43,972 nucleotides of DNA, from contig WJLZ01000184.1 in the NCBI GenBank assembly GCA_014728215.1, forward strand, positions 1 through 43,972, written 5' to 3'. Position 1 is the first letter of the stretch, and each line of letters opens with the position of its first letter. The notes under the pieces were generated by a model that saw only the letters and a list, made by a program, of their open reading frames with translations, was not told the DNA's origin and made no database searches. Below, piece after piece: positions 1 through 43,972 of this stretch. The stretch is from Chitinivibrionales bacterium. Lineage in GTDB: Bacteria; Fibrobacterota; Chitinivibrionia; Chitinivibrionales; WJKA01. Position numbers and translations under genes: made by a program.

Positions 1-185
1 ACATCAACAGTCGCATACTGCCCCTGCATTCCCCAGTGTTCTTCAAGCGGCACGAAACTTTTTCCGCCCCTGTCCGCCTGATACAAGCTCCGATGAATAG
101 TAATCTCTCCAAAGCAAGTCAGATAACTCTTGCTTACTTTCTCTTTTTGATTGCTTAAGGAAAAATCAAAGATATTGTGATGCAT
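1..185 (-). pseudogene. Transposase-like fragment, cut by window edge
   Basis: An open frame on the minus strand runs from an ATG at 185 to the left edge of the window. It reads MHHNIFDF, then SYLTCFGEITIHRSLYQAD, then GGKSFVPLEEHWGM and QYATVDV. A short beta-rich segment of the form FGEI.I.R.LYQ..GGKSF.PLE is typical of the N-terminal part of ISKra4-like (and loosely ISLre2-like) transposases, where it precedes the catalytic domain. The frame also stays open upstream of the ATG to about 230, so the true start is unsure. Only about 62 residues are visible, so it cannot be told whether the element is intact outside the window. Family assignment is by motif memory only. Confidence 0.45.
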
Positions 186-614
186 AAGCCGGATACGGAC
201 TTTATTAGCTGGAATAATAAAGTTTGACAATGCAAGCCCCCACTTCCCAATCTGAACTTTTCTTGACTGACCCCAAATATTGTTACAACCCAGGGAAACC
301 ACCGTACATATTGTATCTAATTACATTATATTATTATTTTATTAGCGGTGTAAAGTCTAAAAACAAGCAGAATAGCAGGAAAGATAGTACATGCATGAGC
401 AGGAAAGGGAATTCCATCCCCTTTACATCCCGCGTTGAAAATGCTTATTATATTCATGCCGGCAATGCCGGCATGTGTGGGCTGAGTGGTAAGTATTGAG
501 CGGTTTTGATTGCTGATTGAAATGAAGTTTTCACAGATTATTTTACACTACCTTCTGCCTTGCAGCGTACGTCGTCCTTCACCCATTGAATGCTTCCGGA
601 ATTCGCGATATCCT
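186..614. other. Intergenic region holding one twin-hairpin repeat
   Basis: No convincing gene is seen between the transposase fragment and the membrane protein. The stretch is AT-rich at 300-350. The one clear structure is the twin-hairpin repeat at 402-475. The open frame at 224-499 simply reads through that repeat and has no ribosome binding site. Confidence 0.5.
402..475 (+). repeat. Twin-hairpin repeat R1, copy A
   Basis: First of five copies of a roughly 75-bp element. It has a head hairpin at 404-424 (AAAGGG.. with CCCCTTT), a conserved linker TTGAAAATGCTTATTATAT, and a tail hairpin at 455-475 (CATGCCGGCA / TGCCGGCATG, perfect). Other copies lie at 2222-2295, 13357-13431, 24502-24571 and 24871-24943. 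Confidence 0.8.
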
Positions 615-1196
615 TTATTCGATTCTGTGTTTTTCAAATTGCATTTCCGATTCTTGTGCAATGCTCTCCAAACGTGGATATGACATCAGCTTTATCGGAA
701 ATGAAATTGTGCAAAAAACGACTGCGTACCTGTAATCTTGAGACAATATGGAGAGAACCAAACCCCATATCCCAATCATATCAGGAAGTGCCATGAAGAT
801 ATAATGGTATCCAAATGTCCAGTGGAGCATTGCACATATTTTTGATTCGTCATCCTTCAAATTTCGCATTAATTCTTGATTTTTCCCAACTATTCGTTCA
901 ATTCTATTGTTGTCCCACCAATCACCCGGCCCATATTCCTTCTGCAACATTGTAGTAATTCTGCTTGAACTGAAGAACCACCGAGGAACGACGACCGAAC
1001 CAATTGCCACCAGTGCTGCCATTGTACTAAAAACATAGAGCAATACCTTTTGTACCGCTATAGATCTTGTTTTATCCTTATCGAGATAATACGCAACGAA
1101 AACATAAATGAAAACTGTAAACAGGCTTTGAAGATACGGCAAAAGTAATTTCTTCTTGAGATTGGAAATAATCTGTCGTAAATCATTTGAAATCAT
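615..1196 (-). CDS. Hypothetical multi-pass membrane protein
   Basis: I do not recognise this 193-residue protein. Hydrophobic stretches at about residues 18-38 (LQSLFTVFIYVFVAYYL), 48-75, 128-150 and perhaps 153-168 suggest three or four membrane segments, with a charged, soluble loop at about 76-125 rich in Asp, Asn and Lys. The start at 1196 is supported by a GGGAG ribosome binding site about seven bases upstream. It is divergent from the gene at 1534 and has no obvious operon partner. Function is unknown; an inner-membrane location is the only inference. Another reading frame stays open for about 60 bases past its stop, which may hint at a different original C-terminus, but I cannot show a frameshift. 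Confidence 0.6.
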   Translation of the reverse strand: MISNDLRQIISNLKKKLLLPYLQSLFTVFIYVFVAYYLDKDKTRSIAVQKVLLYVFSTMAALVAIGSVVVPRWFFSSSRITTMLQKEYGPGDWWDNNRIERIVGKNQELMRNLKDDESKICAMLHWTFGYHYIFMALPDMIGIWGLVLSILSQDYRYAVVFCTISFPIKLMSYPRLESIAQESEMQFEKHRIE

Positions 1197-1533
1197 CTGG
1201 TCTCCCTTTTTTTTCCTGTGCGCGGCTCTTCTATACTTTGCCTTTCATGCAGCGGAATATTTTGGCCAATTCCGAAGTAAAATATCAGTATAAATTATAC
1301 AATAAAAATCCAAAAAAGATTGTGGAATAAATAGATTATTCCCGTCATTCTCCTGGTTTTTCTTCGTAACGAGCGCTTTTGCAGTAAAAAATGGGATAGC
1401 CGGCTAATCGTACCCAAGCACAGGCATTCGGGCCATTGTCATAAAGAAATATTACTGTCTTTATCATTCCATAAACCGGCTCGAATTCTTTGTGCATGGT
1501 TTTTCGACCTGCTAAAGTATATTTTCAATTTCT
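1197..1533. promoter_or_regulatory. Divergent intergenic region
   Basis: This 337-base gap separates two divergent genes and should hold both promoters. On the plus side a TATATT-like -10 lies near 1518, about 15 bases before the ATG at 1534, which has no clear Shine-Dalgarno. On the minus side the GGGAG ribosome binding site of the membrane protein lies just upstream of 1196. Nothing else stands out. Confidence 0.35.
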
Positions 1534-2001
1534 ATGATCCAAAAAGACTACATCCTCAGAATGATCGAACAACTCGGTAAAGTTTTTGCCCGTGTGCTGC
1601 TGAAAAGGAATGCGCAAAAACACGAAGAAGCCACACTGGATATCGAAAAAGCCTCCGGTGAAATCCTCGGTATCGATTTCAGCCTTTTTGATACGCTCTC
1701 TTCACCCGCTATTGCCGAACTCCTGGGCATTTCAATCGACCCTTCAACCGGAAGCATGAAATGCCTTATCGCCGGTCGACTGCTGAAAGAAAAAGCGGAT
1801 ATTCTCAAATTATCCGGGAAAGATTCCGCCTCTATCATTCAATACTATCAAAAAGCGCTCTATCTGTATCTGAAAGGTATGCTCTGCCTGGGTTATACCG
1901 AACTTGACTTGACAGAGTGGCGCAATGATATCCGGATGATTGCAGATATTCTGGGCGATTCGATTTCCGGGGATTTAATGATCATGATGCGGCGGTTATA
2001 A
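1534..2001 (+). CDS. DUF6483-like helical protein
   Basis: A 155-residue, mostly helical protein. The opening MIQKDYILRMIEQLGKVFAR resembles the N-terminus of the DUF6483 family, small proteins with a conserved D-Y/W-I-x-R-x-IEQL start and a helical-repeat body, known mainly from Firmicutes. The middle has LLKEKADILKLSGKD followed by a TPR-like pair of helices (IIQYYQKALYLYLKGM). There is no signal peptide or membrane segment, so it is probably cytoplasmic. No clear ribosome binding site is visible. The family has no established function that I know of. It stands alone on this strand; the next plus-strand feature is a repeat, not a gene. Confidence 0.6.
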   Translation: MIQKDYILRMIEQLGKVFARVLLKRNAQKHEEATLDIEKASGEILGIDFSLFDTLSSPAIAELLGISIDPSTGSMKCLIAGRLLKEKADILKLSGKDSASIIQYYQKALYLYLKGMLCLGYTELDLTEWRNDIRMIADILGDSISGDLMIMMRRL

Positions 2002-2046
2002 CAGTCGACAAGGTATTTAATGAGCTTCGGGTCGGGAGCTTCGGGT

Positions 2047-2205
2047 CGGGTCGGACCAGGAAAAACTGCATTTCCACCCCGCAATCGCCAATTTTCCGAT
2101 TTTCTAACCGGTTAAGCACTTCTTAGAGCTCGATATGCCCCGTCATTTTCGGCTTCTAAGAGAATAAAACACGCGCAAAACTAGACTTTTAAGCGCTTTA
2201 GCAAT
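2047..2205 (+). repeat. Dispersed repeat R2, copy 1
   Basis: About 160 bases that align without large gaps to 24651-24810. Shared blocks include CGGGTCGGACCA, GCATTTCC, CAATCGCCA, ATTTTCTAA and TTAGAG, with scattered differences throughout. No open frame is conserved between the two copies. R1 copy B follows 16 bases later in the same orientation. Confidence 0.7.
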
Positions 2206-2221
2206 ACCGATAGGAGCATAT

Positions 2222-2295
2222 GGAAGGGCATTCCATGCCCTTAAACCCTGGTAGGAAAATGCTTGATTATATGCTATGCCGGCAGACCGGCATAG
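2222..2295 (+). repeat. Twin-hairpin repeat R1, copy B
   Basis: Head hairpin at 2224-2242 (AAGGGCAT / ATGCCCTT, loop TCC), linker GGAAAATGCTTGATTATAT, tail hairpin at 2274-2295 (CTATGCCGG / CCGGCATAG). Both stems are perfect and differ from the other copies by paired changes. It lies between repeat R2 and the broken Rhs fragment. Confidence 0.85.
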
Positions 2296-2363
2296 GAAGA
2301 AATTATGACCGCATGTTTTTGCTTGTAAATAGCCTCTGCTACACAGGACAGGGATATTTTCCT

Positions 2364-2885
2364 TCAACCTCGGAGAGGGACACTAATTTTCGTCCCATAT
2401 ACATATCTTGCCGTTATGTTCCCCATGCCGTCAAGTTCTGCGGCGGGGCGGAGCTGATCTTCGTAAATCCAGCCCTTGACCATAACACCGTTGACCTTTT
2501 TGCCGATGCGGCGGTTCCGGCCGTCGATAACGTATTCTATGAGCTTGCCGTCAGGAAGAGTGACAGAGCGGAGATTGCCGAGAACATCGTAAACATACTG
2601 CGTGGTACCCGAAGCATCGGTTTTGGTCAGCAGCTCCCCGTTCTCGGTATAGGTATACGTCGCTCCGCCGTATGAGAGCATGCGGTCCTGGTCATCGTAC
2701 ATGCCGGTTTGCGAGCCGAGTTGCCCCTCGTAGCTGAGGCGGTTTCCATTGGAATCGTATTCATAATGACCAACCGAGACGCCATCACGGGTGACATCAA
2801 TGAGGTAGCCGGCGGTGCTGTAGCTGTACGTGAAGACATGCATGGCGCCATCGACAATCCCCGTTTTTTCGGTAATGCGGCCCAT
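2364..2885 (-). pseudogene. Rhs/YD-repeat protein fragment
   Basis: This 173-codon frame is a string of YD repeats: HYEYDSNGNRLSYEG, GELLTKTDASGTTQYVYD, VLGNLRSVTLPDGKLIEYVI and ARYVYGT. These repeats form the beta-rich shell of Rhs/RHS-repeat proteins, large toxin carriers on the surface or delivered by secretion systems. Whole members exceed 1000 residues; here both ends are missing. The frame begins inside a repeat and stops right after ARYVYGTKISVPLRG, where a family member would continue into the core end and toxin tip. There is no ribosome binding site fitting a start at 2885. It follows the broken ATPase fragment by six bases. I call it a degraded remnant. Confidence 0.8.
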
Positions 2886-2891
2886 CAGACA

Positions 2892-3425
2892 TCACAAAGA
2901 AAAATATTCCTGCACGAGCCTCCCGACGAGATACACCGGCAGAATAGTGACAGACTTGTAATGGTTTACATTCTCCAATGACAAACGAACGGCTGTTTCG
3001 CAGGCATGAGAATTCATGAACAGATTCAGGCTTTGCATCGCCCCGCGTTTTCCGGATTTGACTTCGACCGGTATGATTTTTGAGCCTTTCTGAATAACAT
3101 AATCGACCTCGGCATTACTCGACCCGGCTTCCCGATGCCAATAGAAAAGCCGGGCTTTTGTATGTGGGGACTGATTCGAAAGAATCTCCAGACCGGCAAA
3201 GACTTCGGCAATGCAGCCTTTATTGATCAGGTCTGCCGGCGATGCGGTTACAAGCTCGGAGAGATTGAGCCCGAGCATCCTTTGATGTAAACCAAGATCC
3301 ATGGGAACTGCCTTGAATCGTTTAGGATTGATCTGCGCGCCCAGGGGTATCCCCTGAGCCGCAGTGTGATGTACTTTAGTGACCAGTCCTGCCATGCAGA
3401 GCAATTCCATCGATTCATAGACCAA
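2892..3425 (-). pseudogene. DUF4143 C-terminal fragment of an AAA ATPase
   Basis: The 177 codons match the C-terminal half of the archaeal-type AAA_14/DUF4143 ATPases: LLCMAGLVTKVHHTAAQGIP, a DLGLHQRMLGL segment, and the nuclease-like end with YWHREAGSSNAEVDYVIQ and IIPVEVKSGKRG (a D-x-VEVK-type restriction-nuclease core). Full proteins are about 400-450 residues and start with a Walker A/B ATPase domain, which is absent. A stop (TGA) lies five codons upstream of the TTG at 3425, so the ATPase part is lost. Family members are mobile accessory genes of unclear role, sometimes grouped with toxin-antitoxin genes. It is probably non-functional. Confidence 0.8.
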
Positions 3426-3529
3426 ACCCTGTAAAAATCAAGGCGTATTACTACAATAAGTATACTTTTTCAGGGGCGTATTGTCAAACCAAGTCGCGAA
3501 AAAACAAGGCGTATCATGAGGGAAGAGCT

Positions 3530-3569
3530 GGAGTATTGGAGTATTGGAGTATTGGAGTATTGGAGTGTT
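3530..3569. repeat. 8-bp tandem repeat (GGAGTATT)x5
   Basis: Five units of GGAGTATT follow each other with one change in the last (GGAGTGTT). Because 8 is not a multiple of 3, any frame reads an eight-residue cycle (EYWSIGVL). It lies between the ATPase fragment and the 3-prime end of the Ig-domain gene and is non-coding. Confidence 0.9.
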
Positions 3570-3599
3570 GGGTTTCCAGTACTCCATTCCCCCCATTTC

Positions 3600-6500
3600 T
3601 TACTTCAGATAATTAAGCCGGGTTTTGAATACTCCGGCCTGTTTTCCTTTGGGGTCGAACGCCTGGATTTTGAGTACATAGATACCGCCGGCGAGATTTT
3701 GTGGAACCCAGGTGATCGAGCCGGTTCCGGGGGTGAGCCGGGCAAGGTCGTTGCGCCAGACAATCCGTCCGCGCATGTCGTAGATCTCAAATTTCATAGC
3801 ACCGATTCCCGAGTATGGAAGCGTGTAAAGAATGCGCACGGCTTTTACAAAGGGGTTGGGATAGCAGCCGACAAAGCTCAGTTGCAGTGAGGGCATACTG
3901 GTGCGATACTTTTCGAGAGCTTCTGCGGTGCCTGCGGCCAGGATCCGATATTCCCGGGCTCCGCTTTCGAGCTCCACGGCAAGATTTTCGGTGGTTTCCC
4001 AGGTTTTTGTCGATGGATTCAGTATGCGCGTCTCATAGGATTCCGGGAAAGCGCCGTTTCTTTCGAGCGTGCAGCTCAGGACCTCTTTCCGGTCGCCATC
4101 GTTGGAGAATGCCAGACGGTACGTGAAGACATCATCACGGTTCCGGTGCATGATAGCGTGGCCGTAGATCCGTGAGTCCGTGGTATCGGAAATGCCGATC
4201 CAGGTTTTTGAGAATGAGGGCGGTCGTTTGCCCCGACTCACACTCCCCTGTCCATCACTGTATCCGCAGTACACAGGACTCATGGGCCATCCGCTCGATG
4301 ATGTCGCTCTGACACAGATGTTCCATCCATTCGGCGATTCACGCTTCTTTGTCAACTCGGCCGATGCATACCGGGACATCGTTGACGGCACCGGGGGGAT
4401 ACGAAGAATAATTTCCTGGCCCGAGTTGTTGTATACTGTATGACCGACCAGCGCCTGTGACATAATCTCTGTTGTCTGATCGTTGAGCCCTTCGATTATG
4501 GGAATATATATGGCTTCGGAATAATAACGCTCGGTCCGGGTGTTGAAATCGCTGATCACCTCTTTCTCCCAACTGTAAAATTGCAGCGAATCGCCATGGG
4601 AACCGGTCGATGCAATGATATCCCCTACAGCAATATTGAATTTAAAGGGAAGTGCAAAATCGGTCCATTCTTCGGGCGGAAGGACCATTTCAAATGTGTC
4701 TTTCAGGGACACCGATTTCCCTGCACCGAATCCCAGCGGCATGGCCTCACGGGTTTTTATCCAGATAAGCCGTCCGGGAATAAAGTTGAAAAGCCCGGAA
4801 ACACCGTCGCTGTACTCGACCCATTTTTTTTCATTGCCCTGATTGCTGCTATGCTGGACCCATCGGAACAGGCGGAAATTTCCGGGATTATAAGACCAGT
4901 CTTCATCAGGGAGAAGATTTCTCAGTGACGATGCCGCGGATGAGTCATTCAGGTCTGCGGTAACCGACAAGGGAACCCATGCCATCGACTCGGTTGCGAT
5001 AACATCGGAATTGCTCCGCAAGGCACGGCGCGAGATATTGATCGTGTCGATATGAACGCCATCGGAGACAATCAGAATTGCCCGCACCCCGGTTTCTTCG
5101 GTGATAAAGCTTGCCGGTATCTCGGACATGACTGTATCGGATGCTTTCCCGGTACTGAACCCGCTTATTGAGTTACCCTGATGAAAATCACTGTTGTCTT
5201 TGGCATAAAAAATCTCCCACTTGACATTAGCGGTATTGTCGGCAATCGATATTTTGTCACCGAGTGGATTACCGGCATCAACGGCAGCACTCGTATCACT
5301 TCCAAACGTAACAACCGGCGCGGCGCCGTCAACCATAACGATAAAGGGCATGGGATTACCGGCATCATCGACAAATTTTTCGGTGACAACATAAACGAAC
5401 CCGTTCGGTCTATCGACCTGAAAACCATGCTGTACAATGAGTACGCCCGCACTGTCACGGTAAAGCGCGAGGTCATCAACCGAATATCCCGATGGTATCG
5501 AATCGAAATAAATGCCGATAACAAACGGCTGGAATGCATCTTTTGTCAATGAAAATCCCACACTCACCGGCACAAGACCCTCGGGAACAGAGACGGGAGA
5601 ATAAAAACGCACACTATCCTGAATGGGGGCATCGATTGAATAGGAACCCTTGATCAGGGCGATATTCCCATTGAACGCCGTGATTGTATCAGAGGTGAAA
5701 TAGGAAACCGACTGCCAGGTAAACGAGGGTATTTTCACCTGTCCGATACCGTTGTCGGCAGGTTCGGCCCAGGGGCCCTGCGAGCTCCGGAGCCATACGC
5801 CGATATGATATGTCGTATCGAATATCAGACTGTCGCCGAGGTCCAGGTTGAAAACGCCTGATTTTGTACCGGATGATTGCAACAGCGATTCCGTCACTTT
5901 ATTATCATTATCATCAGGATTAGCCGTGATAGCCAGAGCGGCATCAAGGCTCCAGGTGACCCCGAGATCCAACTGGACTTCAGGGTTGAGTTCAACCGTC
6001 CAGTAAACATCGATCTCATTGGTGGTGGAATTGAATTTCACCGAATCGAGCACTGAGGTATTCTGCACAATATCGGTGGGATCGATTTTTCCTGTTTCCG
6101 CAATATCGAGATTGAGACTGGTGATTTCGGACCACAGAAGGTCTTTCTGCACCTGCATGGCAACATAGTACTTCGTTTCTTTGGAAAGTCCGCTGATTGT
6201 CATGCTGTTATCTGAGACCGATGCCGGATAATAGATATCGTATCTGCTCAATTCGCCGCCGGTCGGACGACCGGTGGTGATTGAATCGGGCGGACCGGCA
6301 AGGAGTATTCGCATGCTGTCTATGTCGCTTACAGCATCCCATCGGAGCCATATCTTGGTCGCCTTGGTCGAATCGACCGTCAATTTGGAGCTGTTTACCG
6401 GCGGGAGCCAGCCAGCAAAAAAGGTCGTTGTCTTCTTGTCGCTTACAAGCCCGTTATAGCTCACCTGCCACACCGAAACCGTCACCGTCTGCGTATCGCT

Positions 6501-9248
6501 TCGACCGGTGGAGGCATCATAAAAATCAGGATCCGTAATCATCCAGATATAGCTGTCGCCCGATATTGCCGAACGAAAATCACCGATGGGTATCGTATCG
6601 GTGGCTTTCACCTGGTTTTTATTGTTGGTGTATTGAATGATTACCTTCTCGACAGTATTTGTATCAAGTTCCGAGCTTGCCTTGCCAACCGTAACTTTCG
6701 CCATATCGAGCGAATCGGCAACATTCAACTGGACATCGGAGAGTGTGCCGGTATTGCCGCGAAATGATCCTGCGATGGTGAAATTGTTCGGCGGGGTCAT
6801 TTTTATACGTGCTGTATTGAATGTATTGTAAAAGCTTGGGCCGTTTTCCCAAAGCGGCGAAATCCAGACTCCGTATACCGTATCGGCAGGCCCTGACGGC
6901 GGCTCGACAGAAACGATAATTACCGGATTGGTTTCAAGCGCGGAGATTTCATAGGTCGCGTATCTGTTCGCCAGGGCCGTATCGATCCCGGCCCTGCCGT
7001 TCTGACTGTACCACAAGCCCATCTGTGAAGGCGGCGGCGGTATCGGTCCCTGCGGAAGAGAATCCAGACCTGCGATTGTCAATTCGATCTGCGTTGAAGA
7101 AATGTAGCGGATCGTATCGATATACAGCTTGTTGTCACCGACATCGTATACTTCAACCTCATCGGCCAGATACGCCGTGTCTCTTCCAGAAAGCGCATTA
7201 CCGATCGCAGCAAGGTATGGGGTAAAAGTTCCGGTGTCCCGATAGGTATGGGCAATCTGCGTGGGCGGTGATGACGCCACATAGGAAAGCGAATCACCGT
7301 CTCCCCAGTGCCAGACAAAGGACTCGATATAGCCGGTGGAGGTATTTGTAAACACGACCTGGACTGAATCTGCACCACTCAACGGCGAAGCGGTGAAGCT
7401 CGCACGCACCTTTTCGGTAACATGAAGGGTTGCATAATTGCTCGTGTCCGCACCGCCGGCATTGGTGACAATGCATCGGTAGCGGGTGTTATTGGAGGAT
7501 ATCGGGATCGTATTCAGTTGAATGGTCGTCAATCCTGTTCCTGAGCCAATCGATTGAGTTTGCCCTTCTTTGTACCATGTAAAGGTGCGCAGTTCGGATC
7601 CCGTTGCTCCACAGGAAAAACTAGCCGAGGCCGATTCGGCAACGGTGGTGTCGGCAGGCTGCAAATTAACAAGCGGTGGCTTGGCCTTAACCGTGAGGTA
7701 CGCTGCTGCTGAATCCGAGCCTTTGGAGTTCCAGACTTTCACCGAATAATACCCAGAATCGCCAAAATCCACAATCCCGATCTGATACCCGATACCTGTT
7801 GCGCCACTGAGCAGCGAATCGTTATGATACCACTGGTAGCTTGGTGCAGATCCGTCGGCTTCGACCGTGAATATTATCGACTGGAACTCCTCGACTATCT
7901 GGTCCTGCGGCGAGGTTCTTATTGACGGCGCCACGATCAGCGCGGTGACATTCAATGTTGCGTTTCCCGATGTATCTGCGCTCACTGCATTGTAGACCCT
8001 GCAGGAATAATTGCCCGAATCCGCATAGGTGACATTTGAAATTGTCAAGGTTGCCGTAGCCTGGCCCGAAATGTTTGTACCGGATACCGGAGACCCGTTC
8101 TTGCGCCACTGGTAGGTGAGATTGTCCCCGGTTGCGGTGATTGTAAACGATACGTTTGCGCCTGCGCCGTTTTCAAGGGTATCGCTGACCGGGGTCGGGC
8201 CGGAAGTTATTGTTGCGCCTTGGAGGACTGTAAGGTTTGCTACAGGCGAGGTTACACTGCCGGAATCATTGGAAACCGTGACTGTATATGAACCGGAATC
8301 AGCTAATGCCGCACTGCTTATTTGCAGTGTCGACTGGTTCGAACCGACAACAGTCGTTCCGCGTTTCCATTGATAGGAAAAAGGCTGCGTGCCGGTTCCT
8401 ATAGTTGAGCGAAATGTGACAGTGCCTCCAACAGCGACACTTGTGTCGGATGGAGCGATTGAAACATTTGAGGGAGGAACAGGTGCGTTATATGGAGCAA
8501 AAGCGGCAAGAACATACGCAAGCTGATTTGCAGATACCGTAGTATTCCATCCCATTGCTGCAGATCCTGCATTAACAATTTCACGTGTACTAATGCCAAT
8601 ACCTGAATTACTATTTTGTAATTCAATTCTCTCTATCTGGTTGACCTGATTCGGGGTTTGTGCAACGTATGAACCGGTTCCAATTTTCGGAAATGATGCG
8701 TCGACAATCCAGGCGCCGTCTGTCAGAGTCGTCAGGGATTTGGAAAAGGTGGTAAATCCCCCTGTATGTCTGAATGCAGTATCCGCTACTTCAGGCACGG
8801 TACCCGTCTGGTCGACTCCTGCCAGGCTTATAGCGCCGCATTGGGCCGTACTTACCTGGCCGGTAAAGTTAACAGTGATTTCATAATTGCCGGTCGGAGG
8901 CAAATCCGCATCGAGCAAATACCACATCTCTGCACGCACATCACCATTCCAACCACAATCACTTGCATGAGTAATTTTTGTTAAATTTTTAAAATTGTAG
9001 GTAATGCTTGCCACAGCATGATTCCCCGCAGTAGGACATGGATTACCAGGATCGAACCCTGCAACGCTTACAATTAAAATGCGGTTACTCCCTCCACCGA
9101 TCTGGTGATTCCATTCACAAGCATTATCCAGAGCAATCGAGCCTGCTGAAGAAGTATCAAACGTAATTGCTGCATCTGCCTTATGGAAACCTACAATTAT
9201 AAAAGTACAAAAAACGAATAATGCTAATCTCAAAAATCTTTTTAGCAC
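3600..9248 (-). CDS. Giant secreted Ig/PKD protein with C-terminal sorting domain
   Basis: A protein of about 1882 residues, probably exported and cell-surface bound. I prefer GTG at 9248 over ATG at 9266 because AAAGGA lies at the right distance before it and the protein then begins MLKRFLRLALFVFC, a normal signal peptide ending near HKADA. After a 230-residue N-terminal region come four Ig-like domains (numbering from 9266: about 255-345, 349-440, 445-525, 530-617; each with a Y-x-W core and DSGxY), a PKD domain (about 622-710, WHWGDGD), fibronectin-III-like segments around 950-1110, and long unassigned beta-rich stretches. The last 90 residues (CYPNPF, IYDMRGRIVW, GGIYVLKIQ) look like a FlgD/type IX-type sorting domain. 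No catalytic domain is visible; adhesion is an inference. Confidence 0.85.
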   Translation of the reverse strand: MLKRFLRLALFVFCTFIIVGFHKADAAITFDTSSAGSIALDNACEWNHQIGGGSNRILIVSVAGFDPGNPCPTAGNHAVASITYNFKNLTKITHASDCGWNGDVRAEMWYLLDADLPPTGNYEITVNFTGQVSTAQCGAISLAGVDQTGTVPEVADTAFRHTGGFTTFSKSLTTLTDGAWIVDASFPKIGTGSYVAQTPNQVNQIERIELQNSNSGIGISTREIVNAGSAAMGWNTTVSANQLAYVLAAFAPYNAPVPPSNVSIAPSDTSVAVGGTVTFRSTIGTGTQPFSYQWKRGTTVVGSNQSTLQISSAALADSGSYTVTVSNDSGSVTSPVANLTVLQGATITSGPTPVSDTLENGAGANVSFTITATGDNLTYQWRKNGSPVSGTNISGQATATLTISNVTYADSGNYSCRVYNAVSADTSGNATLNVTALIVAPSIRTSPQDQIVEEFQSIIFTVEADGSAPSYQWYHNDSLLSGATGIGYQIGIVDFGDSGYYSVKVWNSKGSDSAAAYLTVKAKPPLVNLQPADTTVAESASASFSCGATGSELRTFTWYKEGQTQSIGSGTGLTTIQLNTIPISSNNTRYRCIVTNAGGADTSNYATLHVTEKVRASFTASPLSGADSVQVVFTNTSTGYIESFVWHWGDGDSLSYVASSPPTQIAHTYRDTGTFTPYLAAIGNALSGRDTAYLADEVEVYDVGDNKLYIDTIRYISSTQIELTIAGLDSLPQGPIPPPPSQMGLWYSQNGRAGIDTALANRYATYEISALETNPVIIVSVEPPSGPADTVYGVWISPLWENGPSFYNTFNTARIKMTPPNNFTIAGSFRGNTGTLSDVQLNVADSLDMAKVTVGKASSELDTNTVEKVIIQYTNNKNQVKATDTIPIGDFRSAISGDSYIWMITDPDFYDASTGRSDTQTVTVSVWQVSYNGLVSDKKTTTFFAGWLPPVNSSKLTVDSTKATKIWLRWDAVSDIDSMRILLAGPPDSITTGRPTGGELSRYDIYYPASVSDNSMTISGLSKETKYYVAMQVQKDLLWSEITSLNLDIAETGKIDPTDIVQNTSVLDSVKFNSTTNEIDVYWTVELNPEVQLDLGVTWSLDAALAITANPDDNDNKVTESLLQSSGTKSGVFNLDLGDSLIFDTTYHIGVWLRSSQGPWAEPADNGIGQVKIPSFTWQSVSYFTSDTITAFNGNIALIKGSYSIDAPIQDSVRFYSPVSVPEGLVPVSVGFSLTKDAFQPFVIGIYFDSIPSGYSVDDLALYRDSAGVLIVQHGFQVDRPNGFVYVVTEKFVDDAGNPMPFIVMVDGAAPVVTFGSDTSAAVDAGNPLGDKISIADNTANVKWEIFYAKDNSDFHQGNSISGFSTGKASDTVMSEIPASFITEETGVRAILIVSDGVHIDTINISRRALRSNSDVIATESMAWVPLSVTADLNDSSAASSLRNLLPDEDWSYNPGNFRLFRWVQHSSNQGNEKKWVEYSDGVSGLFNFIPGRLIWIKTREAMPLGFGAGKSVSLKDTFEMVLPPEEWTDFALPFKFNIAVGDIIASTGSHGDSLQFYSWEKEVISDFNTRTERYYSEAIYIPIIEGLNDQTTEIMSQALVGHTVYNNSGQEIILRIPPVPSTMSRYASAELTKKRESPNGWNICVRATSSSGWPMSPVYCGYSDGQGSVSRGKRPPSFSKTWIGISDTTDSRIYGHAIMHRNRDDVFTYRLAFSNDGDRKEVLSCTLERNGAFPESYETRILNPSTKTWETTENLAVELESGAREYRILAAGTAEALEKYRTSMPSLQLSFVGCYPNPFVKAVRILYTLPYSGIGAMKFEIYDMRGRIVWRNDLARLTPGTGSITWVPQNLAGGIYVLKIQAFDPKGKQAGVFKTRLNYLK

Positions 9249-9598
9249 AGGATTTCCTTTCAGCATACCTTCTTGCTAACTATGATTTCTTACGCCAATT
9301 AAGCGCTTTAATAAATGAAGATAAAAATTTATAGCTCCACCTGCACAACATGACCTGAAAATTCTAACTTAATCATAACATTCAATTTAAATACTTTTCA
9401 ACAGTTTTTTAAATTAATTAAGTAAAATTATATAGATATAAATATCAATTATACAGTCGCTGATTATAAGCTGAAGGATCAATAAAGTTTCAGGATTTTA
9501 AATGAAAATGTTAGAGAAAAAGCAGGAAGTCGTTAAAAAATTGATTTATAAGGAAGTATAGCAACAACGATCAGCTAAACCGCAAATGTGCCGAACAA
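9249..9598. promoter_or_regulatory. AT-rich gap upstream of the Ig-domain gene
   Basis: No gene is seen. The stretch is clearly more AT-rich than its surroundings and should hold the promoter of the minus-strand Ig protein. A palindrome-like TTAAGCGCTTTA lies near 9300, about 50 bases upstream of the start; the same 12-mer also occurs inside repeat R2 copy 1. No firm -35/-10 pair can be named. Confidence 0.35.
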
Positions 9599-10009
9599 TT
9601 ACAAGGGATTGGAGCCTTCTTTATAAAACGCAGGAATACTATCTATCGGCGCATCGATCACATACTCACTCCCGCCTTCATAGACATTATCACCATCAAG
9701 AGCACGCCATTTTGATCCTGAAGGCAGCTACACCTTTCGCTTCACCGCCGATTTCTCGAGCACCGGCGCCACAACAATATCCGGCCCGAACATGAACTGG
9801 TCTTCGATTTCCCATGCAATGGGATCGTGCGGGAAATCGAAAAACAGCGGTCTCATGAGAGGAATTCCTTTTAGATGGGTGAGTTCCATCCGGCGCATGA
9901 TATAGGGGCGGAGTTTTTCCCGGAGGAGGAGATATTTTTTGAGTATTTCGTATACTTTTTCGCCGATCGACCAGACTTCATTGCCTTTTCCGGTAAAGCA
10001 GTCGGTGCT
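9599..10009 (-). pseudogene. GH31 glycosidase remnant with internal stop
   Basis: Reading the minus strand from 10009 gives a clear piece of a glycoside hydrolase family 31 enzyme (alpha-glucosidase/alpha-xylosidase type): EVWSIGEKVYEILKKYLLLR, EKLRPYIMRRMELT, GIPLMRPLFFDFPHDP, WEIEDQFMFGPDIVVAPVLE. It then meets an in-frame TAG at 9728-9730 exactly where the family has the VYLP motif (here V-stop-LP), and continues in the same frame as YEGGSEYVIDAPIDSIPAFY to a TAA at 9599. The catalytic aspartates and the N-terminal two thirds are missing; a stop lies at 10010-10012. The match to the barrel end and the following beta domain is continuous, so this is a decayed gene, not chance. Confidence 0.85.
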
Positions 10010-10077
10010 TCAGCAGTCAGCGGTCAGTAAATAGCGGCAGACATGAAAAGCGCCGGATAAAGAACCATTGTATATTC

Positions 10078-10929
10078 CTACTGCTTTAAATAGCGATACC
10101 GCATCGGCGCCATGTCAGCGCCTGTTATCTGGAGGATATAGAGTCCCGGAACAAGCTTTATGGTTGACATCAGGTAGCTGCTGCGCCCGGCTGTCGATTC
10201 GGATACAAGCATCGTTCCATCAGGCCTCAGAAAGCTGATTGTGTGTTCTCCCCTGTTTTTCAGATTGACAACAATTGAATGCCGATCCGTTATGATCGAT
10301 GGTGAATTTTCAGAAAATTCGTGCGGCTTTGCCGGGGTAACCTGCGGAATCGAGATATAGGGCTCGGGGGTTGCATCATAGAAGGTATACGCATGGCCGT
10401 TATTGGAAAACAGAAACCATTTCAGATCGATAATGCCGGTGCCGCCCGGCTCTCCGCACAGTGCGCCTTTGATAAACAGATCGTGAACACCGGTGAGCGT
10501 TTCATCCATGGAAAGGCGGTGAATTACTCCGCCGCGCCATCCGCCGGTTGGATACGTTCTCAGCCGCTCTTCTTCGTTGGTCAGGATCAATGTTCCATTA
10601 TCGACATTATCGATTCGAAAATCAAAAAGGCACCCGCACTTGTCGCCGCAGGAGTAGAATACATACATGAACGCATACCCGCTCCCGAAATCGACATCCT
10701 TGTACATCACCCAGTCATCGATATGAAAACTGCCGATCCCCCGGCTCGAGCAATACTTGCCGTCATTGGTGGAATCACAGGTGCAGACCCATGTGCTCTG
10801 CGATGAATCATACCAGGTGCAGAAGACGGTGTCGGCGGGATTGACAGCCGCAAACAGCGCGGTCGAAACTGCGAAATGTCCGGCAGCAATCAGTACCAGA
10901 CAGTGAATATGTCCCCACACATTTTTCAT
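10078..10929 (-). CDS. Secreted CBM6-type carbohydrate-binding protein
   Basis: A 283-residue protein with an N-terminal signal peptide (about 1-28, ending LFAAV). Residues about 60-180 fit a family 6 carbohydrate-binding module: WVMYKDVDFGSGYAFMYVF, FRIDNVDNGTLI, PTGGW, and GVHDLFIKG followed by DLKWFLF. CBM6 modules bind xylan or beta-glucan chains. The region is unusually rich in cysteine (FCTWYD, WVCTC, CGDKCGC), implying disulphides outside the cell. The last 70 residues (TISFLRPDGTMLVSE, VPGLYILQITG) look like a short sorting domain of the kind seen on the neighbouring cellulases. No catalytic domain is visible. The start is supported by GTGAGGG upstream. It lies beside a GH31 remnant, so it may be what is left of a hemicellulose cluster. 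Confidence 0.75.
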   Translation of the reverse strand: MKNVWGHIHCLVLIAAGHFAVSTALFAAVNPADTVFCTWYDSSQSTWVCTCDSTNDGKYCSSRGIGSFHIDDWVMYKDVDFGSGYAFMYVFYSCGDKCGCLFDFRIDNVDNGTLILTNEEERLRTYPTGGWRGGVIHRLSMDETLTGVHDLFIKGALCGEPGGTGIIDLKWFLFSNNGHAYTFYDATPEPYISIPQVTPAKPHEFSENSPSIITDRHSIVVNLKNRGEHTISFLRPDGTMLVSESTAGRSSYLMSTIKLVPGLYILQITGADMAPMRYRYLKQ

Positions 10930-10938
10930 TTAATACCC

Positions 10939-11085
10939 TCACTTTCCACCATAATATTCAGCATGTTTGTCGGTGGTGCCGCCGGGAATATCGGTGTCGG
11001 CTTTACACGAGCGATAGCCTTTGGTCACATCGATCCCTTTTTCATCGAACCACTTGAAGTGAATCATATTGGAGCCGCACTGCAT
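10939..11085 (-). CDS. Small unrecognised ORF, possible gene remnant
   Basis: Forty-eight codons from ATG at 11085, reading MQCGSNMIHFKWFDEKGIDV, TKGYRSCKADTDIPGG and ending HAEYYGGK, stopping ten bases before the CBM6 gene. The composition is protein-like and the close spacing suggests one transcript. I do not recognise it. It could be the C-terminal tail of a gene whose front has been lost, as with the GH31 remnant nearby. Confidence 0.3.
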   Translation of the reverse strand: MQCGSNMIHFKWFDEKGIDVTKGYRSCKADTDIPGGTTDKHAEYYGGK

Positions 11086-11163
11086 TCACTAAATACAATA
11101 TACAAAATATGTGGCTTTAAATGGAATTTAATGGAGGGATTATTGGAAAGTGGGGCAGCCTCG

Positions 11164-11499
11164 TCATTCCGGCGAAAGTTTTTCCAATTGTCCAACAAGA
11201 ATTGGAAGATCATGCTGAACTGTACTGTAGACCAGTTCCGGATCGATTTCGAAATATGCATGAATCAATCTGTTGCGCATTCCAACAATATCTTTCCAGG
11301 GGATTTCAGGATGTTTTGCCCGATAAGCTTGCGATACCTGCGAAGCGGCTTCACCAATTATCTCTATTGAGCGTACAATTGCCTGGAGAACCATTCGGTT
11401 TTCGGAAAGCTCATCCTCGGTCATGGAGCCGGAAAAAGAAATTGCATCACGTGAAGCTTCAAGCATATGAGTTAAACGGACTCTATCATCAAGTTTCAT
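11164..11499 (-). CDS. hepT: HepT-family HEPN toxin (DUF86)
   Basis: A helical HEPN-domain protein of about 111 residues if it starts at the ATG at 11499 ([15 protein letters not shown]); an upstream ATG at 11532 adds [11 protein letters not shown] but lies deep inside the partner gene. The family is a ribonuclease toxin whose active site is R-x4-H-x-Y; here it is RNRLIHAY, intact, so it should be active. The preceding [15 protein letters not shown] and [10 protein letters not shown] segments are typical. The gene overlaps the end of the MntA-type antitoxin gene by 11 bases, as usual for this pair. In studied systems the antitoxin adds AMP to the tyrosine of this motif to silence it. Cytoplasmic. 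Confidence 0.88.
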
Positions 11500-11794
11500 A
11501 CTGCACATCCGCTTCTCGAAGAACATCTTCACGAAAATGGCGGCTTAAATCGCGAGGGGTTCTCAAATCCACCTTTCGGCCGAGCATCTCCGTCAATGCA
11601 TTCTCCATCCCTGCAAGCGTGATCAGGCCGGGAACATGCCCCTTATCGAATTCCACAAGAATATCAATATCGCTTTCCGGTCGCAATTCGCCATGGAGTG
11701 CTGATCCAAACAGCGATAATTTCCGTATATGGTTCTTGTGACAAAATTGTTCAAGATGCCGTCGGTCAATTTTTTGTTCGAGCTTATATATCAT
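11489..11794 (-). CDS. mntA: MntA-family nucleotidyltransferase antitoxin
   Basis: A 101-residue minimal nucleotidyltransferase with the motif [20 protein letters not shown] (G-S-x10-D-x-D), followed by [20 protein letters not shown], typical of MntA antitoxins paired with HepT toxins. It would transfer AMP from ATP to the toxin's R-x4-H-x-Y tyrosine. It is the first gene of the two-gene unit; a TATAAT box on the minus strand at 11808-11813 and an AAGG ribosome binding site precede its ATG. The pair is of the mobile, plasmid-or-island kind and sits in a region of gene remnants. Confidence 0.88.
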
Positions 11795-11873
11795 ACATTT
11801 ACCTTACATTATAAAATATGCATTGGCAATAATAAAAATGCATTTATCAGCATCATTTGCAGGTTTAAAAATT

Positions 11874-12851
11874 TCAATACGGCCCCCGCACATGCTCATG
11901 AACTTCCTTCTCATAAAAAATTGACAATCGCTCATGCAATTCCGCAGAAAGCGGCGGCATATCTGAAATACGGGCATTTTCCCGTGCCTGCGATGGTCTG
12001 CTTGCACCCGGAATGACTGTCGATACGGCATCATAATCTAAAATCCACCGCAATGCCATCTGAACCATGGTCATATTTTCGGGAACCATTGCTTTGAGCT
12101 GATCTGCAAGCTCCACGCCTTTTTCGTATTTGATCCCGGCGAAAGTCTCCCCCACATTGAATGACTGGCCGTCACGGTTGAAATTCCTGTGATCGCCTTC
12201 CCTGAACGAGGTCTCCTTTGTCATTTTGCCGGACAGAAGCCCGCTGGCCAGTGGAAGTCGCACGATAATGCCGACACCTTTTTCCTGCGCCTTGACAAAG
12301 AGTTCTTTGAGGGGTTTCTGCCTGAAAATGTTGAAGATTACCTGTAGTGACGTGAGTCCTTCCTGCTCTAAACAGATAAGGCCTTCTTCGACCGTCTCAA
12401 CGCTCGCACCGAACCGCTCGATAAGACCATCATCCTGCTGCTCCCGAAGCCAGTCGAACACTGCTCCCTCACGGAGAATTTCCATCGGAACACAATGGAG
12501 CTGCGTTACATCGATTTTCCCGACTCCGAGGCGTTTCAGCGACTTTTCGGTTGCTTCACGGAGCGAGGAGCGGCTGTAGCCGTCGGGAAATATCCCGGCC
12601 CGGCCAAGCTTGGTCGCCACGATGATATCCGGGTGACTTTTGCGGAACATGCCGACCGACCGCTCGCTCTCTCCATTGCCGTAAACATCGGCGGTATCGA
12701 AAAACCGCACTCCCGAATCATAGGATGCCGTCAGAATTTCCTGCGCAACAGCATTGTCCCACGGGTTGCCCCATCCGCCGCCCAACTGCCAACAGCCGAG
12801 GCCGCATTCGGTTATTTTTGGACCGTGGGTGCCGAGTTTTCCGGTTTTCAT
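11874..12851 (-). CDS. Aldo/keto reductase
   Basis: About 325 residues from the ATG at 12851, chosen because GGGGGA lies seven bases upstream; a longer frame to 12893 lacks a binding site and adds MFSYYYFSANRGNH. It is a typical AKR barrel: N-terminal MKTGKLGTHGPKITECGLG, the FFDTADVYGNGESE motif with catalytic Asp and Tyr, ATKLGR with the catalytic Lys, and QLHCVP with the His. The C-terminal VIPGASRPSQARENAR binds NADP(H) phosphate. These enzymes reduce aldehydes or ketones with NADPH in the cytoplasm; the general family with a single-turn IPGA motif includes many uncharacterised bacterial oxidoreductases. The substrate cannot be told. It stands alone between the TA pair and a degraded stretch. 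Confidence 0.9.
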   Translation of the reverse strand: MKTGKLGTHGPKITECGLGCWQLGGGWGNPWDNAVAQEILTASYDSGVRFFDTADVYGNGESERSVGMFRKSHPDIIVATKLGRAGIFPDGYSRSSLREATEKSLKRLGVGKIDVTQLHCVPMEILREGAVFDWLREQQDDGLIERFGASVETVEEGLICLEQEGLTSLQVIFNIFRQKPLKELFVKAQEKGVGIIVRLPLASGLLSGKMTKETSFREGDHRNFNRDGQSFNVGETFAGIKYEKGVELADQLKAMVPENMTMVQMALRWILDYDAVSTVIPGASRPSQARENARISDMPPLSAELHERLSIFYEKEVHEHVRGPY

Positions 12852-13041
12852 GTGATTCCCCCTATTCGCCGAAAAATAATAGTACGAGAACAAGGATTCT
12901 GTTTAAATAGTATCGGGAATTAAAATATAAAATGCCCCGAATGCAATTATTTCATATATTCAACTGTCAATTATTTGCAGACCAGTCCCACAAAACAGGA
13001 GTATTGCTCTTGTGTTTGCCGGCTCAGCAATTCAAGCCGTA

Positions 13042-13158
13042 TCAATCGTAAATTCGGAAAGGCTCCGGGGCAGGCATGCGATTCAGGGCCTGCATGCGAA
13101 TTTCATCGGAGGTCACATCTCGTTGCATTTCATCGACCCAGCGATCGTACTCATCCAT
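13042..13158 (-). pseudogene. Short coding-like remnant, unrecognised
   Basis: From ATG at 13158 the minus strand reads MDEYDRWVDEMQRDV, then TSDEIRMQALNRMPAPEPF and RIYD before a stop; the frame is also open for 20 codons upstream (SRLPFGSGISSPFS). It looks like a genuine protein C-terminus rather than chance, but no start signal is present and I cannot name the family. Probably the tail of a lost gene. Confidence 0.3.
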
Positions 13159-13356
13159 AGAAAAAGGTGAAGAAATACCGGAGCCGAAGGGAAGGCGGCT
13201 GTTGTATGCCTGATTTATTTAGTTTCATCCCGTTTTACAATAATCCAACCTCTCCGAGGCTGAAAAGCATGAATTTCTCTAATCGTGCCGGTAGTTACGC
13301 GGGATACGGGACCGCTGCTGCTTTACAGGCAATAGACTTTCGGGCAGGGATTCTTC

Positions 13357-13431
13357 CTATGCCGATTTTAATCGGCATAGACTACCAAAAAGCATTTTCC
13401 TCATGGGGTTTAAGGGGTGGAAACCCCTTCC
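13357..13431 (-). repeat. Twin-hairpin repeat R1, copy C (inverted)
   Basis: In the orientation of copy B it reads head hairpin AAGGGGT / ACCCCTT (13412-13429), linker GAGGAAAATGCTTTTTGGTA, tail hairpin CTATGCCGATT / AATCGGCATAG (13357-13380). Both stems differ from copy B by compensating changes, so pairing is kept while sequence is not. Confidence 0.85.
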
Positions 13432-13508
13432 ATAGTGCCCGGAAAATGCTAATTCAGCGAGGCATATGGCAATTACGGGATTCTATGCCTCAATATCAGC
13501 CGACTCTA

Positions 13509-14192
13509 TCATCGCACCTGCATCGTAAAGAGCACATCGATATACGCGGTGACGGTTGGCGAGGCGCCTTCTGCTACGGGGAATTCTTCAAGGTCGATCC
13601 CGAAATCAAAAAAGAGGAACGGTATCGAGGGCGGATTTATTCGCACACCACCGTCGGTGTTAAGATAGAGTAGTTCATCTTCGAAATCAACCGATGATCC
13701 GATTTCCCAGATGAGCGACCAGACTTCGTGCACCCGGGCCAACAGGCCAAAATCGATTCCGGCGGATACCCGCTCGCCGATCTGCGTGTGCAAAGTAAAC
13801 GCAGACTCGAGTTTTTCACGCATCAGGAATCCGTAAACAAAGAAAACACCAAGCCGAGGTGAGGCATAATTGGGAATACCATGATTGCCCCTCCCGAGGT
13901 GCACCAGCGAATGAGCCAGCCCTGCCCCTACACTCATATTATCCATGATGCCGTATTTGGCGCCAAGGTTAATGCGGCCGATATTATCAAGCAGGGATGC
14001 CTGCAGTTGAAGGTTGGCCGGAAGCGCAAAAGAGATTTCGTGCAGGCCGATCACCAGATGATACGGTTCGTTCACATAGGGCGCTGGAGTGTAAAAGTAG
14101 TGTGTGGGGCGGGATGCCTGAATGGTTGTTTGCGCCTTCGATTGATAAGTTAATAAAAGCGCAATGGCAACTGCTGCTGCGGTATATCGCAT
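13509..14192 (-). CDS. Small outer-membrane beta-barrel protein
   Basis: A 227-residue protein with a clear signal peptide (MRYTAAAVAIALLLTYQSKA). The remainder alternates polar and hydrophobic residues in short strands (INLGAKYGIMDNMSVGAGLA, LGVFFVYGF, SAGIDFGLLAR, IWEIGSSVDF, YIDVLFTMQVR) and contains many Gly and aromatic residues, as expected for an 8-10-strand outer-membrane barrel. I cannot name a family. A strong AAAGGAGAGG lies just upstream of the ATG. It is the last gene of the minus-strand cellulase block, 164 bases after the GH8 gene, with its own TACCACTAA motif at 14271-14279 in that gap, so it may have its own promoter. Confidence 0.75.
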   Translation of the reverse strand: MRYTAAAVAIALLLTYQSKAQTTIQASRPTHYFYTPAPYVNEPYHLVIGLHEISFALPANLQLQASLLDNIGRINLGAKYGIMDNMSVGAGLAHSLVHLGRGNHGIPNYASPRLGVFFVYGFLMREKLESAFTLHTQIGERVSAGIDFGLLARVHEVWSLIWEIGSSVDFEDELLYLNTDGGVRINPPSIPFLFFDFGIDLEEFPVAEGASPTVTAYIDVLFTMQVR

Positions 14193-14270
14193 AAATCCTC
14201 TCCTTTTTCGACATGTGAAACAATCTTTTCGTGCAGACGGTGACGCAAGATTTTATGGGCCTATCTTATT

Positions 14271-14279
14271 TTAGTGGTA
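14271..14279 (-). promoter_or_regulatory. TACCACTAA motif upstream of barrel gene
   Basis: Minus-strand TACCACTAAAATAAGATA lies 79 bases before the barrel start. The same TACCACTAA with a following A/T-rich stretch lies upstream of the ECF sigma gene (21816) and of the ABC importer (25021). A shared regulatory site is an inference. Confidence 0.35.
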
Positions 14280-14356
14280 GTTGGTGATAAATGCGTTCAC
14301 TTTCAGACAGGCTGACAATTCTGCAACAGGTTAAAGTGGGCGTTGAGGATTATGAT

Positions 14357-16393
14357 TTAATTCAGAAAAGAAAAGCTCTGCCTGTATGAGCGATCGCCAA
14401 TATGAATATGTGCGAAATACATGCCCGAAGAAAGCTCTGAGCCGTCAACAGTTGCACAATATCTGCCCGCCTGTCTGACTGTTGGAGGGAATGGCGTTGC
14501 GATGCTCTTTCCTTCCAGATCAAAAAGCCACGCGCCACTGTGCTGCTGTATTCCATGCACATTCATTATCATCGTAATTCTATTGCCGGCCCGGTGCATT
14601 ATTGGCTGAGTAAATTTTTCATCCGGCGGCAAAATCGTAGATTTTTTATCAATACCAACATCATCATCAACCTCGAAACTGCTATAGAAGTCCGGCATAT
14701 TTCCTGTTAATACAAGGAGATACAGCATCTTGAGTATGTCGCAGAAATAATCGGTTCCCCAATTCACACCGGTTTCGCACATCGGAAGCTCCACAAGCCG
14801 GGCGTATAATGTATCCAGCCACTGCCGGTCTTCATCGACCATAGCGGCGACAGCAATCGAGCCGACAAATCCTGCCAGATTCATTGTGTCTTCTGTGCCT
14901 AAATGCGGATTAGGTGAGCCGTTCCATGATGTTTCGCGTCCATCGAGCGTGTAATGGGAGCAGATTTTTGACGGATCGCCGTTGCATTTTTCTTTGAAAA
15001 ACCGGGAGATACGGGCGGTATTTGTTTGCGCGTAGTCGCTGTTTGTTGTCCCGTGAAGGAGATAATCATAGCCCAGGCGCCAGGGAAACCGGCAGGCGTC
15101 CCACCAGAAACTGTTGTAATCCATTGCCCATTCGCCGGGACTCTGCTCGCCGCCTTCGTAGCTGCACCAGTTGGGAAGCAGCCCTGTATGCATATCGAAT
15201 TCACTGTTGTAGGTTTCATCGCTGTTGAAATAGTAATCGACAATCGTGCTGTAGGTATGCCCTGCGATATCACCCCATCGGGAGAGGCCGGTCAGGGTTT
15301 CGAACTGCTTGAATACGGCCGGAGCAAAATAGCTGGGATTGCCGATATCCCAACTGTCACCGGGGCGGACATCGTTGTTGTCGCTGATTTCATGCTGCAA
15401 AACACTGGAAGTCAAACCGGTGGCTTGATCGAAATAATTAATAGAGCCGCTGCTTCCCCACTGACGGTGTGCGGCAAAAAGCGCATGAGCGGCATCGATA
15501 TCGGCATCGGTAGCAGCACCGCCCGGAAAATGCATAGTCCCATCGCTGTAAATCCGCCAGGTCATCAGGTTGTTCTCGTTTTTATACCGGCAGTAGTAGT
15601 TCCATAAACCATCGAAATAGCCCTGCGTATCGTTGGAATCGTTGTGCATATACACCATGATTATCATGCCGTAGGCGATGCCTTCACTCACCGTATCGTG
15701 TGTATTGCTGTCCCCTGTTTCGATACGCTGGACCCGGTATTCACCTGACCGGCACCCTTGCTGCGTAAGATATTTCTCTTTCCACATCCTGAACCAATCC
15801 ATGCAATGACGGTTCATCTGTGACTGAGTGAAATTCGAGGGTTTGATTCCGAAAGGATATCGGGATGCGGTTGGAAAACTGCAGTCCTTTTCGGGAAGGC
15901 CTGTTGTATCGGGTTCGGGTACAAATTCTTTAATAACAACATTGTCTAAAGCAACCATACCGGATATCTTTCCCATATTAAAATCTAAGCGGCAGGAATG
16001 GGCGTTACCGTTCTGCGTAGAAAATGCAACGGAACAGGTCATCTTTGAGGGGGTTATCGGCACACTGATATCGCCTGAAACCCCGGGCCCGATTGAAACG
16101 ACAATCGTTTTATCGGTATCCGCATAAGCATCAAAGGTCAATTCATAGTTTTTGCCGTCACTCAATGTAATGCCGCTCTGCATGAGCTGCACCGCCCACT
16201 CTTCCTGCTGAGCTGTGCTGATATCGATCCGGTATTCGCCATCGACAACCCGGCCGTCAGCGACATTCCGATAATCACCAAACGTCCACTGCGTATCGCC
16301 CGATGAAAAATCACCGTTGCTGATGATCGTCCGGCCAATACAGACTGCTATAAATGCCGCAAGCAGCAATGCTGCTGGAGTGTGCAATTTCAT
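14357..16393 (-). CDS. GH8 endoglucanase with N-terminal CBM and sorting domain
   Basis: A 678-residue secreted enzyme. Signal peptide about 1-20; residues about 21-158 form a CBM4/9-like jelly roll (IISNGDFSSGDTQWTFGDY ... ALDNVVIKEF); residues about 170-575 are a glycoside hydrolase family 8 catalytic domain. The proton donor is Glu237 in VSEGIAYGM; ATDADIDAAHALFAAHRQW (291 onward) matches the GH8 signature with its key aspartate at 296/298. WDIGNPSYFAPA and WCSYEGG are further family segments. The family cuts internal beta-1,4 bonds in cellulose, chitosan or xylan; cellulose fits the context. The last 90 residues (AWLFDLEGKSIATP, LSSGMYFAHI) look like a sorting domain. CCGGAGTT precedes the ATG; the gene starts 14 bases after the GH9 gene, one operon. 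Confidence 0.92.
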   Translation of the reverse strand: MKLHTPAALLLAAFIAVCIGRTIISNGDFSSGDTQWTFGDYRNVADGRVVDGEYRIDISTAQQEEWAVQLMQSGITLSDGKNYELTFDAYADTDKTIVVSIGPGVSGDISVPITPSKMTCSVAFSTQNGNAHSCRLDFNMGKISGMVALDNVVIKEFVPEPDTTGLPEKDCSFPTASRYPFGIKPSNFTQSQMNRHCMDWFRMWKEKYLTQQGCRSGEYRVQRIETGDSNTHDTVSEGIAYGMIIMVYMHNDSNDTQGYFDGLWNYYCRYKNENNLMTWRIYSDGTMHFPGGAATDADIDAAHALFAAHRQWGSSGSINYFDQATGLTSSVLQHEISDNNDVRPGDSWDIGNPSYFAPAVFKQFETLTGLSRWGDIAGHTYSTIVDYYFNSDETYNSEFDMHTGLLPNWCSYEGGEQSPGEWAMDYNSFWWDACRFPWRLGYDYLLHGTTNSDYAQTNTARISRFFKEKCNGDPSKICSHYTLDGRETSWNGSPNPHLGTEDTMNLAGFVGSIAVAAMVDEDRQWLDTLYARLVELPMCETGVNWGTDYFCDILKMLYLLVLTGNMPDFYSSFEVDDDVGIDKKSTILPPDEKFTQPIMHRAGNRITMIMNVHGIQQHSGAWLFDLEGKSIATPFPPTVRQAGRYCATVDGSELSSGMYFAHIHIGDRSYRQSFSFLN

Positions 16394-16407
16394 GAGAACT
16401 CCGGAAT

Positions 16408-18891
16408 TTAATGATTGTAGTTATATGTTTTCCTGATCGTTTTCTGTTTGGATGCCGTGTACGAGATAACATATAATCCTTTGGAATGACCTGCTAAGGA
16501 CAATGATGTTTTTTCACCGTCTGCAGTCTGCCGCAGAACCAACCGCCCCCTTGTATCGTGGACAGTAATGGTGCCGTTTTGCCTGATATGGTCTCCGGCC
16601 GGATCGAGTACCAGATGGCCGTTATCATTCGAATGAATTGCCATGCCGGAGCCGAAAAATGCGACCGGCTTACCGTGCTGTGCCGCCAGGGGTGCTGTAT
16701 TGAGAATGTGGTTCAGGGTGGAAACGGCCAGAAGATACCACGCATTGTGCGGAAGCCACTGTTCGACCCATCGCCAGTTCTCGGAATTACTTTCTTCCCA
16801 GGGCATCCAGGCAATATCGCCGCCTCCCATGGTATCGGAGGTTATGCCGTTACAGATACCGCCCTCTACATTCGAAATGGCATATCCCGGTTTGCCGGCA
16901 TAATGGGGATAATTATTATTACCGAAACCATACATCATGCAGACATCAAAGGGATTGCCGCCTAATATCCAGTTGAATTGAGAAAGCGCAAGGTCCGAGA
17001 CTGAATCGGTTATCGATATCTGAAATGATGAATCGAGTGCTCGTGCCGAAGACATAAAGGCTGCGGACAGCGATGCTATCCGTGCATTTTCGCCCTGCCA
17101 CCAGTAGCCGGTTTCATTGACATGGGGTTGAAAAAACGACGTGGTGAATTCAACCGCGCCGGTGAATTCACCGTAGACCTCAAATTCGTAGAGCGAATAA
17201 CCTCCCCACAGATAGGATTTCTGCCGGCCATACATCCGTACATACCGTGCCTGCCGTGGCGGATCGATCGTGATGATATCGACACCGCCGTCTCCTGCGG
17301 TCTCATGGTAAGTATCGTCCCATGTTGTGCCGTCGGTGGACAATTGCACACGATACTCAGTGCCATACGCGGCTTCCCATCGGAGAATAACGGTTTGGAT
17401 TTCACAGGCACTCTCAAGATCGACCTGCAGCCACGCGCTGTAATCCGGGGAATCGAACGGCTCCCCGCTTGACCACCGGGAGTTCACCGCATCGGAATCA
17501 AAAGCATTCTGCGGAAGATTCGGCAACTGGCTCGAAGAGGCTTCCGAGGGCTTTCCGGCAGCGAGATTGTTGCCGCTGCCCGTGCTTCCGTTGTAATGAG
17601 CATACTGCAGCTTGACATAATTGAACGGATTGGCACTTTCGTGGGTTATTTTTAAATACCAGTCGATACTTTTTTGCAGGAGCGCATGAATTGCATCTTT
17701 CTTCGATGTGTCGATTGTCAGGAACTCAATCAGTGCGATCACCGGAAGGCCTTCTTCCGCCGCATGATAATAGGGACGCCGCCCCTGAGAATCGGACCGG
17801 AACCAGCCTTCATCACTCAGTCGAGCGACAAGATTGTCGGCACGCCCGCGGGCATCAATCTTATATGAACCATCTCCGGTAGCCTTGTACAATTCAGTCG
17901 CAGCCATAAGCGCGCAGTAATCATCGATTATGTTTTCTTCACCATTATCACAGTAGCTGAGATTATTGTCTTTTAAATGAGCATAAGCCTTTTCCGCACC
18001 GACAAGGTAGTCATCGGAAGAATATTCACCGTCGATTTCCAATGCCGCGGCTTTAGCAAGCGCTGCAATCGCCATTCCCCCGCCTTCACGAAAAGCAGCA
18101 TGCCAATCATTTGTCTTGAATCCCGACCAGTTGTATTCGGGTATCGAAGGGTCCGGGTTGTATTTCCAGGTGCATATTTCCCGGTTGATGTCCCATCCCC
18201 ACCGGTCGAAAATGATCATATAAAAGTAACCGTCGGGGTCCAATATCCTGAGAAGATAATCGGCGCCATAGGCCGCTTCGGAAAGAATGGAATTATCGAA
18301 ATCATTTTTGTTGAGTTCCCACGACCGAAGCAGAGACCATACGACCATGGGAATCTGCTGAGGAGTCATGTAATTTGAGAATGCCAGATGGGAAAGATAT
18401 TTACCCATATCCCCGGTGGCGTCGTTCCATCCGCCGTGAACATCCCTGGGTGAAGCATTATCATTAAAAAAAGGAACGCTTCTATCGTCAAAAGTATTTC
18501 GCATGCCTCTGAAAAAATCGACATTTGCCTGGGCGGTTGTTTCAAACAGTACGTTATCCCGGATACGAAATTCGGCTGACTGCTCTCCCCCGCATTCAAT
18601 ATGATAGATTCCGGGTTCGCAAAGATCTGAAAATATGCCTTTTCTGAAATAGCGTCCCGGCCACTCATCAACCGAAACATTGTTTTCCAGCGTGCCCGAA
18701 TAGGCACTGTTGCCGTGGGTATCGACTATATCAAACGATGTCCGGGTAATCGGCGATGAACTTTCGACCACAAAGGATTTAGGGCCGATCGATTCATAGC
18801 CGAGGTGATTGTAATGAAGGGCATTTGACTGAAAGGGAATTGCAAGAGCACACGCAGCCGGCAGTACTAGTTTGAGAGTGCGAAATTTCAT
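16408..18891 (-). CDS. GH9 cellulase with discoidin domain inserted in the catalytic fold
   Basis: An 827-residue secreted enzyme: signal peptide 1-24, CelD-type N-terminal Ig domain about 25-112, GH9 catalytic part about 115-435 and 577-735, sorting-like tail about 765-827. The base motif is GGWNDATGDMGKYLSH (Asp157, Asp161), one residue longer than the usual DAGD; ETGYWWQGENARIASL (593 onward) is conserved, and Glu710 in WRWVEQWLPHNAW is the expected acid. Between the two catalytic parts, residues about 441-575 are an F5/8 type C (CBM32-like) domain: AFDSDAVNSRWSSG, WLQVDLESACEIQTVILRWE, ARYVRMYGRQ, YSLYEFEVYG. GH9 enzymes cut beta-1,4-glucan by inversion. AAGGACAG precedes the ATG. The GH8 gene follows after 14 bases. 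Confidence 0.92.
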   Translation of the reverse strand: MKFRTLKLVLPAACALAIPFQSNALHYNHLGYESIGPKSFVVESSSPITRTSFDIVDTHGNSAYSGTLENNVSVDEWPGRYFRKGIFSDLCEPGIYHIECGGEQSAEFRIRDNVLFETTAQANVDFFRGMRNTFDDRSVPFFNDNASPRDVHGGWNDATGDMGKYLSHLAFSNYMTPQQIPMVVWSLLRSWELNKNDFDNSILSEAAYGADYLLRILDPDGYFYMIIFDRWGWDINREICTWKYNPDPSIPEYNWSGFKTNDWHAAFREGGGMAIAALAKAAALEIDGEYSSDDYLVGAEKAYAHLKDNNLSYCDNGEENIIDDYCALMAATELYKATGDGSYKIDARGRADNLVARLSDEGWFRSDSQGRRPYYHAAEEGLPVIALIEFLTIDTSKKDAIHALLQKSIDWYLKITHESANPFNYVKLQYAHYNGSTGSGNNLAAGKPSEASSSQLPNLPQNAFDSDAVNSRWSSGEPFDSPDYSAWLQVDLESACEIQTVILRWEAAYGTEYRVQLSTDGTTWDDTYHETAGDGGVDIITIDPPRQARYVRMYGRQKSYLWGGYSLYEFEVYGEFTGAVEFTTSFFQPHVNETGYWWQGENARIASLSAAFMSSARALDSSFQISITDSVSDLALSQFNWILGGNPFDVCMMYGFGNNNYPHYAGKPGYAISNVEGGICNGITSDTMGGGDIAWMPWEESNSENWRWVEQWLPHNAWYLLAVSTLNHILNTAPLAAQHGKPVAFFGSGMAIHSNDNGHLVLDPAGDHIRQNGTITVHDTRGRLVLRQTADGEKTSLSLAGHSKGLYVISYTASKQKTIRKTYNYNH

Positions 18892-19019
18892 TCACTGTCC
18901 TTGTACCGATCATGGGGAATGTTTCATATAGATATTTAGTATCGGTTTTAAGGACGTGAGTTCGAAATGAAGATTTGAGAAGTAGTATTAAGGGGTCTTT
19001 TTGATGCTGTCGACATGAT

Positions 19020-20609
19020 TTAAGGCAAATATTCCCGATACCCGACAACAATCCCCTCATCCCGCTGAAGCCGCATGATTTCACCGGCATCCTCAAGGGA
19101 ATAGTTATCATTTGCATGATCCACATACAGGGGATCATGCGCGAGTACCGGGAATTGAAGGTATGTCGAATCGGCAAAAATGCCCTGTTTGTTTCCATAC
19201 AGGTTGGAATTCAAAATCGCAAACAATTCTCCGGAAAAAGCCGTGGTTTCCCGATAGATACCCCACCCGTTTTCATGCCAGGTAACAAGCGAATTAGCGA
19301 TCCTGACCGGCCTCCGCGGTTCGTCAAGATAGATCCCGTTCTGGCCATTGTGAGAAATTGTGCAGAAAGCGATATCGAGCTCGGAGGTGAGCCCATGGAT
19401 ACCGTTCAGACGATTATGCACGATCAACGAATTATGGAACCGCACACGATTGGATCCATCACCGGATGAGACATTTACCCCATGACCGCCGTTATGATAA
19501 ATCCGGCAATCCCGTATTTCGGCATCGCTGTCGACAATATCGATCCCATGCTGTGCACCGTGCGTAAAAATGCATCGAGTGATAATGATCGCTTTGCAGT
19601 TACTGCTGATCCGCAAACTGCTTTTGTCGCTTCCGGTAAAAACGAATCCGTCAATTTTAATATAATCGGCATCACTGACAGTAATTGTTGATGTTTTAAA
19701 GATGGTTTTTCCCGGTTCCGCTGCTCGCAATACAATCGTATTCCCTTCAGTGCCGGAGGTGTTGATTGTAAATTCGGTTGAAAAGGTATCCGGGGATAAG
19801 ACCACAACCTGTCCCGGCTGGATATTTATTATTCGATCGAGCAGCGTATCGGCATTGTCGATAACGGTGCAATCGCATACTGTCGACCTGTCAAGAAGCT
19901 GCAGATTATATTTTCCGACATCGGCATTGTGCAGATACATCCACTCGTTATAGGGCTTGATGGAGTCCTGATTGATTGCCACCGGTGTATCCGAATAGCG
20001 CAGGGCATTCTCGAATCGCAAAGAAAGCGCTGAGGATGTTGAATCGAGTACTGTAGCGATGGAATCTTTATATGAAGCGGCAAAAACTTTATCCGTCGGG
20101 CATTCATCACCTGCCGCGGCAAACAACGATACTACCCGCAGCGATTCCAGGCTTGCCCGGGATTGAAGTGCTTTTGCCTGGGAATCAGCATCAAACAATA
20201 CAAGAGATTTCAGGCTGTCCAGTGTATGGAGAGAAAACAGCGGATCGCATCCGCTCAGCGACGAATTGATATTTTTAAAACTGTCGTTGACTGCTGCAAT
20301 GGAATCGTTTTGAATCCTGATTCCATCATTTATCGCGCTAATTGAATCATTGGCAGACGTGACGGCTGCCAGTGTACTGTCGATCTGGAGAGCATCTCCG
20401 GCAATTGCGCTGAGTGTATTCAGGGTCGAATCGATTGCCGGACGGGTACTTTCCCTGATTTCCTGAAGAAGCTCTTTGGGGCAGCCGTTTGCAGGATCCC
20501 ATGGATTGTCCCTTTCCACGCAAAAGAGCGTGGAGAGAAGACAGACAAGGACCCATCGTTTCCATCGAGTGGACCGGGATTTCTTATATTTATTGAAACT
20601 GATTTTCAT
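19020..20609 (-). CDS. Parallel beta-helix lipoprotein with coiled-coil stalk
   Basis: About 529 residues from the ATG at 20609; a longer frame uses GTG at 20636 and adds MLFWYIWYI. A basic N-terminus and hydrophobic stretch end at LLSTLFC followed by VERDNPWDPANGC, a mature start I associate with Fibrobacter-type surface lipoproteins, though Phe before Cys is a weak lipobox. Residues about 50-120 are a heptad-like stalk with repeated NDSI units (SANDSISAINDGIRIQNDSI). From about 235 onward short repeats such as ITRCIFTHGAQHGIDIVDS, IRDCRIYHNGGHGVNVSS and AFCTISHNGQNGIYLDE form a right-handed parallel beta-helix, as in pectate lyases and chondroitinase B. No catalytic residues can be assigned; polysaccharide lyase or binding are both possible. 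It lies upstream of the cellulases. Confidence 0.75.
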   Translation of the reverse strand: MKISFNKYKKSRSTRWKRWVLVCLLSTLFCVERDNPWDPANGCPKELLQEIRESTRPAIDSTLNTLSAIAGDALQIDSTLAAVTSANDSISAINDGIRIQNDSIAAVNDSFKNINSSLSGCDPLFSLHTLDSLKSLVLFDADSQAKALQSRASLESLRVVSLFAAAGDECPTDKVFAASYKDSIATVLDSTSSALSLRFENALRYSDTPVAINQDSIKPYNEWMYLHNADVGKYNLQLLDRSTVCDCTVIDNADTLLDRIINIQPGQVVVLSPDTFSTEFTINTSGTEGNTIVLRAAEPGKTIFKTSTITVSDADYIKIDGFVFTGSDKSSLRISSNCKAIIITRCIFTHGAQHGIDIVDSDAEIRDCRIYHNGGHGVNVSSGDGSNRVRFHNSLIVHNRLNGIHGLTSELDIAFCTISHNGQNGIYLDEPRRPVRIANSLVTWHENGWGIYRETTAFSGELFAILNSNLYGNKQGIFADSTYLQFPVLAHDPLYVDHANDNYSLEDAGEIMRLQRDEGIVVGYREYLP

Positions 20610-20699
20610 TATATACCAAATATACCAAAATAACACGCTGTCCCTGTCGGCATCAAAAAAAGTTTTTCCGGCATGTCAGCGTATATTTTAGTATAATAT
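20610..20699. promoter_or_regulatory. Compact divergent promoter region
   Basis: Only 90 bases separate the divergent beta-helix and PEGA genes. On each side a perfect TATAAT touches the start codon: minus strand GGTATATAATG at the ATG of 20609, plus strand TAGTATAATATATG at the ATG of 20700. Either transcripts are nearly leaderless or the true starts are further in (for the plus gene, ATG at 20709). A direct repeat TTTGGTATAT/TTTGGTATAT sits on the minus strand. Confidence 0.45.
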
Positions 20700-21680
20700 A
20701 TGACAAACATGTACACTCAAGGCAAAATTTTTCTTCCTTTCTTTAATTCTTTTCTGTTCCCTGTTATTGCAGGGGGATTCCTTTTTGCTTGCCCCGAAGC
20801 TGTTAATGCCGGGGAGTGTGAAAAAGACAAACGCCTGCTATTTTTGAATGTCGACTCATCGGTTGAACAGAATATTGATGTTCATTTCGGCATTAAGCTC
20901 CTTGAAGAGCTTCGTGCGCCGCTTCAGGAAATAGAATATTGCATAAAACAGGCACCCGATTTGCTGACAGAACCCGATTCGGCATACAGCGACGATTTCC
21001 TTTTATACTTAACCGCAGCCTGCACCGAAAATTTTGATGATCACGATTCATCATCCAGGCGCAATTGCGCAATCAATGCCGGATTGCTTGGCAAAGGAGA
21101 GCGCTCCGATCAGGCTTTTGAGCAGGCCCGTGATCGTCCACTGGTGAGAATGCCCTTTGTTTCCTCTGATTCCAGCACATTTTATGAAGTACTGGCACAG
21201 AAAATTGTCGAGAATCTTCGTACTCAGTACCTCTGCCATCTTCATATCGAATCGGAGCCTTCGGGCGCACAGGTCGGCGCGCGATCGGGACTTTCGGCAA
21301 CAACACCGCTGGAATGGGTGGTACCTGTTGGTGAAATTACAATACATGCCACAAAAGAAAAGTACGCACCACTTACAAAAAACATACAATTAAGCCATCC
21401 GGGCAACCACACCTATGTTCTGCAGATGAAAAAGCCGCCATTCTTTCGCTCTCCCTTTTTCTACTCATCCCTTGCACTCGGCACGGCATCACTGGCAGCA
21501 TTTGCCTACAGTCAGTATCAATATCGTGAAAAATACCAGGCTCTCGGAAGGCCGGATCGGGAATCGAATCCTGATCTATTCGAGCAGACATACCATAGAG
21601 CTGAAACAGCGGAAAAGGCGGCACAGATAGGCCTGGGGTTTGCAGCAATGTCATTAAGTATTTCATTTTTCATAAGATAG
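20700..21680 (+). CDS. PEGA-domain exported protein
   Basis: A 326-residue protein with an N-terminal hydrophobic segment ending near AVNAGECEKD, so exported. Residues about 40-180 are an unrecognised alpha/beta region (RLLFLNVDSSVEQNIDVHFG, CIKQAPDLLTEPDSAY) that could resemble a periplasmic FlgO/curli-type sensor of the kind that sums up names of lipoprotein complexes, but I cannot assign it. Residues about 183-243 are a PEGA domain: LHIESEPSGAQVGA, TTPLEWVVPVGEITIHATKE, YAPLTKNIQL. PEGA domains are small beta modules found on surface or periplasmic regulators. A hydrophobic segment at about 252-272 (FYSSLALGTASLAAFAY) and another at the C-terminus are probably membrane anchors. It sits directly upstream of the ECF sigma gene, and the downstream partner also has a PEGA domain. 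Confidence 0.7.
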   Translation: MTNMYTQGKIFLPFFNSFLFPVIAGGFLFACPEAVNAGECEKDKRLLFLNVDSSVEQNIDVHFGIKLLEELRAPLQEIEYCIKQAPDLLTEPDSAYSDDFLLYLTAACTENFDDHDSSSRRNCAINAGLLGKGERSDQAFEQARDRPLVRMPFVSSDSSTFYEVLAQKIVENLRTQYLCHLHIESEPSGAQVGARSGLSATTPLEWVVPVGEITIHATKEKYAPLTKNIQLSHPGNHTYVLQMKKPPFFRSPFFYSSLALGTASLAAFAYSQYQYREKYQALGRPDRESNPDLFEQTYHRAETAEKAAQIGLGFAAMSLSISFFIR

Positions 21681-21800
21681 GGAAGAAATGGAGTGATGGA
21701 GCGACGCACTGAGTTTATCGAAGCGTCATGTGTTTACGAATCGTGCGCTCGTGACTTCGTGAGTTCGTACGCTCACTCCATTCCTCCACTCTTCCCTGAA
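21681..21800. repeat. Low-complexity long inverted repeat
   Basis: GGGAAGAAATGGAGTGATGGAGCG at the left (split here: GGGAAGAAATGG, AGTGATGGAGCG) is an imperfect inverted match of CGCTCACTCCATTCC, TCCACTCTTCCC at 21770-21797. The interior carries the 20-bp sequence copy at 21741-21760. The structure could end transcription of the PEGA gene; the T-run CCTTTTTCC follows at 21801. Confidence 0.5.
21741..21760 (-). repeat. 20-bp intergenic repeat, copy 1
   Basis: On the minus strand this reads ACGAAGTCACGAGCGCACGA. Near-identical copies occur at 30525-30544, 34864-34883 and 38281-38300, each in an intergenic gap of the plus-strand cluster. Confidence 0.8.
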
Positions 21801-21815
21801 CCTTTTTCCATTTAT

Positions 21816-21824
21816 TACCACTAA
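21816..21824 (+). promoter_or_regulatory. TACCACTAA motif upstream of ECF sigma gene
   Basis: TACCACTAATTTTATTTG lies 55 bases before the ATG at 21879. The same nonamer precedes the ABC importer and, on the minus strand, the barrel gene at 13.5 kb. Its place before the sigma gene would fit autoregulation; that is inference. Confidence 0.35.
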
Positions 21825-21878
21825 TTTTATTTGTGGGGTAAACTGGAGTCGGGAAACTTTAGCAGAGGCAGTTGTACT

Positions 21879-22445
21879 ATGAAAGCAGTGCTTGAGCCGG
21901 CTGAAGAGCTCCTGCAGGAATGCAGGGCCGGTAATCAATTGGCGTTCAAAGAGTTATTTCATATGTTCAAGTCGTATGCGTATAACTTGATCTACAAAAT
22001 AACCGGAAACAAAGGGGATCACGAAGACCTTTTGCAGGAAACTTTTTTTCAGACGTATGTGTCGCTGAAAACCTTTAATGGGGATTCATCCTTTAAAACC
22101 TGGTTTCACCGCCTGATTATCCATGTGTGTACGCGGCAGTGGCGGTACCAGAAAGCTGAAAAGAGGATTTCCGCCAAAGATACGGTTGCCATGGAGGATG
22201 TTGAATTCCTGCTGACTTCAAAGGAGCCGCATTTCGAAAAACAGATGGAATTGAAAGATCTTATCGATCGTTCACTCGATCAACTTGATCATAAACTTCG
22301 TATTCCGCTTATATTAAGTGTATACTCTGAAATGGATCTTGCGGAGATCGGCGCAATTATGGGGATACCCGAAGGAACGGTAAAATCCCGCCTGTTCTCT
22401 GCTCGAAAAAAGATAAGGGACTATTTAGATAAACTGGAAACGTAA
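21879..22445 (+). CDS. ECF-family RNA polymerase sigma factor
   Basis: About 188 residues from ATG at 21879 (MKAVLEPAEELLQECRAGNQ), preceded by AGAGG; a longer frame to 21831 lacks a binding site. Region 2 is clear: AFKELFHMFKSYAYNLIYKI, GDHEDLLQETFFQTYVSL (the D-x-x-Q-E-x-F core motif) and SSFKTWFHRLIIHVC. Region 4 follows: LDQLDHKLRIPLILSVYSEM, DLAEIGAIMGIPEGTVKSRL, FSARKKIRDYL, the usual helix-turn-helix that reads the -35 element. ECF factors steer RNA polymerase to small regulons in response to envelope signals. Its stop TAA shares one base with the ATG of the next gene (TAATG), so the two are translationally coupled, as for sigma and anti-sigma pairs. Confidence 0.95.
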   Translation: MKAVLEPAEELLQECRAGNQLAFKELFHMFKSYAYNLIYKITGNKGDHEDLLQETFFQTYVSLKTFNGDSSFKTWFHRLIIHVCTRQWRYQKAEKRISAKDTVAMEDVEFLLTSKEPHFEKQMELKDLIDRSLDQLDHKLRIPLILSVYSEMDLAEIGAIMGIPEGTVKSRLFSARKKIRDYLDKLET

Positions 22446-24451
22446 TGAACGACAAAAACGGAAAACTTTCATGGTTCGAGTCTCAGTTGCGCAGCGATGT
22501 GGATGATTCCCATATCGACTATGATGCAATTGAGCGCAAATTAGCGGAACGGCTCGCCAAGACCGACTCTCTTGGTGAACTGGCCTCGCTGAAGCTTCAT
22601 GAGGAGCCATCCGATGAACTATTCGACCGGGTTGAGGAAAAGTTATTCAAACGTATCCAGGAGCACCGGGAGTACGAAGAACCTGTCGATGAATGCATAA
22701 ATACCGAAAATGCACCGTCACCTGCCCGATGGGAACGAATCGAAGAGAAACTCGATGAAACACTGCAGCCTCTTTCACAGCTTCCCGACTGGGAGCAGGC
22801 GCTTAAAGCAGACATTATCCTTACCCAGGGAAAATGGGAAGTAATCGAAGACCGGCTTTTTACCCGGATTCAACGTGAAGAAAGAATACAAGAACTCGCT
22901 GCACAGCCTTTCTGGCATGTTATACTTCCCTTTATGCACCTTACCGGAAAAATTGGTGCAGGAATAGCAACGTTTGTCCTGGCCGGTGCAATTGCCCTGG
23001 GCATGCTCTGGTACAATAACAGCAATTCGCCTGTCACAACCTATGTCTATCAGGCACAGGGCACATCAGCCAATAATTACGAGACCGGACGTGTGGATCA
23101 AACCAGGCTTACGTCCCATACCGATGGCATGATCGGCCTTACGAACATGCACGGGTTTATCGAGCTGTATAACGGTTCCGGAGTAAATATTGTTCAGACA
23201 TCCCGCCGCAAGGCACACTATGAAGTAAATCTTTCGGAATCAATCGACGGCATTACCAGTGGCGGGAAAGCCCGTTTTTTCGTAAACAAATCAGAGGAAC
23301 GGAACCGTTTTCTGGTCGCCACCAGCGATTATTCGATCGAAGTAACAGGCACTTATTTCAGTGTCGAACCCGGTATCGAAGGCCGCGTTACGACCCATGT
23401 GTATGAGGGAAGCCTCACCATTCACTCCGATGTCTTTGGAGAAAAGTCGCTCGGTGCCGGGCAGAGTCTTATTTATAATCACAGGAGCGGAAAGTATGTT
23501 GTCAAGGATGGCGGAACGATTATTCCCCGCTATGACATACAAAACACGCCGGCAGCAGAAATACTCGATAATTTTGCAACAATCGATATCCGAAGCAGGG
23601 GTATCGATGCCGAGGTTCGTATCGATGGCCGGTATTACGGGACCACACCTCTTGTTGTGCTCCAACCCCTGGGAACCCATACAATCAGGCTGAGTCATGA
23701 TGATTACCTGACAATGGATACCACGGTCAATTGCACGAAAGAATCGGGTATTCTCGCTGTCGATGCCGCAATCATGAAACGTCCTTTGGCCCAGGCTCCG
23801 GACAAAAAATCCAGATTGCAGGCTCCGATACAAGCAAAGAGCACTGTTTCATCACAAACATCTTCACCCGGGAAATCGGTGGTAACGAGCAACAGCAAAA
23901 GCGATCAGATTTATAAAAATGCCAAGCAGGCGCTTCGACGAAACAACTGGAAACGAGCGATCGAGCATTACCGGATGGTTGCCGAAATGCCGGAAGTATC
24001 ACGCCTTCGTAAAGAAGATGCCCTTTTCTCGATTGCAAAAATCTATGCAGACCATGCAAAAGATTTTGCCGCTGCCAGAGAAGCGTTCCTCTCCTACCTT
24101 GCCTTGTACTCCGATGGCTACTTTGTGGGAGAATCGTGGCTCCGTCTTGCCGAACTCGAATTTGAAATTGACAAAGAAAAGGCGCTGGAGTATTATCATA
24201 AATATTTTCAGAAATTCCCTCATCACCATCGGATAGCAGAAATACAGTACCGTGTGGGTCTTATCTACCTTCAGCAGGACCGGTACGAATCTGCGATCGA
24301 TATGTTCAATCAGGCCCTGACAAATGTGGTCTACACCAATAAAGAGCTGGTGAAAAGTATCTATGCCAACCTCTACCGCGCCCTCAAAGAAAGCGGTGAC
24401 ATGGCCGGAGCTGAGTTTATCAGGGAGCAGCACTTGAGTAAGGCGGAGTAG
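22445..24451 (+). CDS. FecR/PEGA/TPR membrane protein, probable regulator of the ECF sigma factor
   Basis: A 668-residue protein with an unusual layout. The N-terminal 160 residues, expected in the cytoplasm, hold four tandem units of about 35 residues, each ending in a W/F-E/D-x-I-E-x-K-L helix: YDAIERKLAERL (26), FDRVEEKLFKRI (60), WERIEEKLDETL (96), WEVIEDRLFTRI (131). One membrane helix follows at 171-190 (GAGIATFVLAGAIALGMLWY). Outside come a FecR-like beta domain (about 215-350, HTDGMIGLTNMHGFIELYNG, RVTTHVYEGSLTIHS, LGAGQSL), a PEGA domain (about 378-428, GRYYGTTPLVVLQPLGTHTI) and TPR repeats (about 480-660, AIEHYRMVAEMPE, ALEYYHKYFQKFPHH, AIDMFNQAL). FecR proteins control their partner ECF factor. 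The coupled start supports that role here. No zinc-binding anti-sigma motif is present. Confidence 0.85.
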   Translation: MNDKNGKLSWFESQLRSDVDDSHIDYDAIERKLAERLAKTDSLGELASLKLHEEPSDELFDRVEEKLFKRIQEHREYEEPVDECINTENAPSPARWERIEEKLDETLQPLSQLPDWEQALKADIILTQGKWEVIEDRLFTRIQREERIQELAAQPFWHVILPFMHLTGKIGAGIATFVLAGAIALGMLWYNNSNSPVTTYVYQAQGTSANNYETGRVDQTRLTSHTDGMIGLTNMHGFIELYNGSGVNIVQTSRRKAHYEVNLSESIDGITSGGKARFFVNKSEERNRFLVATSDYSIEVTGTYFSVEPGIEGRVTTHVYEGSLTIHSDVFGEKSLGAGQSLIYNHRSGKYVVKDGGTIIPRYDIQNTPAAEILDNFATIDIRSRGIDAEVRIDGRYYGTTPLVVLQPLGTHTIRLSHDDYLTMDTTVNCTKESGILAVDAAIMKRPLAQAPDKKSRLQAPIQAKSTVSSQTSSPGKSVVTSNSKSDQIYKNAKQALRRNNWKRAIEHYRMVAEMPEVSRLRKEDALFSIAKIYADHAKDFAAAREAFLSYLALYSDGYFVGESWLRLAELEFEIDKEKALEYYHKYFQKFPHHHRIAEIQYRVGLIYLQQDRYESAIDMFNQALTNVVYTNKELVKSIYANLYRALKESGDMAGAEFIREQHLSKAE

Positions 24452-24501
24452 GGAGAGTGAGCTGAAGGTCAGAAGTCGAAGGTCGACAGATTTATGATTC
24501 C

Positions 24502-24571
24502 GGAAGGGGCTGGGCGCCCCTTAAAACCCAGCTATGAAAATGCTTTTCCTGATAGCCCAACCCCCCGGGCT
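24502..24571 (+). repeat. Twin-hairpin repeat R1, copy D
   Basis: Head hairpin at 24504-24522 (AAGGGGC / GCCCCTT), linker TATGAAAATGCTTTTCCTGAT, shortened here to GAAAATGCTT as its core, and a more diverged tail hairpin at 24554-24571 (AGCCC / GGGCT with a C-rich loop). Confidence 0.75.
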
Positions 24572-24650
24572 CTGCCCGCCCCCCCATACTTGGGGGTCAC
24601 AAGAACGTACAAAACCATACATTACATTACGGAAAATGCGGGTCAAAATG

Positions 24651-24810
24651 CGGGTCGGACCACGCAAAACCGCATTTCCTCCCTCCAATCGCCACTTTCG
24701 CCATTTTCTAATCGCTTAAGCATTCCTTAGAGCCCTGTTTTGCCCCCCATTTAGTGGGTTTTAAGAAAATAACCATGCGCCAAATGGTCTTTTTAAACGC
24801 TTTAACAGGT
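24651..24810 (+). repeat. Dispersed repeat R2, copy 2
   Basis: Aligns along its whole length to 2047-2205, from CGGGTCGGACCA through GCATTTCC, AATCGCCA and ATTTTCTAA to ACGCTTTAACA. It lies between two R1 copies, while copy 1 is followed by one R1 copy. Confidence 0.7.
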
Positions 24811-24870
24811 TCAACGATTCATTTGCAAACATACTATCCCCCCTCAATACAGTCTGTTTTAAAATTCCCC

Positions 24871-24943
24871 CTATGCGCTCCGGCGCATAGATATAATCAA
24901 GCATTTTCCATAGAAGGGATCCAAAGGGATGGAATCCCTTTCC
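24871..24943 (-). repeat. Twin-hairpin repeat R1, copy E (inverted)
   Basis: On the minus strand: head hairpin AAAGGGAT / ATCCCTTT (24923-24941), linker TGGAAAATGCTTGATTATAT, identical over 18 bases to copy B, and tail hairpin CTATGCGC / GCGCATAG (24871-24890), a paired change from the CTATGCCG form of copy B. Confidence 0.85.
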
Positions 24944-25020
24944 ACATGCTATTAATAGTGCTCCAAACTATCTATTAATCCCCTCCATTTTCCATTCATT
25001 TCGAACCATTCCTGAAATAG

Positions 25021-25029
25021 TACCACTAA
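25021..25029 (+). promoter_or_regulatory. TACCACTAA motif upstream of ABC operon
   Basis: TACCACTAATATTACTTA lies 43 bases before the ATG of the binding-protein gene; the following ATTGTATTAACG may include a -10 element. The same nonamer lies upstream of the ECF sigma gene. Confidence 0.35.
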
Positions 25030-25071
25030 TATTACTTACACCCAAATTGTATTAACGATAAGGAGCAGTGT

Positions 25072-26853
25072 ATGCACCCCCTTTTCAAGGAGAATGATAC
25101 ATCCAGCCGGATTGTTTCTCTGGTCACTATTCTTGTAACGGCCTGTGCGCTTTTTATGGCCGGATGTTCCTCAGGTGACCAGGATGTCACCCGGTTCCCG
25201 CGTAACCAGACACTGTATGTCGGTGGTTTTCAGTGGGGCCCGCCCACAACGTTCAATCCCCTGGACGGGATTCCAGCATGGCCCATGACCGGCAATATGA
25301 ACCTTGTCTACGAAACACTCTTTGGCTACAATCAGCTCACCGGGCAACTGGAAGGTATCATCGGTAAAGAATATCGTCTGGAAGACACCTCACTATACGT
25401 AACCTTGAATGAAAATGCAGCATGGCAGGACGGCACTCCGCTTACTGTCGATGATGTTATCTACACATTCCAAATTCATAAAAATTACAACACCCACCTT
25501 CATTCACACTGGAAATATCTCGATGGTATACGAAAAACCGGTGACAACGAAATCGAATTTATCCTCAGTAAAGAAAACTACAACCGGTTTATTGTCCTCG
25601 ATATCATTTCGGTGACACCGATCATACCTAAAAAGGTTTTTGAGCCCCTGGAGACCAAAGGTACCGAGGACATGAGCAGCGATCAGATCCTTACAAAAAT
25701 CAGGAAATTCAGAAACGACAGCCTTCCTCTGGGATCCGGGCCCTATACGCTCTATGCCTATTCGGACCGGAAAATTGTTCTTAAGCGGGTCGATAGTTAC
25801 TGGGGCAATGTGCTTTACGAAGCCAGACAAGCGGCGCCGACCTATATAATTCATCTCTCATTCACCGACAACGACAAATTCAACCTTGCGCTCCAGCAGG
25901 GCGATCTCGACATTTCGCAGACATTCTGCCCGCAAATATGGAACAAATTCAACAAGGGCGTCAAAACATGGTATCCCGAACAGCCATACTATGTTCCGGC
26001 AATAATTCCCTGCCTTCTTATGGGCATGACCAAGGCTCCTTTTGATGATGTTGCTTTTCGCAGGGCCTGTGCTCATGCGATCGACTATGAAAAAATTAAA
26101 ATTGTTGCCATGTATGGCTACTCACCCGACCTTCAGCCCGGATTCATTCTTCCTTTCGGCGCCGAAAAACCGTATTATTCAACCGAAGATGCAGAAAAAT
26201 ACGGTGCTGCTTTCAATACCCAAAAGGCTCGGGAAATTCTGAAAGAGGCGGGGTATTCCTGGGGCGAGGACAGTCTTTTAATCGATCCTTCGGGCAACAA
26301 AATCCGCACGCTCAATGCTACCTGTCCCAGCGGCTGGACAGACTGGGAGACCACCGTTAAAATAGCGGTAACCGGGCTCCGGGATATCGGTGTCGATGTT
26401 CGCGAGAGATTTTTGGAATATCCGATCTGGGATAAAAACCTCAAAAACGGGCTGTTCGATTTTACCATGCGGACCCCGCACCCGGAACTGTCGCCTTCGT
26501 GCCCATGGATACGTTTTGAAAAAGTGATGTCATCCAGGCACTGGGCTCCGGTGGGTCAGGTTATGTACGAAAATGAGGGCCGCTATAAAAACGCCGCCGC
26601 GGATTCGCTTCTTTTAGCACTTCCGGAGTTGAGCGATGATGCCGCTATTAAAGAAGCTTATCATGAATTGAACCGGCTTTTCATGCAGGAGATGCCGGCT
26701 ATTCCCCTGATGTACCGTCCGTGGCATTTTTATCAGTTCAGCACGAAACACTGGGAAAATTTTCCTACCAGCGATGACCCCTATGCACCGCCGCAATGTC
26801 TGATGGTTGGTGCGGGTGTGAAAGCACTCTGGCAACTGGATCCGCAAAAGTGA
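25072..26853 (+). CDS. Family 5 ABC solute-binding lipoprotein (probable oligosaccharide binder)
   Basis: A 593-residue SBP_bac_5 protein. The signal peptide ends in a lipobox FMAGC (Cys32, followed by SSGD), so it is anchored to a membrane. Family landmarks: LVYETLFGYN, VTLNENAAWQDGTPLTVDDV with YTFQIHKNY, LPLGSGPYTL, FTDNDKFNLALQQGDLDIS, FRRACAHAIDYEKI and AREILKEAGY. The family is named for oligopeptides, but close relatives in cellulolytic bacteria, archaea and Thermotoga bind cello- and manno-oligosaccharides. The cellulase and cellobiose phosphorylase context makes cellodextrins the likely ligand; this is inference. AAGGAG precedes the ATG. It starts a five-gene importer operon and its stop overlaps the possible GTG start of the next gene. 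Confidence 0.92.
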   Translation: MHPLFKENDTSSRIVSLVTILVTACALFMAGCSSGDQDVTRFPRNQTLYVGGFQWGPPTTFNPLDGIPAWPMTGNMNLVYETLFGYNQLTGQLEGIIGKEYRLEDTSLYVTLNENAAWQDGTPLTVDDVIYTFQIHKNYNTHLHSHWKYLDGIRKTGDNEIEFILSKENYNRFIVLDIISVTPIIPKKVFEPLETKGTEDMSSDQILTKIRKFRNDSLPLGSGPYTLYAYSDRKIVLKRVDSYWGNVLYEARQAAPTYIIHLSFTDNDKFNLALQQGDLDISQTFCPQIWNKFNKGVKTWYPEQPYYVPAIIPCLLMGMTKAPFDDVAFRRACAHAIDYEKIKIVAMYGYSPDLQPGFILPFGAEKPYYSTEDAEKYGAAFNTQKAREILKEAGYSWGEDSLLIDPSGNKIRTLNATCPSGWTDWETTVKIAVTGLRDIGVDVRERFLEYPIWDKNLKNGLFDFTMRTPHPELSPSCPWIRFEKVMSSRHWAPVGQVMYENEGRYKNAAADSLLLALPELSDDAAIKEAYHELNRLFMQEMPAIPLMYRPWHFYQFSTKHWENFPTSDDPYAPPQCLMVGAGVKALWQLDPQK

Positions 26854-26861
26854 ATACCGGT

Positions 26862-27881
26862 ATGACATTATCACCCCGTTCTCGCTATATGTTCCGTCGT
26901 GTCGGATGGTACTCTCTGACCCTGTTCGTGGCACTGTTTCTCAATTTCATGCTTCCACGGCTCGGGCCTGCCAATCCGATTGACACGATCATGACCAAAC
27001 TGAGCAGTCCCGGAATGGATTCGCAGGCATATCTACGGATTTACAAATCATATGTGCAGGAATTCAGCCTTGACAAGCCGATTTCCATGCAGTTTTTCAC
27101 CTATGTTGGAAAATTTCTCAAAGGCGATCTGGGAGTATCCTTTACCAAGTACCCGCTCAGAGTAAACGAGATTATCGTCAATGCTCTTCCCTGGACCCTT
27201 GCACTTCAAATTCCAGCCTTGCTTCTGGGGTGGATTGTCGGGAATGTTCTGGGAGCACTTGCAGCCTATAAACGGGGCCTTTTTGACAAGGGGCTCTACC
27301 CGCTTGCGCTGTTTTTCAGCTCGATCCCCTATTTCTGTTTTGCGATCGTTCTGGTTTTTGTTTTTGCAATTCAGCTTCAATGGTTCCCTGCCATGGGCGC
27401 CTATGGCAATGATATGCTCCCGAGCTTCTCCTTTGCTTTCTTCGGAAGTGTTCTCACTCATTACACGCTTCCCTTTCTTTCGCTGTTCCTTATTCTTGTA
27501 GGCGGACAGGCGATCGGTATGCGGTCGATGGCGATTTACGAACTGGGCACCGATTATGTGGGATATGCAAAGATGCTGGGTATCGGCGAAGGGACTATTG
27601 TCCGCTATGTTTTTCGCAATGCCATGCTCCCCCAGCTTACCGGTCTGGCGCTGTCGCTGGGTATGATGGTAGGTGGTGCGCTCATCACGGAAATTGTGTT
27701 TTCCTATCCGGGTATCGGACTAACCCTTTTTACTGCTATAAGAGAGAGCGATTACCCGGTGATTCAGGGGTGTACGCTTCTTTTGACACTGTGTGTTCTG
27801 GCGGCGAATTTCGGGATAGATATTCTCATCGGCATTTTAGACCCGCGAATCAAAGCGGCACAGGAGGCGGGTAACGCATGA
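26862..27881 (+). CDS. ABC importer permease, DppB type
   Basis: About 339 residues from ATG at 26862 (MTLSPRSRYMFRRVGWYSLT); a GTG at 26850, overlapping the previous stop, is equally possible. Six membrane segments are expected: about WYSLTLFVALFLNFMLP near the start, ALPWTLALQIPALLLGWIVG, LYPLALFFSSIPYFCFAIVL, LPFLSLFLILVGGQAIG, LALSLGMMVGGALITEIVF and the C-terminal VLAANFGIDILIGI. The large periplasmic loop after the first helix and the EAA-type loop TDYVGYAKMLGIGEGTIVRY are typical of DppB/OppB permeases. It should pair with the next gene to form the membrane channel for the substrate held by the binding protein. The start of the next gene overlaps by four bases (ATGA). Confidence 0.93.
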   Translation: MTLSPRSRYMFRRVGWYSLTLFVALFLNFMLPRLGPANPIDTIMTKLSSPGMDSQAYLRIYKSYVQEFSLDKPISMQFFTYVGKFLKGDLGVSFTKYPLRVNEIIVNALPWTLALQIPALLLGWIVGNVLGALAAYKRGLFDKGLYPLALFFSSIPYFCFAIVLVFVFAIQLQWFPAMGAYGNDMLPSFSFAFFGSVLTHYTLPFLSLFLILVGGQAIGMRSMAIYELGTDYVGYAKMLGIGEGTIVRYVFRNAMLPQLTGLALSLGMMVGGALITEIVFSYPGIGLTLFTAIRESDYPVIQGCTLLLTLCVLAANFGIDILIGILDPRIKAAQEAGNA

Positions 27882-28711
27882 AACAGTTCAAAGCACTCCT
27901 TACATCCCCCGCTTTTCTTATCGGTACGAGCCTTTTTGTCCTATGCCTGTTTCTTTCCATTGCCTATCCTTTGATAACGTCAACCGACCCCTTTGCCCGG
28001 GTTGGATATCCTTTCGAGCAGCCATCATTGAAATACTGGCTTGGCACCAATGCCGAAGGCCAGGATATGCTGGCACAGATTTTGTTCGGTCTGAGAGCTT
28101 CGATGTTCGTCGGCATTACAGCCGGTTTGATTGCAACGATACTTGGAACGCTTATCGGCATCACCGGTGGTTACAGCGGAGGACTTCTTGACAATATACT
28201 GACAATGGCAACGAATCTGCTCCTGGTGATCCCCTCGCTTATTATTCTTATTCTTATCACCACCAGTATCGAAAAACGATCCCTGGTGCTCGTTGCGCTG
28301 ATTATCGGCGCCACGACCTGGACCTGGACCGCCCGTGCGGTCCGTGCTCAGGCGGCAAGCCTCAAAAACCGCGAACATGTCCATCTTGCAAAGCTTAACG
28401 GTGCAGGCACCCTGTCGATCCTTATCCTGCAGATTCTTCCCTATATGCTTTCCTACGTGTTTATGGCATTTGTCATGCAGATGGCTACCGGGATACTCAG
28501 TGAAGCTGCGATCAGTATGCTCGGGCTTGGCCCCTATGATACAGTGACGCTTGGCCAGATTCTTCATTATGCACAACGAACCGAAGCTTTGATCAACGGA
28601 AACTGGTGGGCATTCCTTCCCGCCACAATCATGGTAACGGTCATCGCATTCTCGCTCTATCTTGTAAACACCGCCATGGAAGGCATTTTCAATCCGCGGT
28701 TGAGGAAATAG
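27878..28711 (+). CDS. ABC importer permease, DppC type
   Basis: A 277-residue partner permease. An N-terminal helix (FLIGTSLFVLCLFLSIAYPL) and the short loop YWLGTNAEGQDMLAQILFGL, a hallmark of DppC/OppC subunits (LGTD..G.D...R...G.R), precede five more helices. The EAA loop is AQAASLKNREHVHLAKLNGAG, which docks on the ATPases. ILSEAAISMLGLGP is another family mark. Start and stop overlap or abut neighbours (ATGA before, four bases to the next gene), so all five genes are one transcript. Confidence 0.93.
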   Translation: MKQFKALLTSPAFLIGTSLFVLCLFLSIAYPLITSTDPFARVGYPFEQPSLKYWLGTNAEGQDMLAQILFGLRASMFVGITAGLIATILGTLIGITGGYSGGLLDNILTMATNLLLVIPSLIILILITTSIEKRSLVLVALIIGATTWTWTARAVRAQAASLKNREHVHLAKLNGAGTLSILILQILPYMLSYVFMAFVMQMATGILSEAAISMLGLGPYDTVTLGQILHYAQRTEALINGNWWAFLPATIMVTVIAFSLYLVNTAMEGIFNPRLRK

Positions 28712-28715
28712 CACT

Positions 28716-29687
28716 ATGCCGTTACTCGAAACAGACAAACTTTCGCTTCATTACAAAACCCGTATCGGCGAGAAGGTTCATGCGGTTGATGGTGTTTCAT
28801 TTGCCCTTGATTCCGGACGGGTCCTGGGTGTAGCCGGCGAATCGGGGTGCGGGAAATCGACTCTGGTGAACGGTATTATGGGACTGTTCCTTCCTCCGCT
28901 CTATTATTCATCGGGAGCGGTTTCCATCGATGGTATCAACATTATCGGGATGGAGCCTGAGCGCCTTCGAAAAGATATTCTTGGCAAACGCATTTCGATA
29001 ATCCCTCAGGGTGCACTGAATTCTCTTAATGCCACCCGTAAAATAAAGAATTTTGCCTGTGATGTCATGCGGTGCCATGAACCGGACCTGGACAAACCGT
29101 CAATAATCAAACGCTTGACCGAACGGTTCGAAGCGATCGGGCTGGACAAACGGGTTTTGGACGCCTATCCCCTGGAGCTGTCGGGCGGGATGAAACAGCG
29201 GGTTGTGATCGGTATATCCACAATCATGAATCCCCGGGTGGTGATTGCCGATGAACCATCGTCGGCACTTGATGTTTCCACACAAAAAGCGGTAATCACC
29301 CTTCTTCTCGACCTTATGCGACAGGATATTATCGGCAGCATGATATTTATCACCCATGAGCTTCCGTTGCTCTATCATATCGCCAATGATATCGCGATAA
29401 TGTATGCCGGAGAATTTGTGGAAACCGGTACGCGTGACCAGATAATCCACGATCCCCGCCACCCCTACACTCGTGCACTGATGGATTCGATGCTCTTGGC
29501 CGAGGAAGGGTCACGGGAGAAAAAGCCGACAGCGCTCCCCGGTGCGCCGCCCAATCTCAAGAAAAAAATGGAGGGATGCCGTTTCGCTCCCCGGTGCCCT
29601 GTGGCAAACAAAGCAACCTGCCCGATGAACCGTCAGGAAATGAAAACAGTGGCCGATCGCCTTGTGAGGTGCGAATATGCAAAATAG
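28716..29687 (+). CDS. ABC importer ATPase, DppD type
   Basis: A 323-residue nucleotide-binding subunit. Walker A is GESGCGKST (residues 41-49), the signature LSGGMKQRVVI and Walker B VVIADEPSSALD are intact, and the switch His lies in MIFITHELPLL. After the ATPase core is the oligopeptide-transporter C-terminal extension (HPYTRALMDSM, ALPGAPPNL) with four cysteines (GCRFAPRCPV, ATCPMN, VRCEY) in the pattern that binds an iron-sulphur cluster in relatives. GAGGAAAT precedes the ATG. It works with the following ATPase as a heterodimer on the cytoplasmic face. Confidence 0.95.
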   Translation: MPLLETDKLSLHYKTRIGEKVHAVDGVSFALDSGRVLGVAGESGCGKSTLVNGIMGLFLPPLYYSSGAVSIDGINIIGMEPERLRKDILGKRISIIPQGALNSLNATRKIKNFACDVMRCHEPDLDKPSIIKRLTERFEAIGLDKRVLDAYPLELSGGMKQRVVIGISTIMNPRVVIADEPSSALDVSTQKAVITLLLDLMRQDIIGSMIFITHELPLLYHIANDIAIMYAGEFVETGTRDQIIHDPRHPYTRALMDSMLLAEEGSREKKPTALPGAPPNLKKKMEGCRFAPRCPVANKATCPMNRQEMKTVADRLVRCEYAK

Positions 29688-30456
29688 CAACCATTTGATG
29701 ACTGCTCGTGATGTGAGCTGTATATTCGGCCATGGGAAAAATGCAGTCGCTGCAGTCGACAATGTTTCTTTTCATATCAGCAGTGATGAAATCGTTTCGA
29801 TTGTGGGAGAATCAGGCAGCGGTAAAACATCACTTGCCCGTCTCATGCTGCGGCTTTACCCGATTACCAGCGGCGACCTGCATTTTAAAAGTACCCCGGT
29901 AACCGAACACGGTAATTACTGGCGTTGGGTGCAGGCCGTATTTCAGGATCCCTTCAGCTCGTTCAATCAATTCTTTACTGTTCGGAGCCAGATGAAAAGC
30001 TGTTTCAAGCTGCTGGATACGACCATTCCGGAACAAGAGAAACAGGATCGTATCGATAAAGCGTTTCGTATGGTAAACCTCGACCCCGGTGAAATAAAAG
30101 GTAAATTTCCTTTCGAGCTTTCGGGGGGTCAAATGCAGCGCCTGCTCCTTGCCCGGATATTTCTTATTCGTCCGAGCATTTGCATTGCCGATGAACCGAC
30201 ATCGATGATCGACGCGTGCAGCAGAGCAACGATCCTTGAGCTTCTTTTGGATCTCAAGCGCGAGCTTGCCATGAGTATCATTTTTATTACCCATGATATC
30301 GGTCTCGCCTATCATGTCAGCGATCGAATATTTGTTATGCGACGGGGTGCGATTGTGGAGCAGGGCGTGCCTGACAACGTGATTTTGAATCCGCAGCACG
30401 AGTATACGAAAAAGCTTCTGAAAGATATACCGGTACTGAATCGGGAATGGATATAA
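29677..30456 (+). CDS. ABC importer ATPase, DppF type
   Basis: A 259-residue second ATPase. Walker A GESGSGKT (44-51), Q-loop FQDPFSSFNQFF, signature LSGGQMQRLLLARI, Walker B ICIADEPTSMIDA and switch IIFITHDIGLAYH are all present. It is short compared with the usual 320 residues: the C-terminal cysteine-bearing extension of DppF proteins is missing and the protein ends soon after HEYTKKLLKDIPVLNREWI. Its start overlaps the end of the previous gene by 11 bases. It closes the importer operon; no terminator hairpin is obvious after it. Confidence 0.93.
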   Translation: MQNSNHLMTARDVSCIFGHGKNAVAAVDNVSFHISSDEIVSIVGESGSGKTSLARLMLRLYPITSGDLHFKSTPVTEHGNYWRWVQAVFQDPFSSFNQFFTVRSQMKSCFKLLDTTIPEQEKQDRIDKAFRMVNLDPGEIKGKFPFELSGGQMQRLLLARIFLIRPSICIADEPTSMIDACSRATILELLLDLKRELAMSIIFITHDIGLAYHVSDRIFVMRRGAIVEQGVPDNVILNPQHEYTKKLLKDIPVLNREWI

Positions 30457-30524
30457 ATAATTCCTGTGAACGGTGGGGCAATGTTTAGGCACTAAATGGG
30501 TAGCAGGCGGCAGAGAATGAACCC

Positions 30525-30544
30525 ACGAGGTCATGAGCGCACGA
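30525..30544 (+). repeat. 20-bp intergenic repeat, copy 2
   Basis: ACGAGGTCATGAGCGCACGA, two changes from copy 1. It lies between the importer operon and the first outer-membrane gene, and a spurious N-terminal extension of that gene would read through it. Confidence 0.75.
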
Positions 30545-30566
30545 AAGTGAAGAATAGTTTCTATAC

Positions 30567-30573
30567 AAAGGAG
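30567..30573 (+). promoter_or_regulatory. Ribosome binding site that fixes a TTG start
   Basis: AAAGGAG lies nine bases before TTG at 30583. It moves the start of the outer-membrane gene from ATG 30496, which has no binding site and codes for repeat-derived residues, to TTG 30583, after which a normal signal peptide follows. Confidence 0.75.
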
Positions 30574-30582
30574 ATTTTACGG

Positions 30583-32856
30583 TTGTTTAGTATACACCAT
30601 AATCTTATACAGGCGATAGCATTGGCAGGAATTTTGTTTTCGACTGCAGCATTGTCCGCTGCCGGAGAAAGCAAAGAAGAGCGGCTCGATTCGCTTGAAA
30701 ATAAAATTGACAATTTAGAGAAAAGTGTCCTTTCCACATTGCTTTTTGGCGGGTCTTCACCGGTTTCTTTCTCCGGTGAGGCCCGCCTGAAGCTACAATA
30801 TCATCATTTTGAAAAATATCCGGAATTCATGCGGGATGACCGCTCGTGGCTTCAGGCAAACTGGGAAGGTAACGAATCACTGGTTCGCCTGGGCATGGTG
30901 GTCAGGGCTAATCGTAACACGGTGCTGTGGGCCAAGCTGGGATTCCAGCATACGCTTCCCGGTGTCTGGACAAATGAATACACCGGCGATACTCTCGCAC
31001 AGTATCGTCATGACAAAGGCGATAACCAGGCAAGTATTCACGAAGACATGTGCGCCGGAATTGCACTTCGTACCGTACCGGCATCGTTCTGGCTGAAAAT
31101 GGGCGCTGTCCACTGGATCGAAGCGTCCCCCTTTACGATTTGGAAATCGCAACCGCGAACGTTTGCCTGGGACTATCTCCCCTACGAAATCGAACAGCCG
31201 ATTGCACGGTATTACGAATACAACATTGCAAAGGGTGAAAAAACCGGCCGGGCGGCATGGAATAAAAAGGCATTCCAGGGAATAAATCTTGAAAGTATCA
31301 ACCTGCCCGCAGATCTTTATTTCAATTTCCTCTATGGCACCTTCGAGCGATACGACAATTTCGAACGGGAGTATATCGATTTCAGTAACGACCTGGCTTA
31401 TGCCGGGGAACTCACTGAAGCTAAGGGACGGGGAATTGGCGATACCTACCGCCATATCATTCATGGCCGGGTCGCAAAGGACAATGCGTTCCTCAACCTT
31501 ACCCCGGGATTGAATTACCTTACAATGGTTTACCGGAAAGATTTGATTAATCTCAGCCCGTTCCTCAAGGTTTTTGGTACGCAGCGAGCAGGTAACCGGG
31601 CTTTCTTCAAAGAGCCTTCGGTATTTTCCGCAGACCTGCGAGGGAAGTTACTCGAAAAACTGGGATTCCATCTTGATATCGCCAGCTCAGTCATCGACAC
31701 ATCGTTTTTCAGCTACGACTCGACCGGCTTCGATACTGAAACACAAAAAAACATTGTTACCCGGACCGATGAAAACCGTAAATCCGTTCCCAGAATAGCA
31801 TTCTACTCACAAATAAAGAGCGATTACGGTATCCCCATCCAGGCCGATATCGCCGTCGTTCCCAAAGGTTTTTATTCTCCTCTGTCATTTGCTCCACCGA
31901 TGGATGCATTCTTTCCCTTCGGTTCCAACCTTGTAGGACCCGGGAAGTTTGTGGCGCGAGGCGAAGGATCTCCCTATGTGCAGAATATGGCAGGTATCAA
32001 TGTGTCGGTTGTGCCGAAACTCAAGGGTTACGGTCATCTCAGATTTACCTATGGCCAGCATTTTCAGCTTGAAAAAGCCCGCGACCTTCTCTATTTTCCC
32101 TACCGGCTTAACGGGCAGGACCTGTTCAACCTGTTCCACTCTTCCTATAATCGATGGGGAAATAATCTTGTCGACCACTCCATGAACGGAGAATACAGCA
32201 AACGTTTGGGTGATGAGAGCTACCATACCAAGGAATACGGTTCTCCGGTCGGTTTTGCCGGCGGTGGGATGCGCAGCGATTATTTGAATATCTATGAGGG
32301 GTTCGTGCCCTATCAAAGTGCAGCAGAAGCCGATTCAAACCTCAATGACATATCGACAATTTTCACCCGTTCACCCTTTGTGCCTCAACACAAAAAATAC
32401 ACATTCAATTTCGAATTAGATGCTGCATATGATATCGGCAGCTACATAGGTTATGATAAAGACCTCTTTATCAGTGGCTATTTTGCGCTCAATGGCGTAT
32501 CGACAGCATTCAAGCCCCTTGCTTTCAATGATGAAAGTGACGATATGCTCCTGTGGGGAACCTATTTCCGATTCGAGCCTGCCATTGCATTGACAAAGAG
32601 TTTCTACCTCCTGGGGCTTGCCGGATTCGAGAACTGGCGTTCACAAAAGGCATACATGCAGGATACCAGCGGAGTGGCAGTTCATAAACCGATCGATTTT
32701 ATGGATATGGCCTTTGGTCTCGGATTTGACTGGGATATCTTTTCCCGTGTAGGACTTCACGGACGGGCTAAATGGATGAAACACGACGATGTCAATTTTC
32801 CTGATAATAACTGGGAAACACCGATACTATCAACAGAAATAAAGATGTGGTTTTAG
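30583..32856 (+). CDS. Outer-membrane beta-barrel protein with N-terminal coiled coil (1)
   Basis: About 757 residues from TTG at 30583 (read as Met, then FSIHHNLIQAIALAGILF). Signal peptide ends near LSAAGES. A short coiled coil follows (EERLDSLENKIDNLEKSV), then a long beta-rich barrel with many aromatic strand ends (GEARLKLQYHHFEKY, WLQANWEGNESLVRLGMVVR, YGHLRFTYGQHFQLEK, FNFELDAAYDIGSYIGY) and a final strand ending TEIKMWF, with the terminal Phe expected for assembly by the BAM machinery. I do not know a named family. Size and layout suggest a large porin or channel. It lies between a sugar-type ABC importer and cellulose-active enzymes, so a role in oligosaccharide passage is plausible but unproven. 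Confidence 0.8.
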   Translation: MFSIHHNLIQAIALAGILFSTAALSAAGESKEERLDSLENKIDNLEKSVLSTLLFGGSSPVSFSGEARLKLQYHHFEKYPEFMRDDRSWLQANWEGNESLVRLGMVVRANRNTVLWAKLGFQHTLPGVWTNEYTGDTLAQYRHDKGDNQASIHEDMCAGIALRTVPASFWLKMGAVHWIEASPFTIWKSQPRTFAWDYLPYEIEQPIARYYEYNIAKGEKTGRAAWNKKAFQGINLESINLPADLYFNFLYGTFERYDNFEREYIDFSNDLAYAGELTEAKGRGIGDTYRHIIHGRVAKDNAFLNLTPGLNYLTMVYRKDLINLSPFLKVFGTQRAGNRAFFKEPSVFSADLRGKLLEKLGFHLDIASSVIDTSFFSYDSTGFDTETQKNIVTRTDENRKSVPRIAFYSQIKSDYGIPIQADIAVVPKGFYSPLSFAPPMDAFFPFGSNLVGPGKFVARGEGSPYVQNMAGINVSVVPKLKGYGHLRFTYGQHFQLEKARDLLYFPYRLNGQDLFNLFHSSYNRWGNNLVDHSMNGEYSKRLGDESYHTKEYGSPVGFAGGGMRSDYLNIYEGFVPYQSAAEADSNLNDISTIFTRSPFVPQHKKYTFNFELDAAYDIGSYIGYDKDLFISGYFALNGVSTAFKPLAFNDESDDMLLWGTYFRFEPAIALTKSFYLLGLAGFENWRSQKAYMQDTSGVAVHKPIDFMDMAFGLGFDWDIFSRVGLHGRAKWMKHDDVNFPDNNWETPILSTEIKMWF

Positions 32857-32879
32857 TGCATATTTAAGGAGTAATATAA

Positions 32880-34841
32880 ATGCAAAAGTTTTCGCGAACA
32901 GGATTGATGATAACGCTGCTGCTTATGGCAGTTTACAGTAAAGACACCACCGAAAAACGCCTCAAGCAACTGGAGGAAAAGGTCAATGCTGCGATGGCGA
33001 AGGCGGGTATATCATTCGGCGGAGAATTCAGATCTCAGTACTTTTTATCCCATCTTGGCGGTGAAGCAGCCGATACGTCCAAACGGACCATTGAAACCAA
33101 TGAGTTCACTTCAGTCGATTTTGATATAACCGCCCGGCCGGTCTCGAATGTTGAAGGACGGCTTATTTTACGAATGCATCAGAACTGGCAAAATTTCTTC
33201 TCCGATATCAGCAATCCTGTTTTTAGCCGGTGGATCAGTATCGATGCTACGGGGTGGGATGTTATCCGGTTCAATGCCGGTGATTTCAAGGCAAAATTCA
33301 GCCCCTTGACTCTCTACGCACCGCAAATCGATATGCTCTACGAGCCTGAAATATTCTCCCGTCAACGAAACATCGCCATGGATGAACTCTTTTTGGGAAA
33401 TAACAACCGGATACTTCAGGGACTTAATTTCGGGTTCGATGCAGAAATCTATCCTCTGTTCGATGAGTTTCATTTCGCTCTTCTCGGAACGCGGCTCAGG
33501 AATGTGGAAACCAGTATCCAGAACGGAAGCAAAGTCGCCAATGTCATCGAATTTTCACCTGTCGAAAAAATCGCAACAGGCGCAAATCTCGATACCCGGT
33601 TTCTGAAATCAATAACCCTTGGTGGAACGTATATCTATATTTTCGATCACAAAGGGAGCATGGAGGGTTCCGATACCACAGTCGATACCACTGCGCAGCG
33701 GACCGGCATTGCTGCAGGACGGGCCGGGATCGATGTCGCTCCGCTTCTGGAGCTCGACCGGTGGAACCTCGGTGTTTCCGCAGAAATCGCCATGTCTTCC
33801 GATGACTCGACACGTTTCGACACGGTGTCGGGCTTTACGGAAAATACTATCTCCGGTACGGCGCTTGACATTAAAGGGTCGATCGGCTATAGCATGAAAG
33901 AAAGGTTTTATTTTGATGTTACCGCGGGGCTGGTCCGTAACGAACCGGATTTCAGGAATGAGCTGGCCCAGTCACCAACGTTTGTTGGTGAACGGATCAT
34001 GAATATTGAAAATGATTCGGTAGTGGGCGGCACATTTATTCCGCAATTCTATTCGAGTTACGATGCCATGTATCACACGGTTTTTAAATTCACTCCCAGC
34101 CAGGGAACCAACCGATGGCACAAGGCGCCGTTCATGAAAAATTCCTATACCCATTCGATATTTACCAGGGATGAGCTCAACAGGCTCCGCGCTGAAATGG
34201 ACCCCTCACTGCAACTGGTCATGCCTTTCGGCCCGGCCACCCCCAACCGCAATGGTATTACCGGAAAAATCGGGGTCGGATTCAGTGACTATGGTATCGA
34301 AGTTAAGGGACTGTTCGACAGCTTCGATGAAATTGACGGCATGCAAGGGTCGGTTATGATCGATGCAACAACCGATTCGCTGGTCGATTTCCCTGCCACA
34401 GCATTCAGCAGGTTCGGCGGCGGCGGATCATTCGATCTCTCGGCCCTCGCAAAAGTGCTTCCGTTCCCCCTGCGGCTTTCGGGAAGCTTTGTGCGCGCTC
34501 AGGCCGACAACGATGGTCCCGAAGCATTTTCGGGCAATAATTATGGTATCACTTCCGATTTTACCAACCTGGGACTCTACTACAAATTCTGGAAACGAAC
34601 CGCACTTCTGGGCGGAGTGCAGATCAATAAGCTCGACTTTACTCAAGGCGACTCAATTTGGGGACAAAAACAGCTCCATTTTGCCGGCGGTTTTCAGTGG
34701 ACGGTCTCCCCCGGTGCCGATGTCGTGTTCAGCCTCGGGCAGATAGCGGTGACGAATACCAATGATGATCCTGATGTGGATGCCGGGGCAATGGATTTTG
34801 AGCAGTTCCTGGTGGATGTGTCGTTGGATGTTGTTTTTTGA
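32880..34841 (+). CDS. Outer-membrane beta-barrel protein with N-terminal coiled coil (2)
   Basis: A 653-residue protein, 23 bases after the previous gene with AAGGAG before the ATG, so co-transcribed. A hydrophobic start (TGLMITLLLMAVYS) serves as signal peptide, followed by a coiled coil (EKRLKQLEEKVNAAMAKA) and a barrel: FGGEFRSQYFLSHLGG, VEGRLILRMHQNWQNFF, FNAGDFKAKFSPLTLYAPQI, and a last strand VDVSLDVVF with terminal Phe. The plan (signal, coiled coil, GGEF/GEAR first strand, long barrel) matches the upstream gene, so the two are distant paralogues or partners. The segment with RFNAGDFKAKFSPLTL recalls outer-membrane proteins of gliding or T9SS bacteria, but no family can be named. Possible substrate channel. 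Confidence 0.8.
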   Translation: MQKFSRTGLMITLLLMAVYSKDTTEKRLKQLEEKVNAAMAKAGISFGGEFRSQYFLSHLGGEAADTSKRTIETNEFTSVDFDITARPVSNVEGRLILRMHQNWQNFFSDISNPVFSRWISIDATGWDVIRFNAGDFKAKFSPLTLYAPQIDMLYEPEIFSRQRNIAMDELFLGNNNRILQGLNFGFDAEIYPLFDEFHFALLGTRLRNVETSIQNGSKVANVIEFSPVEKIATGANLDTRFLKSITLGGTYIYIFDHKGSMEGSDTTVDTTAQRTGIAAGRAGIDVAPLLELDRWNLGVSAEIAMSSDDSTRFDTVSGFTENTISGTALDIKGSIGYSMKERFYFDVTAGLVRNEPDFRNELAQSPTFVGERIMNIENDSVVGGTFIPQFYSSYDAMYHTVFKFTPSQGTNRWHKAPFMKNSYTHSIFTRDELNRLRAEMDPSLQLVMPFGPATPNRNGITGKIGVGFSDYGIEVKGLFDSFDEIDGMQGSVMIDATTDSLVDFPATAFSRFGGGGSFDLSALAKVLPFPLRLSGSFVRAQADNDGPEAFSGNNYGITSDFTNLGLYYKFWKRTALLGGVQINKLDFTQGDSIWGQKQLHFAGGFQWTVSPGADVVFSLGQIAVTNTNDDPDVDAGAMDFEQFLVDVSLDVVF

Positions 34842-34855
34842 GTGAAGGGTTACAA

Positions 34856-34883
34856 ACGAGCGCACGAAGTCACGAGCGCACGA
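34856..34883 (+). repeat. 20-bp intergenic repeat, copy 3
   Basis: ACGAAGTCACGAGCGCACGA at 34864-34883, identical to copy 1. Its 12-base end ACGAGCGCACGA is also repeated just before it (34856-34867), giving a 16-base period. It lies 15 bases after the stop of the second barrel gene. Confidence 0.8.
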
Positions 34884-35032
34884 GGGGTTTGCAAATTATC
34901 ATTGTCTCAAGAACAAAGAGATTAACGGAAAAGAAAATAAGAGGAAAGTTTGCTTAACAAATGTGCCGCACCCCGACCGTCAGGGAGGGGTTACGTTGAG
35001 GCAGAAAATTAAGAAAGTGGAAAAGCAGGACC

Positions 35033-38000
35033 ATGAATAGTAAAGTGTTAAAATTCAGCAATTATCTGACAGCACGGATTATGCCGATCCTTCTTACAGC
35101 AATCCTTATTCCCGGATGTTTCCAGAAAATTCAGATTAAGCCGCTTCCGGGCTATGGTGTACAGGAAAGTGCCTCAACTAAAACTTCGGGCACTCAGAAA
35201 CTGGTGTACCGGTTTTTCGATGAGGCCTATGTTTCGGGCGGGTATGCATACTGGTATCCGGATCAGTCGAAAGTGTTTATTCCTGAAGAATCGGGGAAAA
35301 ATGGTGAAGTTTCGCTTCAATTCGATCTTATTGCCGATGAGTATTCCGGGGGATCGGTCTGTTTATATAATCTTTTATACGACATGAGTCCCTACTATGC
35401 CGACGGTGCGCTTCAATTCTGGGTTAAAGGTGCTCAGGGAGGCGAACTCGCCTGGGTGGCGCTTGTGGATGATGAAAACAGCGACGGTAAAAAGACGGTC
35501 GTTCGTGTTCCGCTCAATGAGTACGGCTCGATCACTGATGAATGGACCAGGGTCACTATCCCACTCGTAAAATTCGGCGGTCGAGGTGTTTTCTGGGATC
35601 CTAAAAAGAGTATTGAAATTCCCGAGCGGTTCGACTGGGACAAAGTTGCCGAATTTCGTATTGAAATCAAAAAGGGTGAAAATAAAAAATTCCGTATCTG
35701 GGTCGATGATATCTTTGTTCTGCGGGATGTTGTTGAATCCTCTCCGGCACCGCTCGATCAGGAGTACTGGGATGAACGCGAAGAAACGATCACTCCCCCG
35801 CCAGCCGCAGAAAAACCCAACGTAACGCCTGTGCATACCATTTTCATCGATGCACTTCCTGCGGGCGCATTTGCCTATGTCTATGGCGGCAAAACCGCCC
35901 ATAACGTCCATCCCACAACATCGGATGAAAACAAGGGCGTGTTAGTCATGTATCAGGACAATGAAGACTATTCGGGGGTAACATACGCTCTGGGCAAAGG
36001 CAAGAATATCAATTTAACCAAAGAACGGACCACTCATGCCGGCCTGGCTTTCTTTGCAAAAGCCTCTCCTAAGGTCACCAAAGCTTATGTGGGTATTTTA
36101 GATGATGAATCGGACGGCAAAAAGGTGCAGACAAAAGTCGCCCTCTCCGATTTCGGAACACTCGACACAACCTGGAAATATTTCATGATTCCGATCAAGC
36201 AGTTTATGGCTCAGGGATCGTACTGGGATGCCACGAATCAGGCGGAAATCGGTGCTGATGTCGACTGGAGCGCAATCAATGAATTTCGTTTTTCGATCAA
36301 CCGCTACGAAAACCGTGTCGATGACGGCGAACCCGCGGTTATATATATCGATGACATGCAGATTATCGAAGATATCCCCGGGTATGTCGATCCTGATGAA
36401 TACTGGGCAGCCTTTGAATCCGATGAGCCCGATGTTCTTCTCCACGACTTTGAAAGCGAAGAAGGCCGGAAATGGGAAAGCGCATCAGGGCCGAAATCTG
36501 AGATCTCCTGCTCCTTTATCGAGCCGGAAAACAAAGAAAAATACGGCAGCAAGGCTATGGAAATCTCTTTTAAACTCGGGGACTATTGCGATGCCTATTA
36601 CGATTATCTCACCGGAGATTCTTCTTCGGTAAAAAACGACTGGTCACAGCACTGGGGACTTCGGTTCTCTTTCTATGCCACCAAACCCTATCAGTCGATT
36701 ACTGTCCAGATACAGGATGGCGGCAATGAAGTATTCGTATCGAATGTAGGCGGTCGAAGCGGGTGGAGTGAAGTGCTCGTGCCGTTCAAGGATTTCAATA
36801 AATTTCCCTACTATCAGCCCGAAGATGCCGAGCAGAATGGACGGCTCGATCTTATTGGGATGCACCGTCTCGATTTCAAACCCTCTGGCGAAGGAACGGT
36901 CGGCTCTTTTGGGATCGATAATGTCAAACTGACCAATACCCGTGAAATCCAACAGCCCAAAGCCCCTGAAAAAATCGCCCTGACGATCAGCGGCGATTTC
37001 GATTCAACCGTTACCGGGAATATCAATCCAGGTCTCTTTGGTATCAATGCAGCGCTGTGGGACGGCGATCTGCTCAAGCCGGCTACGGCAAAACATGTCA
37101 AAGCTGTGGATCATAATGTCGTCCGCTATCCCGGCGGATTGCGTGCTGATGAAGACCACTGGCAGGAAGTGCTCCAGCGGAAAGACTGGATGGTCGATAC
37201 CGATGAATTCATGGAATTTTGTGCAACAACCGACAATGAGGCCATGATTACGGTCAATTTCGGACGGGGTACCCCCGAAGAAGCTGCGGCATGGGTGAAG
37301 CATATCAATGTCGACAGCAAAGATAAGGTAAAGCTCTGGGAAATCGGCAATGAACTCTACGGAGACTGGCATGCAAATCACTGCACTGCCGAAGAATACG
37401 GCAAACGGGCTGCAGAGTTTATCAAAGCCATGAAAGCAGTGGATCCTTCAATACTGGTCGGTGTAGTCTGGGTACTTGAAGGCGAATGGAATAAAGTAGT
37501 ATTCGAGTACACAAAAGATCTTGCCGATGCCGTTATCGTTCATCATTACCCGCAGCATGCCGGTGAAGAAAACGATTTTGCGCTGCTGGTTGCGCCGCAG
37601 AGCCTCGATGACATAATTCCTTCGGTGAGACGGCAGGTTAATGAATATGGCAATGCTGAAAAAGAGTATGAAATATGGTTGACCGAGTGGAATTCGGTCG
37701 ATTTCAAACCCGGACCGCAAACTTTGACAATTGTCAACGCACTCTTTGTGGCCGATTACCTTGGCGTGCTGGCAAAACATAATATCGAGCAGGCCTCATA
37801 CTGGGATATCCACAATGACATCACTCCAGAGGGCGGCGATTATGGCTACCTTTCCCGTACCGGCGCACCCGACGGCGACAATGTCCCGCGGCCATCGTAC
37901 TGGGCATTCAAACTGGCAAGTAATGCACTCAGGGGCAAACTTGTATCATGCACAAGCGACAATGATAATGTCACCTGCTACCTGACCGAACACGATGGCG

Positions 38001-38206
38001 GCACAACAGTCATGATTGTAAATAAAATGCCCGAAACCACGGCAGAGATATCATTGAATATCCCCGGATTTACCGGAGCGGGTTCGATGAACCAACTGAC
38101 AAAAGAAAAGGTCGACAAAGGCATTGTGCAGCAGAGTATCGAAATAGCAAAGAACCAGACGCTGCGTCTTCCGCCCTATTCGCTGACATCAATAACGCTG
38201 AAATAA
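35033..38206 (+). CDS. Surface lipoprotein: three CBM11/CIA30-like domains plus clan-A glycosidase domain
   Basis: A 1057-residue protein. The signal peptide ends in the lipobox LIPGC (Cys29). Three similar beta-sandwich domains follow (about 50-250, 270-455, 475-645), each with a D/E-rich core ending in an I.DI/I.NV motif (RIWVDDIFVL, VIYIDDMQII, FGIDNVKLTN), as in CBM11 and CIA30 domains; CBM11 binds beta-glucan. Residues about 655-1057 are a TIM-barrel glycosidase of clan A: VRYPGGLRADEDHW, WEIGNELYG with acid/base Glu774, HHYPQHAG, and WLTEWNS with nucleophile Glu885. GH51 is my best guess, with GH39/GH44 relatives possible; endoglucanase or arabinofuranosidase are the likely activities. 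It sits 190 bases after the barrels and before cellobiose phosphorylase. Confidence 0.85.
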   Translation: MNSKVLKFSNYLTARIMPILLTAILIPGCFQKIQIKPLPGYGVQESASTKTSGTQKLVYRFFDEAYVSGGYAYWYPDQSKVFIPEESGKNGEVSLQFDLIADEYSGGSVCLYNLLYDMSPYYADGALQFWVKGAQGGELAWVALVDDENSDGKKTVVRVPLNEYGSITDEWTRVTIPLVKFGGRGVFWDPKKSIEIPERFDWDKVAEFRIEIKKGENKKFRIWVDDIFVLRDVVESSPAPLDQEYWDEREETITPPPAAEKPNVTPVHTIFIDALPAGAFAYVYGGKTAHNVHPTTSDENKGVLVMYQDNEDYSGVTYALGKGKNINLTKERTTHAGLAFFAKASPKVTKAYVGILDDESDGKKVQTKVALSDFGTLDTTWKYFMIPIKQFMAQGSYWDATNQAEIGADVDWSAINEFRFSINRYENRVDDGEPAVIYIDDMQIIEDIPGYVDPDEYWAAFESDEPDVLLHDFESEEGRKWESASGPKSEISCSFIEPENKEKYGSKAMEISFKLGDYCDAYYDYLTGDSSSVKNDWSQHWGLRFSFYATKPYQSITVQIQDGGNEVFVSNVGGRSGWSEVLVPFKDFNKFPYYQPEDAEQNGRLDLIGMHRLDFKPSGEGTVGSFGIDNVKLTNTREIQQPKAPEKIALTISGDFDSTVTGNINPGLFGINAALWDGDLLKPATAKHVKAVDHNVVRYPGGLRADEDHWQEVLQRKDWMVDTDEFMEFCATTDNEAMITVNFGRGTPEEAAAWVKHINVDSKDKVKLWEIGNELYGDWHANHCTAEEYGKRAAEFIKAMKAVDPSILVGVVWVLEGEWNKVVFEYTKDLADAVIVHHYPQHAGEENDFALLVAPQSLDDIIPSVRRQVNEYGNAEKEYEIWLTEWNSVDFKPGPQTLTIVNALFVADYLGVLAKHNIEQASYWDIHNDITPEGGDYGYLSRTGAPDGDNVPRPSYWAFKLASNALRGKLVSCTSDNDNVTCYLTEHDGGTTVMIVNKMPETTAEISLNIPGFTGAGSMNQLTKEKVDKGIVQQSIEIAKNQTLRLPPYSLTSITLK

Positions 38207-38280
38207 TCACCAGGGGTCGCTAGTGGTGAAACGACGCGACGATGGGGCGACGCGGAGACGCGACGAGTGAAGAGGAAAGA

Positions 38281-38300
38281 ACGAAGTTACGAGCGCACGA
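38281..38300 (+). repeat. 20-bp intergenic repeat, copy 4
   Basis: ACGAAGTTACGAGCGCACGA, one change from copies 1 and 3. It lies 75 bases after the stop of the surface lipoprotein gene. Confidence 0.8.
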
Positions 38301-38332
38301 TGGAAAATAGAAATCCTGAAATCGATTAACCC

Positions 38333-38420
38333 TGTCCCGGAGGGACAACATATCAGTAGCCGGGGATACAATCCCTGGCGTTGGGAAAAACAGAAATACA
38401 TCTTTCGTCCCGTAGGGACG
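38333..38420 (+). repeat. Three-hairpin intergenic repeat
   Basis: Three small palindromes in a row: TGTCCCGGAGGGACA (38333-38347), CCGGGGATACAATCCCTGG (38360-38378) and CGTCCCGTAGGGACG (38406-38420). The first and third share TCCCGxAGGGA with paired end changes. Repeats of this GTCCCGTAGGGAC kind are, to my knowledge, common between genes in several environmental phyla. Confidence 0.7.
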
Positions 38421-38482
38421 GTTCCTGAGCATGTCGAAGAACGGCCAGGATGAACATGCAAAAGAAGAATTAAATCCCGTGT

Positions 38483-38522
38483 GGCATGCACGCTTCAGTG
38501 CATGCCCTTTCACTAAAAGGAG
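38483..38522 (+). promoter_or_regulatory. Leader hairpin and partly sequestered ribosome binding site
   Basis: GGCATGCAC / GTGCATGCC forms a perfect nine-pair hairpin with loop GCTTCA (38483-38506). Directly after it CCTTT (38506-38510) can pair with AAAGG (38516-38520), which is part of the AAAAGGAG binding site of the GH94 gene. This fits a translational control leader, which is inference. It also fixes TTG at 38531 as the start. Confidence 0.55.
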
Positions 38523-38530
38523 CATATACC

Positions 38531-40966
38531 TTGCGTTTCGGTCATTTCGACAATGAAAATCGTGAATATGTAATCACTTCACCTAAAACACCGTTCCCCT
38601 GGATCAATTATCTGGGAAGTGAGCAATTTTTCGGGCTTATCTCCAATACGGCAGGTGGTTATTGTTTCTATCGCGATGCCCGGTTGAGGAGAATTACCCG
38701 CTACCGCTATAACAATGTTCCCCTCGATTGTGGTGGACGGTATTATTATATCAACGATGGCGGCGATGTGTGGAATCCCGGATGGATGCCGGTGAAAGCA
38801 GATCTCGACAACTACGAATGCCGCCACGGCATGGGCTACACGAAAATTGCCGGAGAACGCAAAGGACTTCAGGCGGAAACTCTCTTTTTCGTACCACCGG
38901 GAATCGATGCGGAAATTCACCGTATAACTCTTCGGAATACAACCAAAAGCCCCCGAAACATAAAGCTGTTTTCCTTTGTGGAATTCTGTTTGTGGGATGC
39001 TCTTGCCGACATGACCAATTTCCAGCGGAATTTATCGTGCGGTGAAGTCATGATTGACGGCTCGACAATTTACCATACCACCGAATACCGGGAGCGGCGA
39101 AACCATTTTGCCTATTTTTCTGTCAATACTCCTGTTGCGGGATATGACACCGACCGGGAATCCTTTTTAGGCCCCTCTAACGGGTTCCATGAACCGGAAG
39201 CGGTTTTTTCTGCAAAGTCCCGAAACTCGGTCGCCGACGGCTGGGCGCCGGTGGGATCGCACTGTATTCCGGTAACGCTCAAACCGGGAGAAGAACGGAG
39301 CCTGATCTTTATCCTCGGCTATACCGAAAATCCCCTTGAAGAAAAATGGGAAGCACCCGGAAAAGTGAATACAAAACCGGCGCGGGCGATTATCAAGCGC
39401 TTCTCAAACGACAGAGCGGTTATGGATTCGTTTAACAATTTACGGGAATACTGGGATGACCTTCTATGCCGGTTTACCGCTGCGACTCATCTCGAACCAC
39501 TGAATGCCATGGCCAACATATGGAATCCCTATCAATGTATGGCAACGTACAATATGTCTCGAAGTGCCTCCTATTTTGAATCCGGAATCGGACGGGGCAT
39601 GGGATTCAGGGATTCGAGCCAGGATATATTAGGTTATGTCCACATGCTTCCGGACAAAGCACGACAGCGGATACTGGATATTGCCGCCACACAATTCGAA
39701 GACGGCGGTGCGTATCATCAGTACCAGCCCCTTACCAAACAGGGCAACCACGAACTTGGGGGTAATTTCAACGATGATCCCCTGTGGCTGATTCTTGCCG
39801 TGTCGGCCTATCTGAAAGAGACCGGGGATTGGAGCATTCTCGATGAAGAAGTCCCTTTTGACAACGATTTGTCACGAAGTGCTTCGTTGTTTGAGCATCT
39901 CAAACGGTCGTTTAACCATGTTGTCAACAACCTCGGCCCCCACGGCCTCCCTCTTATCGGCAGGGCCGACTGGAACGATTGCCTTAACCTGAACTGCTTT
40001 TCAACTAATCCCGATGAATCTTTCCAGACCTGTGAAAATAAAAACGGACGGACCGCCGAATCGGTGTTTATCGGCGGCATGTTTGTGTTTATCGGACGGG
40101 AATATATGGAAATCTGCCGGCGACAGGGTCATCAGGAAGATGCTCATGATGCTCAATCACATATCAATGCCATGATCGAGGCTGTCAAGGAGCACGGGTG
40201 GGATGGTGAATGGTTTCTGCGTGCATATGATGACAGCGGAACAGCGATCGGAAGCAGGAAAAACAGGGAAGGCAAAATTTTTATCGAGTCCCAGGGCTTC
40301 TGCTCCATGGCGGGTATCGGTAATGATAAAGAGATGCCCCGCAAGGCGCTCGATTCTGTCAAAAAACATCTCGATACCGACCATGGAATAGTCCTTCATA
40401 ATCCCCCCTATCGCTCATATCATTTGAACCTCGGCGAAATATCCACCTATCCGCCCGGATACAAGGAAAACGCCGGAATTTTCTGTCACAACAACCCCTG
40501 GATCATTATTGCCGAAACAACGCTCGGACGAGGTGACCGTGCAGTGGAATATTATCAAAAAATCACCCCGTCTTTTCACGAAGAAACCAGCGATCATTAC
40601 CGGATGGAACCTTATGTCTATTCCCAGATGATCGCGGGCAAGGATGCCGGGCGGCATGGTGAAGCCAAAAATTCGTGGCTCACCGGCACCGCAGCCTGGA
40701 CCTTTGCTACAATCAGTCAATGGATCCTGGGGATCCGTCCTGCCTACGATGGCTTACTTGTCGATCCGTGTATACCTGCCGGCTGGGACAATTTTTCGGT
40801 AACCCGGAAGTTCAGGGATGCCTGGTACGAGATCCGGATTACAAATCCAGAGCACGTTTCAAAAGGGGTGAAACGAATTACTGTCGACGGCAAACCGATA
40901 GAGCGGAACCTGCTCCCCTGCTATGAGCCCGGAACCCGGCATCGGGTGGATGTTGAGATGGGATGA
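38531..40966 (+). CDS. GH94 cellobiose phosphorylase
   Basis: About 811 residues from TTG at 38531, chosen because AAAAGGAG lies nine bases upstream and the protein then begins (M)[14 protein letters not shown], the usual family start; the in-frame ATG at 38486 reads through a hairpin. Cellobiose phosphorylase splits cellobiose with phosphate to glucose 1-phosphate and glucose in the cytoplasm, saving ATP. Layout: N-terminal beta-sandwich ([18 protein letters not shown]), linker, then an (alpha/alpha)6 barrel with [39 protein letters not shown] and the catalytic Asp in [11 protein letters not shown] (Asp483 in this numbering); [10 protein letters not shown] and [20 protein letters not shown] complete the site. 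No signal peptide. It ends the plus-strand cluster and gives the strongest evidence that the importer carries cellobiose or cellodextrins. Confidence 0.95.
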
Positions 40967-40982
40967 AAAATATAGAGATAAA

Positions 40983-41189
40983 TTAAGCTGCACTCTTAAG
41001 TTCATCTGGATGCAAGCATAAATATTCTCTTACTTCAAGCTGCATTCGATCTATTTCAGCTATAAAGCCTGAGGCAGAAGCGTGATAATTCTCAGGATTC
41101 TTTTCAGCATGCCGAAGATGTGCTACTTGCTTCTGGAAATGCTCAATACGTGCAAGAGTTGCTTGCAATTCCTTATCATTTTTAATCAT
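40983..41189 (-). CDS. Small partner protein of nucleotidyltransferase module
   Basis: A 68-residue helical protein from ATG at 41189 (MIKNDKELQATLARIEHFQK ... EVREYLCLHPDELKSAA). GGAG sits within the end of the preceding gene, whose stop is two bases upstream, so the two are one unit. Similar 70-residue proteins with an I-x-N-x-x-Q/E-L start and a coiled-coil body commonly pair with toxin or nucleotidyltransferase-like genes; antitoxin is a guess. It is convergent with the GH94 gene, 16 bases apart. Confidence 0.6.
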   Translation of the reverse strand: MIKNDKELQATLARIEHFQKQVAHLRHAEKNPENYHASASGFIAEIDRMQLEVREYLCLHPDELKSAA

Positions 41190-41191
41190 GG

Positions 41192-41632
41192 TTATTCTCC
41201 TGTAACTTCGATGATACCTCTGAAATCTCCATCTCTTTTTATTTGCCAATAGCCAATAGTTTTTTCCACTCCTTCGAAGGCCGCACATTTTCTGATCCAA
41301 AAAACGCTGCAGCCAAAATGAGATTGAGCTAAATTATGATCAAAAAGCAATTTTTCTTCTTCTGTCACTTTGCTGTAAGCAAATTCATCATCCATTAAAA
41401 GAAAAACATCAATATCATTTGGATACATTTTACTGGTCACAAACGAACCAAAAATAATAAATCTTAAGAGATGATCTGTTTCAGCAGCAATTTTATAGAT
41501 TCTCTTCAAACGAATTGCTAATGCTTTTCTTCCAGAAGGAAAATGCCCAAATCTATCTACGATTTCTTTTATTGTTGCGCAATAAATCCCCTGTGGTAAA
41601 TCGCCGTTTTCATTAAATTCCGGTAATACCAT
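41192..41632 (-). CDS. Nucleotidyltransferase-fold protein (DUF6932-like)
   Basis: A 146-residue protein. The motif GSFVTSKMYPNDIDVFLLM is the G-S-x(n)-D-x-D core of polymerase-beta-type nucleotidyltransferases, and the N-terminal LPEFNENGDLPQGIYCATI plus EIVDRFGHF segment is the usual start of the DUF6932 family. The C-terminal half (CSVFWIRKCAAFEGVEKTIGYWQIKRDG) carries little else I can assign; members end with a GI..I motif as here (RGIIEV). The AT-rich composition differs from the neighbouring enzymes and suggests acquisition. With the small downstream gene it forms a putative toxin-antitoxin-like pair; which would be toxic is unknown. Confidence 0.7.
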   Translation of the reverse strand: MVLPEFNENGDLPQGIYCATIKEIVDRFGHFPSGRKALAIRLKRIYKIAAETDHLLRFIIFGSFVTSKMYPNDIDVFLLMDDEFAYSKVTEEEKLLFDHNLAQSHFGCSVFWIRKCAAFEGVEKTIGYWQIKRDGDFRGIIEVTGE

Positions 41633-42000
41633 TATCCACTCTTAATAGAAATATAGATTATTGCCGACATTGTTCGGTCACAAGGGTATTCCTTCGGAAA
41701 TTACGTTCTGATATCAAATAAAGTCGAAACACGTTGCTTTATTTCATTGAAAGCAGCCTTTTCATTTTCATTAAGATATTTAGTATCCTTAAGCATTTTG
41801 GTATCGAACTTCCTGCAATTTAAATATCACTTTTATAAAAGTGTTTGTCGTAATGCATCGATTACTATTCTCATAAAATAATACGATTACATCGATATAT
41901 TTGCAATTTTTTCACTTCATTATATTTCCATTATAGAAATATTCTGGAATGGAAATGGGTTCTGAAGCGGCGAGTGGCATGGGAAACGGACAAATGAATT
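41633..42000. other. AT-rich gap with one short coding-like frame
   Basis: About 370 AT-rich bases. The only coding-like stretch is a 31-codon minus-strand frame at 41701-41796. The remainder shows no hairpin with a T-run and no gene. The 3-prime end of the GH9 gene lies at 42001. Confidence 0.45.
41701..41796 (-). pseudogene. Short coding-like remnant, unrecognised
   Basis: From ATG at 41796 the frame reads MLKDTKYLNENEKAAFNEIK and QRVSTLFDIRT, then TAA; seven more codons are open upstream (LNCRKFDTK). It looks like the tail of a lost small gene, similar in base use to the nucleotidyltransferase module beside it. No start signal is visible. Confidence 0.25.
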
Positions 42001-43972
42001 TTAATCCATGTGCAAAACCCGAAAAGCCACCTCTATTCCCTGCCCTTTTATTTGAACAAGAGCAAGTGAAGAATTCCCCATCGATTGCATAGAAGGCCTC
42101 AGCACAAATCCCTCGGCTCCGATTTGCAGCTTTTGGGTCCAAAGAAGACGGCCTGCAAGGTCCATGATTTTGATTTCATATCTGCCTTCAGTGGGCACCG
42201 AGATGCGCCGTCCGTTCAAGCGTATCCGATTTTTCGCCTCACGACAGGCGTCTCCTTTTTTAATTGCTTTAAGCGGACCGCTCGAACTCTTTTCACCGAT
42301 ACCGTACAGATAGCCATACAACGCCATCTTCCCCCGCATGGTCTGCTGGGGGGTGAATTCCACATGGGCCCACACATACCGGGTATTGAAATAGCCTTCA
42401 CCAATCGGCCAGGTAGTTTTAAAACCCAACGGATAGCTTTTGTCGTGGAGCCGTGAAGGACACCCCATGGTCATGGCGCAACTCCAGTCATCGAGATTCA
42501 TATAGGGCGTGTGTCCAGGGTGAAGCCCGGGAGAGCCGTCGTTGCGTCCCGATGTATATGCTCCCTGAACGCTTCGTTTATCGGCAAGGGCTGTGGTCGC
42601 GGTAGTCATCTGAATCATGTTGAGCGGGTTCCGTCCAAGACCATAGTCGGCCTCCATAACCATTGCCTTTCGGAACAGCTCCTTTTCGGCGGCATCACCG
42701 GTTACCGCATGGGCGATAAGTGTCCGGTGTACATTCTGGGTTGTCCGGAAATAGCCGCTGCTGAAATCGGTGGCCCGCCGGCTCGGCCGCTCATTGATCA
42801 ATCCGGCTTCCTTTTGTATTGCCTGGTATAGTATCGATGCTTTCATGTTCGCGGCAAGGTCGGGGAAATTGACCGTTTGCGGAGTTGTGAGATAGCCAGC
42901 AGTGGCCCATACCTGATTGCGGGTTTTCCCGGAGCCGTAGTCATCCAGCACCGCCTGCGGTCCGGTACAGACACTTTCTTCATTGACAACCTGTTCGTAG
43001 TGCGAATCGCCGGTAACATTGTACAGATACGCGGCAGCGGTCATTTTGAGATCCCGGCCCCGGACCTGTGATTCACCGGTATTCTGCTTCTGATCGAGCA
43101 TCGGATCGGAAAGATTGTTTGCATGGTTGTATGCCGCAACAGCGCTGTCCCGGTACTGCTCCATAAGTTCCTGGAGTCCTGCTCGTTTAAAGCAGTCGGC
43201 AAGCATGGCTGCATTGGTCGCATTTGCCCAGGCCGCGATTGCTGTTGGCGCCGCCTGAAACAGCTCGTTTTGATTGTTGGGGTTGGTCAAGCCGTGAGAA
43301 TATCCCTGACCATCACGCAACCGCAACCAGAAATCGACCTCATTACGGGCTTCATCTAAAATATCGGGGACACCATTGCCGCTCTCGGCAATACCCAGGT
43401 CATCGTTATCGAGAGCGCCATCGGTCAGAATAAATGGCAGCAGCATATCATAGATAATGCTGATATGTCCCAAATGACGGTCCCAGTCGAGGGCATCGGA
43501 GTGACCGCCCCAGGCATCAGGATTGGTGGGCTCCCCTGTTTTGCGGAACCGTTTCCAGTCATCAGGCCTATCCCAGACATCGCCGCTCGAAAAGCTGCTC
43601 CATTCATTGTGCCACGGGTGCATTGTTGTCAGGTAAACTTTTGTATTGGTCGGATCGGTCCCGGGAATGTACAGGGGGCGACGGGGCACCGGGCTGATGC
43701 CGCCGGTACTGTCCTGCCCGATACGCATGTAGAAAAAACCGAGTACCGAAACACGAAAAGGTTCGAAATAGATATCGGGGCGGATTTCGAAATCCGGGCT
43801 GCATCCGATACCCTCAACCGCAAGACGGTAGGTTCCGGACGTTGAAAAATCTGCAATATCGGCATTCCAGACATCGGAGCGGGTAAGGTTATACCAGCCG
43901 ACATCCTGACCGCTCCTTTTCCAGAAAGCAACATCGCCCACCTCGTGAGTATCGCCCGAGCCGATATCATAA
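42001..43972 (-). CDS. GH9 cellulase, N-terminus beyond window
   Basis: At least 656 residues; the frame is open to the right edge (GSGDTHEVGDVAFWKRSG). It begins within a CelD-type Ig domain (YRLAVEGIGCSPDFEIRPDI), followed by a GH9 (alpha/alpha)6 barrel: FYMRIGQDS, GGHSDALDWDRHLGHISIIY with the expected base aspartates, GNGVPDILDEARNEVDFWLR (typical of theme-B GH9 enzymes), YGLGRNPLNMIQMTTATT and GEGYFNTRYVWAHVEFTP with the likely acid Glu. It differs strongly from the GH9 at 16.4-18.9 kb, so it is not a recent copy. The C-terminal 75 residues (RYEIKIMDLAGRLLWTQKL, SLALVQIKG) are a degenerate sorting domain. Secreted endoglucanase or cellobiohydrolase is the likely role. The first residues and signal peptide lie outside the window. 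Confidence 0.88.
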   Translation of the reverse strand, partial: YDIGSGDTHEVGDVAFWKRSGQDVGWYNLTRSDVWNADIADFSTSGTYRLAVEGIGCSPDFEIRPDIYFEPFRVSVLGFFYMRIGQDSTGGISPVPRRPLYIPGTDPTNTKVYLTTMHPWHNEWSSFSSGDVWDRPDDWKRFRKTGEPTNPDAWGGHSDALDWDRHLGHISIIYDMLLPFILTDGALDNDDLGIAESGNGVPDILDEARNEVDFWLRLRDGQGYSHGLTNPNNQNELFQAAPTAIAAWANATNAAMLADCFKRAGLQELMEQYRDSAVAAYNHANNLSDPMLDQKQNTGESQVRGRDLKMTAAAYLYNVTGDSHYEQVVNEESVCTGPQAVLDDYGSGKTRNQVWATAGYLTTPQTVNFPDLAANMKASILYQAIQKEAGLINERPSRRATDFSSGYFRTTQNVHRTLIAHAVTGDAAEKELFRKAMVMEADYGLGRNPLNMIQMTTATTALADKRSVQGAYTSGRNDGSPGLHPGHTPYMNLDDWSCAMTMGCPSRLHDKSYPLGFKTTWPIGEGYFNTRYVWAHVEFTPQQTMRGKMALYGYLYGIGEKSSSGPLKAIKKGDACREAKNRIRLNGRRISVPTEGRYEIKIMDLAGRLLWTQKLQIGAEGFVLRPSMQSMGNSSLALVQIKGQGIEVAFRVLHMD

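Follow-up and report, generated by a model that had tools for sequence, protein, structure and literature searches.

The window, the whole stretch of 43,972 nucleotides that was analysed, originates from an uncultured cellulose-degrading bacterium (Chitinivibrionales, Fibrobacterota) and probably encodes a switch of cellulose use, composed of an ECF sigma factor and an anti-sigma factor with a new cytoplasmic repeat module. The sequence-only reading had described a FecR-like regulator with four tandem units in its cytoplasmic part, followed in one chain by a membrane helix and by FecR, PEGA and TPR domains. This observation was confirmed: Pfam and hydropathy place the FecR, PEGA and TPR domains, in this order, C-terminal to a hydrophobic stretch near residue 170. 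The ATG of the gene shares one base with the stop codon of the sigma factor gene (TAATG). The features of the system are:

20700..21680, plus strand: PEGA protein, likely envelope partner (Pfam, co-occurrence)
21798..21824, plus strand: predicted self-promoter of the sigma/anti-sigma pair, GAACC-N16-CACTAA (19 of 19 genomes)
21879..22445, plus strand: ECF sigma factor of 188 aa, partner gene with overlapping stop/start (Sigma70 r2 and r4)
22445..24451, plus strand: membrane anti-sigma candidate of 668 aa with repeats, transmembrane helix, FecR, PEGA and TPR (Pfam and repeat matrix)
22484..22588, plus strand: repeat unit 1, residues 14-48 (35-column register, cross-position matrix; likewise units 2 to 4)
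22586..22690, plus strand: repeat unit 2, residues 48-82
22694..22798, plus strand: repeat unit 3, residues 84-118
22799..22903, plus strand: repeat unit 4, residues 119-153
22952..23008, plus strand: membrane helix, residues about 170-188 (hydropathy, best hydrophobic window from 170)
23159..23413, plus strand: FecR domain, residues 239-323 (PF04773, 27.0 bits against a cut-off of 24)
23576..23743, plus strand: PEGA domain, residues 378-433 (PF08308)
23912..24322, plus strand: TPR tail, residues about 490-626 (TPR families in Pfam)

Helices of the pattern W/F-x-x-I/V-E-x-K/R-L had been noted at residues 26, 60, 96 and 131. The four positions held as motif starts (YDAIERKL, FDRVEEKL, WERIEEKL and WEVIEDRL), only the first motif departs from the pattern with an initial tyrosine. 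Units of 18 relatives were set in a fixed 35-column register. To test a given unit of the window protein, the matrix was derived from other proteins alone, and within these from units at positions other than its own. Units 1 to 4 of the window protein obtained scores of 6.9, 20.6, 19.1 and 32.5, shuffled sequences means of about -40; 1, 0, 0 and 0 of 20,000 shuffles scored as high. The best local register was offset 0 for all four units, and the top score outside the units in the same 668-aa protein was -6.2. Since a matrix trained across positions finds the units, an internal duplication beyond mere orthology is indicated, and the four units are true tandem repeats. They are 34-36 residues long and built of a short and a long helix, the latter with the consensus W-E-x-I-E-x-x-L-F-x-R-I (E 91 %, L 98 %, R 72 % and I 78 % across units). 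When aligned, shifted four-unit fragments slid back to the native register, and two-unit fragments aligned in register.

All genomes compared were metagenome assemblies; f1, f3, f4, f6 and f11 are family labels given to the genomes of the relatives. With the window protein alone as query against the genome contigs no relatives were found, the alignment as query revealed nine. The family search proposed for the repeat was productive: a profile of the full N-terminal region matched 19 of 168 Fibrobacterota genomes, with one match each. A two-unit profile, applied to 392 genomes (Fibrobacterota and about 220 others), retrieved this protein again, with no true repeat in the about 220 genomes outside the phylum. 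Two matches from there (L123, L124) turned out to be false, a polynucleotide phosphorylase and a coiled coil, and were rejected. The number of repeats varies between lineages, a feature absent from the earlier reading. Four units were present in f1 and f6 relatives, six in f4 relatives, with a degenerate fifth unit in some. The f11 relatives have four units, except one genome with three, in which about one unit's length is missing; thus one unit was lost within a single genus. The f3 relatives have two clear units and a weak third, and the claim was kept to two.

The repeats are always next to one conserved ECF sigma factor (19 genomes). Orthologues of the sigma factor, 52-73 % identical, are encoded directly upstream of the repeat gene in 18 of 18 relatives. 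The sigma factor of the window matched PF04542 with 52.0 bits, PF08281 with 46.1 bits and TIGR02937 above cut-off, and of the Sigma70 regions it comprises only 2 and 4. Its gene is preceded by the motif GAAC[CT]-N16/17-[CT]ACTA in 19 of 19 genomes, whereas shuffling predicts 0.07 genomes; we read the motif as a promoter of the ECF type. Its presence in all 19 genomes implies autoregulation, and on this ground recognition of the motif by the adjacent sigma factor is suggested.

The cytoplasmic part consists of these repeats and shows no match to a known anti-sigma domain, in line with the sequence-only reading. Pfam yielded nothing at cut-off over residues 1-192, including the FecR-type N-terminal cytoplasmic domain, nor in the repeat region of any family member. 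NCBIfam and class I anti-sigma domain profiles did not match the repeat region, scans of Pfam and NCBIfam found no RsgI N-terminal domain, and the Hx3Cx2C motif of zinc-binding class I members was missing from residues 1-165. TPR profiles of Pfam and NCBIfam matched C-terminally at residues about 478-651 and not in residues 1-165. PDB sequence profiles gave nothing below E 0.2, and a fold search with the model of two units, a weak model, nothing below E 7. The repeat family is without a match in Pfam, NCBIfam and PDB sequences, and in this respect appears new. Structure prediction of the repeat region alone gave weak models. In each unit, AlphaFold2 placed a short helix (7-8 residues) and a long one (at least 19 residues); residues 1-160 reached a pLDDT of 69 and a pTM of 0.23, two units 77 and 0.36, and with these low pTM values the fold and packing of the repeats are unsettled. 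The three known anti-sigma classes are small helical domains that hardly resemble one another in sequence (PMC7406223), and a relation might therefore escape searches at the sequence level. It is nevertheless quite improbable that the repeats are a class I, II or III domain, diverged past recognition and duplicated: besides the searches without a match, a class I domain is a three-helix bundle with a fourth helix, unlike a tandem 35-residue repeat (PMC7406223).

The repeats are the only part of the protein on the side of the sigma factor and thus, by elimination, the part facing it. The protein would act as a single-pass membrane anti-sigma factor, whose cytoplasmic repeats most likely keep the adjacent ECF sigma factor inactive. 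Somewhat unlikely is a role of the repeats as spacer, oligomerisation or protease-regulation module, with a small segment, e.g., E76-Y77-x-x-P80, holding the sigma factor. E76, Y77 and P80 of this stretch, which separates units 2 and 3, do not vary among the f1, f4, f6 and f11 homologues compared, model confidence is lowest over residues 77-87, as might be seen for a segment that orders on binding, and the number of units varies while the sigma factor remains 52-73 % identical. The f3 relatives, however, lack this segment and have the sigma factor and two clear units, and the helix core E..L..RI is conserved across units at the frequencies given above. A direct binding of sigma factor by each 35-residue unit would render the protein a multivalent anti-sigma factor, with a capacity that evolves with the repeat number (3, 4 or 6). 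Across the arrays six to twelve helices are available; known ECF anti-sigma domains use two to four for their contacts with both sigma2 and sigma4 (PMC7406223). We consider this multivalency unlikely. Several units may wrap around a single sigma factor, or the array may bind more than one, and the varying unit number raises the question what an anti-sigma factor gains from added repeats on the sigma side. There is also a small chance that the sigma factor requires the FecR-like protein for its activity instead of being inhibited by it, as with FecR of E. coli, in which the N-terminal 59 residues are essential for sigma activity (PMC7406223). The FecR domain is shared, but the FecR-type N-terminal domain was not found by Pfam in the repeat protein and a TonB-transducer domain was not present among the window proteins scanned.

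If the repeat protein is the inhibitor, a signal at its outer FecR-PEGA-TPR part, received probably via the upstream PEGA protein, would free the sigma factor by proteolysis or conformational change. The proposal that this PEGA protein is the envelope partner gained support from co-occurrence. It was present in 13 of 13 tested genomes with the system and in 1 of 24 without (plus one weak domain-only match; p = 4e-9). The gene is linked upstream in f1, f3, f6 and f11 and unlinked, yet present, in f4. A standing sensor or partner of the system is the natural reading. A membership of the PEGA gene in the regulon was not supported, its upstream region mostly lacks the promoter. One genome in which the repeat anti-sigma factor was not found has a full PEGA homologue (E 5e-49; L317, genome G021, contig C147).

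The free sigma factor would transcribe its own operon from the promoter GAAC[CT]-N16/17-[CT]ACTA[AT] and, from promoters of the same kind, a cellulose-use regulon of GH9 and GH8 hydrolases, ABC importer and porins. This promoter link to cellulase genes was absent from the sequence-only reading. The predicted targets in the window, and one weaker promoter-like site, are:

18936..18963, minus strand: predicted sigma promoter of the GH9-GH8 pair (strict site)
16408..18891, minus strand: GH9 glycoside hydrolase, predicted target (PF00759, CelD_N)
14357..16393, minus strand: GH8 glycoside hydrolase (PF01270, CBM_4_9)
25003..25029, plus strand: predicted sigma promoter of the ABC importer/porin genes (strict site)
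25072..34841, plus strand: predicted target operon with SBP_bac_5 solute-binding protein (domain scan), permeases, ATPases and two outer-membrane-like proteins (read from the sequence)
14271..14299, minus strand: weaker promoter-like site before gene 13509-14192 on the minus strand (score 16.8)

Three strict promoter sites were present in the window, against 0.16 expected. Besides that of the sigma gene, strict sites are located 44 bases ahead of the GH9 gene 16408-18891 and 42 bases ahead of the ABC importer gene at 25072; the GH8 gene, 14 bases downstream of the GH9 gene, is probably on the same transcript. With a matrix built from sigma-gene promoters only and a score of at least 12, forward sites were found in 20 of 44 GH9 upstream regions of nine genomes with the system (reversed 0 of 44; 0.67 expected by shuffling) and in 0 of 22 from four genomes without it. 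The contrast had a Fisher p of 5e-5, to be read with the shared ancestry of related genomes, due to which the 44 regions are in part dependent on each other; the controls with reversed strand and with genomes lacking the system cover composition, not ancestry. The threshold of 12 was picked from a table of 8 to 12, over which 27 to 20 forward GH9 sites were observed with the system and 0 without, thus the contrast appeared at every threshold. Where the system is present, about half of the GH9 genes are without a promoter site. Among GH5 genes of these genomes, 6 of 30 had a forward and 1 a reversed site, with 0.47 expected. On contig C140 of the window genome strict sites precede a GH8 gene, two GH9 genes and a gene that encodes a secreted protein of 560 aa. 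Over this genome as a whole, strict sites showed no enrichment (21 versus 45 for the reversed pattern), thus the regulon would be small and single sites away from cellulase genes mean little; the conclusions on the promoter rest on gene-anchored tests only. The system is followed at 25072-40966 by genes for importer, porin-like, CBM30/CBM11 and GH94 proteins, so that the greater part of the window has the appearance of a locus for cellulose use. In one f3 relative a GH9 gene is directly downstream of the anti-sigma gene (L196, genome G004, contig C41 near 147831).

The genome of the window organism encodes a second FecR-PEGA-TPR protein (L044 2133-4076) that shares the outer architecture and has sigma and PEGA genes upstream, but has a short N-terminus and no GAAC[CT]-type promoter seen upstream. 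At L044 2133-5684 (contig C213) the PEGA, sigma and FecR-PEGA-TPR genes have the same order and no repeats; relatives of this system occur in 19 of 168 Fibrobacterota genomes. A single repeat unit in this paralogue was rejected, 414 of 1000 shuffles scored as high. A further FecR protein of this genome (L094 1009-2019, contig C37) contrasts with the repeat protein in a cysteine-containing N-terminus like a zinc-type anti-sigma domain.

The system appears to turn cellulose digestion on and off in a manner not yet described; searches of the open-access literature, judged by title, revealed no dedicated sigma switch for Fibrobacterota cellulase genes. With target promoters predicted base by base, it is directly testable. 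FecI/FecR-type ECF signalling (ECF243/AS243) also combines an ECF sigma factor with a membrane regulator bearing a FecR domain; the repeat protein differs by cytoplasmic repeats in place of the FecR-type N-terminal domain and by a PEGA protein as apparent partner, and an STN-domain TonB-dependent transducer was not found among the window proteins scanned. With class I anti-sigma factors (RseA, ChrR, RsiW, RskA) it has in common a cytoplasmic helical region before the membrane helix and a gene adjoining that of the sigma factor. Class I domains, however, have four helices once (PMC7406223), the repeat protein has 34-36-residue units, up to six. In Clostridium thermocellum the membrane anti-sigma factor RsgI and its sigma factor SigI control cellulose-degradation genes (PMC12203970), the same tie of a membrane anti-sigma/sigma pair to cellulose degradation as predicted here. 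RsgI has a single N-terminal domain inside the cell and a sensor that binds sugars outside, whereas the repeat protein has the repeats inside, FecR-PEGA-TPR outside and, unlike SigI/RsgI, a sigma partner of the ECF type. The Fibrobacterota switch would thus parallel the clostridial SigI/RsgI systems from unrelated parts.
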